From positions 1 through 64,000 of the forward strand of contig CALUPU010000005.1 in assembly GCA_944322725.1 (NCBI GenBank): a DNA stretch of 64,000 nucleotides. Reading direction: 5' to 3'. The translations under genes were made by a program, and so were the position numbers. Below are positions 1 to 64,000 of the stretch, one piece after another (positions within the stretch are counted from its first letter, which is position 1; each line of letters begins with the position of its first letter). The notes under the pieces are model-generated. The model was not told the DNA's origin and made no database searches. It was given only the letters and a program-made list of their open reading frames with translations. This stretch comes from Candidatus Gastranaerophilales bacterium. GTDB lineage: Bacteria > Cyanobacteriota > Vampirovibrionia > Gastranaerophilales > Gastranaerophilaceae.

Positions 1-76
1 CGTGGTTGATAGGATGCAGATAGAAGTATGGCAACATATGTAGTCGAGCATTACTAATAGGACGAGGGCTTTTCCT
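1..76 (+). rRNA. 23S ribosomal RNA, 3' end (partial)
   Basis: The first ~76 bases match the conserved 3' terminus of bacterial 23S rRNA: a GTTGATAGG-like segment, then the terminal helix region ending in ACTAATAGGACGAGGGCTT. The rest of the gene lies upstream of the window. The exact 3' end is uncertain by a few bases. A 5S gene follows after about 115 bases of AT-rich spacer, the normal 23S-5S order. Confidence 0.9.
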
Positions 77-191
77 ATAATAGGAATTATGATTGCGTTT
101 TGCTTATAATTACTATGTAGCTTTCAAGGTACGGTCAGATGACCGATTTGATTGGTGATGTTTTTCATCGTAAGCCAATCAGAATCGATTT

Positions 192-306
192 TCTGGTGAC
201 CAAGCGGCAGGATTCCACCCGTTCCCATCCCGAACACGGTCGTAAAGACTGCTTGCGGCGAAACTACTTGGCGGATGACCGCCTGGGAAGATAGCTAGTT
301 GCCAGA
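192..306 (+). rRNA. 5S ribosomal RNA
   Basis: About 115 nt. The 5' end TCTGGTGAC pairs over nine positions (two G-U wobbles) with the 3' end GTTGCCAGA, forming helix I of 5S rRNA. The conserved loop segment CCCATCCCGAACACGG lies at about 224-239. Order and spacing after the 23S end fit a normal rRNA operon. Confidence 0.93.
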
Positions 307-319
307 TTCTAATTTTAGC

Positions 320-358
320 AAAAAAGAGTTTTTGAATTGATTTCAGAAACTCTTTTTT
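320..358 (+). terminator. Intrinsic terminator of the rRNA operon
   Basis: An inverted repeat, AAAAAGAGTTT followed by a short loop and AAACTCTTTTTT, starts 14 bases after the 5S 3' end and finishes in a T tract. It is AT-rich for an rRNA terminator but well formed. The stretch from 359 to 534 shows no gene I can support. Confidence 0.75.
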
Positions 359-534
359 GTTGCTACATATTATCAACATGTTACGAAATGTAAATGTGAA
401 TTTTAATTTACCTCAAACCCAGTGATAATGCCTAATAGGATAGGATAGATGAAGCTGGATTATAATTGTGGCAATCTTTTTGACTATTTGAACTTTATAA
501 AAAGGTAAGTAATAAGTTAGAAAGGTTGGTAAAA

Positions 535-909
535 ATGGGAATTACAGGAATTGCAGGAAAGATTGTTAGTTATGTTGCTAAGAATCCTAAAAAAACGGCT
601 GCATTGGCAGCGGGCGGGGTAGGCGTTGGTGCATTAATAGGATATAAAGCAGCGACTACAACTAGAAAACAGGCAAATGACCAGATTAATCATATGCTTT
701 TGACAAATCCTATTTTAAACCCTCTCGGATGGTTTCAGCATTTTGTGAATCCGGGTAAAACAGAGACCGGTATGCTGGACAATCCTTTAGTTAAGCTAAT
801 GGTCGATAAAAATAACAAAGAATATCAGGAATATTATGATAACCTTTCTCAGGCTGATAAAGTCAAAGAGTTTTACAAAAACGGCGGGAAAGGTGTGTAC
901 TGGGCATAG
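535..909 (+). CDS. Small glycine-rich hypothetical protein with one hydrophobic segment
   Basis: A 124-residue protein of unrecognised family. A Gly/Ala-rich hydrophobic stretch at residues ~20-40 (repeated G-V-G and A-L-A) may be a membrane segment. The rest is polar, with Asn, Lys and Tyr, and no Cys cluster or catalytic motif is visible. I chose ATG 535 over the in-frame TTG at 526 because the AAAGG at 521-525 is correctly spaced for 535 and touches the TTG. A terminator follows at 930. It stands alone between the rRNA operon and a set of lineage-type proteins. Function unknown. Confidence 0.7.
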   Translation: MGITGIAGKIVSYVAKNPKKTAALAAGGVGVGALIGYKAATTTRKQANDQINHMLLTNPILNPLGWFQHFVNPGKTETGMLDNPLVKLMVDKNNKEYQEYYDNLSQADKVKEFYKNGGKGVYWA

Positions 910-929
910 TTAAACATATAATGTTAGAT

Positions 930-957
930 GGCTGCAGATTTATTTTGCAGCCTTTTT
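930..957 (+). terminator. Intrinsic terminator
   Basis: GGCTGCA and TGCAGCC form a 7-bp stem followed by a T5 tract, 20 bases after the stop codon of the small hypothetical gene. The following stretch to 1132 shows no gene. Confidence 0.8.
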
Positions 958-1132
958 GTATGAAAGTAAAATAAAAAGGGCAATGAATAATCACTGCCCG
1001 TGTCTGGAATTAAGAATAGTTGGAAGTATGAAAAAGATTTATTGATTATATTTAATATAAAACAATAAATGTGAACAATTACCCGACTATCTATTATTTT
1101 TTTCCGGATGGTTAATAAAATCTAAAAAAATA

Positions 1133-1159
1133 TAAAAAACGGCTCTTTATAGAGCCGTT
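1133..1159 (-). terminator. Intrinsic terminator (minus strand)
   Basis: The stem AACGGCTCT/AGAGCCGTT at 1138-1159 is followed, reading the minus strand, by a T-rich run. It sits 20 bases beyond the stop codon of the minus-strand gene at 1179-1550. Confidence 0.8.
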
Positions 1160-1178
1160 GGTATTTTATAAAATTATT

Positions 1179-1550
1179 CTAAGCCATTAATCCGCCGAAT
1201 TCTTTAGGTTTTACTTTGTTTTTGTCGTCTTCGTTTTCTCCTTGAGGCGATTGTTGCTCAGGTTGTTCGTTCATCATAGCATAGTACTGTTTGAATTCAT
1301 TTTCACATTGAGTCATTTTGCTTTGGAGTTCATCAACACTCATTGATGTTGAGCCAAATGCCACATTTGTTGTTGAACCTGTTTCTCCGCCGTTTTGTTC
1401 TGCTTGAGCGAGTTGTGTTTTGTATTTGTCATATTCATCAAATACGCTCTGTGCTTTTTCTGCATTAACTTTCATTTGATTTGCGTTAGCGCCTTTAGCG
1501 CTTAAGCTTTTTGCTTTGATTGATTGAAGCATTCCGAATTCAATAGCCAT
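1179..1550 (-). CDS. Small soluble hypothetical protein, helical, polar C-terminus
   Basis: A 123-residue protein of no family I recognise. The N-terminal ~50 residues are predicted helical with K/A/E-rich spacing. A Gly/Thr/Ser linker lies at ~52-68, a second amphipathic helix with a Cys at ~70-93, then a Gln/Pro/Glu/Lys-rich tail. No signal peptide or membrane segment is seen. The start ATG at 1548-1550 has a purine-rich AAGAAAGAGAG Shine-Dalgarno region. The layout resembles small cytoplasmic or secreted helical proteins, but no function can be assigned. It has its own terminator. Confidence 0.65.
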   Translation of the reverse strand: MAIEFGMLQSIKAKSLSAKGANANQMKVNAEKAQSVFDEYDKYKTQLAQAEQNGGETGSTTNVAFGSTSMSVDELQSKMTQCENEFKQYYAMMNEQPEQQSPQGENEDDKNKVKPKEFGGLMA

Positions 1551-1750
1551 ATTTTACTCTCTTTCTTAAAACATAAATAAAATTTTCTCTCTTGTATATA
1601 TAAAGTATATACCTTGCTAAAAATTGCTAAATAAGTATTAAAAAATTAAGAAATGTTACATTTTGTGTTCTGGTTATAAAGTTTATAAATAAAAATCCGT
1701 TTAATTATATATAAGAGTTTTGGCAAATTCGGTTAAATAAGGTTTCCATC

Positions 1751-2677
1751 ATGATTAGACTTGACATAGATTTAAGCTATCTGACAAAGAACTTTGAGAT
1801 TGGTACTCAACGTTTAAACCAGTATGGAACAAAAAGCATCGATGAAATTATGGAAGCAGAGGCAGCGCAGGGCAATACCAAAGCCGAAAGCTTTCAAAGA
1901 GATGTTATTAATGACCCTAAAGAACTTGTTAAATTATTTAAATTATCTAATGCCAAAAACAGATATGCTATTTTGTCGCAGATGAATTCCAGTGATTTGG
2001 AATATCTTGTGAATTTTTTAGAGCCCGAAGACTTACAAATGGGGCTAATGTTTTTTACTAAAACTAAAATTTTAAACCTTATATATGATTTGCCAAAGAA
2101 CAAAATCTGTTCAATTGTTTTTCAAGCTTTTTCTATTGAGCAGTTTTTAAAAATGATTCCAGAAAAAGAACTGAACAAATTTTTCGAATCAGACAAACTT
2201 GATAAGAACAAAATTCTTGATTTTGTTAAGACTATTCCAGAAGAAAAACTTAATAAAATGGTTGAAAAATTCATGTTTCAGGAGGAAGGTAAAATTCAGC
2301 AGGACAATAACTGGAGCCAGGAACATGTTGTAAAATGGATGGAGCAATTGAAACCTGAAAAATTTAAAAAAGCACTTCAATGTTTTGAACGTGAAGAAAA
2401 ACAGGCATTGATTTTGAATCTGACAAAAGAAGACAACAACCTTCTTACCGAATTTTCTAAGAATGCATTGACTTTCCCGCTCAAACAACTCGATAAAGTT
2501 GATATTGTAAAATGCATGGATAAACTGGAACCGGATGATTTGATGAAGATGGTTAACGAACTGCCGGATGAACTTCTTGCAGTTGTTGTTACTCAGATTG
2601 ATCCGATGGTTTTTGCAGAGGTTTTATCTAAAAACTTCAAAGACATTCTTGCAGAAGTTGGCATTGGAAATGTATAA
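1751..2677 (+). CDS. Helical-repeat protein resembling MgtE N-terminal / FliG middle domains
   Basis: A 308-residue all-helical, acidic protein. From about residue 55 it shows repeated units of ~25-30 residues of the type 'L-x-P-E-D/E-L-x-K-h-h-x-x-L-P-x-E-x-h', clearest near the C-terminus (LEPDDLMKMVNELPDELLAV). This spacing is characteristic of the helical superhelix in the MgtE N domain and FliG middle region. There is no MgtE membrane domain and no FliG C-terminal charged domain, so it is neither a magnesium transporter nor a motor protein as it stands. A scaffold or protein-binding role is inference only. ATG 1751 follows AAGG with normal spacing. It appears monocistronic. Confidence 0.6.
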   Translation: MIRLDIDLSYLTKNFEIGTQRLNQYGTKSIDEIMEAEAAQGNTKAESFQRDVINDPKELVKLFKLSNAKNRYAILSQMNSSDLEYLVNFLEPEDLQMGLMFFTKTKILNLIYDLPKNKICSIVFQAFSIEQFLKMIPEKELNKFFESDKLDKNKILDFVKTIPEEKLNKMVEKFMFQEEGKIQQDNNWSQEHVVKWMEQLKPEKFKKALQCFEREEKQALILNLTKEDNNLLTEFSKNALTFPLKQLDKVDIVKCMDKLEPDDLMKMVNELPDELLAVVVTQIDPMVFAEVLSKNFKDILAEVGIGNV

Positions 2678-2858
2678 TTAATTAAAATTATATTTTATAT
2701 TATTTTTAATAAAACAATTGCAACATATTTTGTAATGTTTTTGTAAAAAAATTAAATTTTTTTTGCTTTTGAGATATGATTATATATGCACCTTGTGCAT
2801 ATTTTCGTGCATTGAAAATAAATTTACCACGATACAAAAAAGAGCGGAATCCGGAACT

Positions 2859-5800
2859 ATGAGAAATTCTAAAGTAAAAATTATCAAAAAATATGCTGTC
2901 ATCGCTTTAGCAGTATTGTTTTTGACCACAGGCGCTTCTTATGCTGCCTCTACATGGTCAGAAGCACAAAACGAAATTAATAACACAGGTTCAACTACCT
3001 TTACGGGAGATGTTAATAATGTTACTGACTCCCCGCTTATGATTAACAGACCTCCGGTGCCTGCGGGTCCTGTTACAATAGACGGCGGCGGTCATACATT
3101 TACAGCTACAGGTACACCGGGGTCAACAACAAACTATTTTATAAATAATGGGCCCGGTGTTGATACAACTATTACAGATTCTCATTTTGAAGGTGCGAAT
3201 GCAGGCTCCGTGGATGCTCCTGTAAGCGGCGGTGCTGTTCAAAACTCCGGTAACCTTACAATTACAACAACACCCGGTTCTTCTTCCAATACCTCATTTA
3301 CAAACAATACAACAGAAGGTAACGGAGGTGCTGTTGCAAACACAGGCTCGGGCACACTTAATATAGAGCGCGTAGATTTTTCCGATAACCACTCTACCGG
3401 TTCAGGTGCACAAAGAGGCTGGGGCGGTGCTGTATATAGTGAAGGTACATCAGCAGCAATAACTGATTCTTCATTCTCTTCAAACACTGCTCAAAACGGT
3501 GGTGGTGCAGTATTTAACTATGCAGGCAAAATGACAATCAACGGTACAAGCTTTATAGGCAACGAAACCACTAATGATAACAGTAACGGCGGTGCTGTTG
3601 TTAATGCTGCTGAGATGGAAATTAACGGCTCTCATTTTGAAAACAACTATTCACAGGGTGTGGGCGGTGCATTTGCAAACGCATTTAACTCGGGTGCTGA
3701 AATTACTACTACTATTTCGGATACGAGCTTTATTAACAACCATTCTGATACAGGAGGCGGTGCTATTATTAACACAGGCAGTGCTACCAATCAGGTTCAT
3801 ACACTTACAATTAACGGTGGAACAATATTTGATGGCAACTATGTTGCAAACGAAGCAGGTACTACTGCTTCCTATGCCGGAGGTGCAATTATTAACGAAA
3901 CCGCAACAGCCGGCGGTGCTGATGCTGTGTTAAATATTAACGGTACTCAAAACAACAAAGTTACTTTTACAAACAACGTTGCAGAAACAGGCGGTGCTAT
4001 TTTAAACGGCGGTTCTGCTACAATTTCCAACACAATTTTTCGCCAAAATGGTGCTAAAACAATAGCAACAGGAGATTTAAAAACTACAGCCGGCGGTGCA
4101 ATATACAATAAAACAGACGGTGTCGGCAGTGCACAAATGAATATTTCAAATACTCTTTTTGACAGCAATACTGCGACAGACAAGGGCGGTGCTATTTATA
4201 ACGAAGACGGAAAAATAGTTATTACCGACTCTACTTTTGTAAATAACTCTGCAGGTGCTACGTCTGCATTGCCAAACGGCGGTGCAATATACAGTGCTGC
4301 TTCAGCAACACAGGGTTCAGAAACTACTTTAAGAGCAACATCCGGTCACAGTACTGTTATCGGTAATGAAAACAGTGTTGCTAACGGTACAGACTCAATT
4401 GTTTTTGCAGGTGTTGCCGGTGCTACGGCTGCAGAGAATAAAATTGCCGTAGGTAATTTTGAAGCTGCTGCAGGCGGTAAGATTGATATTTATTCTGCGG
4501 TATCAGGTAACACGGATGCGTCAAGTAATCATTTGACAGAAGTTAACTTTAACAAATCATCTGACGGTAACACTTATAAAGGTGATGTGAATTTTAAAGG
4601 CGATGCTTCACTTTCTAATACAGTAGCCAATATATATGACGGTAAAGTATCCTTTGCTCACGACAGAAGTTTTGATGCGACAAACATATTAAATATGTAT
4701 GGCGGTACTTTGAATCTTCTAAATGGGGAATACGGTGCATATCAGTTACAGGCAAGAGAGTTTAATCTTAAAGGTGATGCCGGTATAATGCTGGATGTTG
4801 ACCTTGCAGGTACATTCTCTCCTGACGGAAAACCCGGAATGGATGGAATATATAAGGATAACTTTGGTTCAATCACAAACGATGGCGGCAATACTCTGTT
4901 TGTTGAAGCGATGAAATCCTTAACAGAGGCTAAAACTGATACAGTAAAAATACAATTTACTGATGCTGATGCGTTAATTGAACATGTTCAGCTTGGAAAT
5001 AATGCAGGTGTTATAGAAGCACCAATAAATAAATATAAAGTAGAGCAAATTACTCAACCTGTTGGTGGAGGTACTGCCGCTGATGGTACCGGTCCGGGAG
5101 AATACTTCCAGTTTACAAAAATGGGTAACTCTGATTCCGTCCTTGCAGGTCCTGTTGCTGCACAAGCAGCCTTCCTTTTAATGGATAACCTTTACAGACA
5201 GTCATTTGCTAACATGGATATGGTTACGCTAATGACACCGGAACAGCGTATGGCGTGGAAAATGAGAAATAAATATGCCAACGCAGGGTACCATACGGGT
5301 GTTTATGCTCCGAATGTTATACCGGAAGAACGTGATGGTTTCTATGTAAGACCGTTTACAAACTTTGAAAACGTTCCGTTAAAAGGTGGTCCCAAAGTTT
5401 CTAACGTATCATACGGTACATTAATCGGCGGTGACTCTGACCTTGTTGATCTCGGTCACGGATGGGACGGTAACTTCTCATTCTTCGGTGCTTACCATGG
5501 TTCGCACCAGGCTTACAACGGTGTAAGTATCTGGCAGAACGGCGGTGCATTAGGATTCGTAGGTACTGCATATAAAGGCAACTTCTGGACAGGTGTTACT
5601 GCAAACGCAGGCGCCAGTGCAGCAGAAGCTCATCATACATTCGGCAGCGAACAGTTCCCTATCTTTATGACAGGTGCAGCTTGGAAATCAGGTTATAACT
5701 GGGGATTGTTAAATAACAAATTGATTATTCAGCCCAGCTATATGATGAGTTATACCTTTGTTAATGTGTTTGATTACAATAATGCTGCAGGTGTAAAAAT

Positions 5801-6104
5801 CACACAGGATCCTCTTAATGCTATTGAAATCATTCCGGGTATCAGAATTATCGGTAACCTTAAAAACGGATGGATGCCTTATCTGGGTGTTAATATGACT
5901 TGGAACATTATGGACAAAACCAAATTCTATGCGAACGAAGTTGCTCTTAGCCAGCTGTCTGTTAAACCTTATGTAGAATACGGTGTAGGTTTGCAAAAAC
6001 GCTACGGCGACAGATTTACCGGCTTTGGTCAGGCAATGCTTAGAAACGGCGGAAGAAACGGTATTGCGTTTACTCTCGGTTTCAGATGGGCACTCGGTCA
6101 TTAA
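2859..6104 (+). CDS. Pmp-like autotransporter with GGA(I/V)xN repeats and C-terminal beta-barrel
   Basis: A predicted surface autotransporter (type V secretion) of 1081 residues. A Sec signal peptide (Lys-rich N-region, then a hydrophobic core ending ASYA) spans residues 1-~27. The passenger to about residue 700 carries at least twelve GGA(V/I/F)xN/S motifs (GGAVQN, GGAVAN, GGAVFN, GGAIIN, GGAILN, GGAIYN and variants), the pattern of chlamydial polymorphic membrane proteins and of a right-handed beta-helix. The last ~280 residues are rich in alternating aromatic strands and end FRWALGH, as expected of an outer-membrane barrel, although the last residue is His rather than Phe. I chose ATG 2859 because it gives a proper signal peptide; an upstream in-frame TTG at 2763 does not. 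A likely adhesin; ligand unknown. Confidence 0.85.
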   Translation: MRNSKVKIIKKYAVIALAVLFLTTGASYAASTWSEAQNEINNTGSTTFTGDVNNVTDSPLMINRPPVPAGPVTIDGGGHTFTATGTPGSTTNYFINNGPGVDTTITDSHFEGANAGSVDAPVSGGAVQNSGNLTITTTPGSSSNTSFTNNTTEGNGGAVANTGSGTLNIERVDFSDNHSTGSGAQRGWGGAVYSEGTSAAITDSSFSSNTAQNGGGAVFNYAGKMTINGTSFIGNETTNDNSNGGAVVNAAEMEINGSHFENNYSQGVGGAFANAFNSGAEITTTISDTSFINNHSDTGGGAIINTGSATNQVHTLTINGGTIFDGNYVANEAGTTASYAGGAIINETATAGGADAVLNINGTQNNKVTFTNNVAETGGAILNGGSATISNTIFRQNGAKTIATGDLKTTAGGAIYNKTDGVGSAQMNISNTLFDSNTATDKGGAIYNEDGKIVITDSTFVNNSAGATSALPNGGAIYSAASATQGSETTLRATSGHSTVIGNENSVANGTDSIVFAGVAGATAAENKIAVGNFEAAAGGKIDIYSAVSGNTDASSNHLTEVNFNKSSDGNTYKGDVNFKGDASLSNTVANIYDGKVSFAHDRSFDATNILNMYGGTLNLLNGEYGAYQLQAREFNLKGDAGIMLDVDLAGTFSPDGKPGMDGIYKDNFGSITNDGGNTLFVEAMKSLTEAKTDTVKIQFTDADALIEHVQLGNNAGVIEAPINKYKVEQITQPVGGGTAADGTGPGEYFQFTKMGNSDSVLAGPVAAQAAFLLMDNLYRQSFANMDMVTLMTPEQRMAWKMRNKYANAGYHTGVYAPNVIPEERDGFYVRPFTNFENVPLKGGPKVSNVSYGTLIGGDSDLVDLGHGWDGNFSFFGAYHGSHQAYNGVSIWQNGGALGFVGTAYKGNFWTGVTANAGASAAEAHHTFGSEQFPIFMTGAAWKSGYNWGLLNNKLIIQPSYMMSYTFVNVFDYNNAAGVKITQDPLNAIEIIPGIRIIGNLKNGWMPYLGVNMTWNIMDKTKFYANEVALSQLSVKPYVEYGVGLQKRYGDRFTGFGQAMLRNGGRNGIAFTLGFRWALGH

Positions 6105-6140
6105 TAGTTAATAAAACTTAATAAATGTGGTAACCAATAA

Positions 6141-6177
6141 AGAAGGGCTTTTTCAGGATTGAAAAGCCCTCTTTTTT
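6141..6177 (+). terminator. Intrinsic terminator of the autotransporter gene
   Basis: AGGGCTTTT and AAAAGCCCT form a 9-bp stem with an 11-base loop, followed by CTTTTTT. It lies 36 bases after the autotransporter stop codon. Confidence 0.85.
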
Positions 6178-6290
6178 CATGTTTATCATGCTTTTGAGGC
6201 AATTTTTGAAAAGAAAAATTGTTTATTAATGCATAGAGGATTTTACAGAATTTTATTTAGACTATTAGAGGAATAAAGAGGGGATTTACT

Positions 6291-8153
6291 ATGACTATTA
6301 ATTCAACAGATGCAATCAAAGCTTCAAACTCAAATGTTTCAAAGTACGAAAAAGAAATTAGAGAAGAACAAGCTAAGAAAAGAGAAAAGGCAGAAAAGGA
6401 AAAAGTTGCCCGCGAATTAGTTGATAATTTGTCTCAATATACAGAAGCTAAAAGCGTTAAATCTGTACAAAAAGATTTAAAAGCAGCTTTAAAAGAACAA
6501 AAAGAACTTAAAATGATTTCTGAAGAAGAATATAAACAGGCAATGTCTTATGTAAAAAGTAAAGATTTCAAAGAATCTGTAAAAGAAGATATTACATCAG
6601 AATCGAGAACTTATATAGCAGGACTTGCAGGAAAATCTGAAGCTGTTAAAGCTAAAGATATGCAAAAAGAAGTTAAAGCTGAATTAAAAGAACAGTATAA
6701 AAATGGAGAAATTACAGAAGAACAATACAAGCAATACAAACAATATGCGACAAGAACAAACGGCTTTAAAAGATTTTTTGGCAAACAGGAAAATGAAGCT
6801 AATAAATTATACAGAGGCAACGCTGCAGACAATAATGTTGATAAAGTTAGAGCAGAAGGTCCTAAATTTAGCGATGAAATGCAGGCCAAAATAAATGTTG
6901 CAGGCTATACAGTTGATGAATTATATGAAATTTATGAAAATAACGGCGGCGCAGCTGATGGTACAGTAAACTACAGCTGGAAGAAAAAACAGCCCGGTGA
7001 AAGAGATGAAATTCTTACAAAACTAAATGAAAACAAAGGCGGATATAAATTTGACATGAAAGATGTCAAAGAAATCGGTAAAGCACTGGGTTATACTGTT
7101 GAAAAGAAAGTAGACGGCGGTAAAGTTGTCAGAGATGCTGCAAGAGGTCTTTTAATCGGCGCACCCGGTGTAGTTGGAATAGATAATACCGCTACAGCAG
7201 TTGCAGGTAGTGCAACAGCAACTTCTGTACAAAAAGTAGTTCTTCCGATTGGTGCAGCAGTTGGTTTAACTACAGGTGCAGTTGCATCTTCTATTACACA
7301 GGCACACAGAGTCGAAGACAGAGCTATTCCGACAAATGTTCCTGCAAGTGTAAAAACATACGATGAATATGCTAAATATCTGGATGACAATTATGCAACA
7401 GAAAAAGGTGCAGGAATCGGTAAAGATATTGCTAAATTCTATATAGACAAACGTGACGGCAAAACATTACTATTAGATCAAATGAATAAAGATTTGGCTC
7501 AGGCTGCAGGTACAGTTGATGCAGTTGGTACACCTTTGAACTATGAAGAAGCACTCGGACTTTTGAGCGACCTTTCATCAGGCAAAAAGGTTGTTGAACA
7601 GCCTAAAGCGGAGACACCTGAAAAAGAAACATGCGTGATAGAAGTTGTTTCAAAACCTGTACGGGAAAAAGTTGTAACTCCTACAGACTGTTATGAAGTT
7701 CAAAAAGGTGATGACTGGTACAGAGTTGTAATGGGCAAATACAAACCTAAATCTGCAGCAGATGCTAAAGCTCTTGTAAGATACTTAAAAGATGCTTACT
7801 ACGAAGAAAACAAAGAAGAATTGAATAAACTCGGTATCAAATCATCTAAGGGTGCATTCTTCCCGAAAGTCGGTGCAGAGTTATGTGTTCCTTCTGAAAT
7901 TACAATTAACGGTACTAAATACGAATATGATACAACCGCTAAAGTAATAGCAGGAAATAGATTCGGTGATACTGTATCTTACAATGCAATGGCAAATCCT
8001 TTCTATAATATAGTAGATAAAACAAAATATAATGTATCAACTTGTGATGGAACAGTTGCTAAAGGTATTGAAGAAAACCAGGTACAGCCAACAATTGATA
8101 ACATTAAAAAAGATAACTCTAAAAACTGGGAAATTGTCGGCTGGGGTAAATAA
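6291..8153 (+). CDS. Hypothetical protein with SHOCT-like helical repeats and a LysM-like C-terminal region
   Basis: A 620-residue protein. Residues ~10-160 are Lys/Glu-rich helix and contain two copies of a unit ending ISEEEYKQ / ITEEQYKQ, which resembles the short SHOCT helical hairpin. A hydrophobic Gly/Ala/Val stretch at ~285-345 could insert in or cross a membrane. Near residue ~464 the segment YEVQKGDDWYRVV, followed later by PKVGAELCVP, has the start and end signatures of a LysM peptidoglycan-binding domain, with an inserted helical stretch between them. There is no classical signal peptide. ATG 6291 follows AGAGGGGA. Envelope association is inferred from the LysM-like part only. Confidence 0.6.
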   Translation: MTINSTDAIKASNSNVSKYEKEIREEQAKKREKAEKEKVARELVDNLSQYTEAKSVKSVQKDLKAALKEQKELKMISEEEYKQAMSYVKSKDFKESVKEDITSESRTYIAGLAGKSEAVKAKDMQKEVKAELKEQYKNGEITEEQYKQYKQYATRTNGFKRFFGKQENEANKLYRGNAADNNVDKVRAEGPKFSDEMQAKINVAGYTVDELYEIYENNGGAADGTVNYSWKKKQPGERDEILTKLNENKGGYKFDMKDVKEIGKALGYTVEKKVDGGKVVRDAARGLLIGAPGVVGIDNTATAVAGSATATSVQKVVLPIGAAVGLTTGAVASSITQAHRVEDRAIPTNVPASVKTYDEYAKYLDDNYATEKGAGIGKDIAKFYIDKRDGKTLLLDQMNKDLAQAAGTVDAVGTPLNYEEALGLLSDLSSGKKVVEQPKAETPEKETCVIEVVSKPVREKVVTPTDCYEVQKGDDWYRVVMGKYKPKSAADAKALVRYLKDAYYEENKEELNKLGIKSSKGAFFPKVGAELCVPSEITINGTKYEYDTTAKVIAGNRFGDTVSYNAMANPFYNIVDKTKYNVSTCDGTVAKGIEENQVQPTIDNIKKDNSKNWEIVGWGK

Positions 8154-8173
8154 AACCTTAAGCAAGATAATAA

Positions 8174-8209
8174 AAAAAGACCTCAGGTTTTACTACCTGA
8201 GGTCTTTTT
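8174..8209. terminator. Bidirectional intrinsic terminator
   Basis: A near-perfect hairpin, AAAAAGACCTCAGGT with ACCTGAGGTCTTTTT, lies between two convergent genes (stops at 8153 and 8221). The T tract on each strand suits termination from both sides. Confidence 0.9.
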
Positions 8210-8220
8210 ATTTTTAATAT

Positions 8221-10371
8221 TTATGCATTGTATGTATCTCTTGCTGCTGAATTTCTGATCATATCTATTGCATCATAGAAATTGATATCATAAACAGGTT
8301 GATTGTGCATATATGCAGTAGGTGATTCAGGTGTAGTATTTTCAACAAGCTGATTTACAAGTTCTATTAACGCTTTTACCTGACTTTCGGTAGGCGCTTT
8401 CAAACCTTTTATTGCATCAACAATTTGTCCGAGAAGGTTTTCCATGTTTGCAGTATCAATAGAACCGCCGCCTGTAGAGCCGAAGTTTTTATTCTTGATT
8501 ACAGTAGTTAATGTTTCAATCAAACCGTTAGTTTTATCAAGGTTCGGCTGAGTTTTGATGAAGTAGTTTTGTAAATCATCTCCTGTAATTACATTACCCA
8601 GTCTGTTATATATATCATTTAAGATATCTGAGTAATCCGGCATGTTGTATTTAGCAAGGACTTCTTCCAGTTCTGCTTTTGTCAAACCGCCAGTGCCGCC
8701 TTCTTTATCAACAATAGCCTGCAGAAGTGCAATCTGTTCGGTTCTTTGTTGTGAAGCCTGTGCAACTGCTTCTCTAAAGCTGTCAGCATAAGTTTCCATA
8801 GCAGCTTGACTGTCTTTTTGACCGTTTATGACTTCAGTCATTTTATCAATCATCTGATTACCGAATAACTCTGCTTGAGAAGCAAATTTATCAATTTTTC
8901 CGCTGATTTCGTTTGCTGTGTTTCCTAGCGCTTCAACGCCGCCTTTGATGCCTGCAAGTTCATCGAGAATCTGCAGATATGCTTCCATTTTTTCTTCGTG
9001 GTTAGCATTGTTATCATTTTTGATACCTTCAAGCAGAGCAAAAAGTTTTTCTCTTTCTTCAGGGGTTAATGAGCCATTATTGAGGTTGAGGTTTTTAACA
9101 ACAGTTGTTAATGTTTCGATTAAGCCGTTAGTTTTTGTCAAATCAGTTTTGTTAGCTTCTATAATTGCAGTTAACTCGTCGCCTGTAATTTGATTTTTGC
9201 CGATTGCCTGAATTTCTTCAACAAGCTGGTTGTACATTGGTCCAAGCAACTCTTGTAATTCATCTATAGTAAAGAGTTTATCGTTTGCAATCTGTAACTG
9301 AGCAATGATTTGGTCAGATTTGTCGAGTTGTTGAACAAGTAATTTGTTGCTTTCTTCTTGATTTTTAATCACTTGATTCATTTTTCCGTCAATTGAACCG
9401 ACACCTGTCAGAATTTGAGTTAACAAGTCAATTGTTTGATTTTGTTTTTCTTCACCTTGTGTAATCAATGTATTCAACTGATTTGAAATTTCAGGAAGAA
9501 TATCGAGTTTTGAATCAATGCTGCCTAACAATTTGATGATTTCATCGAGTTTTGCTGAATCAGCAGAGCCGCCGTTCATGATTGCATCGATTTTTTCACG
9601 GATATCAACAGATATTTGACCGTTATCTTTGATTGCTTGGTATATGAGGTTCATCATTGTAGTATGTTCTTTATCGTTATTTTTGAACTCACCCATATCA
9701 TTCTGGTAATCACTGTACCATTTAAGAATCAAGTCTTGCAGTTCTTTGTCGTGTTGTCCTGCTGCTTCTCCTAATCTTACTAGGTTCATAAGCCATTGAT
9801 TTTGTTCTGTATTAAGAGCAATCAACTGGTCAAGTTTTTCTGAGTCAGAACCCTGACCATTAATAATTACATCAAGTTTGTTCATAAATTCCTGGTCATT
9901 CTGATTACTTTCTATCATAAGAGACTCAAGCCTGCCTAAAGCAGTATTAATATCAATAACACCACTGTTAATTTGTGTTAATAAAGAAATTATTTCACTA
10001 TTTTGCGCAGACATCTGTTCAATCAAAGCTTTGATTTCTTTGTTTGAAGTATCCAGACTTTGCAAATATTTAATAAGCTGACTGTTTTGTTCAACTACCT
10101 GTGTCAAAAGTTTTTTAATGTCTTCTAATTCTTTGTTATCAGCTATTGCCGTTGCTTCGTTTTGAATGCAGCTTTGCATTGTTGCTGCACCGCCCAGTGC
10201 TATTGTTGCAGCAAGGTAATGAGCGAGAGCTTTGCCTCTGATTTTTTCAAGCATTGTTCTTTGCTGTTCATCCATCTGTGTTCTGTCTTGAGGGATTTGC
10301 AACTCTTTTTCCGGCTTTTTGTCATCAGCTTTTTTTGAGTTAAAGTAATTTTTGATACCATTAATGTCCAT
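8221..10371 (-). CDS. Long coiled-coil protein with N-terminal membrane anchor and internal duplication
   Basis: A 716-residue, Gln/Asn/Leu/Ile-rich protein of unknown family. Residues 1-~48 are polar, then a short hydrophobic segment (~50-65) ends in MQSC, a poor lipobox. The remainder is nearly continuous heptad-type sequence, suggesting a long rod. Two ~40-residue segments are clearly duplicated: one starts ITGDEL and the other ITGDDL, and both contain KTNGLIETLTTV. The start at 10371 has AAAAGGAG at good spacing. Tail-fibre, tape-measure or adhesin-stalk roles come to mind, but no phage or secretion genes are nearby, so this stays a hypothetical, probably surface-tethered rod protein. Confidence 0.6.
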   Translation of the reverse strand: MDINGIKNYFNSKKADDKKPEKELQIPQDRTQMDEQQRTMLEKIRGKALAHYLAATIALGGAATMQSCIQNEATAIADNKELEDIKKLLTQVVEQNSQLIKYLQSLDTSNKEIKALIEQMSAQNSEIISLLTQINSGVIDINTALGRLESLMIESNQNDQEFMNKLDVIINGQGSDSEKLDQLIALNTEQNQWLMNLVRLGEAAGQHDKELQDLILKWYSDYQNDMGEFKNNDKEHTTMMNLIYQAIKDNGQISVDIREKIDAIMNGGSADSAKLDEIIKLLGSIDSKLDILPEISNQLNTLITQGEEKQNQTIDLLTQILTGVGSIDGKMNQVIKNQEESNKLLVQQLDKSDQIIAQLQIANDKLFTIDELQELLGPMYNQLVEEIQAIGKNQITGDELTAIIEANKTDLTKTNGLIETLTTVVKNLNLNNGSLTPEEREKLFALLEGIKNDNNANHEEKMEAYLQILDELAGIKGGVEALGNTANEISGKIDKFASQAELFGNQMIDKMTEVINGQKDSQAAMETYADSFREAVAQASQQRTEQIALLQAIVDKEGGTGGLTKAELEEVLAKYNMPDYSDILNDIYNRLGNVITGDDLQNYFIKTQPNLDKTNGLIETLTTVIKNKNFGSTGGGSIDTANMENLLGQIVDAIKGLKAPTESQVKALIELVNQLVENTTPESPTAYMHNQPVYDINFYDAIDMIRNSAARDTYNA

Positions 10372-10642
10372 TTATATTTGCTCCTTTTCCGGTAATTTGT
10401 ACTTTTAGCAATTTTATAAATCCTGTAAAGAGAAAAAGTTGCGCATGAATTTGCAAAACTTAAAGAAATCTTTACAATTGGGATAGTTAATATACCATAA
10501 AATCAATATCTTCGCTATTTGTATTAATGTTAAGAAATATTAAAGAAGAAGTTTCCTTTCACATTAAATTATATACCCTGTTAAAACTTTTTTTAAACAA
10601 TTATTTAAATTATAATTAATACATATAAGAATGGAGTATTAT

Positions 10643-11416
10643 ATGAAAGTTGTAATTTTAGCAGGCGGACTGGGTACAAGATTGAGCGAGGAGACTGAAC
10701 TTAAGCCCAAACCAATGGTCGAAATAGGCGGTTATCCCATACTCTGGCATATTATGAAGCTGTATTCTCATTACGGCTTTAATGATTTTGTTATATTAAC
10801 AGGTTACAAATCTCATGTAATAAAGGAGTATTTTGTAAATTATTATAACAGATACTCAGATATTACAGTTGATATGAACAGTAATACAGTAGAAATTCAT
10901 AAAACAAGAAACGAGCCGTGGCGTGTGACTATGCTCTATACAGGACAAGATACTCAGACGGGCGGACGAATCAAGCGTGCGCAGAATTATATAGGCAACG
11001 AGCCGTTTTTGTTGACTTACGGTGACGGAGTTTCTGACGTAAATATAGACGAACTTATAAAATGTCATAAATCATCGGGAAAAGTTGCAACAATGACTGC
11101 AGTTCAGCTTTCCGGCAGATTCGGTGCACTGGTGATAAAAGATGATAATATGATTACCTCTTTTATGGAAAAACCAAGAGGTGAGGAGTCGTGGATAAAC
11201 GGCGGGTTCTTTGTATGTGAGAGCAAAATCTTTGATTATATAAAAGATGATGATTCTGTTATATTTGAACGTGAACCTCTTGAAACTCTTGCTATGGATA
11301 ACCAGCTTAATGCATATAAGCATGAAGGATTTTGGAAACCAATGGATAATCTCAGAGACAAGAACGAACTGTGTAAACTCTGGTATGAGCAAAAAGCACC
11401 TTGGAAGGTATGGTAA
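10643..11416 (+). CDS. rfbF: Glucose-1-phosphate cytidylyltransferase
   Basis: Makes CDP-glucose from CTP and glucose-1-phosphate, the first step of CDP-3,6-dideoxyhexose synthesis. The sequence begins MKVVILAGGLGTRLSEET, the nucleotidyltransferase signature, and continues with KPKPMVEIGGYPILWHIMK and later GDGVSDV and W-x-N-G-G-F-F motifs. From ATG 10643 it is 257 residues, the family's usual length. That ATG has GGAG six bases upstream, whereas an in-frame ATG at 10631 has none. It starts a three-gene operon: its stop TAA overlaps the next ATG (TAATG). Confidence 0.95.
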   Translation: MKVVILAGGLGTRLSEETELKPKPMVEIGGYPILWHIMKLYSHYGFNDFVILTGYKSHVIKEYFVNYYNRYSDITVDMNSNTVEIHKTRNEPWRVTMLYTGQDTQTGGRIKRAQNYIGNEPFLLTYGDGVSDVNIDELIKCHKSSGKVATMTAVQLSGRFGALVIKDDNMITSFMEKPRGEESWINGGFFVCESKIFDYIKDDDSVIFEREPLETLAMDNQLNAYKHEGFWKPMDNLRDKNELCKLWYEQKAPWKVW

Positions 11417-12498
11417 TGTTTAGTTTCTACAAAGATAAAAAAATATTGATAACAGGTCATACCGGTTTTAAAGGCACATGGCTGGCATTGTGGCTGCATA
11501 CACTCGGCGCAGATGTTACAGGATATGCTCTTGAACCTGATACAGAACCTTGTCTTTTCACTGCAATTGGGCTTGATTCAAAAATAAACAGTGTTTTTGG
11601 AAATATTCTTGATAATGTAAAACTTGAAAAGGTTTTTAATGACTTTCAGCCTGAAATTGTCTTTCACCTTGCTGCACAGCCTCTTGTCAGGCGTTCTTAT
11701 GATGAGCCTGTTTTGACATATCAGACTAATGTTGTCGGTACGCTCAATGTGCTTGAAGCAGCAAGAAAATGCGAAAGCGTAAAGGCTTTTGTTAATGTCA
11801 CTACAGACAAATGCTATGAGAACAAAGAGTCTGATTACGCTTATAAAGAAACAGATGTGCTGGGCGGTTATGACATGTACTCTTCATCCAAAGCATGCAG
11901 CGAGATTTTGAGTGCATCGTACAGAAACAGTTTTCTCAATGGTCAACAGGGCGGGTACAATCTCGCGACAGCAAGAGCAGGGAACGTAATAGGCGGAGGT
12001 GACTGGGCACCAGACAGGCTTGTGCCTGACTGTATAAAAAGCCTTGTCAGAGATGAAAATATAGAATTAAGAAACCCTGTGTCCATACGCCCGTGGCAGC
12101 ATGTTCTTGAACCTCTGTCAGGATATTTGATGCTTGGTGAGAAGCTGTTTGGCAGCTGTGAATATGCGTGTGGAATTAATTTCGGACCGCATCCCGAGAA
12201 TGTTTACAAGGTTTCTTATGTTGCACAAAAGATTATTGATTTGTGGGGCAGCGGTGCGCTTAAGACAGTGAAAAACAACGATTCAATGCACGAAGCAAAG
12301 ATTTTGACACTTGATATAAATAAGGCAAAATCTTTGCTGGGATGGGAGCCTGTTTATACAATTGATGAAGCAATAGAAAAAACTGTTGAATGGTACAAGA
12401 ATTTTTATCAAAATAGTAATATGTATGATTTGAGTATTGCTCAAATTAAAGAGTATGAAAGAAAACTGAATGGAAAAACTGCTTCGAAGCCTTGTTAA
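11416..12498 (+). CDS. rfbG: CDP-glucose 4,6-dehydratase
   Basis: Converts CDP-glucose to CDP-4-keto-6-deoxyglucose, with NAD bound in an extended-SDR fold. A Rossmann TGHTGFKGTWL motif near residue 12, the S-S-K-A catalytic-type region (YSSSKACSE) and an RAGNVIGGGDW motif are all visible. Length is 360 residues, normal for the family. The start ATG overlaps the rfbF stop and has GGAAGG upstream, so I reject the in-frame TTG at 11401. The 3' end overlaps rfbH by 29 bases, which implies translational coupling. Confidence 0.94.
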   Translation: MFSFYKDKKILITGHTGFKGTWLALWLHTLGADVTGYALEPDTEPCLFTAIGLDSKINSVFGNILDNVKLEKVFNDFQPEIVFHLAAQPLVRRSYDEPVLTYQTNVVGTLNVLEAARKCESVKAFVNVTTDKCYENKESDYAYKETDVLGGYDMYSSSKACSEILSASYRNSFLNGQQGGYNLATARAGNVIGGGDWAPDRLVPDCIKSLVRDENIELRNPVSIRPWQHVLEPLSGYLMLGEKLFGSCEYACGINFGPHPENVYKVSYVAQKIIDLWGSGALKTVKNNDSMHEAKILTLDINKAKSLLGWEPVYTIDEAIEKTVEWYKNFYQNSNMYDLSIAQIKEYERKLNGKTASKPC

Positions 12499-13825
12499 AG
12501 CAAGCGCAAGACTTTATTATAACTGCACTCAGCGCTCTAATAAAAGAGACTATATACCAGCCTCGGGCAAGGTTCTGGGTGTTGAAGAACTGGATAATAT
12601 GATAGATGCAACCCTTGATATGTGGCTTACATCAGGGCGTTTTAATGATGAGTTTGAAAAAGAGTTTTCAAAGTATCTCGGGGTGAAATATGTCTCAACG
12701 GTAAATTCCGGTTCGAGTGCAAATCTTCTTGCAATTTCTGCTCTTATGTCCCCAAAACTCGGAAAGAAACGCTTGAAAAAGGGGGATGAGGTTATTACAA
12801 CTGCTGCGGGATTTCCTACAACTGTCAATCCGATTGTACAAAACGGCTTAATACCTGTATTTGTTGACTGTGAGACAAAAACTTATAATCTTGATATTTC
12901 AAAAATTGAAGAAGCAATTACTCCGAAAACAAAAGCCATTATTGCTGCTCACACTCTCGGGCACCCTTTTGATATTGTCAAAGCTGAAGAAATAGCGGAC
13001 AGGCATGGCTTGTGGCTTATAGAGGACAGTTGTGATGCTCTGGGTGCAGAGGTGAACGGCAAAAAAACAGGTACAATCGGGCATATCGGTACTTTTAGCT
13101 TTTATCCCGCCCATCACATTACAATGGGAGAAGGCGGTGCTGTTGTTACAAATGACCCTGTACTTCACAAGATAATTCTTTCTATGAGAGACTGGGGCAG
13201 AGACTGTTTTTGCAAGCCCGGTAAGGATGATACCTGTAAAAATCGCTTTAATATGCAGCTTGGCAATCTGCCTTTTGGGTATGACCACAAATATACCTAT
13301 TCTCATGTCGGATATAATCTCAAAATCACTGATTGGCAGGCTGCCTGCGCTCTTGCCCAGCTTAAAAAACTGCCTTATTTTCTTAAAAAAAGGCAGGAAA
13401 ATGCTCAATATCTGACTCAAAAACTTGCCGGACTTGAGGATTTTCTTTTGCTGCCGTATGTTAGTACAGGTATAAAGTCGGGCTGGTTTGGATATCTTAT
13501 TTCTGTTAAGGAAAATGCTCCTTTTACAAAGCAGCAGCTTGTGGAATATCTTGAAAATAACGGGGTGGGAACAAGGCAGCTGTTTGCAGGCAACATTCTG
13601 CGCCAGCCTATGTTTAGCGAGAGCGAGATACCTCTTAGGATATGCAGCTCTGATATTTTATATTCAAATCAGTTAAATGAAGAGCATTATAAAATGCTTC
13701 CTCAAACGGAATTTGTAATGAATAACACATTCTGGGTCGGAGTTTTTCCTGCTTTAGGTCAAAAAGAGTTGGATAAAACTGCTGATACAATCAGAGAATT
13801 TATTGAACTTACTTCACTGCAATAA
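12470..13825 (+). CDS. rfbH: CDP-6-deoxy-4-keto-glucose 3-dehydrase (E1)
   Basis: Pyridoxamine-phosphate and [2Fe-2S] enzyme that removes the C3 hydroxyl to give the 3,6-dideoxyhexose intermediate. Length is 451 residues. Where related aminotransferases have the PLP lysine it has His (SFYPAHHITMGEGGA), the E1 hallmark. Cysteines in DSCDA and in RDCFCKPGKDDTC match the cluster-binding set. It normally needs a ferredoxin-type reductase E3 (rfbI/ascD), which is not in this window. Its 3' end overlaps ridA on the other strand by 17 bases. The final sugar cannot be named from these three genes. Confidence 0.93.
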   Translation: MEKLLRSLVKASARLYYNCTQRSNKRDYIPASGKVLGVEELDNMIDATLDMWLTSGRFNDEFEKEFSKYLGVKYVSTVNSGSSANLLAISALMSPKLGKKRLKKGDEVITTAAGFPTTVNPIVQNGLIPVFVDCETKTYNLDISKIEEAITPKTKAIIAAHTLGHPFDIVKAEEIADRHGLWLIEDSCDALGAEVNGKKTGTIGHIGTFSFYPAHHITMGEGGAVVTNDPVLHKIILSMRDWGRDCFCKPGKDDTCKNRFNMQLGNLPFGYDHKYTYSHVGYNLKITDWQAACALAQLKKLPYFLKKRQENAQYLTQKLAGLEDFLLLPYVSTGIKSGWFGYLISVKENAPFTKQQLVEYLENNGVGTRQLFAGNILRQPMFSESEIPLRICSSDILYSNQLNEEHYKMLPQTEFVMNNTFWVGVFPALGQKELDKTADTIREFIELTSLQ

Positions 13826-14183
13826 CTTCTATTTCAACAAGAGCACCTTTGGGCAGCTGCTTAGCTGCTACGCAGGAACGCGCAGGTTTTGATGTAAAGT
13901 ATTTTGCATAGACTTCGTTAAATTGGGTAAAGTCAGACATTTCGGCTAAAAAACAGGTTGTTTTTACAACATCTTCAAACCCGAATCCTGCAGCTTTAAG
14001 CACCTGTTCAACATTTTCTATGCACTTTTGAGTTTGCTCTTCAATTGTACCGTTTAAAAATTCACCTGTGTGAGCGTCCAGAGCAATCTGACCGGAACAA
14101 TAAATAGTATTTTCTGCAAGATATGCCTGAGAATAAGGTCCTATTGGCTGCGGTGCGGATTCTGTATATACAATTTTGTTCAT
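13809..14183 (-). CDS. ridA: RidA family enamine/imine deaminase
   Basis: Hydrolyses reactive 2-aminoacrylate/2-aminocrotonate released by PLP dehydratases. The 124-residue protein has family motifs throughout: the early APQPIGPYSQA, then YCSGQIALD, and PARSCVAAKQLPKGA with the substrate-binding Arg. It lies three bases downstream of ilvA on the same strand, exactly the enzyme whose toxic intermediate it clears. A Shine-Dalgarno AAAGG precedes the ATG at 14183. The 3' end overlaps convergent rfbH. Confidence 0.93.
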   Translation of the reverse strand: MNKIVYTESAPQPIGPYSQAYLAENTIYCSGQIALDAHTGEFLNGTIEEQTQKCIENVEQVLKAAGFGFEDVVKTTCFLAEMSDFTQFNEVYAKYFTSKPARSCVAAKQLPKGALVEIEVIAVK

Positions 14184-14186
14184 AGT

Positions 14187-15389
14187 TTACCTTTCTTCCG
14201 AGATTTTGTAACCTGCATTAACAAGAGCGTGTTTGATTTCGCAGAAGTGGCGCAGATTTTTTGTTTCCATTGTGATTTTTAGGTAGCATTCGTTAATATC
14301 AGTGTTTTCACCGCCTTGATTATGGCTTACTCTGATTACATTTGCTCCAAGGTCTGCAATTATTTTAGAAACTTCTTTCAACTGACCTGGTTTATCGAGC
14401 ATTTCTATGGTCAAATCAACCCTTCTTCCTGCTTTTAAAAGACCTCTGTTTATAACGCGTGAAAGTATGTTTACGTCAATGTTTCCGCCTGATACAACAC
14501 ATACGGTTTTTTGATTGTCCAGAGGCAGTTTTTTAAACATTACAGCAGCTACACTCAATGCACCTGCACCTTCTGCAACCAGTTTTTGTCGTTCCATAAG
14601 GGTTAATATAGCTGTTGCAACTTCGTCGTCTGTTACCGTTACAATTTTATCTACGTATTTTTCACAGAGTTCAAAAGTTTTTTGACCGGGCATTTTTACG
14701 GCTGTACCGTCTGCAAATGTATGAACGGAAGGTAATTCCATTCTTTTATGCTGTTCTATTGAATGGTACATACTGCCTGCACCTGCTGCCTGAACACCGT
14801 ATACTTTGCAATCGGGTTTAAGTGTTTTAATCGTGTATGCAATGCCGGAAATCAGGCCGCCTCCGCCTATCGGCACAACTACCGCATCAATATCCGGCAA
14901 TTGTTCAAGAAGTTCCAGTGCAATTGTGCCCTGACCTGCTATTACATCTTCGTCATCAAAGGGATGAATAAACTCTGCGCCTGTTTCTTTTTGGAATTTC
15001 ACTGCTTCGTTATAAGCATCATCGTATACTCCGTCAACAAGTCTGATTTGGGCACCGTATTTCCTTGTTGCTTCGATTTTTGAAATAGGTGCTGTGCTTG
15101 GTATAAATATTGTGGAGTTTATGCCGCTTTTTTGTGCTGATAAAGCAACACCCTGCGCATGGTTTCCTGCAGAGCAGGCAATAATTCCTTTTGCTTTTTG
15201 TTCATCCGACAGACCTGCGATTTTTACATAAGCGCCTCTTACCTTAAAAGAGCCTGTTATTTGCAAGTTTTCCGCTTTCAGATAGATTTCATTATTTTTT
15301 GATAAGTCAGACGAATAAATAAGGTCTGTTTTTCTGATAACAGGTTTTAACATTTCGGCAGCCTGTTTTACTTTTTCTGTTGTAAGCAT
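14187..15389 (-). CDS. ilvA: Threonine ammonia-lyase (threonine dehydratase) with ACT domain
   Basis: PLP enzyme converting threonine to 2-oxobutanoate and ammonia. The 400-residue protein has the PLP lysine in GSFKVRGAY (near residue 50), the substrate loop SAGNHAQG, and the glycine-rich phosphate loop PIGGGGLISG. A single C-terminal ACT domain occupies ~325-400. This length and the one ACT domain fit the shorter IlvA/TdcB-like class rather than the two-ACT E. coli IlvA. GGAG precedes the ATG. It leads an operon with ridA and is divergent from ssb. Confidence 0.92.
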   Translation of the reverse strand: MLTTEKVKQAAEMLKPVIRKTDLIYSSDLSKNNEIYLKAENLQITGSFKVRGAYVKIAGLSDEQKAKGIIACSAGNHAQGVALSAQKSGINSTIFIPSTAPISKIEATRKYGAQIRLVDGVYDDAYNEAVKFQKETGAEFIHPFDDEDVIAGQGTIALELLEQLPDIDAVVVPIGGGGLISGIAYTIKTLKPDCKVYGVQAAGAGSMYHSIEQHKRMELPSVHTFADGTAVKMPGQKTFELCEKYVDKIVTVTDDEVATAILTLMERQKLVAEGAGALSVAAVMFKKLPLDNQKTVCVVSGGNIDVNILSRVINRGLLKAGRRVDLTIEMLDKPGQLKEVSKIIADLGANVIRVSHNQGGENTDINECYLKITMETKNLRHFCEIKHALVNAGYKISEER

Positions 15390-15490
15390 ATTTAACTCCG
15401 CAAAAAGTATGTTAAAGTCATATTATTATATTATAACTTAAAGAACTTAACAATTGTGCATTAAAACTGGCAACATTTTCATTTTTTAAA

Positions 15491-15513
15491 TATAATGCAT
15501 GTAATCGCGATTA
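15491..15513 (+). promoter_or_regulatory. Probable ssb promoter -10 followed by a 12-bp palindrome
   Basis: A perfect TATAAT at 15491-15496 is followed after five bases by the perfect palindrome TAATCGCGATTA (15502-15513), which would lie around the transcription start. No convincing -35 is visible. The palindrome suggests a repressor operator; the regulator is unknown. Confidence 0.45.
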
Positions 15514-15539
15514 AAAATTAAAGTTAAAGGGAAAATTAA

Positions 15540-15872
15540 ATGATAAATTCAGTCGTATTGGTAGGCAGAGCAGGACAGGATCCTGAGATGAAATATTTTG
15601 AATCAGGAAAAGTAAAGACAACTTTTTCTATTGCCGTAAGCAGATGGGATTCAAAGACAAAAGCCGAAGTTACAGACTGGTTTAATGTTGAGTTGTGGGA
15701 TAAACTCGCAGAAGTTGCCGGTGAATATGTGAAAAAAGGCAAACTTGTTGCTATAGACGGAAGACTTGCCTCCAGCAAATGGAATGATGCTTCGGGTGCT
15801 TCCAAAGAAAGATTTTTTGTAAGAGCATCTAATTTAAGACTGCTTTCCGCAGGAAGAGCAGATCAGCAGTAG
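15540..15872 (+). CDS. ssb: Single-stranded DNA-binding protein, short form without acidic tail
   Basis: OB-fold SSB of 110 residues. It opens MINSVVLVGRAGQDPEMKYF and contains the W-F-N-V-x-x-W-D and KKGKLVAIDGRL motifs of bacterial SSB. It stops at LLSAGRADQQ and has no Gly/Pro linker and no C-terminal DDDIPF-type acidic tip, which in well-studied SSBs recruits repair and replication partners. AAAGGGA precedes the ATG. It could be a secondary SSB, or the only one in this lineage. It stands alone upstream of the DUF1537 gene. Confidence 0.92.
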   Translation: MINSVVLVGRAGQDPEMKYFESGKVKTTFSIAVSRWDSKTKAEVTDWFNVELWDKLAEVAGEYVKKGKLVAIDGRLASSKWNDASGASKERFFVRASNLRLLSAGRADQQ

Positions 15873-15905
15873 TTCTGCGGTTTCTGGTATCGGGGATAAA
15901 GTCAG

Positions 15906-17210
15906 ATGTTTATTTCAAATAATATTGGTATTATAGCTGATGATTTAACAGGCGCTGATGATACGGCACTGCAATTTCATCTGAGAGGTGCTAATACACA
16001 AATTCTTTTAGATTATTCAGTGTTGCCTGAAAATAAAGTCAATACACAGGTATGGGCTATTCCTACTGAAACCAGAAATTCCGATGCACCCTCTGCTTAT
16101 GAAAAAGTTAAGCAGGCAACAAGAGTACTTGCTGATGATTTAAATGTAGAATATTTTTATAAAAAAATGGATTCTACAATACGCGGTCATATTGCCGTAG
16201 AGGCTCTGGCTATGCTGGACGCACTCGAGTGGGATGCTGCGGTTATAATTCCTGCATTTCCTCAGGAAGGCAGAACAACAATCGGAGGGTATCATCTTTT
16301 AAAAGGTATCCCTATTGAACGAACTGAATTTGCACGCGACCCGAGATTTCCTATTTATGAATCTCATATTCCCACTGTTTTGAGAACGGAATTGCAGAAT
16401 CAGCAGGATGAACTTGTGGATTTGATAGAACTGCGTACTGTAATAAAAGGTGCCGGCCCGATTTTAAAGACAATGAACGAGATGATAGAAAGAGGCGTCA
16501 AACTTATTGTTGTAGATGCTATGTCTGTTACTGATATTGAGCAGGTCGTTCTTGCAATGGAAAAAACATCCTACAAGGTGCTTCCTTGCGGTTCGGCAGG
16601 CTGTGCGCAGGTGCTGGGTAATATCTGGCTTCCTGAAACTGAAAACCATATGACGGAAAAAACTATCCCCTCTTTACCAAAACTTCTTGTATCAGGAAGT
16701 GCAACACAGTGTACTGCTTCGCAGATTCAAAAGCTTCAAGATGATGATGATATTGAAAATACTTATTTTATCGCTCTAAAAATGGAAGATATTTTAGAAG
16801 GGGTAACAGAGGATATTGTTAAAAGAGTATCCGAGAACCTTGTCAAGGACAATGTCGTTGTTGTGCATACTTCCGGTTTAACAGTAGATTCAAAAATAAT
16901 ATCAGATATTCTTTTTGACAATGAATTGTCAAAAAATCAGTTTATATCAAAAATTGGAGACTATCTTGCTGCTCTTACCAAAAGAGTATTATTCAACAGA
17001 GATGCAATTCTTATTTCTGTCGGCGGAGAGACTTCTTTTAAATGCTGCAAGGCGATAAACAGCAACAGTCTTCAGATTATAGACGCAATATGCCCTGCGA
17101 TACCGTTATGTCTTGATACCAAGGCTCAATGGATAGTCACTAAATCCGGAAATCTCGGTAACTCGAATACTCTTATAGATATAATTAAATATTTTGAACA
17201 CCATGAATAA
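15906..17210 (+). CDS. Four-carbon acid sugar kinase family protein (DUF1537)
   Basis: A 434-residue protein of the DUF1537 kinase family. It opens with IGIIADDLTGADDTA, and has YKKMDSTIRGH and the C-terminal SVGGETSF nucleotide-binding-type motif. Characterised members phosphorylate D-erythronate, D-threonate or related acids, and the product is oxidised by a PdxA-type dehydrogenase. Here the very next gene, overlapping by eight bases, is a PdxA homologue, so a kinase-dehydrogenase pair acting on a four-carbon sugar acid is likely. The exact substrate cannot be read from sequence. A role in vitamin B6 supply is the alternative. Confidence 0.85.
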   Translation: MFISNNIGIIADDLTGADDTALQFHLRGANTQILLDYSVLPENKVNTQVWAIPTETRNSDAPSAYEKVKQATRVLADDLNVEYFYKKMDSTIRGHIAVEALAMLDALEWDAAVIIPAFPQEGRTTIGGYHLLKGIPIERTEFARDPRFPIYESHIPTVLRTELQNQQDELVDLIELRTVIKGAGPILKTMNEMIERGVKLIVVDAMSVTDIEQVVLAMEKTSYKVLPCGSAGCAQVLGNIWLPETENHMTEKTIPSLPKLLVSGSATQCTASQIQKLQDDDDIENTYFIALKMEDILEGVTEDIVKRVSENLVKDNVVVVHTSGLTVDSKIISDILFDNELSKNQFISKIGDYLAALTKRVLFNRDAILISVGGETSFKCCKAINSNSLQIIDAICPAIPLCLDTKAQWIVTKSGNLGNSNTLIDIIKYFEHHE

Positions 17211-18132
17211 AAAAATTGCAATCACCGCCGGAGACTTCAACGGTATTGGACCGGAAATTATTATTAAAGCGTTGAACCGTCTGAATATTTCTGAAAATAA
17301 TGTTGTTTTAATCGGAGCTTCTTCACTTTTTAAAGAGCTGAATAAATACTATGAAACAATAGAGATTCCTTTTGACGAAAATTGGCTGTGTGTCGGCAAG
17401 GAGACTGCTGAGGCCGGAGAATTTTCTTACAATTGTCTTTTAAAAGCCTGTGAAATGGCAAAAGCAGGTCAGATTAATGCTATTGTTACCGCTCCTGTTT
17501 CAAAAAATGCGCTTCACCTTGCCGGACACGATTTTTCAGGACAGACAGAGGTTCTTGAAGCCAATCTTGCTGATTCTTCAAAGGATGAGCAAGCTGAGAT
17601 GGTTTTTGTTGCTGGGGATTTCAGAGTTTTACTTTTGAGCAGGCATGTGGCGTTAAAAGATGTAAGAATTACAAAGGAACTGCTTGTTGAAAAGATTTCA
17701 AGAATCAACAGGGTGTTAAAAAATAATTTTGGAATTGCTAATCCTAAAATTGCGCTGTGTTCTCTTAATCCTCACGCAGGTGAGAACGGTATTCTGGGCT
17801 GTGAAGAAAAAGATATTTTTGTTCCTGCAATACAATGTCTTAGAGGCAGCGGTGTTGCTGTAACAGACCCGATGCCTTCTGATACGCTTTTTGTTAAAGC
17901 TGCAAAAGCTTATCTTGATAAACAGCCGCAGCCGTATGATGTTTATTGTGCCTGTTATCACGATCAGGGGCTTATTCCGATAAAAGTTCTTGCTATGGAC
18001 AAAACTGTAAATATGACGGCAGGTCTGTCAATAATCAGGACTTCACCTGCTCATGGTACTGCTTATGATATTGCAGGTAAAGGTATTGCCGATGAGAGTA
18101 GTATGATTTGTGCAATAAAACAGGTTATTTAA
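17203..18132 (+). CDS. pdxA: PdxA family 4-phospho-hydroxy acid dehydrogenase
   Basis: A 309-residue member of the PdxA family, which oxidises 4-phosphohydroxy-L-threonine (B6 synthesis) or, in PdxA2 forms, 4-phospho-D-erythronate/threonate. The metal-binding histidines appear in GHDFSGQTE, SLNPHAGENG and CYHDQGLIPIK. The N-terminal motif is GDFNGIGPE, where the usual form is GDP-x-GIGPE. I chose ATG 17203, which overlaps the kinase stop, over the in-frame TTG at 17194. The DUF1537 partner favours a PdxA2-like sugar-acid role, but pdxA proper cannot be excluded. The 3' end overlaps a convergent gene by eight bases. Confidence 0.85.
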   Translation: MNKKIAITAGDFNGIGPEIIIKALNRLNISENNVVLIGASSLFKELNKYYETIEIPFDENWLCVGKETAEAGEFSYNCLLKACEMAKAGQINAIVTAPVSKNALHLAGHDFSGQTEVLEANLADSSKDEQAEMVFVAGDFRVLLLSRHVALKDVRITKELLVEKISRINRVLKNNFGIANPKIALCSLNPHAGENGILGCEEKDIFVPAIQCLRGSGVAVTDPMPSDTLFVKAAKAYLDKQPQPYDVYCACYHDQGLIPIKVLAMDKTVNMTAGLSIIRTSPAHGTAYDIAGKGIADESSMICAIKQVI

Positions 18133-18679
18133 TCTCGGACATTTCTTTTTCTATGAGTTTGAATAATTCATCACGGTTTGAGATGTATGTGTTTTGTTTC
18201 AGCACTTTTTCAGCCTGTTTTAATGTTTTCATTGCTGCCTTTTTGTCTTTAAACTCTGAATACTGGATTTGTGAAACGGCAAACGAGTCTGTAAGAATAT
18301 CTTTTACTGTAAATTCAGCTGTTTTTAAAAGATAGTAATCCTTTTTTCCGTCCTGTGTATCTATACGCGGTATCAATGAATTTTCCGCTTCTTTGGTATT
18401 CATTTTCAGAAGAGATTTATCGCTTAATTTAGACTTATAAAATTTCAGGATGGATTTGTTTTCCTTGATTCTGACTTTTTGGATTTTAACAGCTTCTTCA
18501 TATTTTTTTTCGGCAGAGATTTTTAAGACATACTGCTGGCATTGGGTAGACACAACCATTTTGCACTCGGGTGAAAGATTTTTTGCAGGGTCTGACAGTA
18601 TAAAATACCTGAAAATTGCAGAACCCCATACTGCTACAATAAAAATTATTAAATATATCAATGCTTTTTTCTTTGTCAT
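18125..18679 (-). CDS. Hypothetical membrane-anchored protein
   Basis: A 184-residue protein with a Lys-rich N-terminus and one hydrophobic helix at residues ~5-27. A Lys/Glu-rich, helical extracytoplasmic domain with two Cys (~36 and ~42) follows. No family recognised. Start ATG 18679 has an AAGAAAGAGAG Shine-Dalgarno region; an upstream in-frame ATG (18703) would add a MKKKKERK extension and is less well placed. It is convergent with pdxA (eight-base overlap) and divergent from dfx. Confidence 0.6.
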   Translation of the reverse strand: MTKKKALIYLIIFIVAVWGSAIFRYFILSDPAKNLSPECKMVVSTQCQQYVLKISAEKKYEEAVKIQKVRIKENKSILKFYKSKLSDKSLLKMNTKEAENSLIPRIDTQDGKKDYYLLKTAEFTVKDILTDSFAVSQIQYSEFKDKKAAMKTLKQAEKVLKQNTYISNRDELFKLIEKEMSEIK

Positions 18680-18750
18680 TTTTCTCTCTTTCTTTTTCTT
18701 CAATATATCACATATAAATACAATCAGGGAATAAAAAATATAATGATGTC

Positions 18751-18759
18751 TGATATAAT
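18751..18759 (+). promoter_or_regulatory. Extended -10 promoter upstream of dfx
   Basis: TGATATAAT (TG-N-TATAAT) ends 29 bases before the dfx start codon. There is no clear -35, which fits an extended -10 promoter. It would drive dfx and the overlapping ferritin gene. Confidence 0.5.
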
Positions 18760-18788
18760 GCCATCGTTAAATATAAGCGAGGTGACAG

Positions 18789-19199
18789 ATGACAAAGATA
18801 CTTGAAATGTATAAATGCAATATTTGCGGAAATTTTGTAGAAGTTGTTTTGCCTGGTGCAGGTGAACTTGTTTGCTGCGGTCAGCCTATGGAAAGAATGC
18901 GTGAGCAGACTCAGGGGGAAGAAATGGTCGGCGAAAAACATGTCCCTGTTATTTCAAAAATGGAAAACGGAGTGGAAGTCAAAGTCGGCTCTATTGCGCA
19001 CCCAATGGAAGACAACCACTATATACAATTTATTGAAGTAAACTCTCTTGATAAAAGATATGTGAAAAGAAAATATTTGTACCCGCATGAAGAACCGGTA
19101 TTGAATTTAAAATGTTCTTGCGATAAAGTGATTGCGAGAGAATTATGTAATATCCACGGGTTGTGGATTTCAGAAGATTGGAGTGACAAAGATGATTAG
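18789..19199 (+). CDS. dfx: Desulfoferrodoxin (superoxide reductase), two-iron type
   Basis: Reduces superoxide to hydrogen peroxide without making oxygen, a defence typical of anaerobes. The N-terminal desulforedoxin domain has the four Cys of a rubredoxin-like Fe site (CNIC and VCC). The C-terminal SOR domain has the His ligands in EKHVPVI, AHPMEDNHYI and CNIHGLW. Length is 136 residues, slightly longer than the usual ~126. GAGGTG precedes the ATG. The stop overlaps the ferritin ATG by eight bases, so the peroxide and iron-handling steps are co-expressed. Confidence 0.95.
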   Translation: MTKILEMYKCNICGNFVEVVLPGAGELVCCGQPMERMREQTQGEEMVGEKHVPVISKMENGVEVKVGSIAHPMEDNHYIQFIEVNSLDKRYVKRKYLYPHEEPVLNLKCSCDKVIARELCNIHGLWISEDWSDKDD

Positions 19200-19701
19200 T
19201 GAAAAAATGAACGCAGCTTTTAACAAACAAATCAAAGATGAAATGTATTCATCAAACCTCTATCTTTCAATGGTGGCTTATTTTGAAAGAATAGGTCTGA
19301 AAGGTTTTGCAAACTGGATGCGTATTCAGGTTCAGGAAGAAAATGCTCACGCAATGGGGCTTTTTGACTACCTTATCTCAAGAGACGGCTGCATATCAAT
19401 TGAAGCTATTGATAAACCTGAAACAAACTGGGCTTCTCCTTTAGATTGCTTCGAAGCTGTATATAAACATGAACAACTTGTTACTTCTTTGATTAACGGT
19501 CTTATTGATGTTGCAGAACAGGAAAAAGACAGAGCAGCTATTTCCTTCTTGCAATGGTATCTTAAAGAACAGGTTGAGGAAGAAGCAAATTGCTCTGAAA
19601 TTTGTTCAAGATTGAGATTTGTCGGTGAAGACAAACATGCACTTCTTTTGATTGATCAGGAACTCGGCGCAAGAACATATGTTGCACCGACCATTGCCTA
19701 G
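19192..19701 (+). CDS. ftnA: Non-haem ferritin (FtnA type)
   Basis: A 169-residue four-helix ferritin that oxidises and stores iron. Ferroxidase residues are visible in DEMYSSNLYL, VQEENAHAMG (the E-x-x-H pair), VAEQEKDRAA and KEQVEEEANC. ATG 19192 lies inside the dfx stop region and has GGAGTG upstream; it gives the usual ferritin N-terminus MISEKMNAAFNKQI. Coupling with superoxide reductase suggests a joint oxidative-stress and iron-sequestration unit. A terminator follows at 19729. Confidence 0.94.
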   Translation: MISEKMNAAFNKQIKDEMYSSNLYLSMVAYFERIGLKGFANWMRIQVQEENAHAMGLFDYLISRDGCISIEAIDKPETNWASPLDCFEAVYKHEQLVTSLINGLIDVAEQEKDRAAISFLQWYLKEQVEEEANCSEICSRLRFVGEDKHALLLIDQELGARTYVAPTIA

Positions 19702-19728
19702 TTAATACGATAAAATCGATTATAAACG

Positions 19729-19757
19729 AGACCTGCTCGATTAATTCGGGCAGGTCT
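19729..19757. terminator. Intrinsic terminator between ftnA and the Ycf45-like gene
   Basis: AGACCTGCTCGA and TTCGGGCAGGTCT form a hairpin between two convergent genes (stops at 19701 and 19773). T-rich sequence follows on the plus side. Confidence 0.75.
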
Positions 19758-19772
19758 TATTTCTTTATCCTT

Positions 19773-21362
19773 TTATACAATATCCTGTTTAAAATCTTTA
19801 CCGCCTACGATTTTTAAATGTCTTTCGTGACCGTCGCCAATACTTACAGATTCAAGATTGTGCTGCTCAACAAGTTCATGCTGCATTTTTCTTATCTGCT
19901 GATTCTGCGGAGAGAGTTCTATGTCTTCGCCGTTTTCAAGAACCTTTTGTATGGCTTCTTTTGCTTCATCAAGTGCTTCTTCTGTTTCATCATGGAATAT
20001 GACTCGATTGTCATCCTTCAATCCCAGTGCTTCTTTAAGTACCTTTTGCACCTGTGAAGTAGAGTTTGAACGTACATAATATATAGGCAGTCTGTAATCG
20101 TTTGCAATGCTGAGGATTTTGTTTCCGCCTTTTGCAAAGTTTTTGTGCGCAATGATTATATCTGCATCATCAATGTTTTTGGTAAGTTCTGCATTCAGGT
20201 TCAGCCTTTCGATTGACTTGTCCATTATGGAGCGGCTTACCGCATATATGTAGATTTTTTTGTAGCCCTTTACTTCATTGACGTATTTTTCTCTTGAAAA
20301 ACTGAAGTTAAGAGCATTGTTTGCAGAAGTGATTTTATTATCAAGCTGGTTGATTTTTTCAACAATCGTAGACTCCTGCGGTTGAGACATATCTACTTTT
20401 CTTATGGTCGGTTTTATAGGCCAGCCTCTCAGAATGCAGTCAACTGCTTCTGCTGTGTCCGGATATACGGCTAGGGTGTTTCTGTCTATGATTTCTATAA
20501 CAATATCGAATGTAGGCTGTTTTTCTCTTTCAAGAACAGTTTTCTGGCAGGCTCTTCTTTTTGCCTCGTCATCACCTAATGTTACAGATTGGATACCGCC
20601 CACAAGGTCTGACAACACAGGGTTTTTGATTAAGTTCTCAAGCGAGTTGCCGTGTGCTGTTGCAATAAGCATAACACCGCGTTCAGCGATAGTTCTTGCG
20701 GCTTGGGCTTCTGCTTCCGTACCGATTTCGTCGACCACAATGACTTCCGGTGTATGGTTTTCAACAGCTTCTATCATTATATCTTTCTGGAATTCAGGCT
20801 GGGTAACCTGCATTCTTCTGGCATGTCCGATTGCAGGGTGAGGTGTGTCTCCGTCTCCCGCGATTTCATTAGATGTATCGACTACAACAACACGTTTGTG
20901 CAAATCGTCTGCAACAAGTCGAGATATTTCTCTGAGTTTTGTTGTTTTGCCTACACCCGGACGTCCTAAAAACAGTATACTTTTATTCTGTACGACAAAA
21001 TCCTTGATACAAGCGATTGTTCCTGTTACAACTCTCCCTATTCTGCAGGTCAGTCCTACAATTTTGCCCTGTCTGTTTCTTATGGCACTTATTCTGTGCA
21101 GTGTGCCCGGGATTCCTGAACGGTTATCTTTGGTAAATTCTTGAACCCGGTCTGTAATATACTTTATGTCCTCATCAACAATATTTTCATCTCCGAGGTA
21201 ATCGATGCTGCCTCCGGCATGCCTTATTTCCGGCTGTCTGCCTAAATCCAAGACCAATTCAATTACATCGTCTAATGTTTCGTGGCTGAGACTCTTTGTA
21301 ATCTTTGGCGGTAGAATTTCAATTAACCTATCGAGGTCACTGTGAAATTGTACTTTGTTCAT
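19773..21362 (-). CDS. Ycf45-type AAA ATPase with C-terminal R3H domain
   Basis: A 529-residue protein. A SpoIIIAA-like AAA core has Walker A GRPGVGKTTKL (near residue 133), Walker B EVIVVDEIGTE and the sensor-type ATAHG segment. After a variable middle, the C-terminus has an R3H single-strand nucleic-acid-binding domain (R-K-M-Q-H, then HNLESVSIG). This architecture is typical of cyanobacterial and plastid Ycf45 proteins and is the best lineage clue in the window. The cellular role is not well defined; an RNA- or DNA-linked ATPase is likely. It is convergent with ftnA, and TPR gene 21532-22140 lies upstream on the same strand. Confidence 0.88.
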   Translation of the reverse strand: MNKVQFHSDLDRLIEILPPKITKSLSHETLDDVIELVLDLGRQPEIRHAGGSIDYLGDENIVDEDIKYITDRVQEFTKDNRSGIPGTLHRISAIRNRQGKIVGLTCRIGRVVTGTIACIKDFVVQNKSILFLGRPGVGKTTKLREISRLVADDLHKRVVVVDTSNEIAGDGDTPHPAIGHARRMQVTQPEFQKDIMIEAVENHTPEVIVVDEIGTEAEAQAARTIAERGVMLIATAHGNSLENLIKNPVLSDLVGGIQSVTLGDDEAKRRACQKTVLEREKQPTFDIVIEIIDRNTLAVYPDTAEAVDCILRGWPIKPTIRKVDMSQPQESTIVEKINQLDNKITSANNALNFSFSREKYVNEVKGYKKIYIYAVSRSIMDKSIERLNLNAELTKNIDDADIIIAHKNFAKGGNKILSIANDYRLPIYYVRSNSTSQVQKVLKEALGLKDDNRVIFHDETEEALDEAKEAIQKVLENGEDIELSPQNQQIRKMQHELVEQHNLESVSIGDGHERHLKIVGGKDFKQDIV

Positions 21363-21531
21363 ATTATTTAATGCCCTTTCAATCGGCTGATAACAGGCTT
21401 GGGTCTCCTTGTTTTTTTAATGTTCAATACTTACATTTACATTATAACATTATTTTGAATGCGGGGCATTATCTAAACGTACTACTGATGTAGTAAATTT
21501 ACATATCTTTATAAAAACATTCGCATTGTAG

Positions 21532-22140
21532 TTATTTCTTTTTTTCATAGTTTGTGTTTATTGCCTCCAGCCCGCCAAGACGTGCTTTTGCTTCTACTGA
21601 GGCAGGAAGTATGTTTATTGCGTTGCTATAATGTTTGCGTGCTTTTTTTATATCATCTAATTTTTCGTAGCAAATACCGAGTTGGAGATTCGTTTTGTAA
21701 TCATACCTGTATCCGTGACTATATGCCCAGCTGTAAAAGTCTATTGCTTCCATATAGTCTCCGTCTTGAAAGAAAGCTTCTCCAAGATAAAAGCTTACTT
21801 TCGGGTTAACTTCATTAAAGTTGAGAGCTACCATAAGGTCATTTTTTGCATCTCTGATTCTATCCTGATACAGAGCGACTCTTGCTCTGCCAATAAGAGC
21901 GTTAGCGTTTGAAATATCCACTCTTGAAGCCTGATAATAATAGTATTTTGCTGCATTCAGATATCTCTGTCCGTTTGATTTGTCCTGCAGTCTTTCGTAA
22001 TAATCCAGTATTTTATCGCCTTTAACGCAGTATTCATTGGCACTTGACTGCAATGGTGTTTCTCTTGCATTTACACTTGCACATTTCAAACAGGTAAAAA
22101 ATGCAGTAATCATTATAAAAGTCAGTATTATTTTTTTCAT
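21532..22140 (-). CDS. Exported TPR repeat protein
   Basis: A 202-residue protein with a signal peptide (MKKIILTFIMITAFFTCL, with a Cys near residue 20 that could be lipidated). Four to five tetratricopeptide repeats follow, with the W/L/G/Y/A/P pattern (for example ALIGRARVALYQ, SFYLGEAFFQDGDYMEAIDFYSWA). TPRs mediate protein-protein contacts, so a periplasmic scaffold is the reasonable reading. It is divergent from nuoJ across a ~100-bp promoter region. Confidence 0.75.
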   Translation of the reverse strand: MKKIILTFIMITAFFTCLKCASVNARETPLQSSANEYCVKGDKILDYYERLQDKSNGQRYLNAAKYYYYQASRVDISNANALIGRARVALYQDRIRDAKNDLMVALNFNEVNPKVSFYLGEAFFQDGDYMEAIDFYSWAYSHGYRYDYKTNLQLGICYEKLDDIKKARKHYSNAINILPASVEAKARLGGLEAINTNYEKKK

Positions 22141-22176
22141 AAAAAAATTAATCTTAATAATTCACAACATTATTAT

Positions 22177-22201
22177 TATATCACCTATAACATGTGATAT
22201 A
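22177..22201. promoter_or_regulatory. Inverted repeat upstream of nuoJ (possible operator)
   Basis: TATATCAC and GTGATATA form a perfect 8-bp inverted repeat with nine bases between, in the divergent promoter region of the TPR gene and nuoJ. It could bind a dimeric regulator. The arms are AT-rich and no regulator can be named. Confidence 0.35.
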
Positions 22202-22237
22202 AATAGATAGTAAAGTGTTATATAAGAGGCGTGCAAA

Positions 22238-22759
22238 GTGGAGTCTGACGTAGTTTATTTTTATACATTATTTTTTATGATTTTGGGCTCGGCTTTCGGG
22301 GTAATATTTGCCCCTAAAATGTATCTTGCTTTGATTTCTTTGTTCGGTTTAATTTGTTTTTCAGGTTTTCTATATCTGGGGCTGAATGCACGGTATATGG
22401 CTGTTTTTCAATTTATACTCTGCGGAATTTTTTTGACGCTTTATATCTTGATATTGTTAAAGAAAATAGAACGTCTTAATTTAAAGTTAAAACTTGTAAG
22501 TCCTTTTAAAATAATTATTTCAAGCGGTCTTGTCTTTTCTTTCGGCGTAATGTACTGTTTGTTTTTTAATGAAGAGTTTGAAAATTCTCTTTATTCGATA
22601 TTCAATTTTGTCATTGAAAAATCTACTGATAAAATAAATTTTGCAATGCACATATTCCCTCTTCATATTGTTATATTGCTGGTAATTGTTACTGCCGTAA
22701 TATTGAGGATATTTTTGGAACAGCAGACTGTTGTACAGCATAACGAGGAGCAAAAATAA
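22238..22759 (+). CDS. nuoJ: NADH-quinone oxidoreductase subunit J-like protein (divergent)
   Basis: A 173-residue membrane protein with about five hydrophobic helices. Position and partial similarity identify it as NuoJ: the segment LGLNARYMAVFQFILCGIFL lines up with the conserved LLxAEFLA-x-xQVLVYVGA helix of Complex I. The normally conserved Y-V-G-A helix, a flexible element of the proton path, reads L-C-G-I here, and the acidic residue before it is replaced. The start is GTG 22238 with AAGAGG eight bases upstream. The stop overlaps the nuoK ATG (TAATG). No nuoA-I genes are present in the window. Confidence 0.75.
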   Translation: MESDVVYFYTLFFMILGSAFGVIFAPKMYLALISLFGLICFSGFLYLGLNARYMAVFQFILCGIFLTLYILILLKKIERLNLKLKLVSPFKIIISSGLVFSFGVMYCLFFNEEFENSLYSIFNFVIEKSTDKINFAMHIFPLHIVILLVIVTAVILRIFLEQQTVVQHNEEQK

Positions 22760-23082
22760 TGGATGTAATTTTTAATATAGGAATGCTTCATTATCTTGTT
22801 TTGTCACTTTTGCTTTTTATGACAGGATTGTTGGGTGTTTTGATTTCAAGGAATATGCTGCGTACTGTTATGTCTGTATTTTTGATGACAATATCAGTTG
22901 TCATTAATTTTCTTACTTTCGGCTGTTATTGTGACAGGTCGCTGGAAAATGCAAATACAATGTGCGTATTTATACTCATTATAGCTGTTGTGCAGGCTAT
23001 TATTGCTCTTGTTATTCTGTATAAAATATATCGTGCAAACGAGTATCTTGATGCTGAAAAAATCAAAGATAAGGAGAACTGA
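22759..23082 (+). CDS. nuoK: NADH-quinone oxidoreductase subunit K-like protein lacking both channel glutamates
   Basis: A 107-residue, three-helix NuoK/MnhC-type protein. The family signature (G-L-L-G-V-L-I-S-R-N-M-L) is clear at residues ~23-34. In functional NuoK two membrane-buried glutamates, E36 and E72 in E. coli, are required for proton transfer. The aligned residues here are Phe41 and Gln79 (codon CAG at 22993-22995). The length and reading frame are otherwise intact, so this is substitution, not decay by frameshift. It is coupled by overlap to both nuoJ and nuoL. Confidence 0.8.
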   Translation: MDVIFNIGMLHYLVLSLLLFMTGLLGVLISRNMLRTVMSVFLMTISVVINFLTFGCYCDRSLENANTMCVFILIIAVVQAIIALVILYKIYRANEYLDAEKIKDKEN

Positions 23083-24239
23083 TGGAGTTTTTTGTAGAAA
23101 ATATAAACCTTATTCTGTTTTTGCCGGTTATAATGTGCTTTATTATCGGGTTCAACGGATTAATTTCCAATAAAATTGACAAAATAACGCTTTTTGCCGT
23201 CAGTATTTCTTTCTCTTTTATTTCTCTGCTGTTTTGTGCAGCTGCTTTTGACTATTCTGTTGTTCAAAATCTTTCAGTATCCACAAATTTTAGGTGGTTG
23301 TCTTTTGACAGTATAAATTTTTATCTTGGAACTTTTCTTGATAAAACCTCTGTATCTTTTTTGCTCGGTTCGGGAATACTGTGTTTTCTTATACAGAACA
23401 TAGCATTTTTTAAATTCAGAGATGATATAAATTTCCCGAGGCTTTTGTTTTATTTGAACCTGTTTGCACTCGGATTGAACGGTATTTTTATCAGTTCAAA
23501 TATATTTCAGGCATATCTTTTCTGTGAGGTGGCGGGAGCTGCGAGTTATCTTTTGATAGACTTTGATTTTTCAAACAGAGCACAATCAAGAGCTGGTATA
23601 AAATCGTTTATTTTTAACAGAACAGGTGATTTAACACTTCTGTTCTGCGTACTGACAATAATGTATTATGCTGTCGTATACAATCAGCTATCGGATGTAA
23701 ATGCCCTTGCCTTTTCAAATATGGCAAATGTTGCCGCCAGTATAAATTCATTGATGAGCGAGCCTGTTTATATATTTTTCTGTTCTGTTTTGATTTTTGT
23801 TACGGTAATGAAATTCATGCAGGCGTTTATTTATATTACGTTTGAATCAAAACCTAAAGGCGGACTTGCGGAAGTTGTTCTTTATCAAAACAGCTTGCTG
23901 GCTCTTGCCGGTGTATATCTTTTCCTTAGATTCAATCCTTTCTTTTATGCTCTGGGCAGTCAGTGGATATGGACAGTGCTTGTGCTTGCACTTATATTTT
24001 TGGTTATTGGTGTAATTAACAGAATATTTATTCCTGTTTGTAAAATTTTCGGATGGATTGAAAAATACATTGTTGAAACCTTTATCAGTTTTGTAGAACT
24101 TGTTATAAGAGCATTGTCATACTTAAGCGGACGTCTGCAGGGAGGCAATTTTCAATCGTATTTGATTTATTCTGTTACCGGGCTTGTTCTGATTCTTGCC
24201 TTTGTTTTAATTTTTTATGAAATGCTTATAAAAGTATAG
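23082..24239 (+). CDS. nuoL: Internally shortened NuoL-like antiporter subunit
   Basis: A 385-residue membrane protein; NuoL is normally 600 or more residues. Residues 1-~185 align with NuoL, including FCEVAGAASYLLI (E149 at the E144 position) and SFIFNRTGD. Residues ~235-285 match the helix 7-8 region in degenerate form: K244 sits at the K229 position, but the HTWLPDAMEGP and ALIHAATM motifs are lost. The sequence then passes straight to a C-terminal part (LSGRLQGGNFQSY) like the end of NuoL. The helices that carry K342 and K399 are missing. No frameshift remnant is visible. The ATG overlaps the nuoK stop. Confidence 0.78.
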   Translation: MEFFVENINLILFLPVIMCFIIGFNGLISNKIDKITLFAVSISFSFISLLFCAAAFDYSVVQNLSVSTNFRWLSFDSINFYLGTFLDKTSVSFLLGSGILCFLIQNIAFFKFRDDINFPRLLFYLNLFALGLNGIFISSNIFQAYLFCEVAGAASYLLIDFDFSNRAQSRAGIKSFIFNRTGDLTLLFCVLTIMYYAVVYNQLSDVNALAFSNMANVAASINSLMSEPVYIFFCSVLIFVTVMKFMQAFIYITFESKPKGGLAEVVLYQNSLLALAGVYLFLRFNPFFYALGSQWIWTVLVLALIFLVIGVINRIFIPVCKIFGWIEKYIVETFISFVELVIRALSYLSGRLQGGNFQSYLIYSVTGLVLILAFVLIFYEMLIKV

Positions 24240-24257
24240 AAACTATTGGAGAAAATT

Positions 24258-25781
24258 ATGAATTTTTTATCTTTAATATGGCTGATATTTGCACCGATTG
24301 TGGTATCTTTAATCATAATGTTTCCGCGTTTTCCCAATCATCAGGTAAAAGTAAGACGTTTTGCAAAGTGGTTTGCCGGGCTGCATTTTATATATGCTCT
24401 TTTGTTTCTTGCTTTTTTTGATACGAGTATGTTCGGTATGTCATACGAGAAGGAACTTACCTTCTTTGGTATGTCATGGCTTAAGAGTCTGGGTATAAGC
24501 GCAAAGTTTGCGGTAGACGGTATTGCTCTTTTAATGGTGGTTTTGACTACATTTATTGTTCTTATAACTCTGTTTATGAGCAAAATTCATATCCGCTCAA
24601 AGCATAAACTTTATTATTCAATGGTGTTTTTGCTTGAGTCCGCAATATTAGGTATATTTTGCGCTAAAGATATGTTCTTGTTCTTTATTTTCTGGGAGTT
24701 GTCATTGATTCCTGTATATTTCCTTATTTCTCAATGGGGAAACTCCGAGGCAAGGCGTGCTGCCATTAAGTTTACGCTTGTGTCTTTTGCTGCAAATATG
24801 TTTTTGTTCTTCGGTATGCTGATATTGTATTATTATAATTTTGCAGTAAGTAATGTGCTTACGGCAAATATAGAATCATTGAACATGGATGAAAAAATCT
24901 ATCCCGTATGGTTTCAGGTAACGGTTTTTGTTAATTTCTTAATCGGTTTTCTAGTCAGAGTACCTTTTGTGCCGTTTCATAACTGGTATGCGGATGTTCA
25001 GAGCAAATCCGCAGCACCTGTGAATATAATGCTTTCGGGTGTGCTTTTAAATACCGGAGTATACGGGCTTATTCGCTTTAATATGCAGGTTTTTCCTGAG
25101 ATATTCAAGATGTTTGCTCCTGTATTAATGGTATGGGGCATTGCCAATATAATCTATGCGGGAGCTCTGTCTATTGTACAGCCCGGTATTAAAAAGATTG
25201 TGTCTTATGCGCATATTTCGTCTATGGGTTTTGTTATGACAGGACTTGCGTGTCTCAATTCTACGGGGTTTAACGGCGCTGTTTTTATGTCGATTGCCTG
25301 TGCCGTTGTATTCAGTGCTCTGTTTGTAATTATTTCAAGTGTTCAGTTTAGAACCAAAACAACTTATATTACTGCTTTGGGAGGTATAGGTCAGGTTATG
25401 CCCAAATGCATGTACTTTGCGCTTATTATATGTTTTAGCGCTATAGGTGTTCCTTTTTTGATGATGTTTACGCCTAAGCTTATGGTGCTGACCGGAGCAA
25501 TGCTGTCAAACCTTGAACAGCAGTTGATGGTAAAGGTTGCTGCTTTTATCGGGCTTGTCGCAATAGTTGTTTCTGCAGGATATATAATGTACTTTTTCTA
25601 TAAGGTCTTCTGCTCTGTGCTTCTTGAACAGTGGAAAAAAGTCAAAGACCTTTCACCGCAGGAAACTGCTGTTTTATCTGCTTTATGTTTGATAATAATT
25701 TATTTTGGAGTTTATCCGATGAGTATTATTCAAATTTATCAATCTGTTTCTAGTATAATTCTAGATGTAATACAGGTATAA
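24258..25781 (+). CDS. nuoM: NuoM-like antiporter subunit with altered channel residues
   Basis: A 507-residue polytopic membrane protein (about 14 helices) clearly of the NuoM family: FWELSLIPVYFLI, VPFVPFHNWYADV, QPGIKKIVSYAHISSMGF. With E. coli numbering the key residues are E147 (kept, = E144), R234 (K234), N265 (K265) and K407 (E407). The HxWLPDAHxEAP loop is also changed. ATG 24258 has GGAG six bases upstream; I reject the TTG at 24246 that the longer frame would use. Length is full. Proton translocation, if any, must use a modified path. Confidence 0.82.
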   Translation: MNFLSLIWLIFAPIVVSLIIMFPRFPNHQVKVRRFAKWFAGLHFIYALLFLAFFDTSMFGMSYEKELTFFGMSWLKSLGISAKFAVDGIALLMVVLTTFIVLITLFMSKIHIRSKHKLYYSMVFLLESAILGIFCAKDMFLFFIFWELSLIPVYFLISQWGNSEARRAAIKFTLVSFAANMFLFFGMLILYYYNFAVSNVLTANIESLNMDEKIYPVWFQVTVFVNFLIGFLVRVPFVPFHNWYADVQSKSAAPVNIMLSGVLLNTGVYGLIRFNMQVFPEIFKMFAPVLMVWGIANIIYAGALSIVQPGIKKIVSYAHISSMGFVMTGLACLNSTGFNGAVFMSIACAVVFSALFVIISSVQFRTKTTYITALGGIGQVMPKCMYFALIICFSAIGVPFLMMFTPKLMVLTGAMLSNLEQQLMVKVAAFIGLVAIVVSAGYIMYFFYKVFCSVLLEQWKKVKDLSPQETAVLSALCLIIIYFGVYPMSIIQIYQSVSSIILDVIQV

Positions 25782-25803
25782 AATTGATGCCGGAGAGAAG
25801 CGG

Positions 25804-27240
25804 ATGTCTGAAATAGTTGCGGCTTATCTGCCAGAGTTTATAATAATTTTATTTATAATATTTAATTTGACAGCCTCGTTGTTTTTTAGCACATACCTGT
25901 ATAAACTGTCAAAGTGGGTCACTCTGCTCGGAATAGTGCTTGCTATGGCATCGACTCTGTATTTACAGCCTGAAACGTATGCATTCAACAACACTTTTCT
26001 TTCAAATTTTTATACACTGTTTTTCAAAATACTTATATTGATGGGCGGCTTTTTTCTTACTCTGCTGTCGCGAAATATGATAAGAGAAAAGAGAGACAGG
26101 GCGTTTGAGTATTTTAGTGTATTTCTTTCGGGAATTTTGTTTGCAATGTGTGCGCTCAGCGCGGTTGACTTTGTTGGACTGTTTGTTTCGCTGGAAGCAC
26201 TTGGCTTAAGCTGTTATCTTCTTCTTTCATTGAATAAAAATCCTAATGCAAAACAGCTCACCTTCGGCTATCTTGTTCAGGGGGCTGTTGTTTCTGCACT
26301 GTTTTTGACAGGTTTGTCTTTAATATACGGAATGTGTGCTCAATTTGACTTTGAACAAATAGGGCTTTTCCTTGTAAACTCCATGCATTCAGGCTCGCAG
26401 CCTCAGGTGCTTTTGACATTTTCATTGATATTAATGATTTGTACTTTTTTGTTTAAACTCGGTCTGGCTCCGTTTTCAAGCTGGCTTCCGGATACTTTTG
26501 AAGGTGCAAGTTATCCTATAGGTGCATATATGTCCACTATACCAGTCCTGGCTTGCTTTGGAATTTTGTCCAGAATCCTTATGATATTTTTGAATTATAC
26601 CTTTACAATGAAAATAGTTCTTGCTTTTGTTGCTGTTATTACAATCATTTTTGGCTCTCTATCTGCAATAAGACAGGAAAACTTAAAAAGGCTTATGGCT
26701 TATTCCATGAGTGTACAGTCTGGAATAATGCTTCTGGGACTGTGTGTCTTTACGACATATAGTCTTTCAAGTGTTTTGTTTTACCTGTTCTGTTATTTGT
26801 TTGCCAATATAGGTGCTTGGTCAGCGATAATTCTTTTATACAATTCTGCAAAGCTTGAAAAACTTGAGGATTTAAAAGGTATAATTTATCACAGACCTTA
26901 TTATGTAATAGCTTTTACAGTTGTATTGATAGCGCTTGCAGGGCTTGCTCCGACATGCGGATTTGTAGCTAAGCTGTATATTTTTTCAGCGGTTGCCCGT
27001 TCCGGTTTCATTTTCCTGCCGTTTCTTATTATTGCAATGCTTGGGTGCGTAATAATGATTTATGCATACTGGCGTATAATAAGAGCAATGTTCAGACGTA
27101 TAGAAACAGATATTGAAATTGATACGCACGTGATTTCATCAAAATTTATTTTGTATGGCTGTGCGTTATCAACTGTTGCAATCTGTCTTATTGCAGATAG
27201 GTTAATCCAGTTCTGTCAGCTGGTTGCTTATTATATGTGA
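25804..27240 (+). CDS. nuoN: NuoN-like antiporter subunit
   Basis: A 478-residue, ~14-helix protein of the NuoN family and the most conventional of the five. E131 is in FVSLEALGL, K218 is in FLFKLGLAPF (= K217) and K390 is in GFVAKLYIF (= K395). The third channel lysine, K247, is replaced by Val248 in the STIPVLACF segment. GGAGAGAAG precedes the ATG. It ends the nuoJKLMN operon: its stop codon directly abuts that of a convergent hypothetical gene, with no terminator between. Confidence 0.85.
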   Translation: MSEIVAAYLPEFIIILFIIFNLTASLFFSTYLYKLSKWVTLLGIVLAMASTLYLQPETYAFNNTFLSNFYTLFFKILILMGGFFLTLLSRNMIREKRDRAFEYFSVFLSGILFAMCALSAVDFVGLFVSLEALGLSCYLLLSLNKNPNAKQLTFGYLVQGAVVSALFLTGLSLIYGMCAQFDFEQIGLFLVNSMHSGSQPQVLLTFSLILMICTFLFKLGLAPFSSWLPDTFEGASYPIGAYMSTIPVLACFGILSRILMIFLNYTFTMKIVLAFVAVITIIFGSLSAIRQENLKRLMAYSMSVQSGIMLLGLCVFTTYSLSSVLFYLFCYLFANIGAWSAIILLYNSAKLEKLEDLKGIIYHRPYYVIAFTVVLIALAGLAPTCGFVAKLYIFSAVARSGFIFLPFLIIAMLGCVIMIYAYWRIIRAMFRRIETDIEIDTHVISSKFILYGCALSTVAICLIADRLIQFCQLVAYYM

Positions 27241-27942
27241 TTACTGGTAAAACTCTTTAAAAATCGGAGGATAGTCATATTCAATACCTCTGTATAACTC
27301 CCATGGATAGCGTTTCATACCAGCCACATATCCTCTATTTTTATCTATAAATTTTTGAGTTGCTGCGTTGTATTCAAGACCTTCACGTTCAAATAAGAAT
27401 TTAGGCATAAGTCTTATATGTTCTTTTAATTTTGGAACTACTTCTGCTATATATTGTTCAGGAGTTTCTCCTTTTTGCGGAGAAAAATATTTTCCTGTGC
27501 AGGCTCTTGCTCGTCTTAATCCGGTACGAATAAGAACTTCATCTTTGTTTTTCAAACCTTGAATTACTTGAGGTTCCACAAACTCGGGTAATAATTTGTC
27601 ATTTAAAATATCGTTTACAAACTTTTTTTCGTCAAATATTGTAACGTCAAACTTTAAACCTGTAGGTCTTGTGTTTCGGAATATATCCCAAAAGGACATT
27701 GGTTTTGTGACTCCGGATATTTCAATATTGAGATTATCGTCAAATTTTTCCAAAACCGGTTTAATCTTTTCAACAAGTTGTTTTAACGGAGATTCTGTTA
27801 AATTAACGAAGCTATCTGAAATTATATCGCGTTGTTGGGAAATATTTACCCTTGCTTCAAAGGAAGGTTGTGAATGTTTTTGTTTTTTTGTTTGATAATT
27901 TAAATTATTGACTGATTTTACTTTCATATTTATATTTCTCAT
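27241..27942 (-). CDS. Hypothetical protein, possible tandem relative of 27949-28551
   Basis: A 233-residue soluble protein with no signal peptide or membrane helix. A disordered N-terminus ends in the motif PSFEA, then a mixed alpha/beta region contains IKPVLEKFDDNLNIEI and LKFDVTIFDEKKF. No family recognised. The start is ambiguous: ATG 27942 has AAGGA directly touching it, and ATG 27927 has a distant one. It follows the upstream gene by six bases, so the two form an operon, and the general layout of the two proteins is similar. Confidence 0.6.
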   Translation of the reverse strand: MRNINMKVKSVNNLNYQTKKQKHSQPSFEARVNISQQRDIISDSFVNLTESPLKQLVEKIKPVLEKFDDNLNIEISGVTKPMSFWDIFRNTRPTGLKFDVTIFDEKKFVNDILNDKLLPEFVEPQVIQGLKNKDEVLIRTGLRRARACTGKYFSPQKGETPEQYIAEVVPKLKEHIRLMPKFLFEREGLEYNAATQKFIDKNRGYVAGMKRYPWELYRGIEYDYPPIFKEFYQ

Positions 27943-27948
27943 TCCTTG

Positions 27949-28551
27949 TTATACAGCAGGATTACCATACACGTAACTGGAGGCAACAGTGCTTTTTTTC
28001 TTGAATTCTTCCGGTGGATTTTCCAGGTAAGCCTTTTTGATAATAGAATTTATGTCGTTTTCTTCTGCAAATTTTAGTAATTTTTCCGTTGATTTTTGTT
28101 CTCCAAGTTTTGCAAATTCAAAATCAAGTGCATGAATTCTTGGATATCCGTATAAAAATTCGTCATAGTTTACATCAAAATTTCTTTTACCGGATTTAAA
28201 ATCATTAATTAAAAATTCAGGAAATTGGAATATTTTATCGTTATTTTCTACAATGTAGTTTTTTAACTTAGGTATTCTGTCAGCAGTGTGCCCTGTTAAT
28301 TTCACTTGGATGTATCTGAAATAATCACCGTATACATAAAACATAGAATCAAAAAATTTACCGAATTTTTCTTCTAATACAGGCACAACCTTATCAATCA
28401 TTCTTATAATACCCGGACCGTCTTCATACAGTTTTTGTATTTCTGGTCTTGTTAGCTCCATATAATTAACATGTTTGAAAGAAACATTTTTTTCGGTATG
28501 TGATGGTGTTCCCTTTTGTACGGGATGAATAGATACAGTATTAACTCTCAT
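27949..28551 (-). CDS. Hypothetical protein, first gene of a two-gene operon
   Basis: A 200-residue soluble protein of no known family. A polar N-terminus contains NVSFKH, resembling the PSFEA spot of its neighbour. This is followed by VVPVLEEKFGKFFDSM, a short strand region, and a Lys/Asp-rich second half. AAAGGAT precedes the ATG at 28551. The shared N-terminal F motif and 'P-V-L-E-x-x-F' helix in both proteins suggest an old duplication, but identity is low. Confidence 0.6.
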   Translation of the reverse strand: MRVNTVSIHPVQKGTPSHTEKNVSFKHVNYMELTRPEIQKLYEDGPGIIRMIDKVVPVLEEKFGKFFDSMFYVYGDYFRYIQVKLTGHTADRIPKLKNYIVENNDKIFQFPEFLINDFKSGKRNFDVNYDEFLYGYPRIHALDFEFAKLGEQKSTEKLLKFAEENDINSIIKKAYLENPPEEFKKKSTVASSYVYGNPAV

Positions 28552-28669
28552 AAGTTTTATCCTTTTGTTAAAACAAATGTACCACTGATGTATATAAAAT
28601 GATATATTTTTATGTAAATGTTGAGATATTGTTACAATTATAATAAAAAACTTCTGGTAAAATTTAAAA

Positions 28670-30061
28670 ATGGCTAAGTTAAAAACAAAGTGGATTTGTC
28701 AAAACTGCGGTTATGAAACCGCAAAATATCTGGGAAAATGTCCGGATTGCGGAAAGTGGAATACTCTTGTTGAAGAGGTTTTTGAGTCTTCTGCTTCTTC
28801 TCAGGCAGCAAAAGCTGTGCTGAATGATACAAAACCCTGTTTGATAAATGAAATTGAAATAGATAAATCCATACGTTTTACAACAGGTATTGAGGAGTTT
28901 GACAGAGTATTAGGCGGCGGACTTGTTCAGGGTTCTATCGTACTGCTTGCGGGTGATCCCGGTATAGGTAAATCTACAATACTTCTGCAAACGGGAAAAG
29001 CAATCTGTAAAGACGGAAGAAAAGCGCTTTATGTTTCTGCAGAGGAGTCGGCTTCGCAGGTAAAACTAAGAGCGCAGAGGCTCGGTGTTAGTTCTCAGGG
29101 GCTGTATATTTATTCACAAACAAATTTTGAAGCCATAAAAAGACAGATAGACGAGATTAAACCTGAAATTCTTATTATTGACAGTATTCAGGCGGTCTAT
29201 ACAGATGAAATAACAAGTTCGCCCGGCAGTGTTTCTCAGATACGCGAGTGTACAAATATTCTTATGGATATTGCAAAGAATAAGAATATTACGGTTGTTG
29301 TCATAGGACATGTCACAAAAGAAGGTAATATTGCCGGTCCCAAGGTTCTTGAGCATATGGTTGATACGGTAATATATTTTGAAGGGGACAGGTATAAGTC
29401 ATACCGCCTTTTGCGCTGTATGAAAAATCGTTTCGGAACAACAAATGAAGTTGGTGTGTTTAATATGTGCGATGACGGACTGCATGAAATATCAAATCCG
29501 AGCGAACTGTTCCTAAATGAAAGAACGAAAAATAATACACCGGGCAGCGTTATTATTGCTACAAATGAAGGAACCCGTCCTCTTTTAATCGAAATTCAGG
29601 CGCTAGTGGGCACAACTTCATATCCTTCCCCTAGGCGGGTGTCTAACGGCATAGACTATAACCGGCTTTTGCAGATTCTGGCAGTGCTGGAAAAACGCAT
29701 AGGGTTAAATTTAAGCAAACAAGATGTGTATGTTAATGTTATAGGCGGGTTGGAGATTGATGAACCTGCTGCTGATTTAGGGGTTGCTCTTGCTGTAGCC
29801 ACCTGTGCCAGAGATGTGGTTGTAAGTCCTGATACCGTAATAGTCGGTGAAATAGGACTATCCGGTGAAGTCAGAGCAATAAATAATCTTGATAAGCGTA
29901 TTAAAGAAGCGGAAAAATTGGGTTTTAAGAAAATAATCGTACCTGCTTCAAATAAAATAAAAAAAGAAGAGTTTAAAAATATTGATATTATAGAATCCGC
30001 AAGGCTTCTGGATGCTATCACAGCCTGTGTATACAAGGATTCTTCTTCTCCTGTTGATTAA
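28670..30061 (+). CDS. radA: DNA repair protein RadA
   Basis: Branch-migration ATPase in recombinational repair. The 463-residue protein has an N-terminal C4 zinc finger (CQNCG and CPDCG), Walker A GDPGIGKST near residue 100, the RadA-specific KNRFG motif, and a C-terminal Lon-protease-like domain. No Shine-Dalgarno sequence is visible before ATG 28670. A TG-N-TAAAAT extended -10 at 28655-28663 lies only a few bases upstream, so the mRNA may be nearly leaderless. Confidence 0.96.
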   Translation: MAKLKTKWICQNCGYETAKYLGKCPDCGKWNTLVEEVFESSASSQAAKAVLNDTKPCLINEIEIDKSIRFTTGIEEFDRVLGGGLVQGSIVLLAGDPGIGKSTILLQTGKAICKDGRKALYVSAEESASQVKLRAQRLGVSSQGLYIYSQTNFEAIKRQIDEIKPEILIIDSIQAVYTDEITSSPGSVSQIRECTNILMDIAKNKNITVVVIGHVTKEGNIAGPKVLEHMVDTVIYFEGDRYKSYRLLRCMKNRFGTTNEVGVFNMCDDGLHEISNPSELFLNERTKNNTPGSVIIATNEGTRPLLIEIQALVGTTSYPSPRRVSNGIDYNRLLQILAVLEKRIGLNLSKQDVYVNVIGGLEIDEPAADLGVALAVATCARDVVVSPDTVIVGEIGLSGEVRAINNLDKRIKEAEKLGFKKIIVPASNKIKKEEFKNIDIIESARLLDAITACVYKDSSSPVD

Positions 30062-30205
30062 AAATCATCTATATACATGATTTCCGTTATTCTATTGCGG
30101 GTAGAATGTTAATATATACCATCACGTATATATTAGACTTGGATGCTTCATATATGACTCGGTCTGTATGAGATTATTAGGGGAAATCGTTGGTAACCGA
30201 CGGAG
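30062..30205 (+). promoter_or_regulatory. Structured leader region upstream of the sigma-factor gene
   Basis: Three inverted repeats lie here: TAATATATA/TATATATTA at 30110-30135 (9 bp, eight-base loop), TCATA/TATGA around 30148-30171, and CGTTGG-TAA-CCGACG at about 30188-30202. The last ends exactly at the GGAG that abuts the ATG. The hairpins could hide or present the ribosome site. I recognise no riboswitch class. Confidence 0.4.
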
Positions 30206-31030
30206 ATGAGTGAAGAATTAGAATACAGTTCTTATAACAAAATCAAAAGACTTTCTGATGAAGAGTTGGAGGGGCTCTGGCTTGAGTATCTTGAAGATAA
30301 GTCTAAAAAGGCACTTCGTGATAAACTCATTGTTCAGTATATTTACCTTACAAGGTATGTTATAGGCCGTATAAAAATGAACCTGCCGCAGTCTTTTACC
30401 ATAGAAGATATAACAAGCTACGGAGTGGAAGGTTTAATTGATGCAATCGAAAAATATACTCCCGATAAAGGTGCAAGGTTTGAAACTTATGCTCTGATGA
30501 GGATAAGAGGTACTATTATCGATAAAATTCGTTCACAGGACTGGATACCCCGTTCAACCAGAAAGAAAATTAAAGAAATAAAATTGATGGCGGAAAAACT
30601 CAAACAGTCTCTTGGCAGAGCTGCTACAATGACTGAACTTGCCGCTGCTTTGAACATGGAAAAAGAAAGAGTTGAGGCTCTTCTTGCCGATGAGATGCAG
30701 GTCGGTTCCATATATGATAAAAAAGGTACATCTGAAGAAAGCGTTGAAATTATTGATACCATTCAGGATGAAAACTCCAAAAACCCTCTTGAGCAGCTTG
30801 TTGATAAGGATGTAAAAAAAGAACTTCAAATGGCTCTTAAACGCCTGCCGGAAAGAGAGAGAATGATAATGGTTCTCTACTATCATGAGAATATGACGCT
30901 TAAAGAAATAGGCGAGACGATAAATGTTTCGGAATCACGCGTTTGCCAGCTGCATGCACAGGCGATTATGAAACTTAAAAATATCTTGAGCACAAACAGA
31001 TCAGACAGACTTAAAAAAAGCATTGTTTGA
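30206..31030 (+). CDS. FliA/WhiG-family sigma factor
   Basis: A 274-residue sigma-70 group 3 factor. Region 2 contains LIVQYIYLTRYV, the core-binding SYGVEGLIDAIEKY and ARFETYALMRIRGTIIDKIRSQDW, the FliA/WhiG signature. Region 3 follows, and region 4 has LPERERMIMVLYYHENMTLKEIGETINVSESRVCQLH. FliA usually drives flagellar genes and WhiG drives sporulation genes; no such genes are in view, and the regulon may be pili, surface proteins or stress genes. ATG 30206 is the first possible start: an in-frame stop lies at 30194. GGAG touches it with no spacer, which is odd. Confidence 0.88.
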   Translation: MSEELEYSSYNKIKRLSDEELEGLWLEYLEDKSKKALRDKLIVQYIYLTRYVIGRIKMNLPQSFTIEDITSYGVEGLIDAIEKYTPDKGARFETYALMRIRGTIIDKIRSQDWIPRSTRKKIKEIKLMAEKLKQSLGRAATMTELAAALNMEKERVEALLADEMQVGSIYDKKGTSEESVEIIDTIQDENSKNPLEQLVDKDVKKELQMALKRLPERERMIMVLYYHENMTLKEIGETINVSESRVCQLHAQAIMKLKNILSTNRSDRLKKSIV

Positions 31031-31046
31031 AAACAATGCTTTTTTA
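31013..31046. terminator. Bidirectional terminator overlapping the sigma-factor stop codon
   Basis: AAAAAAGCATTGTTT and AACAATGCTTTTTT form a strong hairpin whose left arm contains the last codons and stop of the sigma gene (TGA at 31028-31030). It also serves the convergent pilin gene ending at 31068. Confidence 0.85.
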
Positions 31047-31067
31047 TTATTTACTAATTTTTGTCTG

Positions 31068-31844
31068 TTACTTTGTACCTTGGCTCTGACCTTTATCTTT
31101 ATCTTGCTCTCCTGAGGATTCGCCTCCGTCCGAGTCTCCTTCAGAACCGCCTGCTGCGGCTTCTTCTGCCAGATGTTTATCATAATCAAGATCACCGTAT
31201 TTTATAACAAGCGCTGCACACTCAGAACCGTCTTTGCCTCTTCCGCAGTTAATTTCACCTGTTGCTGCGTCAGCGCCGGCAGGTTTTAGTCCGTCTCTTG
31301 TGTTTACAAAGAAAAATACATCCTGACCCAGAGTGTTTGGATTCTTTGTGCCGTTTACATCAACTGCAAAAACCATTATCGGCTTTGCTGCATTTACACC
31401 GAATGTTTTTGTATTGGTACTGCCATCACCGGCATAATCATAAGATGCATTCGTTCCGTCTGCGAGTATAAAAGAGACCGCAGGTGTACCGTAGCCTTTG
31501 TCTGATATTTCATTGTATTCACTCTTGTCTGCCTTGTAGAACTTGCCTTCGCCAAAGCAGCATGACTGATTTTTGCAGACCTGTATTACATTTAAATAAG
31601 GAAGCAGATATTCTTCAAAATCTTCTGCTGAAGAGTTGTCCGAAAGACCCCATTTCCTTACAGGTCCGTTAGCCTGTTCTGCCAGTGCAATTGCGTTTGA
31701 CAATGTAGAGAAGGCTTTTTTGCAGCCTGCTGCAAGTTCTCTTTTGTGGGCATTAGTTTGCAGGTTAGGTATTGTCATTGATGCAATAACGCCGATTATT
31801 GTAAGAGTTACCAGTATTTCCGCAAGAGAGAACGCTTTTTTCAT
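31068..31844 (-). CDS. Type IV prepilin-like protein with acidic low-complexity tail
   Basis: A 258-residue protein. It starts MKKAFSLAEILVTLTIIGV, a class III prepilin signal: short Lys leader, cleavage expected after Ala4 before Phe, and Glu at +5 of the mature protein. The hydrophobic helix runs to about residue 28. The globular part has several Cys (a CCFGEG pair and others) that may form disulfides. The last ~35 residues are Gly/Ser/Glu/Asp/Lys-rich and probably disordered. A minor pseudopilin or surface pilin is likely. No other pilus genes are nearby. Confidence 0.82.
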   Translation of the reverse strand: MKKAFSLAEILVTLTIIGVIASMTIPNLQTNAHKRELAAGCKKAFSTLSNAIALAEQANGPVRKWGLSDNSSAEDFEEYLLPYLNVIQVCKNQSCCFGEGKFYKADKSEYNEISDKGYGTPAVSFILADGTNASYDYAGDGSTNTKTFGVNAAKPIMVFAVDVNGTKNPNTLGQDVFFFVNTRDGLKPAGADAATGEINCGRGKDGSECAALVIKYGDLDYDKHLAEEAAAGGSEGDSDGGESSGEQDKDKGQSQGTK

Positions 31845-31945
31845 ATATTTTACCTCATACTAATTCATTAAGATTCAGTAAACCATATTTTAAAAATTTA
31901 ATCAATCAGATATAATCTAAATGCTTTATTTCCTTTATTTTTCTC

Positions 31946-31974
31946 TTGAAAAAATAGTGACTTTATACTATTAT
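31946..31974 (+). promoter_or_regulatory. Sigma-70-type promoter of the hydrogenase operon
   Basis: TTGAAA (31946-31951) and TATTAT (31969-31974) are separated by 17 bases, the ideal spacing. Transcription would begin near 31981, just before the palindrome at 31986-32003 and about 76 bases before the first start codon. Confidence 0.6.
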
Positions 31975-31985
31975 GTTGCCTGTAA

Positions 31986-32003
31986 TTGTGACAATAATCA
32001 CGA
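31986..32003 (+). promoter_or_regulatory. Rex-type operator in front of the hydrogenase operon
   Basis: TTGTGA-CAATAA-TCACGA matches the Rex consensus TTGTGA-N6-TCACAA at 11 of 12 defined positions. It lies from about +5 to +22 of the predicted transcript, a repressor position. Rex releases DNA when NADH is high, which fits control of an NADH-oxidising hydrogenase. The same half-sites and spacing also resemble a CRP site, so the assignment rests on context. Confidence 0.6.
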
Positions 32004-32056
32004 TATATTTATTGGCACGATATTGGTCTAGAAATGTTTATATAAAGGAGAATTAA

Positions 32057-32557
32057 ATGAGCCCACAGACTCAAGCAGGTCTTGACTACTCAAAAGTCGA
32101 TGAAATTTTGTCGTCTTATGAGTACAAAAAGTCAAATTTGATTGCTATTTTGCAAAAAGTACAGGAGGAATTCCGCTATCTTCCTACTGATGTAATGACA
32201 TATATTGGAACAAAAATAGAAGGGCTGTCCCCTGCAACTGTATACGGAGTTGCGACATTTTATGCCCAATTCAGCTTACAGCCAAAGGGCAAATACGAAA
32301 TAAAAGTCTGTGACGGTACTGCTTGTCACGTTAGAGGGTCAATGCCTGTTTTGAACGCTATTCATCAGTGCTTAAAACTGGTGGACGGCAAATTTACAAC
32401 AGAAGACGGTCTGTTCTCTGTAGAAACCGTCAGCTGTCTGGGTGCTTGCGGTCTTGCTCCGGTTGTGGTTGTTAACGGTACTGTATACCCGCAAATGACT
32501 GCCGACGCAATAAAAACCGTAATTGAAACCATAATGGGCGAAGAAAGGGGCAACTAG
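32057..32557 (+). CDS. hydC: NuoE-like [2Fe-2S] subunit of NAD-linked [FeFe] hydrogenase
   Basis: A 166-residue thioredoxin-like ferredoxin subunit of the trimeric HydABC/HndA-type hydrogenase. Helical N-terminal part, then the cluster Cys in CDGTACHVRG and, further on, VSCLGACGLAPV, the NuoE [2Fe-2S] pattern. AAAGGAG lies six bases before the ATG. Its stop directly abuts the start of hydB. This is not Complex I NuoE, because the large subunit two genes on is a hydrogenase rather than NuoG. Confidence 0.92.
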   Translation: MSPQTQAGLDYSKVDEILSSYEYKKSNLIAILQKVQEEFRYLPTDVMTYIGTKIEGLSPATVYGVATFYAQFSLQPKGKYEIKVCDGTACHVRGSMPVLNAIHQCLKLVDGKFTTEDGLFSVETVSCLGACGLAPVVVVNGTVYPQMTADAIKTVIETIMGEERGN

Positions 32558-34414
32558 ATGACTGCGACATTAATAAATATCAAAGGTGAACAGGAAAAAG
32601 TTAAAGAGCAGATTAAAGCACAGGGCTTAAGAGTGCTGGTTTGTGCCGGCACAGGCTGTGTTGCTAACGGCTCGCTAAAGGTTATAGAAAAATTTAAGGA
32701 ACTCGGTGCAAATGTACGTCCTATGACTCATCAGGATAAGGTTACAATTGTGCCGACAGGCTGCCACGGCTTTTGTGAGCAGGGTGTGCTGGTTGTTATC
32801 CCTGATTTGGATGTGACTTATGTAAGAGTAAAACTTGAAGACGTTGAAGAAATCATTGAAAGCCATATAAAAGAAGGCAAACCGGTTGAAAGACTTCTTT
32901 ATGTTGACCCTAAAACACAAGAACACGTATTCAAAAATGAAGAAATCAATTTCTACGCAAAACAAACAAGAACAACTCTTGCAAACTGCGGTGAAATAAA
33001 TGCCGAATCTCTTGATGAAGCACTTGCTGTTGGTGCTTACGAAGCATTGCATAAAGTTTTAGAAAAAGGAAATCCTGATTGGGTTATTGAAGAAATTACA
33101 AAATCAGGGCTTCGCGGCAGAGGCGGCGGCGGTTTCCCTACAGGTATGAAGTGGAAATTCACTGCTGCAAACAAAGGCGGCAAAAGTTATGTTGTTTGTA
33201 ACGGCGATGAAGGCGATCCGGGCGCGTTCATGGACAGAAGTGTTATGGAAGGCGACCCGCACAAACTGCTGGAAGGTATGGCAATTGCCGGCTATGCAAT
33301 TGGTGCAGATGAGGCTTATATCTATGTAAGAGCAGAATACCCTCTTGCAATCCACCGTTTGAGAGTGGCAATTAAAGAAGCAGAAGAAAGAGGTTTCCTA
33401 GGCAAAAATATTATGGGTTCTGATTTCAATTTTGAAATCCATATTAAAGAGGGTGCAGGCGCATTTGTTTGCGGTGAAGAAACAGCTCTTATTGCTTCTA
33501 TTGAAGGCGAAAGAGGTATGCCAAGACCGAAACCGCCGTTTCCTGCAAACAAAGGTTTGTTCGGCCGTCCTACTTTGATTAACAACGTAGAAACCCTTGC
33601 AAACGTTGCTCCGATAATTCTGAAAGGTGCTGACTGGTTCAGTTCTATGGGCACGGAAAAATCAAAAGGCACAAAAACTTTTGCCCTTACTGGCGAAGTT
33701 AATAATACCGGCCTTATTGAAGTACCGATGGGAACAACTTTAAGAGAAATCGTATTCGATATAGGCGGCGGAATCCGCGGCGGTAAGAAATTCAAAGCCG
33801 TACAAATCGGCGGTCCGTCAGGCGGTTGTTTGACAGAGGAACATCTTGACCTACCTATGGATTATGACAATCTTATTGCAGCAGGTGCAATGGTCGGTTC
33901 AGGCGGTCTTGTTGTAATGAACGAAGACACCTGTATTGTTGAAGTTGCAAGGTTTTTTATGAACTTTACACAAAACGAATCCTGCGGAAAATGTGTTCCC
34001 TGCCGCGAAGGCACAAAAAACATGTTAAAAATCTTAGAAAGAATTGTTAAAGGCAAAGGCGAGATGAAAGATATTGAAACTCTCGAAGAGCTTGCTGTTG
34101 CTGTTAAAGACGGTTCGCTTTGCGGGCTTGGAAAAACCGCTCCGAACCCTGTTCTTTCTACGTTGAAATATTTTAAAGATGAGTATATCGCTCACATCAA
34201 GGATAAGAAATGTCCTGCTGGCGTTTGCGAAGCTATGAAAACAATTACAATTGATCCCGAACTTTGCAAAGGTTGTACAAAATGTGCAAGAACCTGCCCT
34301 GTTGGCGCTATTGAAGGAACGGTGAAGAATCCGCACCACATTGATCAGTCAAAATGTATAAAATGCGGCGCTTGCTTCAATGCTTGTCCGTTTAAGGCTA
34401 TACGCCAGTCATAA
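32558..34414 (+). CDS. hydB: NuoF-like NADH/FMN subunit of NAD-linked [FeFe] hydrogenase
   Basis: A 618-residue diaphorase subunit. In order: an N-terminal [2Fe-2S] thioredoxin-like domain (CAGTGCVANG, CHGFCEQG), the FMN/NADH site (GRGGGGFPTGMKW, NGDEGDPGAF, and GAGAFVCGEETALI), the [4Fe-4S] SLBB-linked motif CGKCVPCREGT, and a C-terminal two-[4Fe-4S] ferredoxin (CKGCTKCARTCPVGAI and CIKCGACFNACPFKAI). This is the HydB/HndC architecture, able to pass electrons between NAD(H), ferredoxin and the hydrogenase. The gene begins on the base after the hydC stop. Confidence 0.95.
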   Translation: MTATLINIKGEQEKVKEQIKAQGLRVLVCAGTGCVANGSLKVIEKFKELGANVRPMTHQDKVTIVPTGCHGFCEQGVLVVIPDLDVTYVRVKLEDVEEIIESHIKEGKPVERLLYVDPKTQEHVFKNEEINFYAKQTRTTLANCGEINAESLDEALAVGAYEALHKVLEKGNPDWVIEEITKSGLRGRGGGGFPTGMKWKFTAANKGGKSYVVCNGDEGDPGAFMDRSVMEGDPHKLLEGMAIAGYAIGADEAYIYVRAEYPLAIHRLRVAIKEAEERGFLGKNIMGSDFNFEIHIKEGAGAFVCGEETALIASIEGERGMPRPKPPFPANKGLFGRPTLINNVETLANVAPIILKGADWFSSMGTEKSKGTKTFALTGEVNNTGLIEVPMGTTLREIVFDIGGGIRGGKKFKAVQIGGPSGGCLTEEHLDLPMDYDNLIAAGAMVGSGGLVVMNEDTCIVEVARFFMNFTQNESCGKCVPCREGTKNMLKILERIVKGKGEMKDIETLEELAVAVKDGSLCGLGKTAPNPVLSTLKYFKDEYIAHIKDKKCPAGVCEAMKTITIDPELCKGCTKCARTCPVGAIEGTVKNPHHIDQSKCIKCGACFNACPFKAIRQS

Positions 34415-34443
34415 AATGTGTAAAAAAGAAAGGTAATTTACAA

Positions 34444-36228
34444 ATGAGCGATAAAAAGACATTAATTATTAACGGAAAAGAAGTCGAGTTTACAGACGAA
34501 CCCAATCTTCTTGAAGTAATCAGAAAAGCGGGCTTTAACGTGCCGACATTCTGCTACCGACCTGACCTTACACAGTACGGTGCTTGCAGAATGTGTGTTG
34601 TAGAGGTTGAATACCCTAACGGAAGAACCGTAATTAACTCTTCTTGCACAATGCCGCCCGAGGCAAATATCAAGGTAAAAACAAACACCGAGCGCACACG
34701 CCGTATCAGAAAAACCGTATTGGAACTGCTTCTTGCAAACCACGACAGAGAATGCACAACCTGTGATAAATCAGGCAAATGTGAACTCCAGCAGTATGCA
34801 GAAGAATACGGAATAAAAGACGTATCAAAATACGTACAGCTTCAAAAAGACAGATTCCAGCCGATTGATGACTCAAACCCGTCAATTGTCAGAGATCCGA
34901 ATAAATGCATCCTTTGCGGAGCCTGTGTTAGAGCCTGTGCTGAGTTTCAAGGTCACGCTGTTTTGGGCTTTGCAAACAGAGGTTCAAAAACTGTTGTTCA
35001 GCCTATGGCAGGAAAATCTCTTGCAAGCGTTGACTGCGTATTCTGCGGTCAGTGTCAGGCAGTATGCCCTACAGGTGCATTGACTATCAAAAATGAAGTT
35101 AACCCTGTATGGAATTTAATTACAGACCCGAATACAAAAGTTGTCGCACAGATTGCACCATCAGTGCGTGTTGCAATAGGTGAAGAATTCGGACTTGAGC
35201 CGGGTGAAAACTCAATCAAACTTATCAACGCTGCGTTAAAAGAAATCGGATTTGACCTTGTATTTGATACAAACTTCTCTGCTGACCTTACCATTATGGA
35301 AGAGGCACACGAGTTTGTTGAACGCGTAAGCAAAGGCGAAAACCTTCCGCTGTTCACCTCCTGCTGCCCTGCGTGGGTAAGATACTTAGAAACACAACAC
35401 CCTGATATGTTACACCACTTATCAAGCTGTAAATCACCTCAGGGAATGCTTTCTCGTGTATTGATGGAACTTGTTCCCCAATACTTTGAAGGCTTTACAA
35501 AAGAAAATATGAAAATAGTTTCCATTATGCCATGTACTGCCAAAAAGGTAGAGGCAAAACGCGCCCAATTGAGAAAAGACGACAAGTTTGAAACAGATTT
35601 TGTTCTCACAACTCAGGAACTTGCAAAAATGATTAAGAGTGCAGGCATTGATTTTAAATCACTTGAACCCTCTGAAGGTGACAGCCCGTTTGCTCAATAT
35701 ACCGGAGCAGGCACGATTTTCGGTGCTTCAGGCGGTGTAGCGGAAGCTGCCGTAAGAACAGCTTACGAATTTGTAACGGGCGAGCCCTTGTCAGACCTTG
35801 ATATTAAAGGTATGAGAGGTGTGGACAAAAACCATATATGCAAAGACGTTGAGCTTGATATCAAAGGCACAAAAGTAAAAGTAAGAGTTGTTTCAACATT
35901 AAAAGAAGCTGAAAAATCTATTCAAGAAATTAAAAACGGCACAGCAGACTTCCATATGCTGGAAGTTATGGCGTGTCCCGGCGGATGTATCAACGGCGGC
36001 GGTCAGCCATTAAGCTTTAATGATTCAAAAATCAAAGAAAGAAGAGCACAGGGGCTGTATAAAGAAGACTCAGAACTGCAATACAGACGCTCCAACGACA
36101 ACCCGGATATCAAAAAACTTTACAAAGAGTACCTTGAAGCACCTGGTTCTCATAAAGCGCATGAACTCTTGCATACAGCTTATCAGGACAAGTTTAAAGG
36201 TTCTTATAAAGATGTTGTAAAAAATTAA
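34444..36228 (+). CDS. hydA: [FeFe] hydrogenase catalytic subunit (group A, HydA/HndD type)
   Basis: A 594-residue catalytic subunit that makes H2. In order: [2Fe-2S] ferredoxin domain (CYRPDL, CRMC), His-ligated [4Fe-4S] cluster (HDRECTTCDKSGKC), two [4Fe-4S] clusters (CILCGACVRAC, CVFCGQCQAVC), then the H-cluster motifs L1 TSCCPAW (~310), L2 MPCTAKKVEAKR and L3 EVMACPGGCINGGGQP. The proton-relay segments IMEEAHEF and SPQ are present. It is the third gene of the hydCBA operon with AAAGG upstream. With HydB and HydC it probably forms a bifurcating or NADH-dependent enzyme. Maturases HydEFG are not in the window. Confidence 0.96.
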   Translation: MSDKKTLIINGKEVEFTDEPNLLEVIRKAGFNVPTFCYRPDLTQYGACRMCVVEVEYPNGRTVINSSCTMPPEANIKVKTNTERTRRIRKTVLELLLANHDRECTTCDKSGKCELQQYAEEYGIKDVSKYVQLQKDRFQPIDDSNPSIVRDPNKCILCGACVRACAEFQGHAVLGFANRGSKTVVQPMAGKSLASVDCVFCGQCQAVCPTGALTIKNEVNPVWNLITDPNTKVVAQIAPSVRVAIGEEFGLEPGENSIKLINAALKEIGFDLVFDTNFSADLTIMEEAHEFVERVSKGENLPLFTSCCPAWVRYLETQHPDMLHHLSSCKSPQGMLSRVLMELVPQYFEGFTKENMKIVSIMPCTAKKVEAKRAQLRKDDKFETDFVLTTQELAKMIKSAGIDFKSLEPSEGDSPFAQYTGAGTIFGASGGVAEAAVRTAYEFVTGEPLSDLDIKGMRGVDKNHICKDVELDIKGTKVKVRVVSTLKEAEKSIQEIKNGTADFHMLEVMACPGGCINGGGQPLSFNDSKIKERRAQGLYKEDSELQYRRSNDNPDIKKLYKEYLEAPGSHKAHELLHTAYQDKFKGSYKDVVKN

Positions 36229-36249
36229 TTGATACAATTACTTCAAAAA

Positions 36250-36287
36250 GACGAAATCCTGTGAAACAAACGGGGTTTCGTCTTTTT
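36250..36287 (+). terminator. Intrinsic terminator of the hydrogenase operon
   Basis: GACGAAATCC pairs with GGGGTTTCGTC (one bulge or mismatch) across a 12-base loop, followed by TTTTT. It lies 22 bases after the hydA stop. Confidence 0.8.
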
Positions 36288-36344
36288 GTGTTGAATTTTA
36301 TGTTAAAATATTTTTGATAATAACAAATAAAAGATTGTGAAAAT

Positions 36345-37427
36345 ATGACAGATATAGTTAATGATTTTTTAAATATAAGGGAAGTTCAGGAAAAAAAAGA
36401 GTTTGAAGAGCTTAGCCCGTATGCTGCAAAAAGCGCATTGTCAAAAGGCAGAGCAAAAGAAGAAGAAAAATGTCCGTTAAGAACTGAGTTTCAAAGAGAC
36501 CGTGACAGGATTATCCATTCCAAGGCTTTTCGCCGTCTGAAACACAAAACACAGGTGTTTTTCTCTCCTACAAACGACCATTTCAGAACACGAATGACCC
36601 ACACCCTTGAAGTTTCTCAAATTGCAAGAACAATCGCCCGTGCGCTGAACCTTAACGAAGATTTGGCTGAAGCTATTGCTCTTGGTCACGATTTGGGTCA
36701 CACACCATTTGGCCATAGCGGAGAAGATGTCTTAAACGAAATTATGGATGCAGGTTTTCGCCATGCAGAGCATTCTGTCAGGGTTGCAACAATAATTGAG
36801 GATTTAAACCTCACTCAAGAAACGCTCGACGGTATATTGCACCATTCCGGTTCTTTGAAAAAAGAAAGCAAAGCTTTTACTCTGGAAGGTAAAATAGTAA
36901 AGCTTTCAGACAAGATAGCTTACATAAACCATGATATTGATGACGCAATGAGAGCAGGTATAATCAAAGAATCTGATCTGCCGCAGGATTGTATACAATA
37001 TTTTTCGCTGGACAGAAGCGAGCGTATCACAAAAATGGTTATGGATATTGTCCGCAACTCTATGGGCAAAGACCATATTTGTATGTCAGAAGATGCTTTT
37101 TATCATATTGACAAATTGAGAACATGGATGTTTAGAAACGTATACACAAACTCCATTGCCAAAAAAGAAGAAACAAAGGTTAAAGGTATTGTTTACGGGC
37201 TTTTCAATCATTATGAAGCACTTTTAAAACAAAAAATGCCTAACCAGAATGAAGAAGAAATCAAACGCACTGTTTGTGATTATATTTCAGGTATGACTGA
37301 CAGATATGCTATCCAAAAATACGAAGAAATATATATTCCTCAGTCATTGCAGGATGTCTCCAATGATGATTTCTTATTCACACTGGCAAAGATAAACAAT
37401 TTGAGCGTTCAGCTGACAGTTTTATAA
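36345..37427 (+). CDS. dgt: Deoxyguanosinetriphosphate triphosphohydrolase-like protein
   Basis: HD-domain dNTPase of 360 residues. The metal-site residues are visible: H in RMTHTLEVSQIA, HD in ALGHDLGHTPFGH, and a later D in KLSDKIAYINHD. The opening RTEFQRDRDRIIHSKAFRRLKHKTQVF is highly typical of the family. It hydrolyses dGTP or other dNTPs to nucleoside and triphosphate. The Shine-Dalgarno sequence before ATG 36345 is weak. A bidirectional terminator separates it from glnA. Confidence 0.92.
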   Translation: MTDIVNDFLNIREVQEKKEFEELSPYAAKSALSKGRAKEEEKCPLRTEFQRDRDRIIHSKAFRRLKHKTQVFFSPTNDHFRTRMTHTLEVSQIARTIARALNLNEDLAEAIALGHDLGHTPFGHSGEDVLNEIMDAGFRHAEHSVRVATIIEDLNLTQETLDGILHHSGSLKKESKAFTLEGKIVKLSDKIAYINHDIDDAMRAGIIKESDLPQDCIQYFSLDRSERITKMVMDIVRNSMGKDHICMSEDAFYHIDKLRTWMFRNVYTNSIAKKEETKVKGIVYGLFNHYEALLKQKMPNQNEEEIKRTVCDYISGMTDRYAIQKYEEIYIPQSLQDVSNDDFLFTLAKINNLSVQLTVL

Positions 37428-37429
37428 CA

Positions 37430-37462
37430 AAAAATCCTCTTAGAAATAAGAGGATTTTTTTG
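37430..37462. terminator. Bidirectional terminator between dgt and glnA
   Basis: AAAAATCCTCTTA and TAAGAGGATTTTTTT form a hairpin with a short loop between the convergent stops at 37427 and 37463, with T tracts on both strands. Confidence 0.88.
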
Positions 37463-38830
37463 TTAGTATTTTTCGAGATATTCGTTGATTTCCCATGGCG
37501 AAACATCTGTTCTGTATCTGTCCCACTCCATTTCTTTTGCAGTGACAAATTCATTAAAAATATGTTCTCCGAGTGCTTTTTTAACAAGTTTGCTCTTTTT
37601 CATCAAAGCAAGTGCTTCATTTAAGCTGCCCGGAAGTGAATCGATATGGCTTCTTTTTCTTTCTTTGGCTGTCATATCGTAGATATTTTCTTCCGTTTGA
37701 AGCGGCGGCTTAATCTGATTTTTTATGCCTTCCATTGCAACTGTTAAAAGCACTGCCATAACGAGGTAAGGATTGCAGGAGGCGTCAGGCGAACGGAGTT
37801 CTACACGTGTTGCATTACCTCTTTTTGCAGGTACACGTATAAGCGCACTTCTGTTGGCAAGCGACCATGCAATATAAACAGGTGCTTCGTATCCGGGTAC
37901 GAGACGTTTGTAGCTGTTAACAGTCGGGTTTGTGATAGCTGTAAAGTCTTTTACGTTTTCTAAGATAGCACCTATTGTATAGAGTGCCTCTTTTGAAAGC
38001 TGGTATGCTGAATCTTCACTAAAGAAAGCATTTTTGCCGTTTTTAATGTCAAAAAGCGAAATATTGCAGTGCATACCGGAACCGTTTATGCCGTATATAG
38101 GTTTTGGCATAAATGTTGCATGCAGTCCGAATTTGTCAGCTGAAGCCTTAACCGCATACTTAAAAGTAACAATATTATCGGCTGCTGTAAGTGCGTCTGC
38201 ATATTTAAAATCTACTTCGTGCTGACCTCTTGCAACTTCATGGTGGCTGGCTTCGATTTCAAAACCTAACTGCTCGAGTGTATCCACAATCTGTGCACGT
38301 ATATCCTCACCTTTGTCATCCGGTCCTACATCGTAGTATCCTGCAGAATCGTGAGTATATGTGGATGGCAGACCATTTTCATCTTTTTTGAAGAGGAAGA
38401 ATTCCGCTTCCGGTCCTATGTTCATAACAAAGCCCATTTCTTCGGCTTCTTTGATTACTCGTTTGAGGTTGCATCTGGGACATCCCTCAAAAGGTGTTCC
38501 GTCAGCATTGTGGATATCGCAGATGATTCTTGCCACATTCCATTTACCTTCTTTTTCTCTCCAGGGAAGAATTGCGAATGTAGAACGGTCGGGATAAAAG
38601 TACATATCAGATGTCTCTATGCTTCTGAACCCTTTAATCGAAGAGCCGTCAAGCATAAGTTCGTTGTTTAATATTTTATCAATCTGTTTTGCCGGTACTG
38701 CCATATTTTTGACCATACCGTTGATATCAACAAACTGTAAACGTATAAATTTTACGTGGTTTTCGTCAATAAGCTTTTTTATTTCCTCTTTTGATAACTC
38801 TTTTCCCTGTTTCGGAATGTAATTAATCAT
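37463..38830 (-). CDS. glnA: Glutamine synthetase type I
   Basis: A 455-residue GS-I that condenses glutamate and ammonia. Landmarks: MLDGSSIKGF, the GPEAEFFLF metal-binding strand, NGSGMHCNISL, the NRSALIRVP substrate site and RVELRSPDASCNPYL. The adenylylation-loop position reads NIYDMTAKERKR rather than NLYDLP-type, so the enzyme is probably of the GSI-alpha kind, not controlled by adenylylation. GAGGAG is six bases before the ATG at 38830. The 246 bases upstream to 39076 are AT-rich; I see no clear regulator site in them. Confidence 0.96.
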   Translation of the reverse strand: MINYIPKQGKELSKEEIKKLIDENHVKFIRLQFVDINGMVKNMAVPAKQIDKILNNELMLDGSSIKGFRSIETSDMYFYPDRSTFAILPWREKEGKWNVARIICDIHNADGTPFEGCPRCNLKRVIKEAEEMGFVMNIGPEAEFFLFKKDENGLPSTYTHDSAGYYDVGPDDKGEDIRAQIVDTLEQLGFEIEASHHEVARGQHEVDFKYADALTAADNIVTFKYAVKASADKFGLHATFMPKPIYGINGSGMHCNISLFDIKNGKNAFFSEDSAYQLSKEALYTIGAILENVKDFTAITNPTVNSYKRLVPGYEAPVYIAWSLANRSALIRVPAKRGNATRVELRSPDASCNPYLVMAVLLTVAMEGIKNQIKPPLQTEENIYDMTAKERKRSHIDSLPGSLNEALALMKKSKLVKKALGEHIFNEFVTAKEMEWDRYRTDVSPWEINEYLEKY

Positions 38831-39076
38831 GTATTCTCCTCATTTATTTCCAACTTTTATATTGCAATTATGATTAATTTTGAGTATTAGTGCAATGATT
38901 TTTTTTATTTACTCAATATTAAGTTTTATAAATGATAACCTTTTAAAAAATATCAGAGTTTAATAGACAAAACAAAGAAGGATTTTGGCATAAATTAAAA
39001 GGATTTTTTTTAAGAATTGGAAAATATTTTTATAATCATAGAAAAGTTTGTGTTAAAAATTTATGGTTAAAGAAAG

Positions 39077-40135
39077 TTAATATATTCTTTCTTTTGTTTC
39101 AGAATCAAAAAATAAAAAATCTTCTGTATTGAACTTAAGTGTTATTTGTTTGTCAAATTGTTTTTGTGCATCCAGCTTTGCTGCACATTTTTCTCCATTT
39201 ATGTTAAAGTAAACTATTTTTTCACTGCCCAGCATTTCAGATATATCGATATTTACAGTGAAATCGTAATTTGCATCCAATACATCCATTTTTTCAGGTC
39301 TGATACCGATAATAACCGTTTTTCTGTCTTTAATGGTATCTTTTTGCTTATCTGAAAGATTTATGACGTAATCATTAAACTTGATTGTATTGTTAACAAC
39401 ATCCGTCTTGATAAAGTTCATTGAAGGAGAGCCTAAAAATCCGCCTACAAAAGTGTTTGCAGGGCTGTAATAGATTTTTTCCGGCTCATCAACCTGCTGT
39501 ATAACCCCTTTGTCCAGAACAACTATTCTATCTCCCATTGTAAGAGCTTCTGTCTGGTCGTGGGTTACGTATATGAATGTAGTCTGAAGTTTTTCATGAA
39601 GCTTTTTGATTTCAGAACGCATTTGAACTCTAAGCTTTGCATCAAGGTTTGATAAAGGCTCATCCATCAGGAATACCTTGGGGCTTCTTACTATTGCACG
39701 ACCCAGAGCAACTCTCTGTCTTTGACCGCCTGATAGCTGTTTGGGGCGTCTTTGAAGATACTCGGTAAGGTTCAGGATTTCTGCAGCTTCTTTAACTTTT
39801 TTGTCAATCTCATCTTTTTTGTAATTTCTCATTTTAAGAGGAAACGCGATATTTTCGTATACAGTCATATGCGGATACAGCGCATAACTCTGAAAGACAA
39901 AAGCAATATCTCTGTCTTTGGGGTGTACATTGTTAACACAACGGTCTCCTATGAAAATTTCGCCGTCTGTAATATCTTCTAACCCTGCAATCATTCTTAG
40001 TATTGTTGATTTGCCGCAGCCTGATGAACCTACAAGGACGAGAAATTCCTTATCTTTTATTTCCAGAGAAACATTGTTTATAATTGTTTTTGTGTCGTAT
40101 TTTTTTACAACATTTTTTAATGTTACTTTTGACAT
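39077..40135 (-). CDS. Sugar ABC transporter ATP-binding protein (UgpC/MsmX family)
   Basis: A 352-residue ATPase. Walker [11 protein letters not shown]-loop [13 protein letters not shown], signature [14 protein letters not shown], Walker [14 protein letters not shown] and the switch His in YVTHDQTEA are all present. A C-terminal TOBE/MalK-like regulatory domain (~240-352) includes GIRPEKMDV. Such ATPases often energise several sugar importers. No permease genes are adjacent; the sugar-binding protein at 43735 could be a partner. It follows the kinase-like gene by 22 bases on the same strand. Confidence 0.9.
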
Positions 40136-40157
40136 ATCCCCTCATCTTTGCGTCGTT

Positions 40158-41306
40158 TTACAGGCTTAATCTTTCAATGGGAATGATAAAAGAAAAACTC
40201 GTTCCCTTCATTAGTTCAGACTCTGCCCAGATTTTGCCTTTTAAAATTCTTATAAGATTGTATACAATGCCCATTTCCATACTTTTTGCCACTGCTTTTT
40301 TTGCAATGAACTTGTCAATATTTACATAAGGGTCAAAAATGTTTGTCAGGTCAGCTTCCTGCATTCCTGCGCTTGTGTCCGCTATTGTAACAAGAAGATA
40401 TGCCTTGTCCTGCAGGTTCGGATTAATGCTAAAACCCGCAAGTTCCAGATACTCGTTGTCCGGATGGCTCACAGTCAGCTGCACAGAACCGTTTTCCGTA
40501 GTATTTACTGCATTTTCAAGCAAAATTTCAAGTGCTTTTCTCAATACATTCTCATCAGAATAAATGGTTCTTTTACCGAGACTGTTAAGGTTAAAATTCA
40601 ATATAATCTTTTTATCATCGGCTTTGACTTTGTACTGGGTAAATAATGATGTCATAAGGTTTACAAAATCAAAATTTTTAAACTCGTATTCGTACAGACC
40701 GGACTCAAGTTTTGAGTATTCAACAACACTGTTGATAAGTTCAAGCAGCTGTGTTGAGTTTTTGTTGATTATTTTGAGGTATTTTTCCTGCTTTTCGTTT
40801 ACATCTCCGCCAAGCCCCTCCAGTATGGCTTGTGAAAACCCGTTGATTGAATGAACGGGAGAGGTGAGTTCTCCTGATATTTTTGTCAAAAATGTGTTTT
40901 TGTTTCTTGTCAGCTTGTTGAGATATTCGTGTTCAAACATAAGTTTGTTCAGCATTTTCTGGCTGTTTGTGACGTCTCTCATTGAGATTATGATTTTTTC
41001 TTCACCGTCATCGTATTCGGAGGCTTTGACTTCAAAAAATAAATCCTCGTCGAGATTGAGTTTTGAACGAACAACTGCGGAATCCTTTGACTTTGCAAGG
41101 CTGCTTATAAGAGTAAATCCTCCGTCTATAATGTCAATGATTTCCATATTGAACAGTTCATCGCTTGTTATTTTTAATAAATCAAGAAGATTCTGATTCG
41201 CATATAAGATTTCACCTGACGAAGAAAGTACAAGTACGGCATCAGGGTAATATCCGAGCGCGCTTTTATCTTTTTTTATGCCGAATAGCCACTTAAATAT
41301 ATTCAT
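40158..41306 (-). CDS. PAS-domain histidine-kinase-like protein lacking the phospho-acceptor His
   Basis: A 382-residue protein. A PAS domain at ~15-120 (PDAVLVLSSSGEILYANQNLL) is followed by a dimerisation helix and an HATPase_c-like domain. In the H box the usual S-H-E-L-R-T-P reads S-G-E-L-T-S-P (Gly codon at 40872-40874), so the phosphorylated His is missing. The N box (LLENAVNTT) is kept, but G1 reads DTSAGM and the G2 glycine-rich lid is lost (KSMEMG). No membrane segment or response regulator is adjacent. A signal-sensing pseudokinase is the likely reading. It is co-transcribed with the ABC ATPase. Confidence 0.8.
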   Translation of the reverse strand: MNIFKWLFGIKKDKSALGYYPDAVLVLSSSGEILYANQNLLDLLKITSDELFNMEIIDIIDGGFTLISSLAKSKDSAVVRSKLNLDEDLFFEVKASEYDDGEEKIIISMRDVTNSQKMLNKLMFEHEYLNKLTRNKNTFLTKISGELTSPVHSINGFSQAILEGLGGDVNEKQEKYLKIINKNSTQLLELINSVVEYSKLESGLYEYEFKNFDFVNLMTSLFTQYKVKADDKKIILNFNLNSLGKRTIYSDENVLRKALEILLENAVNTTENGSVQLTVSHPDNEYLELAGFSINPNLQDKAYLLVTIADTSAGMQEADLTNIFDPYVNIDKFIAKKAVAKSMEMGIVYNLIRILKGKIWAESELMKGTSFSFIIPIERLSL

Positions 41307-41357
41307 TTTTATACAACTCCATTGAATATACCTAATATAGCATAAGATTTATAAAAT

Positions 41358-41394
41358 AAAAAATAAAATGCGGCATTTCGTTCAAAAGCCGCAT
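41358..41394 (-). terminator. Intrinsic terminator (minus strand)
   Basis: ATGCGGC and GCCGCAT form a 7-bp stem, followed on the minus strand by a long T-rich run. It closes the gcvPB / hypothetical operon and lies upstream of the kinase-like gene. Confidence 0.7.
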
Positions 41395-41522
41395 AAGTCA
41401 AGAAAGGAATGGTTAGACTATTAATATAGTCATTATTGCAATAATTTTTGCAGTGTGCAAATTTATAAACAATTGTTAAGAATACGACGAAAATGCCTGA
41501 AAAATAAAGGCTTTTTGACAGA

Positions 41523-42185
41523 CTATTCAACAAAATAGCCTTCACCGTCTTCTGTCAGAGTATATTCTGTGAATTCGCTTGTGCCGGTAAGGTCAGGTAC
41601 TATCCTGACAAGGTTCTGACTGATAGCCTCTTCAATTACTGCGTGGTCAACGGGCGTGCCTGTTACAGGAACAAGTTTTGCATTCAGCTGCTTGATTGAA
41701 AATCGTTCTTTGTTCTCTGTATTCAATATGTACATAGCGGTTATTATAAGATTATCCATTGAATTGTGCGGATTGTAGGAGTTTAAGAACCCTTCAAAAT
41801 CCGACAAAATATCTGTTTTTTCAATAACTTCTGTTTTGGGATTGTTGATTGAATCTTCAAGCGTTTGTTCAAAATTTACAGACTCTATTTCCGGCTTGTC
41901 TTCATGAGGCAAAATAGAAGAATTAAATGCAGGTGTTGTTATGTCGTTGATTGAAGTAAGATTTTTTACATCTATAAATCCGCTTCTTTGCGGTTTTTCT
42001 TGCACCTGACTGTTTTGTTCATTTTGATTTTCAGGCTCTGTTGCTTCAGCGGGCGGCTCCACATAATCACCTCTTACAACCCCGTTTATCCAGTCGGATA
42101 ACTGTTCTTCAAATGTGAATTTGTCTGTAGTTGAAAATTCAAATTCTATATTGTCTTTTTTAATTTTAAAATAATATTCGTGCAT
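41523..42185 (-). CDS. Hypothetical protein with winged-helix-like C-terminal domain
   Basis: A 220-residue cytosolic protein. The N-terminal ~40 residues are a compact mixed region, then a Pro/Glu/Asn/Gln-rich linker (~42-130). A C-terminal ~80-residue domain (DNLIITAMYILNTENKERF, then AISQNLVRIV and a YTLTEDGEGYF end) has the helix-helix-helix-wing layout of winged-helix folds. No basic recognition helix is obvious, so DNA binding is uncertain. The start is two bases beyond the gcvPB stop, so they are co-transcribed, but no glycine-cleavage role is evident. Confidence 0.55.
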   Translation of the reverse strand: MHEYYFKIKKDNIEFEFSTTDKFTFEEQLSDWINGVVRGDYVEPPAEATEPENQNEQNSQVQEKPQRSGFIDVKNLTSINDITTPAFNSSILPHEDKPEIESVNFEQTLEDSINNPKTEVIEKTDILSDFEGFLNSYNPHNSMDNLIITAMYILNTENKERFSIKQLNAKLVPVTGTPVDHAVIEEAISQNLVRIVPDLTGTSEFTEYTLTEDGEGYFVE

Positions 42186-42187
42186 TG

Positions 42188-43630
42188 TTATTCTTTCTTA
42201 TATCTTAAATCGAGATGTCTTGCTGCATTTGTTTCATCCACCCTTTTAACGGGCGCGCAGTGCGGCGCACTCAGGACCTCCTGCGGATTTTCTTTTACCT
42301 CTTTAGCAATTTTTATCATTGCATCGATAAAGTCATCCAGCCTTTTCTTGTTTTCAGACTCTGTAGGTTCAATCATCAGAGCTTCTGATACAATCAGAGG
42401 AAAATAAACTGTGGGCGGATGGAATTTGTAATCCATAAGGCGTTTAGCAATTTCGAGCGTATGTACACCGTCTGCTTTTTGTCTGTCACCCGACAGTACA
42501 AACTCGTGCATACACGGGAAATCATAAGGCAACTCAAAGTATTCTTTGAGTTTTTCTTTCATATAGTTTGCATTTAAAACAGCATCACAGGAGGCATCTT
42601 TGAGGGTATTGCCTCTCATTAATATATAGGCGTATGCTTTAACAAGAACTCCGAAATTGCCCTGAAACTCTTTTATTTTGCCTATTGTATTTTTTAGGTT
42701 ATAATTCCTGAAATATTTACCGTCTTTGAAGTCTATTACTGGTACGGGTAAAAATTCTTTTAATTTTTCAACAACACCAACGGGGCCGGCCCCTGGACCT
42801 CCTCCGCCGTGAGGTGTAGAGAAAGTTTTGTGCAGGTTTAGATGTACAATATCAAAGCCCATTACAGCAGGGTTTGTGATTCCCATAATCGCATTGAGGT
42901 TTGCTCCGTCATAGTATAAAAGTGCACCCTGCTTATGGGCAAGTTTTGATATTGTAAGGATTTCTTCCTCAAACAGTCCGAGGGTATTCGGATTTGTCAG
43001 CATTATTGCTGCAATTTCTCCTTTATTTTGTTCAAAGAGTTCTTTTAAATGCTCTGTATCAACAAGCCCTTTTTCGTTGCTCTGTACTTTTACTATTTCA
43101 AAACCGCACATACCGGCAGAAGCAGGGTTTGTGCCATGTGCAGAATCAGGAATTATTACTTTTGTGCGTTTTATATCTCCGTTTGTTTTAAAATAATGTT
43201 TTACAATCATCATCCCGCAGAGTTCTCCATGCGCACCGGCAGAACCCTGGAGGGTTATTGCTTTCATTCCCGTTATTTCTTTTAAAGCTTCCTGAAGTTT
43301 ATACATCAACTCAAGAGCGCCCTGTGCATCTTCATCGTCCTGCAGAGGGTGAAGGTTTGTAAAACCTTCCAGTGAAGCCAGATATTCATTCACTTTAGGG
43401 TTGTACTTCATTGTGCAGGAACCAAGAGGATAAAATCCTGTTTCCACACAAAAATTTTTATCGGAGAGTTCTTTAAAATGCCTCATTGCCTCGAGTTCGC
43501 TGACTTCCGGCAGTACAGGGTTCTGCTTTCTTAAAAATTGAGGCTTGATAAAATCAAGCGAAAGATTTTCATCCGTAAGGGTTATGCCCGTCATACCCGG
43601 GATTGATTTTTCAAAAATTATATCTGTCAT
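42188..43630 (-). CDS. gcvPB: Glycine dehydrogenase (decarboxylating) subunit 2
   Basis: PLP-binding half of the two-subunit P protein of the glycine cleavage system; 480 residues. The PLP lysine is in HLNLHKTFSTPHGGGGPG, and GSCTMKYNPKVN and DSAHGTNPASAGM are typical. I chose ATG 43630, which has AGAAGG six bases upstream, over the TTG at 43648. Subunit 1 (gcvPA), gcvT and gcvH are not in this window; usually gcvPA is adjacent, so the cluster is split here. Confidence 0.93.
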   Translation of the reverse strand: MTDIIFEKSIPGMTGITLTDENLSLDFIKPQFLRKQNPVLPEVSELEAMRHFKELSDKNFCVETGFYPLGSCTMKYNPKVNEYLASLEGFTNLHPLQDDEDAQGALELMYKLQEALKEITGMKAITLQGSAGAHGELCGMMIVKHYFKTNGDIKRTKVIIPDSAHGTNPASAGMCGFEIVKVQSNEKGLVDTEHLKELFEQNKGEIAAIMLTNPNTLGLFEEEILTISKLAHKQGALLYYDGANLNAIMGITNPAVMGFDIVHLNLHKTFSTPHGGGGPGAGPVGVVEKLKEFLPVPVIDFKDGKYFRNYNLKNTIGKIKEFQGNFGVLVKAYAYILMRGNTLKDASCDAVLNANYMKEKLKEYFELPYDFPCMHEFVLSGDRQKADGVHTLEIAKRLMDYKFHPPTVYFPLIVSEALMIEPTESENKKRLDDFIDAMIKIAKEVKENPQEVLSAPHCAPVKRVDETNAARHLDLRYKKE

Positions 43631-43734
43631 CAGGTGCCTTCTCCTCAATATAATACATGTTAAGGTTTTGCGTGTTGCGTGTCAACAAAGTATTTTATAT
43701 AATCAAAAGATAAGTTACGGGAGTTATTTTTCTT

Positions 43735-44994
43735 ATGAAAAATTTAAAAATTATAATCGCAATAGTTTGCATATGTCTTATTTGTGTTGAAGCTGTATAC
43801 CTTATAGCCAAACCCGAGCAAAAGCCCCCAAAAGTTGATAACATGCAGGAAGTTGTGTTCTGGTCTTTGCAGATGGGGACTTTCGGTTCGTATATGAACC
43901 CTATTATCGCAGAGTTTGAAAAGCAAAACCCTGATGTAAAAATCAAATGGATTGATGTTCCGTATTCTGAAGGTGAGAAAAGAACGCTTGCTTCTATTTT
44001 GAGCAATACACCACCGGACCTTGTTAACCTGACGCCTGATTTTTCCAGTGTTCTGGCACAGAAACAGGCTCTTGAATACATAGATTGTACAAAGCTGAGC
44101 GGCTATAACAAACAGATTGTTGAAACTTTAAAGCAGGATGGCAGGTGCTATGCTGTACCTTTTTATGCCACTTCTTCCATTACTTTTTATAACAAAGATA
44201 TTTTGAAACAGTCAGGAATCACCTCAATTCCAAAAACATATGATGAACTAAATTCTATTGCACTGCAGATAAAATCAAAAACGGATAAGTTCGTTACAAT
44301 GCCTACGCTGACTGAAAACGACACTCTTTTAAAGATTCTGAATAAATACAGGATAAATACACCTGAAGCTTTTGTTTCACAGAAGTCTGTTTCTATTTTC
44401 GAAGATTATAAAAGACTTTATCACAATGACCTGATACCTAAAGAGTCTATTACTCAAAACCATCAGGAGGCACTGGAAAAGTATATGTCCGGTCAGCTTG
44501 CTTTTATTCAGTCCGGTGCAAACTTTTTGAATATTGTAAAAGAAAATGCTCCTCAAATTTATAAAAAGACAGGAGTTGCTCCGCAATTCACGGGAGATAC
44601 CGGTAAATATGACGTATCTATAATGAATCTGATTATTCCTGCGCGCGCGCAGCATAAAGATGGGGCGCTTCGTTTTGCACTTTTTTTGACAAACAAAAAA
44701 AATCAGGTTGAACTGGCAAAACTCACTACTATTTTGCCTGTAAACAGCGATTCCTTGCAAGATGAATATTTCACTGTTTATGATGACAGCGATGTTATTT
44801 CAAAGGCAAGATATATTAGTGCGAAACAGTTGAACAATCTGCAAGCACAGGTTAAATTTAAATACAACCATAAGGAGATAATTACCCTTTTGAACACCTG
44901 TGTACAGCAAGTAATGCTCTCAAAAGGGGGAAAATCACAAACCGAAGAAATTCTTGAAAATACAGCGCAAAAGTGGCGCAGGCTTGATAAGTAA
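43735..44994 (+). CDS. Extracellular sugar-binding protein (family 1 solute-binding)
   Basis: A 419-residue protein with an N-terminal hydrophobic segment (~4-24) acting as signal anchor or uncleaved signal. The family motif appears in VVFWSLQMGTFGSYMNPIIAEFEKQNP and in the PPDLVNLTPDF region, and SGQLAFIQSG resembles the conserved C-lobe motif GKxAMxxxG. A Cys at position 17 could be lipidated but the lipobox is weak. It is probably the receptor of a sugar ABC importer. No permease gene is adjacent. The MpaA-like gene follows by 18 bases. Confidence 0.84.
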   Translation: MKNLKIIIAIVCICLICVEAVYLIAKPEQKPPKVDNMQEVVFWSLQMGTFGSYMNPIIAEFEKQNPDVKIKWIDVPYSEGEKRTLASILSNTPPDLVNLTPDFSSVLAQKQALEYIDCTKLSGYNKQIVETLKQDGRCYAVPFYATSSITFYNKDILKQSGITSIPKTYDELNSIALQIKSKTDKFVTMPTLTENDTLLKILNKYRINTPEAFVSQKSVSIFEDYKRLYHNDLIPKESITQNHQEALEKYMSGQLAFIQSGANFLNIVKENAPQIYKKTGVAPQFTGDTGKYDVSIMNLIIPARAQHKDGALRFALFLTNKKNQVELAKLTTILPVNSDSLQDEYFTVYDDSDVISKARYISAKQLNNLQAQVKFKYNHKEIITLLNTCVQQVMLSKGGKSQTEEILENTAQKWRRLDK

Positions 44995-45012
44995 TAAAAT
45001 AAGAAGAAAACA

Positions 45013-45666
45013 ATGATATTTGCAGATATTGAATCAAAAATTAATACAAAAAACGGCAATGAAGTTCTTCTTTTAAAAAGAGAACCTGTAAATGGCGAAT
45101 ATAATAAAACTATACTTGTTATAGGTGTTTTCCACGGAGATGAACCGGATGGTGAATATTTGCTTAACCGTTATCTTTCACAAAAGTCCGAAACGAAAAA
45201 CAGGCTTCTTTTTATACCCTGCCTTAATCCTGACGGCAAAACGGCAAAAACACGTACAAATGCCAATGGAGTGGATTTAAACAGAAATTTCCCTGCCAAA
45301 AACTGGGAAAAAAATGACAGAGATGAATATTTTGGCGGAGAACAGCCTGCAAGCGAAGTGGAGACGCAGTTTTTGGTATACATTGTAGAAAGATATAAGC
45401 CCGATTTAATAATTACTCTACATGAGCCATACAGTGTCGTAAATTATGACGGGCCTGCAAAAACAGAGGCGGAGGAGATTTCCCGTATTACGGGGTATAA
45501 AGTTGAGGAATCAATCGGATATCCGACCCCGGGCAGTTTCGGTTCATACTGCGGTATAGAAAGAAAAATTCCGACAATTACACTTGAATTGCCGGAAAAT
45601 TCCGATAAAGAAATTTTATGGGATACCTGTAAAGGTATTTTTACCTATATTGCGGAACGATATTAA
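45013..45666 (+). CDS. M14-type zinc carboxypeptidase, MpaA (murein peptide amidase)-like
   Basis: A 217-residue protein with the M14 zinc-site residues: H and E in FHGDEPDG, H in ITLHEPY, and the catalytic Glu in TLELPE. NPDGKTAKTRTNANG and VDLNRNFP are strongly typical of M14. The short length and lack of a signal peptide match MpaA-like cytosolic enzymes that cut the gamma-D-Glu-diaminopimelate bond during peptidoglycan recycling. The substrate is inferred from this resemblance. The 3' end overlaps the convergent GH13 gene by 26 bases. Confidence 0.82.
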   Translation: MIFADIESKINTKNGNEVLLLKREPVNGEYNKTILVIGVFHGDEPDGEYLLNRYLSQKSETKNRLLFIPCLNPDGKTAKTRTNANGVDLNRNFPAKNWEKNDRDEYFGGEQPASEVETQFLVYIVERYKPDLIITLHEPYSVVNYDGPAKTEAEEISRITGYKVEESIGYPTPGSFGSYCGIERKIPTITLELPENSDKEILWDTCKGIFTYIAERY

Positions 45667-47260
45667 GGTTCTGCTTTGTCTTAACATCCTTTGCTTCTCT
45701 GCTTATCATAAATACTGAAACTTCTCCTGGCATGAGGTTCACCGATATTTTACCCTTATTTAAGTTCGGTGCTGCGTTAAAAGCAAGAGGTATAACTATG
45801 TCGTCCTGCTTAAGGTTTTTGACGTTTACAGTTACATCATTATTGTAGATTAAATCTTTATTTAAAATAACAAGAATTGAGGAGTATCTGTAATTGATAA
45901 TGTAAGAGAATACCTGAGGGTTGGAGGTATTTAAAACGCATAACTCACCTTTGTCAAGTATTTCTCCGGCCATTGCTTTGAACTTATTTGCAAGGGCAAA
46001 GTTTTCGAAGATTTCTGTATTATTAGAGCCGGGTTTTCTTGAGAAATTAAATATGTCAAACTTGCCTTTGTGTACGTAATAGTAGTCATCATCGGTATAT
46101 GTTTTGCTTGCTTTCTGGTTTGCATAATGATACTGATAAGAGTCGCCTGTTTGAAAACCGTCTACAAAGTAAGAGTTTAGAGGCAGTGTTGCCTGAAGCC
46201 ATATAATCATATTGGCAAACGGTGCTCCTCCTGTAATAATCGGAGAAGGTTCGTCATGTGTGGCAAAGCTTCCTATAACTGATTTGGGTTTCCCCTTGGA
46301 TTCAAAGTCTTTTTGAATATTTTTTATAAGGCTCAATTCTTTTTCAAATTTTGATGAGTTGTTCCAGTCTTTGAAAGCAAAAAAGCTTCCGTACCAGCCG
46401 TCAAAGCCGGCTTCTAACAGTTTGTAAACCGGCGTGAACGGTGCATTTGGCGCGACAGGCTGTGTCCAGCTTTCAGAGGCTTCTGCAAGGAAAAGGAACT
46501 GCGGGTCTTTTCCTTTTGCGTAAGAAATAAGTTTTTGCCAGAACTCATAGGGTTTTGATGTTGCAACATCTGCTCTGATACCGTCCGCACCCAGTCTTTG
46601 AACCATATCTATAAATTGCTTGTATTGCAGATACAATTCCTGATTCAGTGTTCCGTCTGGATTTTGCGTCTTGAATAATCTGACATCAGTCCAGTCGGCA
46701 GGTACTACAGGCTGTCCGTCTGCACCTGCTGCAAAAAGTCCCGGTTTTGCAAGGTACATGTCATAAGAGCCGCAGCTTGGCAGGTCAATTATTACTCTTA
46801 TATTTCTTTTGTGGCATTCGTTGATAAAGTTTTTAGCCTCCTGCTCAACTGTAAGATTGTTTGTCGGATCATCAAGCTGGGGGTTCAGTTTTGTAAAGTC
46901 TGATATTGCATATAAAGAACCGGCTGTGCCCATCGCTTTAATTTTTCCTACGGGAGTTACCGGCAAAAGATGTAAAGTATTTATGCCCTGTGCCTGTATT
47001 TCATTCAGTCTTTTTATTGCATTGACAAAGTTGCCTGCAGTTTCACCTTTTTCAATTTCAATAATGTCATTGCCGTTTTTATCAACTGCATTAAAGCTTC
47101 TGATATTTACAGCAAGTATAATTGCCTGATTTTTAGTAAATAGTGTTTTGAGGTCGTTTATCCATACACCATGGTTCATTGCTGCCGAAGAAGGCAGTGC
47201 ATTGAACAAACAGCCTGCTATTATAAGTGCCGTAAATAGTTTGAGAAATGTTTTTTTCAT
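45641..47260 (-). CDS. Exported GH13 (alpha-amylase family) protein
   Basis: A 539-residue protein with signal peptide MKKTFLKLFTALIIAGCLF and cleavage expected after SSAA. The GH13 barrel shows the catalytic nucleophile Asp in DGIRADVAT, the acid/base Glu in LFLAEASESW and the third Asp in FATHDEPS. In the strand-3 motif the usual DxVxNH reads DLPSC, so the subsite His is missing and specificity may be altered. C-terminal ~90 residues form a beta domain. ATG 47260 gives the signal peptide; a 41-residue upstream extension of the frame is rejected. Probable action on alpha-glucans, outside the inner membrane. Confidence 0.85.
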   Translation of the reverse strand: MKKTFLKLFTALIIAGCLFNALPSSAAMNHGVWINDLKTLFTKNQAIILAVNIRSFNAVDKNGNDIIEIEKGETAGNFVNAIKRLNEIQAQGINTLHLLPVTPVGKIKAMGTAGSLYAISDFTKLNPQLDDPTNNLTVEQEAKNFINECHKRNIRVIIDLPSCGSYDMYLAKPGLFAAGADGQPVVPADWTDVRLFKTQNPDGTLNQELYLQYKQFIDMVQRLGADGIRADVATSKPYEFWQKLISYAKGKDPQFLFLAEASESWTQPVAPNAPFTPVYKLLEAGFDGWYGSFFAFKDWNNSSKFEKELSLIKNIQKDFESKGKPKSVIGSFATHDEPSPIITGGAPFANMIIWLQATLPLNSYFVDGFQTGDSYQYHYANQKASKTYTDDDYYYVHKGKFDIFNFSRKPGSNNTEIFENFALANKFKAMAGEILDKGELCVLNTSNPQVFSYIINYRYSSILVILNKDLIYNNDVTVNVKNLKQDDIVIPLAFNAAPNLNKGKISVNLMPGEVSVFMISREAKDVKTKQNLNIVPQYR

Positions 47261-47314
47261 GATTATAAACCCCCGCAAATAAGTAACATTGATTATACAA
47301 AACACATATGGTGA

Positions 47315-47343
47315 TTGCAACTCGACAAGAGTTGAGGTATACT
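47315..47343 (+). promoter_or_regulatory. hpf promoter with palindrome between -35 and -10
   Basis: TTGCAA (47315-47320) and TATACT (47338-47343) have ideal 17-base spacing. The spacer contains the perfect inverted repeat CAACTC-GACAA-GAGTTG at 47318-47334, overlapping the -35. A dimeric repressor bound there would block the polymerase. Confidence 0.65.
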
Positions 47344-47375
47344 TAGAAAGTATCATTATTAATTGGAGGCTATAC

Positions 47376-47753
47376 ATGCGCATCTACGTAAACGGCAAAA
47401 ATATTGAAATTACAGACGCAATCAAAGCTTATGCAAAAGAAAAAATAGGTAAAGTGGCTAATCACTATGACCAGATAGAAGGCATAGATGTAATGCTTAC
47501 TGTTATCAAAAATCCAAGCGTAGCAGAAAATCATACGGCAGAAGTTACCTGCAAACTTACTACAGGAGCTGTGCATGTTACGGAATCGGCAGAATCTATG
47601 TATGCCAGCATTGACCTTGTTGCAGATAAACTCGCACGACAGGTTAAAAAATTTAAAGACAAAAATCTCGGTAAATCAAAACTTGATTCTATCAGAACAG
47701 GTGCGGTTTTAGAAGAAGCCGAAGAATCAGAAGAAGCTTCGGTTGAAGAATAA
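47376..47753 (+). CDS. hpf: Ribosome hibernation-promoting factor, short form
   Basis: A 125-residue protein of the RaiA/HPF family, which binds the 30S decoding centre and inactivates ribosomes in stationary phase. It starts MRIYVNGKNIEITDAIKAYAKEKIGK and has the beta-alpha-beta-beta-beta-alpha layout. It ends in an acidic tail and lacks the C-terminal dimerisation domain of long HPF. ATG 47376 has GGAGG six bases upstream; a longer frame from 47289 is rejected. A well-formed promoter precedes it and a terminator follows. Confidence 0.93.
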   Translation: MRIYVNGKNIEITDAIKAYAKEKIGKVANHYDQIEGIDVMLTVIKNPSVAENHTAEVTCKLTTGAVHVTESAESMYASIDLVADKLARQVKKFKDKNLGKSKLDSIRTGAVLEEAEESEEASVEE

Positions 47754-47772
47754 TAATTATTAATCTGATTAT

Positions 47773-47805
47773 AAAAACTCCCGCTATTTAACAGCGGGAG
47801 TTTTT
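47773..47805. terminator. Bidirectional terminator between hpf and the acyl-CoA synthetase gene
   Basis: AAAAACTCCCGCT and AGCGGGAGTTTTT form a 13-bp hairpin with a seven-base loop between convergent stops at 47753 and 47809. Confidence 0.92.
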
Positions 47806-47808
47806 GAT

Positions 47809-49524
47809 TTAAACATTAACAAGTTCTTTGACTTCTTTTCTTTTTATTTTTCTTGTTGTTGTTTTGGGAAGCGGTTCTTTGTTTACGATTATATTTACCG
47901 GTCTTTTATAGGAAGCAAGGCGGGCTGAAAGTCTTTTTGCTTCATCTCTGACCATTTTGTTAAGCATTTCATCATCTTTGGCAAGTGAAGCGAAGTGTTC
48001 TGTCGGAACAATGACCGCAACAATATCTTCCGTACCTTCTTTTGAGCCTGTTGTTCTTGATGAGCCGAATACACAGACTTCTGCAAAGTTTTCACTTTTT
48101 TCCAGTACGGATTCGACTTCTTCGGGGAATACTTTTTTTCCGCCCGAAAGCACAATCATATTCTTAATTCTTCCTGTAATATGAATATGTCCGTCCTTGT
48201 CAATATTTGCTATATCTCCCGTATGCAGCCATCCGTCCTCTGTAATTACTTCTGCTGTAAGTTCGGGCTGATTGTAATACCCTTTCATAACTGAAGGACC
48301 TCTAAGCAAGAGTTCTCCTGTATCAGGGTCAACTTTTGCTTCTACACTTTTGAGCGGTCTGCCCACAGATGCCATATCATTCCTTTTGTCGTAGTTAACA
48401 CTTACAACAGGGCTTGTTTCGGTTAAGCCGTATCCCTGAAAAACCCTGATACCTATTCTTTCAAAGAATTCTCCTACTGATACGTCAAGCGGTGCACCGC
48501 CTGAAATACAGCCAAAGAAATTACCGCCGAATTTTTTGTGGATTTTATTAAACATCAGTTTTCTTATTCTAAAAGACGGGATATATTTTGATATTGCAAG
48601 CATTGCATAGAACATTGTTCTTACAAACGGATTTGCATTTTTAATCTCTGCTTCAATACCTGATTTCAATAGTTTTAAAAAGGCCGGTACTACAATCATG
48701 AAGTTTATGTTTTTTTCCTGCATGATGCTTAAAATGTCTTTTGGTTTAAGGCTTTTTGTATAATAAATCGATAATCCCCAGCTAAGAATCATGGAAAAGC
48801 CTACCGTCAGTTCGAAGAGGTGATTCATTGGCAGAATTGATAAAATAGAAGTTATTTTCCGTCTGCCGAAAAACTCTTTGTACAGAGTAGACATATCATT
48901 CAGCTGCGTTAGCATGTTGTTAAAAGATATTTCTACCCCTTTGGGCGCACCTGTTGTGCCCGATGTGTATATAATAAGTGCAGTTGATTTTGAACTTCTG
49001 TGTTTCCATTTTTCCTCATAATTATTAGGAAGCTTGTGAATAGAAGGGATTTTTTCCTCCTGTTGTCCTGTTTCATCAAAGGATATTATGAATTTTATGG
49101 AATCAACTTCTTTTTGCAGTTCTTTTGCGGTTTCCATAAATGTGTTCGACACAATCATAACTGTCGGACGGCAGTCTGAAAGAATGGATTTTAGTTCATA
49201 TTTTGTGAGTTTTATATCAAGAGGAACGGTTGTCATACCTGACATTACAGAGGCAAATACGGCAGCACCGAATTCGGGTCTGGATTCGGACAGGATTGCC
49301 ATCCTGTCTCCTTTTTTGACCTCAAGGTCTCTTATAAGGTAGCAGGCAATTTTTCGAGACAGTCTACCTATACCTTTGTAAGTAAATTCATTCCAGCCAT
49401 GAGTCGTTCTGATACCCAGTGCCACGCGGTTCTGGTAGTCATCTGTTTTGTTTTCGAGAAAAAGAAGAATATTTTTTGCTGTTTTTTCCATTCTTTTATC
49501 TTTAACATTTTTGTTGAATTCCAT
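47809..49524 (-). CDS. Long-chain acyl-CoA synthetase family (AMP-binding) protein
   Basis: A 571-residue adenylate-forming enzyme that activates a fatty acid with ATP. The phosphate-binding loop YTSGTTGAPKGVE, the GYGLTETSP motif, DGWLHTGDI and the C-terminal KTTTRKIKR lysine motif are all present. Length is normal for FadD-like enzymes. GGGGAG precedes the ATG. There are no beta-oxidation genes nearby, so a role in membrane-lipid recycling is as likely as fatty-acid use; acyl specificity is unknown. Confidence 0.9.
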   Translation of the reverse strand: MEFNKNVKDKRMEKTAKNILLFLENKTDDYQNRVALGIRTTHGWNEFTYKGIGRLSRKIACYLIRDLEVKKGDRMAILSESRPEFGAAVFASVMSGMTTVPLDIKLTKYELKSILSDCRPTVMIVSNTFMETAKELQKEVDSIKFIISFDETGQQEEKIPSIHKLPNNYEEKWKHRSSKSTALIIYTSGTTGAPKGVEISFNNMLTQLNDMSTLYKEFFGRRKITSILSILPMNHLFELTVGFSMILSWGLSIYYTKSLKPKDILSIMQEKNINFMIVVPAFLKLLKSGIEAEIKNANPFVRTMFYAMLAISKYIPSFRIRKLMFNKIHKKFGGNFFGCISGGAPLDVSVGEFFERIGIRVFQGYGLTETSPVVSVNYDKRNDMASVGRPLKSVEAKVDPDTGELLLRGPSVMKGYYNQPELTAEVITEDGWLHTGDIANIDKDGHIHITGRIKNMIVLSGGKKVFPEEVESVLEKSENFAEVCVFGSSRTTGSKEGTEDIVAVIVPTEHFASLAKDDEMLNKMVRDEAKRLSARLASYKRPVNIIVNKEPLPKTTTRKIKRKEVKELVNV

Positions 49525-49583
49525 TTAATGCTCCCCTGTTTGTCTCAATTTTAAGCTGTTAATATAATTTTTATAATTTAATA

Positions 49584-51980
49584 TTATAATGTTATATCGC
49601 CTTTCTTTTCCAACGTATCTTTTACGCTTTGTATGAATTTTTTTGAATCCTCGTCAGCAGTCGACCAGTTAACAGCACATATTGCTCTTTGTACCCATAC
49701 AAGCTGCTGGAAAAATTTGTTTTGAGAATTTACTGCAGAGAGTTTTGACTCAAGATAAATCTGCTGTGCGTCAATAAGCTGTGCAACCGGTGTTTCTCCT
49801 GTGAGGTATTTTCTTTTAACTTCTCTGTAGTTCTCTTCTGCCGTGTACATAGCTTTATAATTCTTTTCAATACTGAAATAGGAGGCAATTGCTCTGTTGA
49901 TTATGTCTCTGATTTGAAGTTCTATTTCTGTTTTGGCTTCATCCTGATAGCGCTGGAGTTCTTTTTTCTCTGCATCTATTCTCATGATTTCAGCGATTTT
50001 TGTACCGCCTTCAAACGGTTTCCACTGTGCAAAAATACCAAACAATCCGTTTGTAGCATTTGCATTAGGTATTACAACAGGAGGTATGCCGGGGACAGGC
50101 AGTGCAACTGACATCGGTCTTGTGTACTCTCTGTTCATCAAAGATGTGTATGTGTAAGTCAGTTTTGCATCAGGCAGTATGAACTTTTGATAGTACATAT
50201 TGCGCTCATAATCCTTCATCTTTATTGCAGCTTTTAGCTTAGCAAGTTCAGGTGCTACTTCAAATGCTCTGTCTTTTAACATTACCGTGAATTTTTCAAG
50301 CGCCTGAGGTGTTGAAACATAGTCGATAATATTTATATCTTTTGTGTAAAAAGCAGGATCCATTGCTGTCAGCGGAGCGAGTTCAAAATCGTCTGTCTGA
50401 TTTTGATAAAGAAGTTTGTTGATGGCTATTTTGAGGTTTTTATATTCTGCCGTCATATCAAGAAGCTTCTGCTCATTGATATTAAGCTGAGAAGCCCATC
50501 TCATGATTTCCTCCTGACCGCATTTGCCCATCTGCTGTCTTACTCTTGCCATTGCAAGGATTTCTCTGGATTCTTTTACATATTCCTTTTGTATTGCAAT
50601 AGCGTTTCTTAGCATCAAGGTATCAATGTAAATAGTCGCTATATCAATACCCATATTTTGTTCTGTCAGGAATTGCTCGTGCTTTTGAAAATCAAACTGT
50701 TTCTTTTTGACTAAAATATTTGTCACAAGAGCGGGTGAATAAATTACCTGCTCTATTCCCATCTGGAATATGCCTGTTTTTTCGGGATATAAAAGACGTG
50801 CGCTGTCGGCATATTCACTGTTGTACTGCTGATACCCGAGTGTTACGCCGAAAGTCGGAAGATATTTAAGCGCTGCGCTAACTGCTGAACGTTTTGCTGC
50901 TTTTACAAGCAGTCTTTTTCTTTCTATATCAAGGTTCTGTTTTTCAAGGTTGTTGAAAACCGCAGATAAGTCATATATTTTAGGCTGTTTGTTTGTAATA
51001 ATTTCCGCATTGTTGAGTATTCTCAAATGAGGCTCATAGCCTATTTCAGCAGCAGTATCTGCGTTTATGTAGAATACTTCATCTTCGTAGAACATTATCT
51101 TATCGGATTTTTTAACATTTCCTTTTAATGCGCCTTTTATATTAAATGAAGTTGCTTCTGCTACTTTTCTGTCTAGGTCGTAGGCTCCGGAACCAAGCAG
51201 TGCACCTATTTCGACATCTTCTTTACCCAGAGTTGAGTATGTAGGGATTTTCATCTCGTTAAGGTGTCTTATAAGATGTTCCCTTTCATCAAGAGAGAGG
51301 TTAAAAAGAGGAGTCAAGACAACTGCATCAACATCTTTGGGAACATTGGCAAAGGTTTTGTCTATGTTTTTTGTTGCAGGTACGATTTCAAAATCTATTC
51401 CTTTCAGTTTTGGTTCCAGGAATTTGTGCCAGTCGCTTCTTGTCCTGTAATAGTTTTCGTTCATAAGAACTGCGATTTTTTTGAAGTTTACAAGCTTTTG
51501 AAATGCGTATACTCCTTTTACTGACTGTGAAACAGGGTTAAAGAAGCCGTCTCCGAAATCTCTTAAACCGTACTGGTCTATTGTTATTACAAATTTCTTT
51601 TTATCGGTAAGGCTGTTGTAGTATTTTGTGCTTAAATATCCTAAAGAAACTACCATTGTTGCGCTGGAATTAATTGCTCTGTCGCTTGCCGCTTTAACGC
51701 TGTCTTTTGTCCAATTGCCAGTAAAGACAAGATTGGACGGGAATTCCGCTTTGTAATCAGGTGCGGTTGATTTTGTAATGGTAGATTTAAACATGTTTAA
51801 AACCTGAGCGTTCTTATCTGATGGTCCGTCAAAGACAAATGCATATTTTATGGAGCGTGCATTTTTGTTATATACTACAGGTTTTTGCGGCTTTACACCC
51901 GCTTCTTGTATGGCAAAAACTGAACCTGTGTTCATAAATACCATAACAAAGGTCAATACGACTCCGACCAACTTTTTCAT
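49584..51980 (-). CDS. Fusion of an ABC substrate-binding-like domain with a TolC-family outer-membrane channel
   Basis: A 798-residue protein with a signal peptide (MKKLVGVVLTFVMVFM, cleavage near SVFA). Residues ~35-320 look like the ABC_sub_bind (PF04392-type) periplasmic fold: YAFVFDGPSDKN, ATMVVSLGYLSTKYY, GVYAFQKLVNFKKIAVLMNE, DVDAVVLTPLFN. Residues ~330-790 are TolC-like: long paired helices with repeated A/L/K/Q pattern, and GIFAQWKPFEGGTK and YLTGETPVAQLIDAQQ as in outer-membrane efflux proteins. I chose ATG 51980 (GGGAG upstream). No inner-membrane pump genes are adjacent. A sensor- or receptor-fused channel is inferred. Confidence 0.78.
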   Translation of the reverse strand: MKKLVGVVLTFVMVFMNTGSVFAIQEAGVKPQKPVVYNKNARSIKYAFVFDGPSDKNAQVLNMFKSTITKSTAPDYKAEFPSNLVFTGNWTKDSVKAASDRAINSSATMVVSLGYLSTKYYNSLTDKKKFVITIDQYGLRDFGDGFFNPVSQSVKGVYAFQKLVNFKKIAVLMNENYYRTRSDWHKFLEPKLKGIDFEIVPATKNIDKTFANVPKDVDAVVLTPLFNLSLDEREHLIRHLNEMKIPTYSTLGKEDVEIGALLGSGAYDLDRKVAEATSFNIKGALKGNVKKSDKIMFYEDEVFYINADTAAEIGYEPHLRILNNAEIITNKQPKIYDLSAVFNNLEKQNLDIERKRLLVKAAKRSAVSAALKYLPTFGVTLGYQQYNSEYADSARLLYPEKTGIFQMGIEQVIYSPALVTNILVKKKQFDFQKHEQFLTEQNMGIDIATIYIDTLMLRNAIAIQKEYVKESREILAMARVRQQMGKCGQEEIMRWASQLNINEQKLLDMTAEYKNLKIAINKLLYQNQTDDFELAPLTAMDPAFYTKDINIIDYVSTPQALEKFTVMLKDRAFEVAPELAKLKAAIKMKDYERNMYYQKFILPDAKLTYTYTSLMNREYTRPMSVALPVPGIPPVVIPNANATNGLFGIFAQWKPFEGGTKIAEIMRIDAEKKELQRYQDEAKTEIELQIRDIINRAIASYFSIEKNYKAMYTAEENYREVKRKYLTGETPVAQLIDAQQIYLESKLSAVNSQNKFFQQLVWVQRAICAVNWSTADEDSKKFIQSVKDTLEKKGDITL

Positions 51981-52426
51981 ACTTCTCTCCCTAAACACAC
52001 TATTTAACAAAAGACCATATAACTTAATAATGATTATTTTCCCTATTTTATTAGAAAATCGTGAAAAAGTTAAAAAATATACAATTTTTTGCTTTACAAA
52101 AGTTTATAATATTGGCAGCCTTAAATATTTTTAGCGTGAAGTTCGCCTTTTACAACTAATCTAGTGTCGTCACTGTCGCCTCGACTGTCTTGGATTTTCT
52201 TCTCGCTCAGCCCTGTCGTTCGCTACGCTGTCGCTATGCTCACTTCGTGCTTCGCTCACCGGACTTCGTCCGTCCGAAAATCCGCTTCTCGAGCCGCCAT
52301 TTACTCACCTTTTCAATAAGCCACTCCCAAAATTCGTGATAAGGAGTGATAACGACGTGAACGAATTTTGCTCGGACAAGTTATGTATGATAAAATTTTT
52401 TCATAGTTTGCAAGGGTACAGAGGTT
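51981..52426. repeat. 446-bp gene-free region with structured, higher-GC element (~52140-52375)
   Basis: No protein gene is credible here. From ~52160 the sequence becomes GC-richer and full of short inverted repeats and CGCT/TTCG words: AGTG-TCGT-CACT, GGATTTT (52192) with AAAATCC (52277), CGGAC-TTC-GTCCG (52260-52272), and CAAAATTCGT (52328-52337) with ACGAATTTTG (52361-52370). CACTCC (52322) could pair with GGAGTG (52343) instead. A core TCCGAAAATCCGC is shared with the element at 60870-61061. It may be a palindromic intergenic repeat or a structured leader before polA. Confidence 0.5.
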
Positions 52427-55405
52427 ATGAACAAAAGAAAAACATTAATTTTAATAGATGGTCACGCTCTCGCGTTTCGCAGTTTTTTTGCACTGGAGCG
52501 TACAGGGATGAAGACTTCTGACAAAGAGCCGACATGGGCGGTCTTTGGTTTTTTTAAAGCTATTTTTGACCTTCTTAAAAATACTAAAATAAGTCCCGAC
52601 TGTATTGCCGTAACCTTTGATGTAGGGCACGACACATTCAGAACGGAATGTTACGAAGAATATAAGGCAAACAGAGAGCAGATGCCTGATACTATGAAAA
52701 GCCAGATGGGGCTTATCATGGAAGGTCTTGAGGCATTTAATATTCCTATATATACAAAAAAGGGCTTTGAAGCTGATGATGTCATAGGCACAATAGCAGA
52801 TAAAGCAACTAAACTCGGTCATAGAACAATAATTCTTACCGGAGACCAGGATGCATTTCAGCTTATTGACAGAGAAGGCAACGTCAGTGTTTTGATTCCG
52901 TCAAAAGGTGAACTTATCGATTATGACTGGAGCAGGGTATATAACAAACTGGGCGTGTATCCCGATCAGGTGGTTGATTATAAGGCTCTTCGCGGAGATA
53001 CATCGGATAATATCCCCGGAATAAGAGGAATCGGAGAAAAAACGGCTGTTAAGCTTCTTGACAGGTTCCAGACTCTTGATAATGTGCTGGCTCATATTGA
53101 TGATGTTGATGGAAAATCTCTCAAAGAAAAACTGAAAAATGGTGTTGAAGATGCCAAATTAAGCTACTATCTTGCAACTATCAAACGTGATGTTGATATA
53201 GATTTTGATTTTGAAAAGACAAAACTGGAGATGCCTGATGTTGACAAAGTCAGTGATTTTCTAAGAAGAGTTCAGTTTTTCAGCTTTTTAAAGAATTTAC
53301 CGGAGATTCTTCGTCCATTCAGTGTATGCACACTTGCTTCAAGACCTGAAAATATTGATTCGGCTGATATGAAAAAACAGCAGATGATGGATCAGAAGCT
53401 TATTGATTTTATAAGCTTAAAAGACGGAACTGCAGTGGCAAAAACACCGGAAAAAGAAGATAATGCTGATTCATCTTCTTTGGAGACTTCTCCTGCCCAG
53501 CAGCAGCTCGGGCTGTTTGCTGCTGTACCTCAAGAGCCTGTTAATACTATGGTAAATGAGAGAATGACTATAGTAACTCAAAAAGACTTTGAAGAATTGC
53601 TTTCTGTATTGAAAAAGCAGACTCTTATTGCAATTGATACGGAGACTACCTCTGTAAATGCGCTAGAGGCTGACCTTGTAGGGATTTCTCTTGCTTATAA
53701 TGAAGAAATACAGGCAAAAGACGCAAAAGTTGTGCTTACAGGTGAAGAAGGGCAGACAAAATCTTTTTATATTCCTGTTTTTCATAAAGTCGGCGAACAG
53801 CTTGAAATGGATTATGTTCTTCAAAATCTTAAGCCCCTGTTTGAAAATCCGCAGATATATAAGACTTTTCAGAATGCCAAATATGAAATCAATACTCTTT
53901 TAAAATATGATATTCATATTAATGGAATAATTTTTGACACAATGCTTGCCAGCTATATCAATGACCCGTCCAGAAAGCATGGTCTTAAAATTCAGGCGGC
54001 AGAAAATTTAAATTATTTTATGACCGAGATAGAACATCTTATCGGCAAAGGCAAAAATCAGATTACTATGGATAACGTAAGTATAGAGGAATGCTCTGAT
54101 TATGCCTGCGATGATGCTTTTGTTACTCTGGAACTTACAAAGTACTGGAGTGAAAAACTCGATGATGAAGCTAAAAAGCTTCTCTATGATATTGAAGTGC
54201 CGACCAGCCTTGTTCTTGCAAAAATGGAGGCTCAGGGCGTGGCTCTTGATACGGATTATCTTTCACAGCTTTCAAAAGAACTGGACGAAAATCTGAAGGA
54301 AATTGAAGATAAGATATATTCTCTTGCAGGTGAAACTTTCAACATTAATTCACCAAGACAGGTTGCAGCTGTTTTGTTTGAAAAAATGGGAATTGAGCAT
54401 AAGAAAAAACGCGGTGCGCAAAAGTATTCAACAGATGCAAAGGTTCTTGAAGAACTGGCAAAAGACCATGAAATTGCAAGATGCCTGCTTCAATACAGAC
54501 ATTATTCCAAAATGAAAACCACATATGTGGATACAATTCCCGAACTGATAAGCCCTGTGGACGGAAAAATTCATACTAATTATAACCAGACAATAACTGT
54601 TACGGGAAGGCTTTCTTCATCTAATCCGAATTTGCAGAATATACCTGTAAGGACAAAACTCGGCAGCCGTATAAGAAAAGCATTTGTTCCGGAAAATAAA
54701 ACATCTCAGGTGCTTTTGTCGGCAGACTATTCACAGATAGAGCTGCGGCTGCTTGCTCATTGCTCCGGTGATGAAAATCTTATCCATGCTTTTAAAACAG
54801 GTGAAGATATTCACGCTCAGACAGCAGCAAAAGTTTTTGATGTACCTTTGAGCGAAGTAACAAAAGAGATGCGAAGCCGTGCCAAGGCAGTCAACTTCGG
54901 TATAATATACGGACAGACACGCTGGGGGCTTGCCTCTGCACTGGGTATCTCAAATGAAGAAGCCCAGCTGTTCATTGACAAATACTTTATAACTTATCCG
55001 AAAGTAAAAGAATATATGGATAATTCCATACAGGAGGCTTATCGATACGGCTATGCAAGGACAATGTACGGCAGAAAAAGATACCTTCTGGATGAATTAA
55101 TGAGTTCCAATCACAATATTAAAGAATTTGCTCAAAGAGCAGCAATCAATACTCCTTTGCAGGGGGCTGCATCTGATTTGATAAAGCTTGCCATGATTGA
55201 TTTGGACAAAAAGCTTGATGAAAATAATCTCAAATCAAGAATGATAATGCAGGTGCACGATGAATTGATTCTTGAAACATACAAAGATGAACTCGAAACG
55301 GTTCAAAAGGTTGTACAGGAGGCAATGCTTCTGGGGCAGCCTTTAAAAGTGCCTCTTGTTGTGGATATGGAGTACGGTTCTTCATGGATGGAGGATGAAG
55401 AGTAA
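52427..55405 (+). CDS. polA: DNA polymerase I
   Basis: A full three-domain Pol I of 992 residues. N-terminal 5' nuclease (LILIDGHALAFRSFFAL, GFEADDVIGT), proofreading 3'-5' exonuclease with its metal residues (IAIDTETTS, FQNAKYEINTL, DYACDDAF), then the polymerase with motif A LLSADYSQIELRLLAH, motif B RAKAVNFGIIYG and motif C QVHDELILE. The proofreading site therefore looks intact, unlike some bacterial Pol I. AGAGG lies close to the ATG. Its stop overlaps the ATG of a small exported protein (TAATG). Confidence 0.97.
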   Translation: MNKRKTLILIDGHALAFRSFFALERTGMKTSDKEPTWAVFGFFKAIFDLLKNTKISPDCIAVTFDVGHDTFRTECYEEYKANREQMPDTMKSQMGLIMEGLEAFNIPIYTKKGFEADDVIGTIADKATKLGHRTIILTGDQDAFQLIDREGNVSVLIPSKGELIDYDWSRVYNKLGVYPDQVVDYKALRGDTSDNIPGIRGIGEKTAVKLLDRFQTLDNVLAHIDDVDGKSLKEKLKNGVEDAKLSYYLATIKRDVDIDFDFEKTKLEMPDVDKVSDFLRRVQFFSFLKNLPEILRPFSVCTLASRPENIDSADMKKQQMMDQKLIDFISLKDGTAVAKTPEKEDNADSSSLETSPAQQQLGLFAAVPQEPVNTMVNERMTIVTQKDFEELLSVLKKQTLIAIDTETTSVNALEADLVGISLAYNEEIQAKDAKVVLTGEEGQTKSFYIPVFHKVGEQLEMDYVLQNLKPLFENPQIYKTFQNAKYEINTLLKYDIHINGIIFDTMLASYINDPSRKHGLKIQAAENLNYFMTEIEHLIGKGKNQITMDNVSIEECSDYACDDAFVTLELTKYWSEKLDDEAKKLLYDIEVPTSLVLAKMEAQGVALDTDYLSQLSKELDENLKEIEDKIYSLAGETFNINSPRQVAAVLFEKMGIEHKKKRGAQKYSTDAKVLEELAKDHEIARCLLQYRHYSKMKTTYVDTIPELISPVDGKIHTNYNQTITVTGRLSSSNPNLQNIPVRTKLGSRIRKAFVPENKTSQVLLSADYSQIELRLLAHCSGDENLIHAFKTGEDIHAQTAAKVFDVPLSEVTKEMRSRAKAVNFGIIYGQTRWGLASALGISNEEAQLFIDKYFITYPKVKEYMDNSIQEAYRYGYARTMYGRKRYLLDELMSSNHNIKEFAQRAAINTPLQGAASDLIKLAMIDLDKKLDENNLKSRMIMQVHDELILETYKDELETVQKVVQEAMLLGQPLKVPLVVDMEYGSSWMEDEE

Positions 55406-55830
55406 TGAATTTACGTTCTTTATTGCTTATCAGTTTGTTATGTCTTTTTTGTGCAATTATGCAGGAGCCTTCTTTTGCAAAAGATGAACTAGATTCTTCG
55501 TACGCTCAATCAACTTCATCTTATACTAATTACAGAGACTGCATAAAACTTTACAAACTTCCTTTCAGTAAGCTGTTTTTCTTGGCACTGTCGAGTGCTG
55601 AAGCTAATAAATATGAAATACTTGAGATGCAGTCTCGTAACGGTTATATAATTTTTAAGGCTGACAACAGAGAGTTTTTGCTTTCAGTTATGAAAAAAGA
55701 TAAGAATTATACTTTTTTAAAGCTTACACCTTGTGATAATAATTATTACTTTTCGTCTTTAATTCCGCAAAAGATTTTTAATTATATCAACTCTCACTTT
55801 AATGCAGAGGTAAAAGAACTTAAGTTTTAG
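55405..55830 (+). CDS. Small exported hypothetical protein coupled to polA
   Basis: A 141-residue protein with a signal peptide (MNLRSLLLISLLCLFCAIM, cleavage near SFA). The mature part is mixed alpha/beta, with YRDCIKLYKLPFSKLFFLAL and NGYIIFKADNREFLLSVMKK. No family recognised. It starts within the polA stop (TAATG), so it is translated with DNA polymerase I although it is an envelope protein; any functional link is unknown. Confidence 0.65.
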   Translation: MNLRSLLLISLLCLFCAIMQEPSFAKDELDSSYAQSTSSYTNYRDCIKLYKLPFSKLFFLALSSAEANKYEILEMQSRNGYIIFKADNREFLLSVMKKDKNYTFLKLTPCDNNYYFSSLIPQKIFNYINSHFNAEVKELKF

Positions 55831-55840
55831 CCGGCTTTGT

Positions 55841-55887
55841 AAATTTTTGAAAAGAAAAAATTGTCAGACCGCAAAAATTTTTTATTA
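55841..55887 (+). terminator. Possible AT-rich terminator after the polA operon
   Basis: AAATTTTTG (55841-55849) and CAAAAATTT (55872-55880) form a perfect 9-bp but AT-only stem with a 22-base loop, followed by TTTATT. It is weak by stem GC but well placed. Confidence 0.4.
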
Positions 55888-55974
55888 GCTGTTATTTACT
55901 TATTGTAATATTTACACTATTATAAGAATTCACCACCGGAACTTATTATAATCAGATGATAGGGAAGTAGAATT

Positions 55975-57252
55975 TTGACAGAAATAAATTCGACATATGC
56001 ATTGATAATGCCGAAGGTTAAGTTAACGCCGATTAAACAAAAGACTAAACAAGAGGAAGTAAAAGAAATTATACAGAGTCCGAATGACCCTCTGGCTAAG
56101 TATCCGTTACGCGCCTTTGGTTATTCGAATGAAGTGGGTGCCGCCGTTTCCGCAATGCCTGTCTGGGGTAAAGCAGCCGAGGCTGCTCTGTGGGTGCCTG
56201 CTCTGATGTACCTCGGTGCTGATATTTACGACAAATACAGAAGAGGAAAAGAAGGCGATTATACTAAAGCCTCTGCCTTTTCTGCCGTGGAACAGGCTAT
56301 ATTTCAGGCACTTGCCAGCGTAATACTGCCGACTGCTGCTGTAAAAATGGGGCAGAATATTGCAGGTTATACAGCTAAATTTGACGGTTCAAAACTTACA
56401 GCAAGTGCAAAAGAAGAGATGTTTGATCGTCTGCTTGATGAATTTGATAACTATAACTTTGCCAAAGGTGATGTTATGGATCGTGACGGCAATATAAAAA
56501 CAGGTTTTGACAGAGTAAAACAAAGAATTATTCAGGAAAAACTAAAACCTGCTTTGAGTTCGACAAGAAACGACCTTAAAACAGAAGGCTGGTTTTCTAA
56601 AGTCATAAGATTCTTTGCTCATTCCAACAGACCTGTTGCTTCCGCACAGACAAAAGAGTCTGATGTTATCGCCTTTGTTGAAAAAGAAGCAAAGAAAATA
56701 TTTGATAGACAGACATTGCTTGAAAACTCAAGCAGAGAACAAATAGCTGCGCTTGATGATAAAAAACTACTGAAACACTATGACAAAGCGGCAAAAAATG
56801 CACAAAAGCGCGCTCAGCTTTTGATTGAACAAAAGCCTGAATTTATTATCAAAAAAATCCTTAATTCATCTGCTGTGGTTTATAAAGGCTTGATTGAGGA
56901 GATTTCTGCAGAATATAAGGAAGTAAGCGATAAGAGACTGCTTGTTAAAAATGAAATTGCTTCTGAGAACATGCTGAAAAAACTCATGGCAAAAAATGAA
57001 AATAAGGAACTTATTAACATACTTGCAGAACGTGTGGAAATTTCAAGAACTGCATTAAGAAATTATATCAAAGGTAATAGTATGAAACTCGGGCTGCTTA
57101 AGACAGCAGGCGGCTTTATTGCACTGGGTTGCCTGGCTGTGCCGATTGACCATTTTGTACACAATTACATTATCAAAAAATTTGTAGAGCCGGGATTGCA
57201 GACTGTACAGGGCTTCCATTCAAAACTGTCATTTAAACAAAATAAATCATAG
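55975..57252 (+). CDS. Hypothetical protein with two hydrophobic regions
   Basis: A 425-residue protein of unknown family, starting at TTG 55975 with GGGAAG eight bases upstream; the next ATG (56008) has no ribosome site. Residues ~47-120 include Ala/Pro/Trp-rich hydrophobic stretches (AAVSAMPVWGKAAEAALWVPALMY is interrupted by charged residues after this) and ~370-390 has a second one. Between them is a long Lys/Glu/Asp helical region. No signal peptide. Membrane-associated structural role possible; nothing specific can be said. Its 3' end overlaps the convergent GIY-YIG gene by six bases. Confidence 0.6.
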   Translation: MTEINSTYALIMPKVKLTPIKQKTKQEEVKEIIQSPNDPLAKYPLRAFGYSNEVGAAVSAMPVWGKAAEAALWVPALMYLGADIYDKYRRGKEGDYTKASAFSAVEQAIFQALASVILPTAAVKMGQNIAGYTAKFDGSKLTASAKEEMFDRLLDEFDNYNFAKGDVMDRDGNIKTGFDRVKQRIIQEKLKPALSSTRNDLKTEGWFSKVIRFFAHSNRPVASAQTKESDVIAFVEKEAKKIFDRQTLLENSSREQIAALDDKKLLKHYDKAAKNAQKRAQLLIEQKPEFIIKKILNSSAVVYKGLIEEISAEYKEVSDKRLLVKNEIASENMLKKLMAKNENKELINILAERVEISRTALRNYIKGNSMKLGLLKTAGGFIALGCLAVPIDHFVHNYIIKKFVEPGLQTVQGFHSKLSFKQNKS

Positions 57253-57504
57253 ACCCTCTGCCCGGATGAGTGCCTCTTTTTGCGGACGTTTAAGTTTTTT
57301 TATACGGCATTCCTCTTTCATCGCCTCGGATTTTGTGGCAAATTCTTTTAAATAAACCATCTTTAAAGGCTTGTGCGCGCGCGTGTATTTTGCTGCAGTA
57401 CCTGCTTTGTGTTTTTCGAATCTGCTTTTCGGGTCGTCAGTATACCCGCAGTACAGCGTATTATCTATTGTTAAAATAATGTATGTATAAAACTTTTTTT
57501 CCAT
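57247..57504 (-). CDS. GIY-YIG nuclease family protein (YhbQ-like)
   Basis: An 85-residue single-domain GIY-YIG protein. The motif reads YTYII and LYCGYT, with the catalytic Arg in KSRFEKHK and the metal Glu in MKEECRIKK. Small YhbQ/UPF0213-type proteins of this sort are common in bacteria and are thought to act on damaged or branched DNA, but the substrate is not settled. It lies five bases downstream of dus on the same strand, so the two are probably co-transcribed. Confidence 0.9.
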   Translation of the reverse strand: MEKKFYTYIILTIDNTLYCGYTDDPKSRFEKHKAGTAAKYTRAHKPLKMVYLKEFATKSEAMKEECRIKKLKRPQKEALIRAEGL

Positions 57505-57509
57505 ATTAA

Positions 57510-58526
57510 TTAAACAGACTGAACTTCTCTTTCTGTAATTGTATCAAGTATTTTTAACACCTTATCAAAGTCAGTCTCTGTTACAAGCGCTCCTCTGTAA
57601 ACCGCAGCGTCTCTTATTCCTCTTATATAATACGGGTAAAATTTGCGTACAAACTGCATAGCAACTTTCTCTCCTCGCAGTTCAATTTCGTCTTTGATAT
57701 GTGTTTTTAGAAGTTCCATTTTTTCAAAGATGTCAGGTTTTTTAAGTATTTCTCCCGTATTGAAATAGTGCTCTATCCGATACAGCAAATCAGGCTCGCC
57801 AAGTACGCCTCTTGCAACAGCAACTCCATCGCAGCAGGACTGCTCAAGACACTCTTTTGCTGTTTCAGGGCTTGTAATATCTCCGTTTGCAAACACAGGA
57901 ACGTTAATTTCTTTTTTTACATTGCGAATCGTTTTCCAGTCTGCACTGCCCGAATACATCTGGGCTCTTGTTCTGCAGTGGATGGTCATTGCGTCAGCAC
58001 CGGAGTCCTGCATGAGACTTGCAAATTCCATAAAATTTTGCTCTGCCGCTGTATACCCCAGCCGAAATTTGACCGTAACAGGTACACTGATTGCATCCTT
58101 TACTGCTTTAACAATGTCAGACGCAAGCTGTGGTGTTCTCATCAAAGCCGAACCGTCACCGCCGCCCACAACTTTTTTAACAGGACAGCCCATATTTATA
58201 TCTATTATTGATGCTCCTTTTTCTTCCAGTATTTTCGCTGCTTTTGCCATCATAAAAGGTTTGTGTCCGGAAATCTGAAAAGCAATCGGAGGCTCGTTTT
58301 CTTTAAAAACCGTTATTTTTTCATGTTCTTCGGGTCTGTTCTGCATAAGCATTTCAGAACTTATCATCTCTGTAGTGAGCAGGCATGTCGGTGAAAATTT
58401 TCTTACAAGCTGTCTTAAAGGCATATCCGTTATTCCTGCCATGGGGGCAAGAGCGACTATGCTGTTTACTTTCACACTTCCAATGTTAATAATGTTATTT
58501 TTTTGCGGCTTGCTGTTTGGGTTCAT
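57510..58526 (-). CDS. dusB: tRNA-dihydrouridine synthase (DusB type)
   Basis: FMN enzyme that reduces uridines in the tRNA D loop; 338 residues. Signature APMAGITDMPLR near residue 26, DINMGCPVKKV, the TVKFRLGY strand, HCRTRAQMYSG and FANGDI are all in place. The N-terminal extension MNPNSKPQKNN overlaps the end of the upstream TPR gene by 32 bases, and AAAGG is close to the ATG at 58526. Position and overlap suggest an operon TPR-dus-GIY. Confidence 0.92.
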   Translation of the reverse strand: MNPNSKPQKNNIINIGSVKVNSIVALAPMAGITDMPLRQLVRKFSPTCLLTTEMISSEMLMQNRPEEHEKITVFKENEPPIAFQISGHKPFMMAKAAKILEEKGASIIDINMGCPVKKVVGGGDGSALMRTPQLASDIVKAVKDAISVPVTVKFRLGYTAAEQNFMEFASLMQDSGADAMTIHCRTRAQMYSGSADWKTIRNVKKEINVPVFANGDITSPETAKECLEQSCCDGVAVARGVLGEPDLLYRIEHYFNTGEILKKPDIFEKMELLKTHIKDEIELRGEKVAMQFVRKFYPYYIRGIRDAAVYRGALVTETDFDKVLKILDTITEREVQSV

Positions 58527-60693
58527 ATGCCTTTAAATCCTGTATTCTCTTTGCGGAATATCTTGTATAATCGTTTGTTTCGCCTGCTTTTTGAGTTGCA
58601 GTGAGATATTTTTTGTGGTACATAAGCGCATTAGAGTACTGAGCAAGGTAGTCGTAATCAATTGCTATAGAGTAGTTTGCAATCAGCATTTGAGGATTGT
58701 ACTGCAAAGCTTTTTTGTAGTCATTGATTGCGGGCAGGTATTTTTTCTGTGCATCATATACCATTGCTCTGTAATAGTATGCGTCTGCGTTTTTAGGGTC
58801 AAGCGAAATAGCTTCGGTCAACAGCTTTATGGACTGTTCGTACTGCTTTTGTTCAAAAAGTTCTATTGCTTTGTCCATTTTTGAAGTGCATTCCTGCTCT
58901 TTTACGTATGCAAGGAGTTCTTTCGCATTCTTGTTATCCGGAGCAATGGCAAGTGCTTTATTTGCATACGCCTTTGCCTGTGCAAAATTTTCCGCATTTG
59001 AATATGCAAGTGCTGCATAGTAGGCTGTTTCTGCATTTTTCTGGTCGAGATTAAATGATTTTACATAATATTCTGCAGCCTTTGTAAAATTATTCATTGC
59101 CTGATAGCACGCGCCTATACCCAGTAACGACTCGGGCGTTGCCGGTATTATTTTATTATACAGGCTGATTGCATCCATATATTTCTTTTCCGTGAAAAGT
59201 TTAGAGGCATTTGTATACAAAAGTGAAGTCGTCTCTGCATCAATTGAGGCGAGTTGTTTTTTTATTGTTGTGTTTTCCGGGAAAATACCTTTAGCTTCGG
59301 TTAAAATCGAGCGGGCTTTGTCATAATTTCCCTGCTGTGTATAGGCTTGCGCAAGGTTTATATAAGCATCTTCATTTTTAGGGTTTAATTTTATAACCTG
59401 ACTGTAATAAGTTATAGCTTCTGCAATGCGATTTGCCTTATGAAGTTCATACGCATATTTATATATTAAATCAGGGTTATTTGGCTCTTTTTGAATTTGT
59501 CCGTTTATGTAAGCAAGCTTTTCTTCCGGTGTCATATTAGATTCATACATATCATACAGTTCATCTTTTATATCTTTGTTATTAGGGTCAAGATTCAAGG
59601 CAAGCTTGTAATTCTGAATAGCTGCCTCTTTATTGCCAAGCGCTTTGTAGCATTGAGCTTTGTATAAATATGCAAGTTTGAAATTAGGATTAAAATCAAT
59701 AATTGAGTCATACGCTGCAATGGCTGTATCATACTCTTTTTTTGCCTGATAAAGCGTACCCATATTCAGGCGTGTGTTTACGTTAGACGGATTGAGGCTT
59801 TCTGCTTTTTCGTATTGCGCCAGTGCTGCGGCAAAGTCATTTCTTCTTTGATAAACTGCACCGAGGTTGGCGTGTGCCTCTGCATCATTCGGGTTTGCCG
59901 TGATTTTTTGTTTCCATATGTTTTCCAGAGACATAAGCACTTCTTCATTGTCGCCTGATTTTGTAAGTGAAAGATTATACTGTTCTGCAGCAAGGTCAAT
60001 TTTGCCGAGTCTTTCGTAGGCTCCGGCAAGTTTGAGGTGAAGGTTTGAGTTTTTGGGGTCAAGAACAAGTGCCTGATCCAGATATGAAACTGCCTGTTCG
60101 TTAAGGTTCAAAATATAATAAATTTCACCCAGGTTTGCTAATGATGATTTTTTGTAATTGTTGTCCGGCAGGGCTTTTTGAAACTCTGTTGCTGCAGCGG
60201 CAAATTCACCCTGTGCTCTCAATGAACGCCCCATTGTATATCTGCCTTTGGGTGATTGGTCTGCATTAATTGCATACAATACATTGTCCAGATTGCTTTC
60301 CATTGTGTTTGTATCAGCAATGTACTGGGCATCAACAGGTTCATTGTTGTAATATTTCATATAAAAAATTGCGGAACGAAGGTCATTGGCAGTTTTGTTA
60401 TAGTCCATTGCCTTGTTGTTATAATATTGTGCGCGGGCTAGATATGAATTAACAAGCTGTATTCTTGCGGATTTATCAGCCGGATTTTCTCTTAATGCTT
60501 TTCGAAACTCCGTAATAGCGTTTGAGTACTGTGCTGATTTTAAGAAATTCACACCGTTGTTGTAATATTGAGACCCCTGAGCGGAGTATTCATCCTGTGT
60601 GTAGCTGTTTACCGGTACGATTTTTCCTTCAGCCTTTACTGCGGAGCCTGTTACCATAAGTAAAAAAAGTGCTGTTAAAACTCTCTTTTTCAT
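58495..60693 (-). CDS. Large exported TPR repeat protein
   Basis: A 732-residue protein with signal peptide MKKRVLTALFLLMVTGSAVKA. At least twelve TPR units follow, many with the full 34-residue consensus (for example KLAGAYERLGKIDLAAEQYN, ANLGAVYQRRNDFAAALAQYE, YYRAMVYDAQKKYLPAINDY), with an N-terminal Tyr/Asn-rich section. No enzymatic domain. Likely a periplasmic or outer-membrane-lipid-side scaffold. AAAGG precedes the ATG. It overlaps dus by 32 bases. Confidence 0.85.
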   Translation of the reverse strand: MKKRVLTALFLLMVTGSAVKAEGKIVPVNSYTQDEYSAQGSQYYNNGVNFLKSAQYSNAITEFRKALRENPADKSARIQLVNSYLARAQYYNNKAMDYNKTANDLRSAIFYMKYYNNEPVDAQYIADTNTMESNLDNVLYAINADQSPKGRYTMGRSLRAQGEFAAAATEFQKALPDNNYKKSSLANLGEIYYILNLNEQAVSYLDQALVLDPKNSNLHLKLAGAYERLGKIDLAAEQYNLSLTKSGDNEEVLMSLENIWKQKITANPNDAEAHANLGAVYQRRNDFAAALAQYEKAESLNPSNVNTRLNMGTLYQAKKEYDTAIAAYDSIIDFNPNFKLAYLYKAQCYKALGNKEAAIQNYKLALNLDPNNKDIKDELYDMYESNMTPEEKLAYINGQIQKEPNNPDLIYKYAYELHKANRIAEAITYYSQVIKLNPKNEDAYINLAQAYTQQGNYDKARSILTEAKGIFPENTTIKKQLASIDAETTSLLYTNASKLFTEKKYMDAISLYNKIIPATPESLLGIGACYQAMNNFTKAAEYYVKSFNLDQKNAETAYYAALAYSNAENFAQAKAYANKALAIAPDNKNAKELLAYVKEQECTSKMDKAIELFEQKQYEQSIKLLTEAISLDPKNADAYYYRAMVYDAQKKYLPAINDYKKALQYNPQMLIANYSIAIDYDYLAQYSNALMYHKKYLTATQKAGETNDYTRYSAKRIQDLKAYEPKQQAAKK

Positions 60694-61303
60694 ATTTGCG
60701 CCTTTCTTGGAGACTGTTAATATTTGTATGGCAATTTATATTATAATTATAGTTCAAATCAGACAATAATCCTAATGTTTATTACCCGGGTTGTATAATG
60801 TGGTAAAACACACTGAATACAGGTACTTTATATATTGATAATATGTATTATGTAAAAAGTTGACTTTAAGGAGTCATAAGGAATTTACTTCTTCGTTCCG
60901 AAAAATCCGCCCTTGCGGGTAGGATTTTAAGTCACTCCGAAGCAAACACCTTATGCCTCCCTAATTTTTCATAAAAGAAAGTGCAGGGTGTTTGTTTTTC
61001 GAAGCCTGTGAGACGCGACGCAAGCGAACCGAGCGAGAAAAATAAATACCCTGTGCTTTCTAAATATCACTTATAATATTTAAATTTACATAATACATAT
61101 TATCACTGCTTTTGTTTATAAATCTTAAAAAATGTATTGCGTTAAAAACTTTACCATGTATGATAAAAAGGTCAGAAAAGTTACCCGACAATTTAATACA
61201 CACACGGCTGATATATTTCGGCTTCATTTTTGTTGTATAAATTGTCTATATATTAAAAAATAGTTTACTTAAAAAGAATTTACACTAAGGAAAGGTAATA
61301 CCA
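60694..61303. other. 610-bp gene-free region upstream of rpsE
   Basis: No coding sequence is supported here. It holds the structured element listed separately (60870-61061), AT-rich flanks with possible but weak promoter elements, and AAGGAAAGG just before the rpsE GTG. In most bacteria rplR (L18) would directly precede rpsE; neither rplR nor rplF is present on this side. Confidence 0.7.
60870..61061. repeat. Double long-hairpin intergenic element
   Basis: Two large inverted repeats lie side by side. The first pairs GGAGTCATAAGG (60870-60881) with CCTTATGCCTCC (60949-60960, one mismatch) around an inner AAAATCC/GGATTTT hairpin. The second pairs 25 bases, 60976-61000, with 61037-61061 when G-T wobbles are allowed, closing a 36-base GC-rich loop. 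The length and perfection far exceed a terminator and there is no T tract. The core TCCGAAAAATCCGC matches that in the region before polA. Confidence 0.7.
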
Positions 61304-61948
61304 GTGGAAGAAAAAGAAATTCAAGAAGTTGAAACAGTTGAAACTGCTGAAACAGCAGAAGTTGTGGAAACAGAAACAATTGTTGAAGAAAAACCTGCAA
61401 AAGGCAGAAAAGCTTCTAACCCTAAAGGTAAAGGCAAAAGAAAAATTGAAACTGTTGAAAACGCTCCTCAATCAGAATGGAAAGAAAGAGTAGTTCAAAT
61501 CAGACGTGTTACAAAAGTTGTTAAGGGCGGTAAAAAATTAAGCTTCAGAGCGATTGTTATCGTTGGAAACGGCAAAGGTCAGGTAGGCGTTGGCTGTGCT
61601 AAGGCTTCTGAGGTTATCATTGCTATCCAGAAAGCTATTGCTGAAGGCAGAAAAAATCTTATTTCCGTACCTATCTTTAAAACAACTATTCCTCACCCGA
61701 TTGTTGGTCGTTCAGGCGCAGGTTCGGTTATGTTGAGACCTGCTTCTCAAGGTACCGGTGTTATCGCAGGCGGTGCTGTTCGTGCAGTACTTGAACTTGC
61801 AGGTATTGAAAACATTTTGAGCAAATCTTTAGGTTCAAAATCTCCGCTTAACGCTGCTAACGCAACTCTCGAAGCTTTGAAAGAATTAAGAACATTCAAT
61901 GATGTTGCTAAAAAACGCGGCTTAAGCTTAAAAGAAATGCTTAACTAA
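61304..61948 (+). CDS. rpsE: 30S ribosomal protein S5
   Basis: Ribosomal protein S5, 214 residues, longer than the usual ~165 because of an acidic Glu/Thr-rich N-terminal extension of about 60 residues. The double-stranded RNA-binding core starts at [19 protein letters not shown], with [10 protein letters not shown] and [16 protein letters not shown]. Start is GTG 61304 with AAGGAAAGG eight bases upstream. It heads the run rpsE-rpmD-rplO-secY. Confidence 0.96.
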
Positions 61949-61978
61949 TTACACATTTGATAAAAGGAAATAATAACA

Positions 61979-62170
61979 ATGGCTAAAGATAAATTTGAAA
62001 AAGTTTCGATTAAACTTACAAGAAGCTTAATCGGTTCTACAAAAGACCAGATTAAAGTTGTAAAAGCACTCGGTCTTAAAAAAACAAACGATGTTGTTGA
62101 ACACTTTGCCAGCCCTACAATTATGGGTATGGTAAATAAAGTTCCTCACCTCGTAACAGTAATTAAGTAA
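61979..62170 (+). CDS. rpmD: 50S ribosomal protein L30
   Basis: A 63-residue L30: KVSIKLTRSLIGSTKDQIKVVKALGLKK is interrupted only by family-typical variation, and the end reads GMVNKVPHLVTVIK. It lies between rpsE and rplO as in the standard order. As I recall, photosynthetic cyanobacteria and plastids lack L30, so its presence supports an early-branching relative. Confidence 0.93.
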   Translation: MAKDKFEKVSIKLTRSLIGSTKDQIKVVKALGLKKTNDVVEHFASPTIMGMVNKVPHLVTVIK

Positions 62171-62190
62171 TTTTAGAAAAGGATAATAAA

Positions 62191-62643
62191 ATGGCAGACA
62201 AAATAACATTAGAAGATTTGAGACCTGCTGAAGGTGCTACTCACAAAACAAAAAGAGTAGGCAGAGGCAGATCATCAGGACACGGCAAAACATCTTGCCG
62301 CGGTCATAACGGTGAAGGACAGCGTTCCGGTTCAAGCGCAAAAAGAGGCTTCGAAGGCGGACAGATGCCCTCTTACAGACAAATGCCTAAATTAAAAGGT
62401 TTTACAAACTTTGCTGCTCTTAACTGTGCAGAAATCAATGTAAAAGACATTGAAAAATTCGATGCTAAAGAAATTGATTTGACTTGGTTAATCGAAAACG
62501 GTAAAGCTCATCCGAAATCAGAAGTATTAAGAGTTCTCGGAAACGGCGAAATCTCAAAAGCTGTTACTGTGAAAGCAAGATACTTCACACCTTCTGCTAA
62601 AGAAAAAATCGAAAAAGCAGGCGGTAAAGCTGAGTTAGTATAA
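62191..62643 (+). CDS. rplO: 50S ribosomal protein L15
   Basis: A 150-residue L15. The Gly/Arg/Lys-rich N-terminal arm (KRVGRGRSSGHGKTSCRGH, GFEGGQMPSYRQMPK) and the FTNFAALNCAEINV segment are typical of the family. AAAAGGA precedes the ATG. It is followed by a 115-base gap with two hairpins before secY. Confidence 0.96.
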   Translation: MADKITLEDLRPAEGATHKTKRVGRGRSSGHGKTSCRGHNGEGQRSGSSAKRGFEGGQMPSYRQMPKLKGFTNFAALNCAEINVKDIEKFDAKEIDLTWLIENGKAHPKSEVLRVLGNGEISKAVTVKARYFTPSAKEKIEKAGGKAELV

Positions 62644-62652
62644 ATATGTGAA

Positions 62653-62733
62653 AACTGCATGTGCTGACATTAATCAGTACATGCAGTTGTAACTATCCGA
62701 TGCCGCCTTTGTTTACCAGAATTTAAGAGGCGG
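62653..62733 (+). promoter_or_regulatory. Two hairpins between rplO and secY
   Basis: AACTGCATGTGCTGA pairs with TCAGTACATGCAGTT (62653-62688, one wobble) and CCGCCT with AGGCGG (62703-62733). The first is strong but has no T tract, so it is not a simple terminator. The second ends just before the secY Shine-Dalgarno sequence. A regulatory leader or RNA-processing site that sets SecY output is possible. Confidence 0.5.
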
Positions 62734-62758
62734 GTCAATAAAATGGAGAGGACTTATA

Positions 62759-64000
62759 ATGCAAAATGCAAGAATGAAACCGCCATCAATGGATGATGTG
62801 GTATCAATGTTTCAGGCTTCGGGCTTGAAAGCAAAACTATTATTCACCTTTGCAATGATAGTTATTTTTAGATTAGGTGTTGCACTTCCTTTGTACGGTA
62901 TCAACAATGAAGTGTTCTCAAAGATTGCGCAGGGAAACAATATCATTGGTTTTATTGACCTGTTTTCCGGCGGTGCTCTGGCTAACGTATCTATACTGGC
63001 ACTGGGTATCGGACCTTACATTACAGCGTCTATTATTATGCAGCTTTTGACTGTTATAATTCCTCACCTTGAACAGCTTCAAAAAGAAGAAGGCGAAGCG
63101 GGAAGAAGAAAAATCTCACAGTATACAAGATATTTTACAGTGTTTATTTCCTTCTTTCAGGCAAGTATATTCCTTTTATACCTGCTTCATCAGGCTCCTG
63201 CCACAATTATGCCGGGTATTTCACATGCGGCATTCTTTATAGGTTCTTGTGTTATTTTGACAGCAGGTTCTGTATTTGTAATGTGGCTTGCTGAATTGAT
63301 GACAGAAAGAGGTATAGGTAATGGCGGTTCGTTATTGATTTTTGTCGGCATTATTTCGAGAATACCTTTCTATTGTGAAAAAACAGGTCAGCTTGTTGCA
63401 AACGATTCTTCTTTGCAGCTTGGTTTGCTTGCATTGCTTGCAATATTCTTTGCGACAATGGTTCTTATCGTTGTAATGCAGGAAGCTGTAAGAAAAGTTC
63501 TTATTGTAAACCCGAAACGTCAGGTAGGCAACAAAATATACGGCGGGGTGAATACATACATACCGTTTAAGATGAATCCGGGCGGTGTAATGCCTATCAT
63601 CTTTGCAATTGCAATTTTGCTTTTTCCGACAACGGTAATAAGCCTTATAGGCCAGACAAATCTGCCTGCCGGTGCTGTTAAAGATGCCATCACATGGCTT
63701 TCTACAACACTCAGTCCCTCGGGATGGGTTCACTATGTATTATATTTCTTGCTGATTGTTTTCTTAACTTTCTTCTACGCTTCTATAATGCCTAATATGC
63801 AGCCAAAGGAAATTGCAAACAATTTAAAGAAATACGGTTCATCTATCCCCGGTATCAAACCAGGTAAACCCACTGCAGAAGCATTGGATAAGATTATCTC
63901 CAGATTGACACTTCTCGGTGCATTGTGTCTGGGTATCATAGCATTGATTCCCTCAGGTGCTTCATATATTACAAATATCACAACACTGCAGGGTATCGGA
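62759..64000 (+). CDS. secY: Preprotein translocase subunit SecY (partial, cut by window end)
   Basis: The reading frame is open from ATG 62759 to the end of the window (414 codons, of about 430 expected), so the C-terminus is missing. AGAGG lies eight bases upstream. Typical SecY features: LLFTFAMIVIFRLGVALPL for helix 1, the plug region GFIDLFSGGAL, the helix 2 stretch ALGIGPYITASIIMQLLT, and GIGNGGSLLIFVGII. Membrane channel of the Sec pathway; it would export the signal-peptide proteins in this window. Confidence 0.96.
   Translation, partial: MQNARMKPPSMDDVVSMFQASGLKAKLLFTFAMIVIFRLGVALPLYGINNEVFSKIAQGNNIIGFIDLFSGGALANVSILALGIGPYITASIIMQLLTVIIPHLEQLQKEEGEAGRRKISQYTRYFTVFISFFQASIFLLYLLHQAPATIMPGISHAAFFIGSCVILTAGSVFVMWLAELMTERGIGNGGSLLIFVGIISRIPFYCEKTGQLVANDSSLQLGLLALLAIFFATMVLIVVMQEAVRKVLIVNPKRQVGNKIYGGVNTYIPFKMNPGGVMPIIFAIAILLFPTTVISLIGQTNLPAGAVKDAITWLSTTLSPSGWVHYVLYFLLIVFLTFFYASIMPNMQPKEIANNLKKYGSSIPGIKPGKPTAEALDKIISRLTLLGALCLGIIALIPSGASYITNITTLQGIG

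What the first reader, a model, noticed from the sequence alone, without database searches (positions are those of the whole stretch)
22238..27240. Five-gene nuoJKLMN operon with channel residues lost across several subunits
The operon is intact and tightly coupled, yet residues essential in known Complex I are changed in several genes at once: NuoM R234, N265 and K407; NuoK F41 and Q79; NuoN V248; and a NuoL without its central helices. NuoJ also has a changed helix. Intact frames over 5 kb argue against random decay. This looks like a Complex I membrane arm repurposed for something other than standard proton pumping. No nuoA-I, hydrophilic arm or NuoH is in the window.
Basis: partly seen in the sequence, partly recalled or inferred. 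Interest (0 to 1): 0.88.

Follow-up and report, generated by a model that had tools for sequence, protein, structure and literature searches.

The report
Complex I membrane arm, redox arm lost
A group of gut bacteria has deleted the electron-handling half of respiratory Complex I but keeps, under strong selection, the membrane half with its proton route cut in the same places in every species, so a normally redox-driven pump is being kept for some other, still unknown, job.

Summary
The window carries an intact nuoJKLMN operon (22238-27240) whose substitutions are real: NuoM K234R, K265N, E407K; NuoK E36F, E72Q; NuoN K247V; and a 385-aa NuoL lacking TM9-15. They are neither an assembly error nor decay. 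Thirty Gastranaerophilales species in three genera share the short NuoL and this pattern, and dN/dS is 0-0.16 (NuoM and NuoN at most 0.05). No NuoA, complex I-type NuoD or NuoH exists in the genome. The operon is the ancestral 11-gene NDH-1 locus with ABCDHI missing; relatives show the steps ABCDHIJKLMN, AHJKLMN, JKLMN with full NuoL, JKLMN with half NuoL. Parsimony needs three independent losses of the redox arm. The charges kept are those at the N/M and M/L subunit interfaces (coupling points). The charges lost are every TM8 Lys/His relay, the NuoK glutamates and NuoL's exit half. It therefore cannot be a redox-driven pump of the known kind. What it does instead is not shown; redox-independent ion movement or electrostatic coupling centred on NuoM/NuoN is most likely (about 0.4). 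A nuoJKLMN-only set was reported in Gilliamella (PMC11325843) and dismissed as a remnant; here it is demonstrably selected and recurrent.

The parts
22238..22759 (+). nuoJ-like, 173 aa, fast evolving; Ec Tyr59 position is Cys62; conserved Lys76 gained in the short clade
   Evidence: ORF; synteny and homology; residues
22759..23082 (+). nuoK, 107 aa; the two E-channel glutamates replaced (F41 = Ec E36, Q79 = Ec E72)
   Evidence: Pfam Oxidored_q2; residues; solved-structure matches
23082..24239 (+). short nuoL, 385 aa: TM1-8 (E149/K244 pair kept, TM8 His to Gln269), TM9-15 absent, partial lateral helix and last TM helix kept
   Evidence: alignment to full-length NuoL of relatives; A1/A2; AlphaFold2 and Foldseek
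24246..25781 (+). nuoM (ATG at 24258, 507 aa); TM5 Glu kept, TM7 K to R, TM8 K to N, TM12 E to K; the slowest evolving subunit
25804..27240 (+). nuoN, 478 aa; TM5 Glu131, TM7 Lys218, TM12 Lys390 kept; TM8 K to V248; Ec E154 to Q, K158 to G
21532..22140 (-). divergently transcribed TPR protein, conserved neighbour of both full and reduced operons; marks the locus, but is not restricted to genomes that have nuo genes

Best explanation
The operon encodes a stand-alone, redox-free membrane complex (J, K, half-L, M, N). It arose stepwise from an ordinary 11-subunit NDH-1: first the Q module B, C, D, I was deleted (leaving AHJKLMN), then A and H, and NuoL lost its distal half. SHOWN: the genes, the same-locus excision, the clade-wide conservation, purifying selection, and loss of every residue that known models use to carry protons across the membrane or to sense quinone (NuoK Glu36/72, the TM8 Lys/His of L, M and N, and NuoL TM9-15 with the only proposed periplasmic exit), while the inter-subunit coupling points are invariant (N-K395 with M-E144/R234; M-K407 with L-E144/K229). 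INFERRED: losing the relays sealed the orphan arm against proton leak, and the surviving interface charge switches, now with a Mrp-like Lys instead of the complex I Glu in NuoM TM12, support a redox-independent activity centred on NuoM/NuoN. The most likely form is slow secondary ion movement or electrostatic coupling driven by the membrane potential that the cell's F-type ATPase maintains. It is Mrp-like in principle but lacks Mrp's cation site.
For: Same-locus excision: TPR gene then A-N in G032, G036, G045, G084, G100; TPR gene then J-N in the short clade; intermediates AHJKLMN in G037, G103, G129, G029, G097, G131 and JKLMN with full NuoL in G044. NuoA in 0 of 23 congeners; NuoD-, NuoH- and NuoB-type genes in only 6 of 23, at Ehr-level scores. 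Short clade monophyletic, SH-aLRT 100; parsimony needs 3 losses of the peripheral arm. Residue states in 30 species. dN/dS: J .06-.16, K .05-.11, L .04-.10, M .01-.05, N 0-.05; control radA .02-.04. NuoM has 254 of 511 columns at 95% or more invariance across three genera, and NuoM is more conserved relative to the other subunits than in full complexes. Coupling-point geometry, NuoL-only exit and the Lys/Glu TM12 difference are from PMC7419157 and PMC10212512. The N E133/K217 pair, whose NuoK partner is gone, is the one drifting (27/30, 28/30), as this model predicts.
Against: No transport or expression data. All known trans-membrane proton routes are cut, so ion translocation would need a new path. 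The retained charges could be structural interface salt bridges. Mrp's cation ligands are absent. No partner or substrate gene was identified. Independent lineages do not keep one common residue set (G129 and G131 also lost NuoM E144; G029 and G097 lost NuoL E144 and NuoN K217).
Confidence: 0.45

Rival explanations
1. Sealed structural complex: the arm no longer moves ions. The TM8 and NuoK charges were removed to stop leak, and the rest is kept for a structural or organising role in the membrane (scaffold, assembly or anchoring of other complexes).
For: Convergent loss of NuoM TM8 Lys and of NuoK E36 in most redox-arm-less lineages; loss of NuoL's exit half; retained charges sit at subunit interfaces, where they could simply hold N, M and L together.
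Against: Buried Lys/Glu on broken helices are invariant in 30 of 30, which is costly for a pure scaffold; NuoM constraint is as strong as in full complexes or stronger; no known membrane-arm scaffold role.
Confidence: 0.25
2. Energising module for an unlinked, unidentified partner: the arm docks a non-Nuo protein in place of the peripheral arm (as the Pfam PF00361 protein does in DAB, or NdhD/NdhF with CupA) and couples membrane potential to that reaction.
For: Antiporter-like subunits are known to work with non-redox partners (DAB2 complex, PMC13144422, abstract seen); strong selection on M/N; the proximal K/J face is free.
Against: No conserved new gene in or next to the operon: the only constant neighbour is a TPR gene, and it also occurs in genomes without any nuo. 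The Ehr complex is present in only 6 of 23 congeners. Subunits J and K, the docking face, are the least conserved.
Confidence: 0.18
3. Slowly decaying remnant of genome reduction, as proposed for nuoJKLMN in Gilliamella.
For: Many relatives have lost the operon entirely (122 of 191 family genomes lack NuoN at E 1e-20); the same interpretation is published for Orbaceae.
Against: dN/dS 0-0.16; intact frames in 30 species across three genera; clade-specific invariant residues gained, not just lost.
Confidence: 0.1
4. Assembly or binning artefact, or a split operon with the missing subunits elsewhere.
For: The genomes are drafts, most of them MAGs.
Against: The operon is contiguous in every genome of the short clade; no NuoA, D, H or B in congeners 99% complete such as G001, G002, G012, G016, G019.
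Confidence: 0.02

Closest known systems
Respiratory complex I / cyanobacterial-type NDH-1 (11-subunit Nuo of Melainabacteria)
   Same: Gene order J-K-L-M-N, locus, homology and vertical descent; closest solved relatives are cyanobacterial and chloroplast NDH-1 subunits
   Different: No peripheral arm, no NuoA/NuoH, no E-channel glutamates, no TM8 Lys/His, NuoL lacks TM9-15
Mrp (CPA3) multisubunit cation/proton antiporter
   Same: Membrane-only complex of NuoL/M-N/K/J-like subunits; GluTM5-LysTM7 pairs and LysTM12 coupling points, with Lys in NuoM TM12 as in MrpD
   Different: No full MrpA, no MrpB/E/F/G, no MrpC histidines or MrpA E706 equivalent, TM8 lysines absent
nuoJKLMN-only set of Gilliamella and other Orbaceae (PMC11325843)
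   Same: Exactly the same five genes kept without the catalytic subunits, also in gut bacteria
   Different: Unrelated lineage; reported as a remnant without residue or selection analysis; its sequences could not be fetched here
DAB / CUP complexes (antiporter-like subunit plus non-redox partner)
   Same: PF00361 subunit used without, or in a side role to, complex I redox chemistry
   Different: No DabA/Cup-like partner next to the operon; five subunits kept rather than one
Ehr (energy-converting hydrogenase-related) six-gene cluster, L006 6190-13474 in the same genome
   Same: NuoL/N/H/D/B-like subunits; already noted in Melainabacteria (PMC3787301)
   Different: Separate locus and family, present in only 6 of 23 congeners; not a source of the missing subunits

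Membership tests
Complex I / NDH-1 | Q module NuoB, C, D, I with Fe-S clusters and quinone site | tested here: not met
   No complex I-type NuoD in the genome and none in 23 congeners; NuoB family only as Ehr small subunit; NuoC and NuoI absent from the operon, not searched genome-wide
Complex I / NDH-1 | NuoH and NuoA | tested here: not met
Complex I / NDH-1 | Homologous J, K, L, M, N in operon order at the ancestral locus | tested here: met
Complex I / NDH-1 | Full-length NuoL with both half-channels | tested here: not met
   TM9-15 absent in 30 of 30
Complex I / NDH-1 | E-channel glutamates NuoK E36/E72 and TM8 Lys/His relays | tested here: not met
   lost 30 of 30
Complex I / NDH-1 | NADH/ferredoxin:quinone oxidoreductase activity with proton pumping | not testable with these tools
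   needs biochemistry
Mrp (CPA3) antiporter | GluTM5-LysTM7 pair and LysTM12 coupling points | tested here: met
   L E144/K229, M E144/R234 and K or R407, N K395 all 30/30; N E133 27/30, K217 28/30
Mrp (CPA3) antiporter | MrpC His pair and MrpA-C Glu706 cation site | tested here: not met
   K F/L/C at Ec36 and Q at Ec72; J C/F/S/G at Ec Y59; reference positions
Mrp (CPA3) antiporter | MrpB/E/F/G genes in the operon | tested here: not met
   operon is five genes only
Mrp (CPA3) antiporter | Cation/proton exchange activity | not testable with these tools
   needs vesicle assay
Ehr / group 4 hydrogenase | HyfG/HyfI-like large and small subunits in the operon | tested here: not met
   only at another locus
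DAB / CUP type | DabA or Cup partner adjacent | tested here: not met
   neighbours are TPR, AAA/R3H and two proteins without Pfam hits
Orphan nuoJKLMN set (as in Gilliamella) | J, K, L, M, N kept, other nuo genes absent | tested here: met
   literature

The most novel reading that the evidence does not exclude
A new class of redox-free, complex I-derived membrane complex that evolved at least three times in Gastranaerophilales (and possibly again in Orbaceae). It moves an ion or couples membrane potential to a non-redox reaction through inter-subunit charge switches, without the TM8 relays that complex I and Mrp use.
Probability: 0.4. Interest if true: 0.85.

Novelty: new variant of a known kind. 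Interest (0 to 1): 0.68.

Why it matters
Complex I models disagree about what each antiporter-like subunit does and where protons cross. Here evolution has separated the parts: redox arm and E-channel removed, TM8 relays cut, half of NuoL deleted, coupling points kept, in a graded series of living relatives. That makes 'what can the membrane arm do without redox chemistry?' directly testable, and shows that published 'remnant' nuoJKLMN sets may be functional.

Tried and rejected
Partner by neighbourhood: the divergent TPR gene is constant beside the operon, but it also occurs at good scores (about 130-190 bits) in genomes with no nuo (G038, G043, G031, G027), so it is a neighbour, not an obligate partner. 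Ehr as the missing redox arm: rejected, in 6 of 23 congeners only. Missing genes elsewhere or assembly gap: rejected. Pseudogenes: rejected. Horizontal origin from Mrp: rejected, since closest relatives are NDH-1 and the locus is syntenic. Promoter scan not clearly above chance (27 against 21.4, sd 4.5); repeats uninformative. In one search NuoK of G001 was mis-picked in the wrong frame (its K value is void); corrected.
Full report
OBSERVATION. The window (contig C5 of a 1.91 Mb draft genome, 95.6% complete) carries five co-directional, nearly overlapping genes at 22238-27240. NuoM and NuoN match their families strongly, NuoK clearly, and NuoL only over the first ~310 positions of full-length models; NuoJ is too divergent for Pfam's threshold but is placed by synteny. 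The closest solved chains are cyanobacterial or chloroplast NDH-1 subunits, as expected for vertical descent in this sister lineage of Cyanobacteria. Matching contigs with names are labelled mostly 'Candidatus Gastranaerophilales bacterium' MAGs.

GENOME CONTEXT. The only other complex I-like genes found in the genome lie on contig C2 (L006 6190-13474): HyfB/C/E/F-like membrane subunits, a large subunit whose NiFe-binding cysteine motifs are absent by inspection, and a small subunit with a ferredoxin domain. This fits the six-subunit 'hydrogenase lacking hydrogen-binding motifs' described for Melainabacteria, alongside an 11-subunit complex I (PMC3787301). It occurs in 6 of 23 congeners. The other 17 have no NuoD-, NuoH- or NuoB-family gene at all, and none of the 23 has NuoA. 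Several of these genomes are estimated 99% complete.

SAME LOCUS, GRADED REDUCTION. Gene maps show a divergent TPR gene followed by A-B-C-D-H-I-J-K-L-M-N in relatives with complex I (for example G032, G036, G045, G084, G100). In all 23 congeners, and in genera g19 and g57, the same TPR gene is followed directly by J-K-L-M-N with a ~385-aa NuoL. Intermediates exist: A-H-J-K-L-M-N without B, C, D, I in G037, G103, G129, G029, G097 and G131, and J-K-L(636 aa)-M-N in G044. In a NuoM+NuoN tree the short-NuoL clade has one origin (SH-aLRT 100) and joins the five AHJKLMN genomes G037, G103, G129, G029, G097 (SH-aLRT 93). G131 groups with full-complex G039 and G044 with full-complex G032/G036/G102. 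Parsimony needs three losses of the peripheral arm. Long branches, G029/G097 above all, make exact placement uncertain.

NOT DECAY. In the closest species pairs dN/dS is J .06-.16, K .05-.11, L .04-.10, M .01-.05, N 0-.05, against .02-.04 for radA. Across 30 species of three genera NuoM has 254 of 511 columns at 95% or more invariance, with many clade-specific conserved residues gained as well as lost. At equal NuoN divergence NuoM changes less than in full complexes (ratio 0.79 against 1.02, although only five full pairs were available).

WHICH RESIDUES WENT AND WHICH STAYED (30 short-clade species). Lost: NuoK E36 (F/L/C) and E72 (Q); TM8 relay in NuoL (H254Q, 30/30), NuoM (K265, 30/30), NuoN (K247 to V/P, 30/30); NuoM H348; NuoN E154 and K158; NuoL TM9-15. 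Kept: NuoL E144/K229 30/30; NuoM E144 30/30 with K234R 30/30; NuoM 407 as Lys or Arg 30/30 instead of Glu; NuoN K395 30/30; NuoN E133/K217 27-28/30. Published structures define a coupling point as GluTM5+LysTM7 of one antiporter-like subunit with LysTM12 of its neighbour. They place the connecting relay at TM8, put the only periplasmic exit in NuoL (a point still debated), and note that complex I differs from Mrp in having Glu rather than Lys in NuoM TM12 (PMC7419157, PMC10212512). Read on that map, both inter-subunit coupling points (N/M and M/L) are intact, while every intra-subunit relay, the quinone-side E-channel and the exit are gone. The only charge pair that varies is NuoN E133/K217, whose NuoK partner is gone. 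In the AHJKLMN genomes the NuoH quinone-loop acids (D213, E216, E218, E220) are mostly deleted or changed. G103 keeps NuoK E36/E72 and NuoM K265 and looks like an early stage.

STRUCTURE OF THE SHORT NuoL. The 24-27 sequence alignments are 385 columns long, so the short form has the same length everywhere. Residues 1-311 align with NuoL 1-~300 and 312-385 with the end of the lateral helix and the last TM helix of relatives' NuoL. AlphaFold2 (pLDDT 75.7, weak in the C-terminal part) gives the N-terminal TM bundle, a long helix 295-352 and a final helix; Foldseek's best matches are NuoL/NdhF chains. NuoL has thus kept the half that faces NuoM plus an anchor, and lost the distal half.

MECHANISM. 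Shown: descent, excision, conservation, selection and residue pattern. Inferred: loss of the relays seals an arm that would otherwise leak once uncoupled from redox chemistry, and what remains is a redox-independent complex centred on NuoM/NuoN interface charges. The genome has F-type ATP synthase genes whose c subunit lacks the usual Na+-site Ser/Thr after the Glu (signature from general knowledge), so a proton-based potential is probable. I put ion movement or electrostatic coupling first (about 0.4), a sealed structural complex second, an energising module for an unknown partner third, and a remnant last.

KNOWN OR NEW. The 11-subunit complex I and Ehr of Melainabacteria are published (PMC3787301, PMC6349859, PMC8235220). 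The last sets aside MAGs with fewer than seven complex I genes or with duplicated genes; the passages read do not describe their gene content. The literature searches found one nuoJKLMN-only report, in Gilliamella/Orbaceae, called a remnant of genome reduction (PMC11325843). I found no report of a selected, graded, recurrent loss of the peripheral arm or of the half-length NuoL; the library holds open-licence papers only, so an account elsewhere cannot be excluded.

Noticed in passing
L006 6190-13474 (contig C2): Ehr/Hyf-type six-gene cluster; large subunit without NiFe cysteine motifs, small subunit fused to a ferredoxin domain; a formate/nitrite-transporter-like gene lies nearby (L006 14216-15190).
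   Followed up: partly
window 21532-22140: Divergent TPR gene, with a probable signal peptide, conserved beside full and reduced nuo operons, yet present in relatives without nuo genes; function unknown.
   Followed up: yes
window 27241-28551 (minus strand): Two proteins (233 and 200 aa) without Pfam hits, next to nuoN in many congeners.
   Followed up: partly
L160 (G089), also G118: A very divergent but complete 11-gene nuo operon in G089, apparently with NuoM altered at key positions: possibly another modified complex. G118 is in the same genus.
   Followed up: no
L151 (G103) 5307-12654: AHJKLMN operon with canonical NuoK and largely canonical NuoM: an apparently recent loss of the peripheral arm.
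   Followed up: partly
L107 (G029), L153 (G097): AHJKLMN with extremely fast-evolving subunits, unlike the strongly conserved short clade.
   Followed up: no
   Followed up: no

Follow-up and report, generated by a model that had tools for sequence, protein, structure and literature searches.

A headless nuoJKLMN operon with a shortened NuoL in Candidatus Gastranaerophilales

Introduction

Complex I of the Melainabacteria has been described as an 11-subunit enzyme (PMC3787301), and a nuo phylogeny of the group left metagenome-assembled genomes with fewer than seven nuo genes out of its concatenated tree (PMC8235220). A smaller gene set is on record from the bee-gut symbiont Gilliamella, all 95 genomes of which keep nuoJKLMN, and there the five genes were read as remnants (PMC11325843). 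The antiporter-like subunits of the membrane arm contain two half-channels, with TM4-8 on the cytoplasm side and TM9-13 on the periplasm side, joined by a Lys or His in TM8; the TM12 loop of one subunit contacts the TM5 Glu of its neighbour, and NuoL or MrpA alone offers a clear route to the periplasm (PMC10212512, PMC7419157). Isolated antiporter subunits of normal sequence conduct protons (PMC11496545), and E. coli complex I carrying the NuoM E407K substitution still pumps, with a lowered stoichiometry (PMC9271201).

Here we describe a nuoJKLMN operon in a 64,000-nucleotide stretch of a Candidatus Gastranaerophilales genome (hereafter the window; contig CALUPU010000005.1, positions 1 to 64,000); these bacteria live in the gut and are relatives of the Cyanobacteria. 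Our main reading, to which we assign a probability of about 0.7, is that these genes are what is left of the 11-subunit complex I and encode a redox-free, non-pumping membrane-arm complex. The literature that we searched contains no report of a half NuoL, a dismantled axis, repeated replacement of NuoM Glu407 by Lys or Arg, or selection data for such an arm, nor any other described headless or half-NuoL arm, Gilliamella being the one five-gene precedent.

Results

The five genes form a compact row on the + strand, preceded by a divergent gene for a TPR-repeat protein (Table 1). The ATG of nuoL shares one base with the stop codon of nuoK, and its frame remains open for 385 codons. The start of nuoM is a TTG in the window; its relatives begin at the ATG at 24258.

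Table 1. Coordinates of the operon, its neighbour and selected NuoL features in the window
Feature	Position	Strand	Description	Basis
TPR-repeat gene	21532..22140	-	Divergent; homologue adjoins nuoA in full operons	
nuoJ	22238..22759	+	173 aa; Tyr59 (E. coli) lost, mostly Cys	
nuoK	22759..23082	+	107 aa; Glu36 to Phe/Leu/Cys, Glu72 to Gln	
nuoL, short form	23082..24239	+	385 aa; TM1-8, 20-residue helix, C-terminal lateral helix/last TM	
NuoL E149	23526..23528	+	E. coli E144 (TM5); kept in 29/29 species	
NuoL K244	23811..23813	+	E. coli K229 (TM7); kept in 29/29 species	
NuoL Q269	23886..23888	+	E. coli H254 (TM8); His to Gln in 29/29	
NuoL junction	23952..24014	+	Residues 291-311; hydrophobic helix in place of ca. 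260 residues (TM9-15, lateral-helix start)	Profile boundaries, hydropathy
nuoM	24246..25781	+	Full length; K234 to R and E407 to K in 29/29, K265 lost	
nuoN	25804..27240	+	Full length; E133, K217 and K395 kept, K247 to Val/Pro, K158 to Gly	

The short NuoL was compared with a profile built from the full-length NuoL of the same order and of E. coli. Residues 1-291 match profile positions 1-292 (175 bits), residues 311-384 match positions 555-628 (47.6 bits), and the two matches are collinear. Profile positions 293-554, which correspond to E. coli residues ca. 277-545, are absent in all 21 genomes that encode the short form; the second inverted five-helix repeat (TM9-13) is thus missing, and TM4-8 are present. 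The hydrophobic helix between the two matches, residues 292-310, is not clearly assigned by the profile and may derive from TM9 or from TM15. The loss of seven helices and the gain of one would preserve the membrane topology of the protein, with which its loop charges agree weakly. Pfam and NCBIfam both assign the short open reading frame to NuoL, with matches that end near residue 310, in the middle of the models. The N-terminal part is homologous to NuoL, NdhF and ND5: its matches to TIGR01974 (E 4.7e-21) and NF005141 (E 1.5e-21) both lie below the full-length cut-offs, and the profile comparison with cyanobacterial NdhF gave 3.7e-28.

An AlphaFold2 model calculated with the sequences of 29 species as input (pLDDT 76.8, pTM 0.72) matches NuoL, NdhF and ND5 chains, with Foldseek E-values down to 9e-9 and VIA Z scores of 26-29; Mrp chains are also among its structural matches. 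In the model a long helix spanning residues 295-352 extends into the lateral-helix region, and the last helix (358-384) follows it; confidence is low at 349-358 and modest in the lateral helix. The initial annotation, which had proposed such a prediction, described a NuoL of 385 residues with its middle deleted in frame, in which the N-terminal half up to about helix 8 is followed by a C-terminal tail, the helices carrying K342 and K399 are absent, and the frame is continuous with an overlapping start. The collinear matches, the NuoL-like fold and the one-base overlap with nuoK bear this description out: both lysines fall in the missing part, and the refinement needed is the helix that stands between the two remaining portions.

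To place the short form among relatives, we used a family sample of 286 genomes from the order. It occurs, with the same length and junction, in 21 of 21 genomes across three genera (g1, g23 and g32). All 16 sampled genomes of g1, the genus of the window, encode a NuoL of 385-387 residues, as does every sampled genome of g23 and g32 that has a match, at 55-74% identity. Genera outside this clade encode full-length NuoL proteins of 575-680 residues. An independent collection of assemblies in several assembler styles, named as Candidatus Gastranaerophilales or as uncultured bacterium, contributed 28 loci, every one with J-K-L(385-387)-M-N and the same junction; together the two sets comprise 29 distinct species. 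Thus, the deletion sought in other Gastranaerophilales is found throughout three genera, and the fixed, compact form that the initial annotation had suggested is common to all 29 species. It had also held that relatives of normal length would count against a fixed form; such relatives do occur, though none within the three genera, which makes the short form a clade character. Every genome is draft or metagenome-assembled, and missing sequence or a frameshift near 23950 might therefore be suspected. Independent copies with an identical junction and length in 29 species, produced by several assemblers, nevertheless exclude an artefact of assembly or annotation, whose chance of being the explanation we put at practically nil, and a collapsed assembly at this point was rejected.

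The short NuoL has no complex I to belong to. Genome-wide searches by family detected NuoA in none of the 21 short-form genomes, 16 of which also had no homologue of NuoB, NuoD or NuoH, and A, B, C, D, H and I are absent from the operon and its neighbourhood, so that neither the quinone module nor the coupling subunits (B, C, D, I, H, A) of respiratory complex I are in place. In the remaining five genomes the NuoB, NuoD and NuoH families are always inside a separate hydrogenase-like cluster that carries its own antiporter subunits, and none of these members is of the complex I type. Exactly three PF00361 proteins are encoded by the 16 genomes without these families, namely the short NuoL, NuoM and NuoN. 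A second NuoL, of full length, elsewhere in the genome was considered and rejected; the only candidates were the HyfB-like and MrpD-like proteins encoded in the separate Ehr-like cluster, which are absent in 16 of the 21 genomes.

Two other loci encode Nuo-like proteins. The Ehr-like cluster of genome G000 (contig C2; positions 3589-10873 of locus L044) encodes NuoB-, NuoD- and NuoH-like proteins and two antiporter-like proteins; its B/D/H set lies at C2:206213-213074, and its large subunit is without the CxxC nickel-iron ligand motif. In the window, genes for a trimeric FeFe-hydrogenase (HydABC) are found at 32057-36228, 5 kb downstream of nuoN, and comprise a NuoE-like protein, a NuoF-like protein (618 aa) and an Fe-only hydrogenase with a NuoG-type N-terminus (594 aa). 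Either locus might be thought to drive the arm as a redox pump with its head in trans, the one by virtue of its B/D/H set and the other through its NuoE/F/G-like subunits. We consider this very unlikely, given that NuoB, NuoD and NuoH homologues are absent in most genomes with JKLMN, that the Ehr-like set brings antiporter subunits of its own, that HydABC does not adjoin the operon in every genome, and that the entry residues of NuoK and NuoJ are lost.

Relatives with a full operon have the order nuoABCDHIJKLMN, and the TPR gene provides a scar of the change. It precedes nuoJ by 52-156 bp in each of the 21 short-form genomes, and in the full-operon relatives its homologue precedes nuoA by 74-216 bp; because the neighbour is the same, nuoABCDHI was removed in place. 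The genus g16 has A-H-J-K-L-M-N with a full-length NuoL and is sister to the short clade in a tree of NuoM and NuoN (support 93). It is an intermediate in a series that leads from the full operon through AHJKLMN to JKLMN with a short NuoL. Seven genomes of another genus, g18, have a headless J-K-L-M-N with a 634-residue NuoL, beside proS (named by eye from its sequence) in at least six of the seven. In genome G153 a complete operon adjoins the same proS gene, a sign that g18 lost the head in a second event of its own. Gene neighbours thus point to at least two separate head losses; the tree by itself leaves both options, since one common origin for the headless arms has an AU p of 0.12. The genus g26 (L065, L066) has a further headless arm, AHJKLMN, in which NuoL is divergent and 575 residues long and nearly every axis charge is gone.

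The residues that form the charged axis have fared differently in full and headless operons. In 22 of 23 genomes with a full operon the axis is nearly whole, with variation only at NuoK E72 and, once, at NuoJ Y59. The one clear exception is G153 (L087), the complete 11-gene operon of which already has a membrane arm without NuoM E144, K265 and E407 and NuoN K247, and a NuoD without the quinone-site motif GPQHPSTHG; this is possibly a case of axis decay ahead of head loss. The short clade has lost NuoK Glu36 and Glu72, NuoJ Tyr59, NuoM Lys265, NuoN Lys247 and NuoL His254, and with them the TM8 charge of L, M and N, so that the central proton axis (NuoK E36/E72 and the TM8 Lys/His of L, M and N) is no longer present. 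All 21 tabulated genomes retain NuoL Glu144 and Lys229, NuoM Glu144 and NuoN Lys395, and nearly all retain NuoN Glu133 and Lys217. Ion pairs at the subunit interfaces are mostly retained; the two TM12 lysines of M and N survive, as do the TM5/TM7 pairs. Every TM8 charge is also lost in g18 (L068, L069, L095-L099), where the TM7 Lys and a TM12 Lys/Arg are kept in L, M and N. NuoM position 407 is Lys or Arg in g18, and Lys in one of the two genomes of g16. Glu72 of NuoK is Gln in several genomes with complete operons (L054, L055, L057, L058) and is therefore not strictly needed there.

We asked whether axis residues were lost preferentially relative to other positions conserved in full operons. 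In the short clade 7 of 13 axis positions were lost, compared with 51 of 191 others (Fisher p = 0.053); in g18 the enrichment fell short of significance (p = 0.27), and for the AHJKLMN group it was significant (p = 0.003). Because targeted loss is only marginal in the short clade, part of its axis loss is general divergence. The initial annotation had described the ALIHAATM helix of NuoL as scrambled; the helix is indeed altered, but by a fixed H254Q substitution in 29 of 29 species rather than by noise. More broadly, it was right about the deletion and the fixed form, but overlooked the loss of A, B, C, D, H and I and of the axis in J, K, M and N.

A return of the headless arm to secondary antiport, as an Mrp-like Na+/H+ antiporter, would fit the homology of L, M/N, K and J to MrpA-N, MrpD, MrpC and MrpA-C (PMC7419157), the Lys that now occupies TM12 of NuoM, as in MrpD, and the Mrp chains recovered by structural comparison. 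The TM8 Lys/His that Mrp keeps is, however, lost in L, M and N, and the half of NuoL that links to the periplasm is deleted, so that an MrpA-N with TM8 and TM12 charges and a periplasmic half-channel is not encoded; no MrpB-, E-, F- or G-like gene was seen in the operon or its neighbourhood. We regard this explanation as rather unlikely.

Selection was assessed from pairs within the short clade, setting aside near-identical pairs, which give lower, uninformative values. The dN/dS ratios were 0.02-0.05 for nuoM and nuoN, 0.04-0.11 for nuoL, 0.05-0.12 for nuoK and 0.05-0.16 for nuoJ, similar to or lower than those in full operons, and NuoM identity to orthologues was 81-88%, compared with 86-92% for the neighbouring radA-like gene. 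Strong purifying selection of this kind shows that nuoJKLMN is in use. A decaying relic, that is, complex I leftovers with no remaining function, would account for the disappearance of the head, of the tip of NuoL and of many charges along the axis, and for the ca. 60% of genomes in the order that have no match to the short NuoL; the same five-gene set was explained in this way for Gilliamella (PMC11325843). Against it stand the constraint on all five genes, which is no weaker than in intact operons, the preservation of open frames, length and gene order in 29 species, the repeated change of E407 to Lys or Arg instead of drift, and the presence of the operon in every sampled genome of g1. We therefore judge a relic to be unlikely.

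Discussion

If nuoJKLMN encodes a redox-free membrane-arm complex, the five remaining proteins most likely still assemble as a slab in the order J/K-N-M-L. Such a slab would be held together by the retained inter-subunit ion clusters, in which a TM12 Lys in one subunit stands opposite the TM5 Glu and the TM7 Lys/Arg of its neighbour. The proton wire, in turn, is cut at its entry (NuoK Glu36/72 and NuoJ Tyr59), in the middle of each antiporter-like subunit at TM8, and at the distal tip, where the deleted periplasm-facing half of NuoL would have offered the only clear exit. The sequences show all three kinds of cut, and from them we infer that redox-driven proton pumping of the familiar type is beyond this complex. 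With the TM12 lysines of M and N and the TM5/TM7 pairs surviving, conduction by water alone may still occur; proton conduction by isolated antiporter subunits and pumping by the E. coli E407K complex likewise count against our reading. Our first choice, a tentative one, is redox-independent ion handling, perhaps a slow or gated path for H+ or cations through the cytoplasm-facing half-channels. A structural or docking scaffold comes second, as a doubtful possibility. For the wider proposal that head loss has repeatedly led to a redox-free J-K-N-M-L complex, with its ion pairs kept, its wire disconnected and NuoM Glu407 changed to Lys or Arg, and in one clade also without the distal half of NuoL, we see roughly even odds.

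These arms constitute a natural experiment on a debated question, namely which membrane-arm residues serve redox-driven pumping and which serve assembly. Once the head is gone, the TM8 and E-channel residues go as well. The interface clusters of TM5, TM7 and TM12 largely persist, and separate lineages have replaced NuoM Glu407 by Lys or Arg. A cut through NuoL close to its internal symmetry boundary evidently leaves a protein that selection retains. A supposed bee-gut remnant thereby becomes a testable system.

The 11-subunit Melainabacteria complex I (PMC3787301, PMC8235220) is the direct ancestor of the arm, with which it shares the bacterial order, the TPR neighbour and the J-K-L-M-N gene order; here A, B, C, D, H and I, the second half of NuoL and the central axis charges are gone. 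Mrp (PMC7419157) is likewise a redox-free relative of the complex I arm with homologous subunits and a TM12 Lys in the middle subunit; our locus, in whose operon and neighbourhood no MrpB/E/F/G-like gene was seen, differs from it in having neither the TM8 Lys/His nor the second half of MrpA/NuoL. The engineered Glu-to-Lys change of E. coli NuoM E407K (PMC9271201) is the one naturally fixed here, although E. coli retains the head and the rest of the axis. The closest match in gene content is with Gilliamella and other Orbaceae (PMC11325843), compared here by published description rather than by sequence: these gut symbionts belong to a distant lineage, the Gammaproteobacteria, and their genes have been called remnants, but like the Gastranaerophilales they have kept exactly J, K, L, M and N and none of the nuo genes that handle NADH or quinone.
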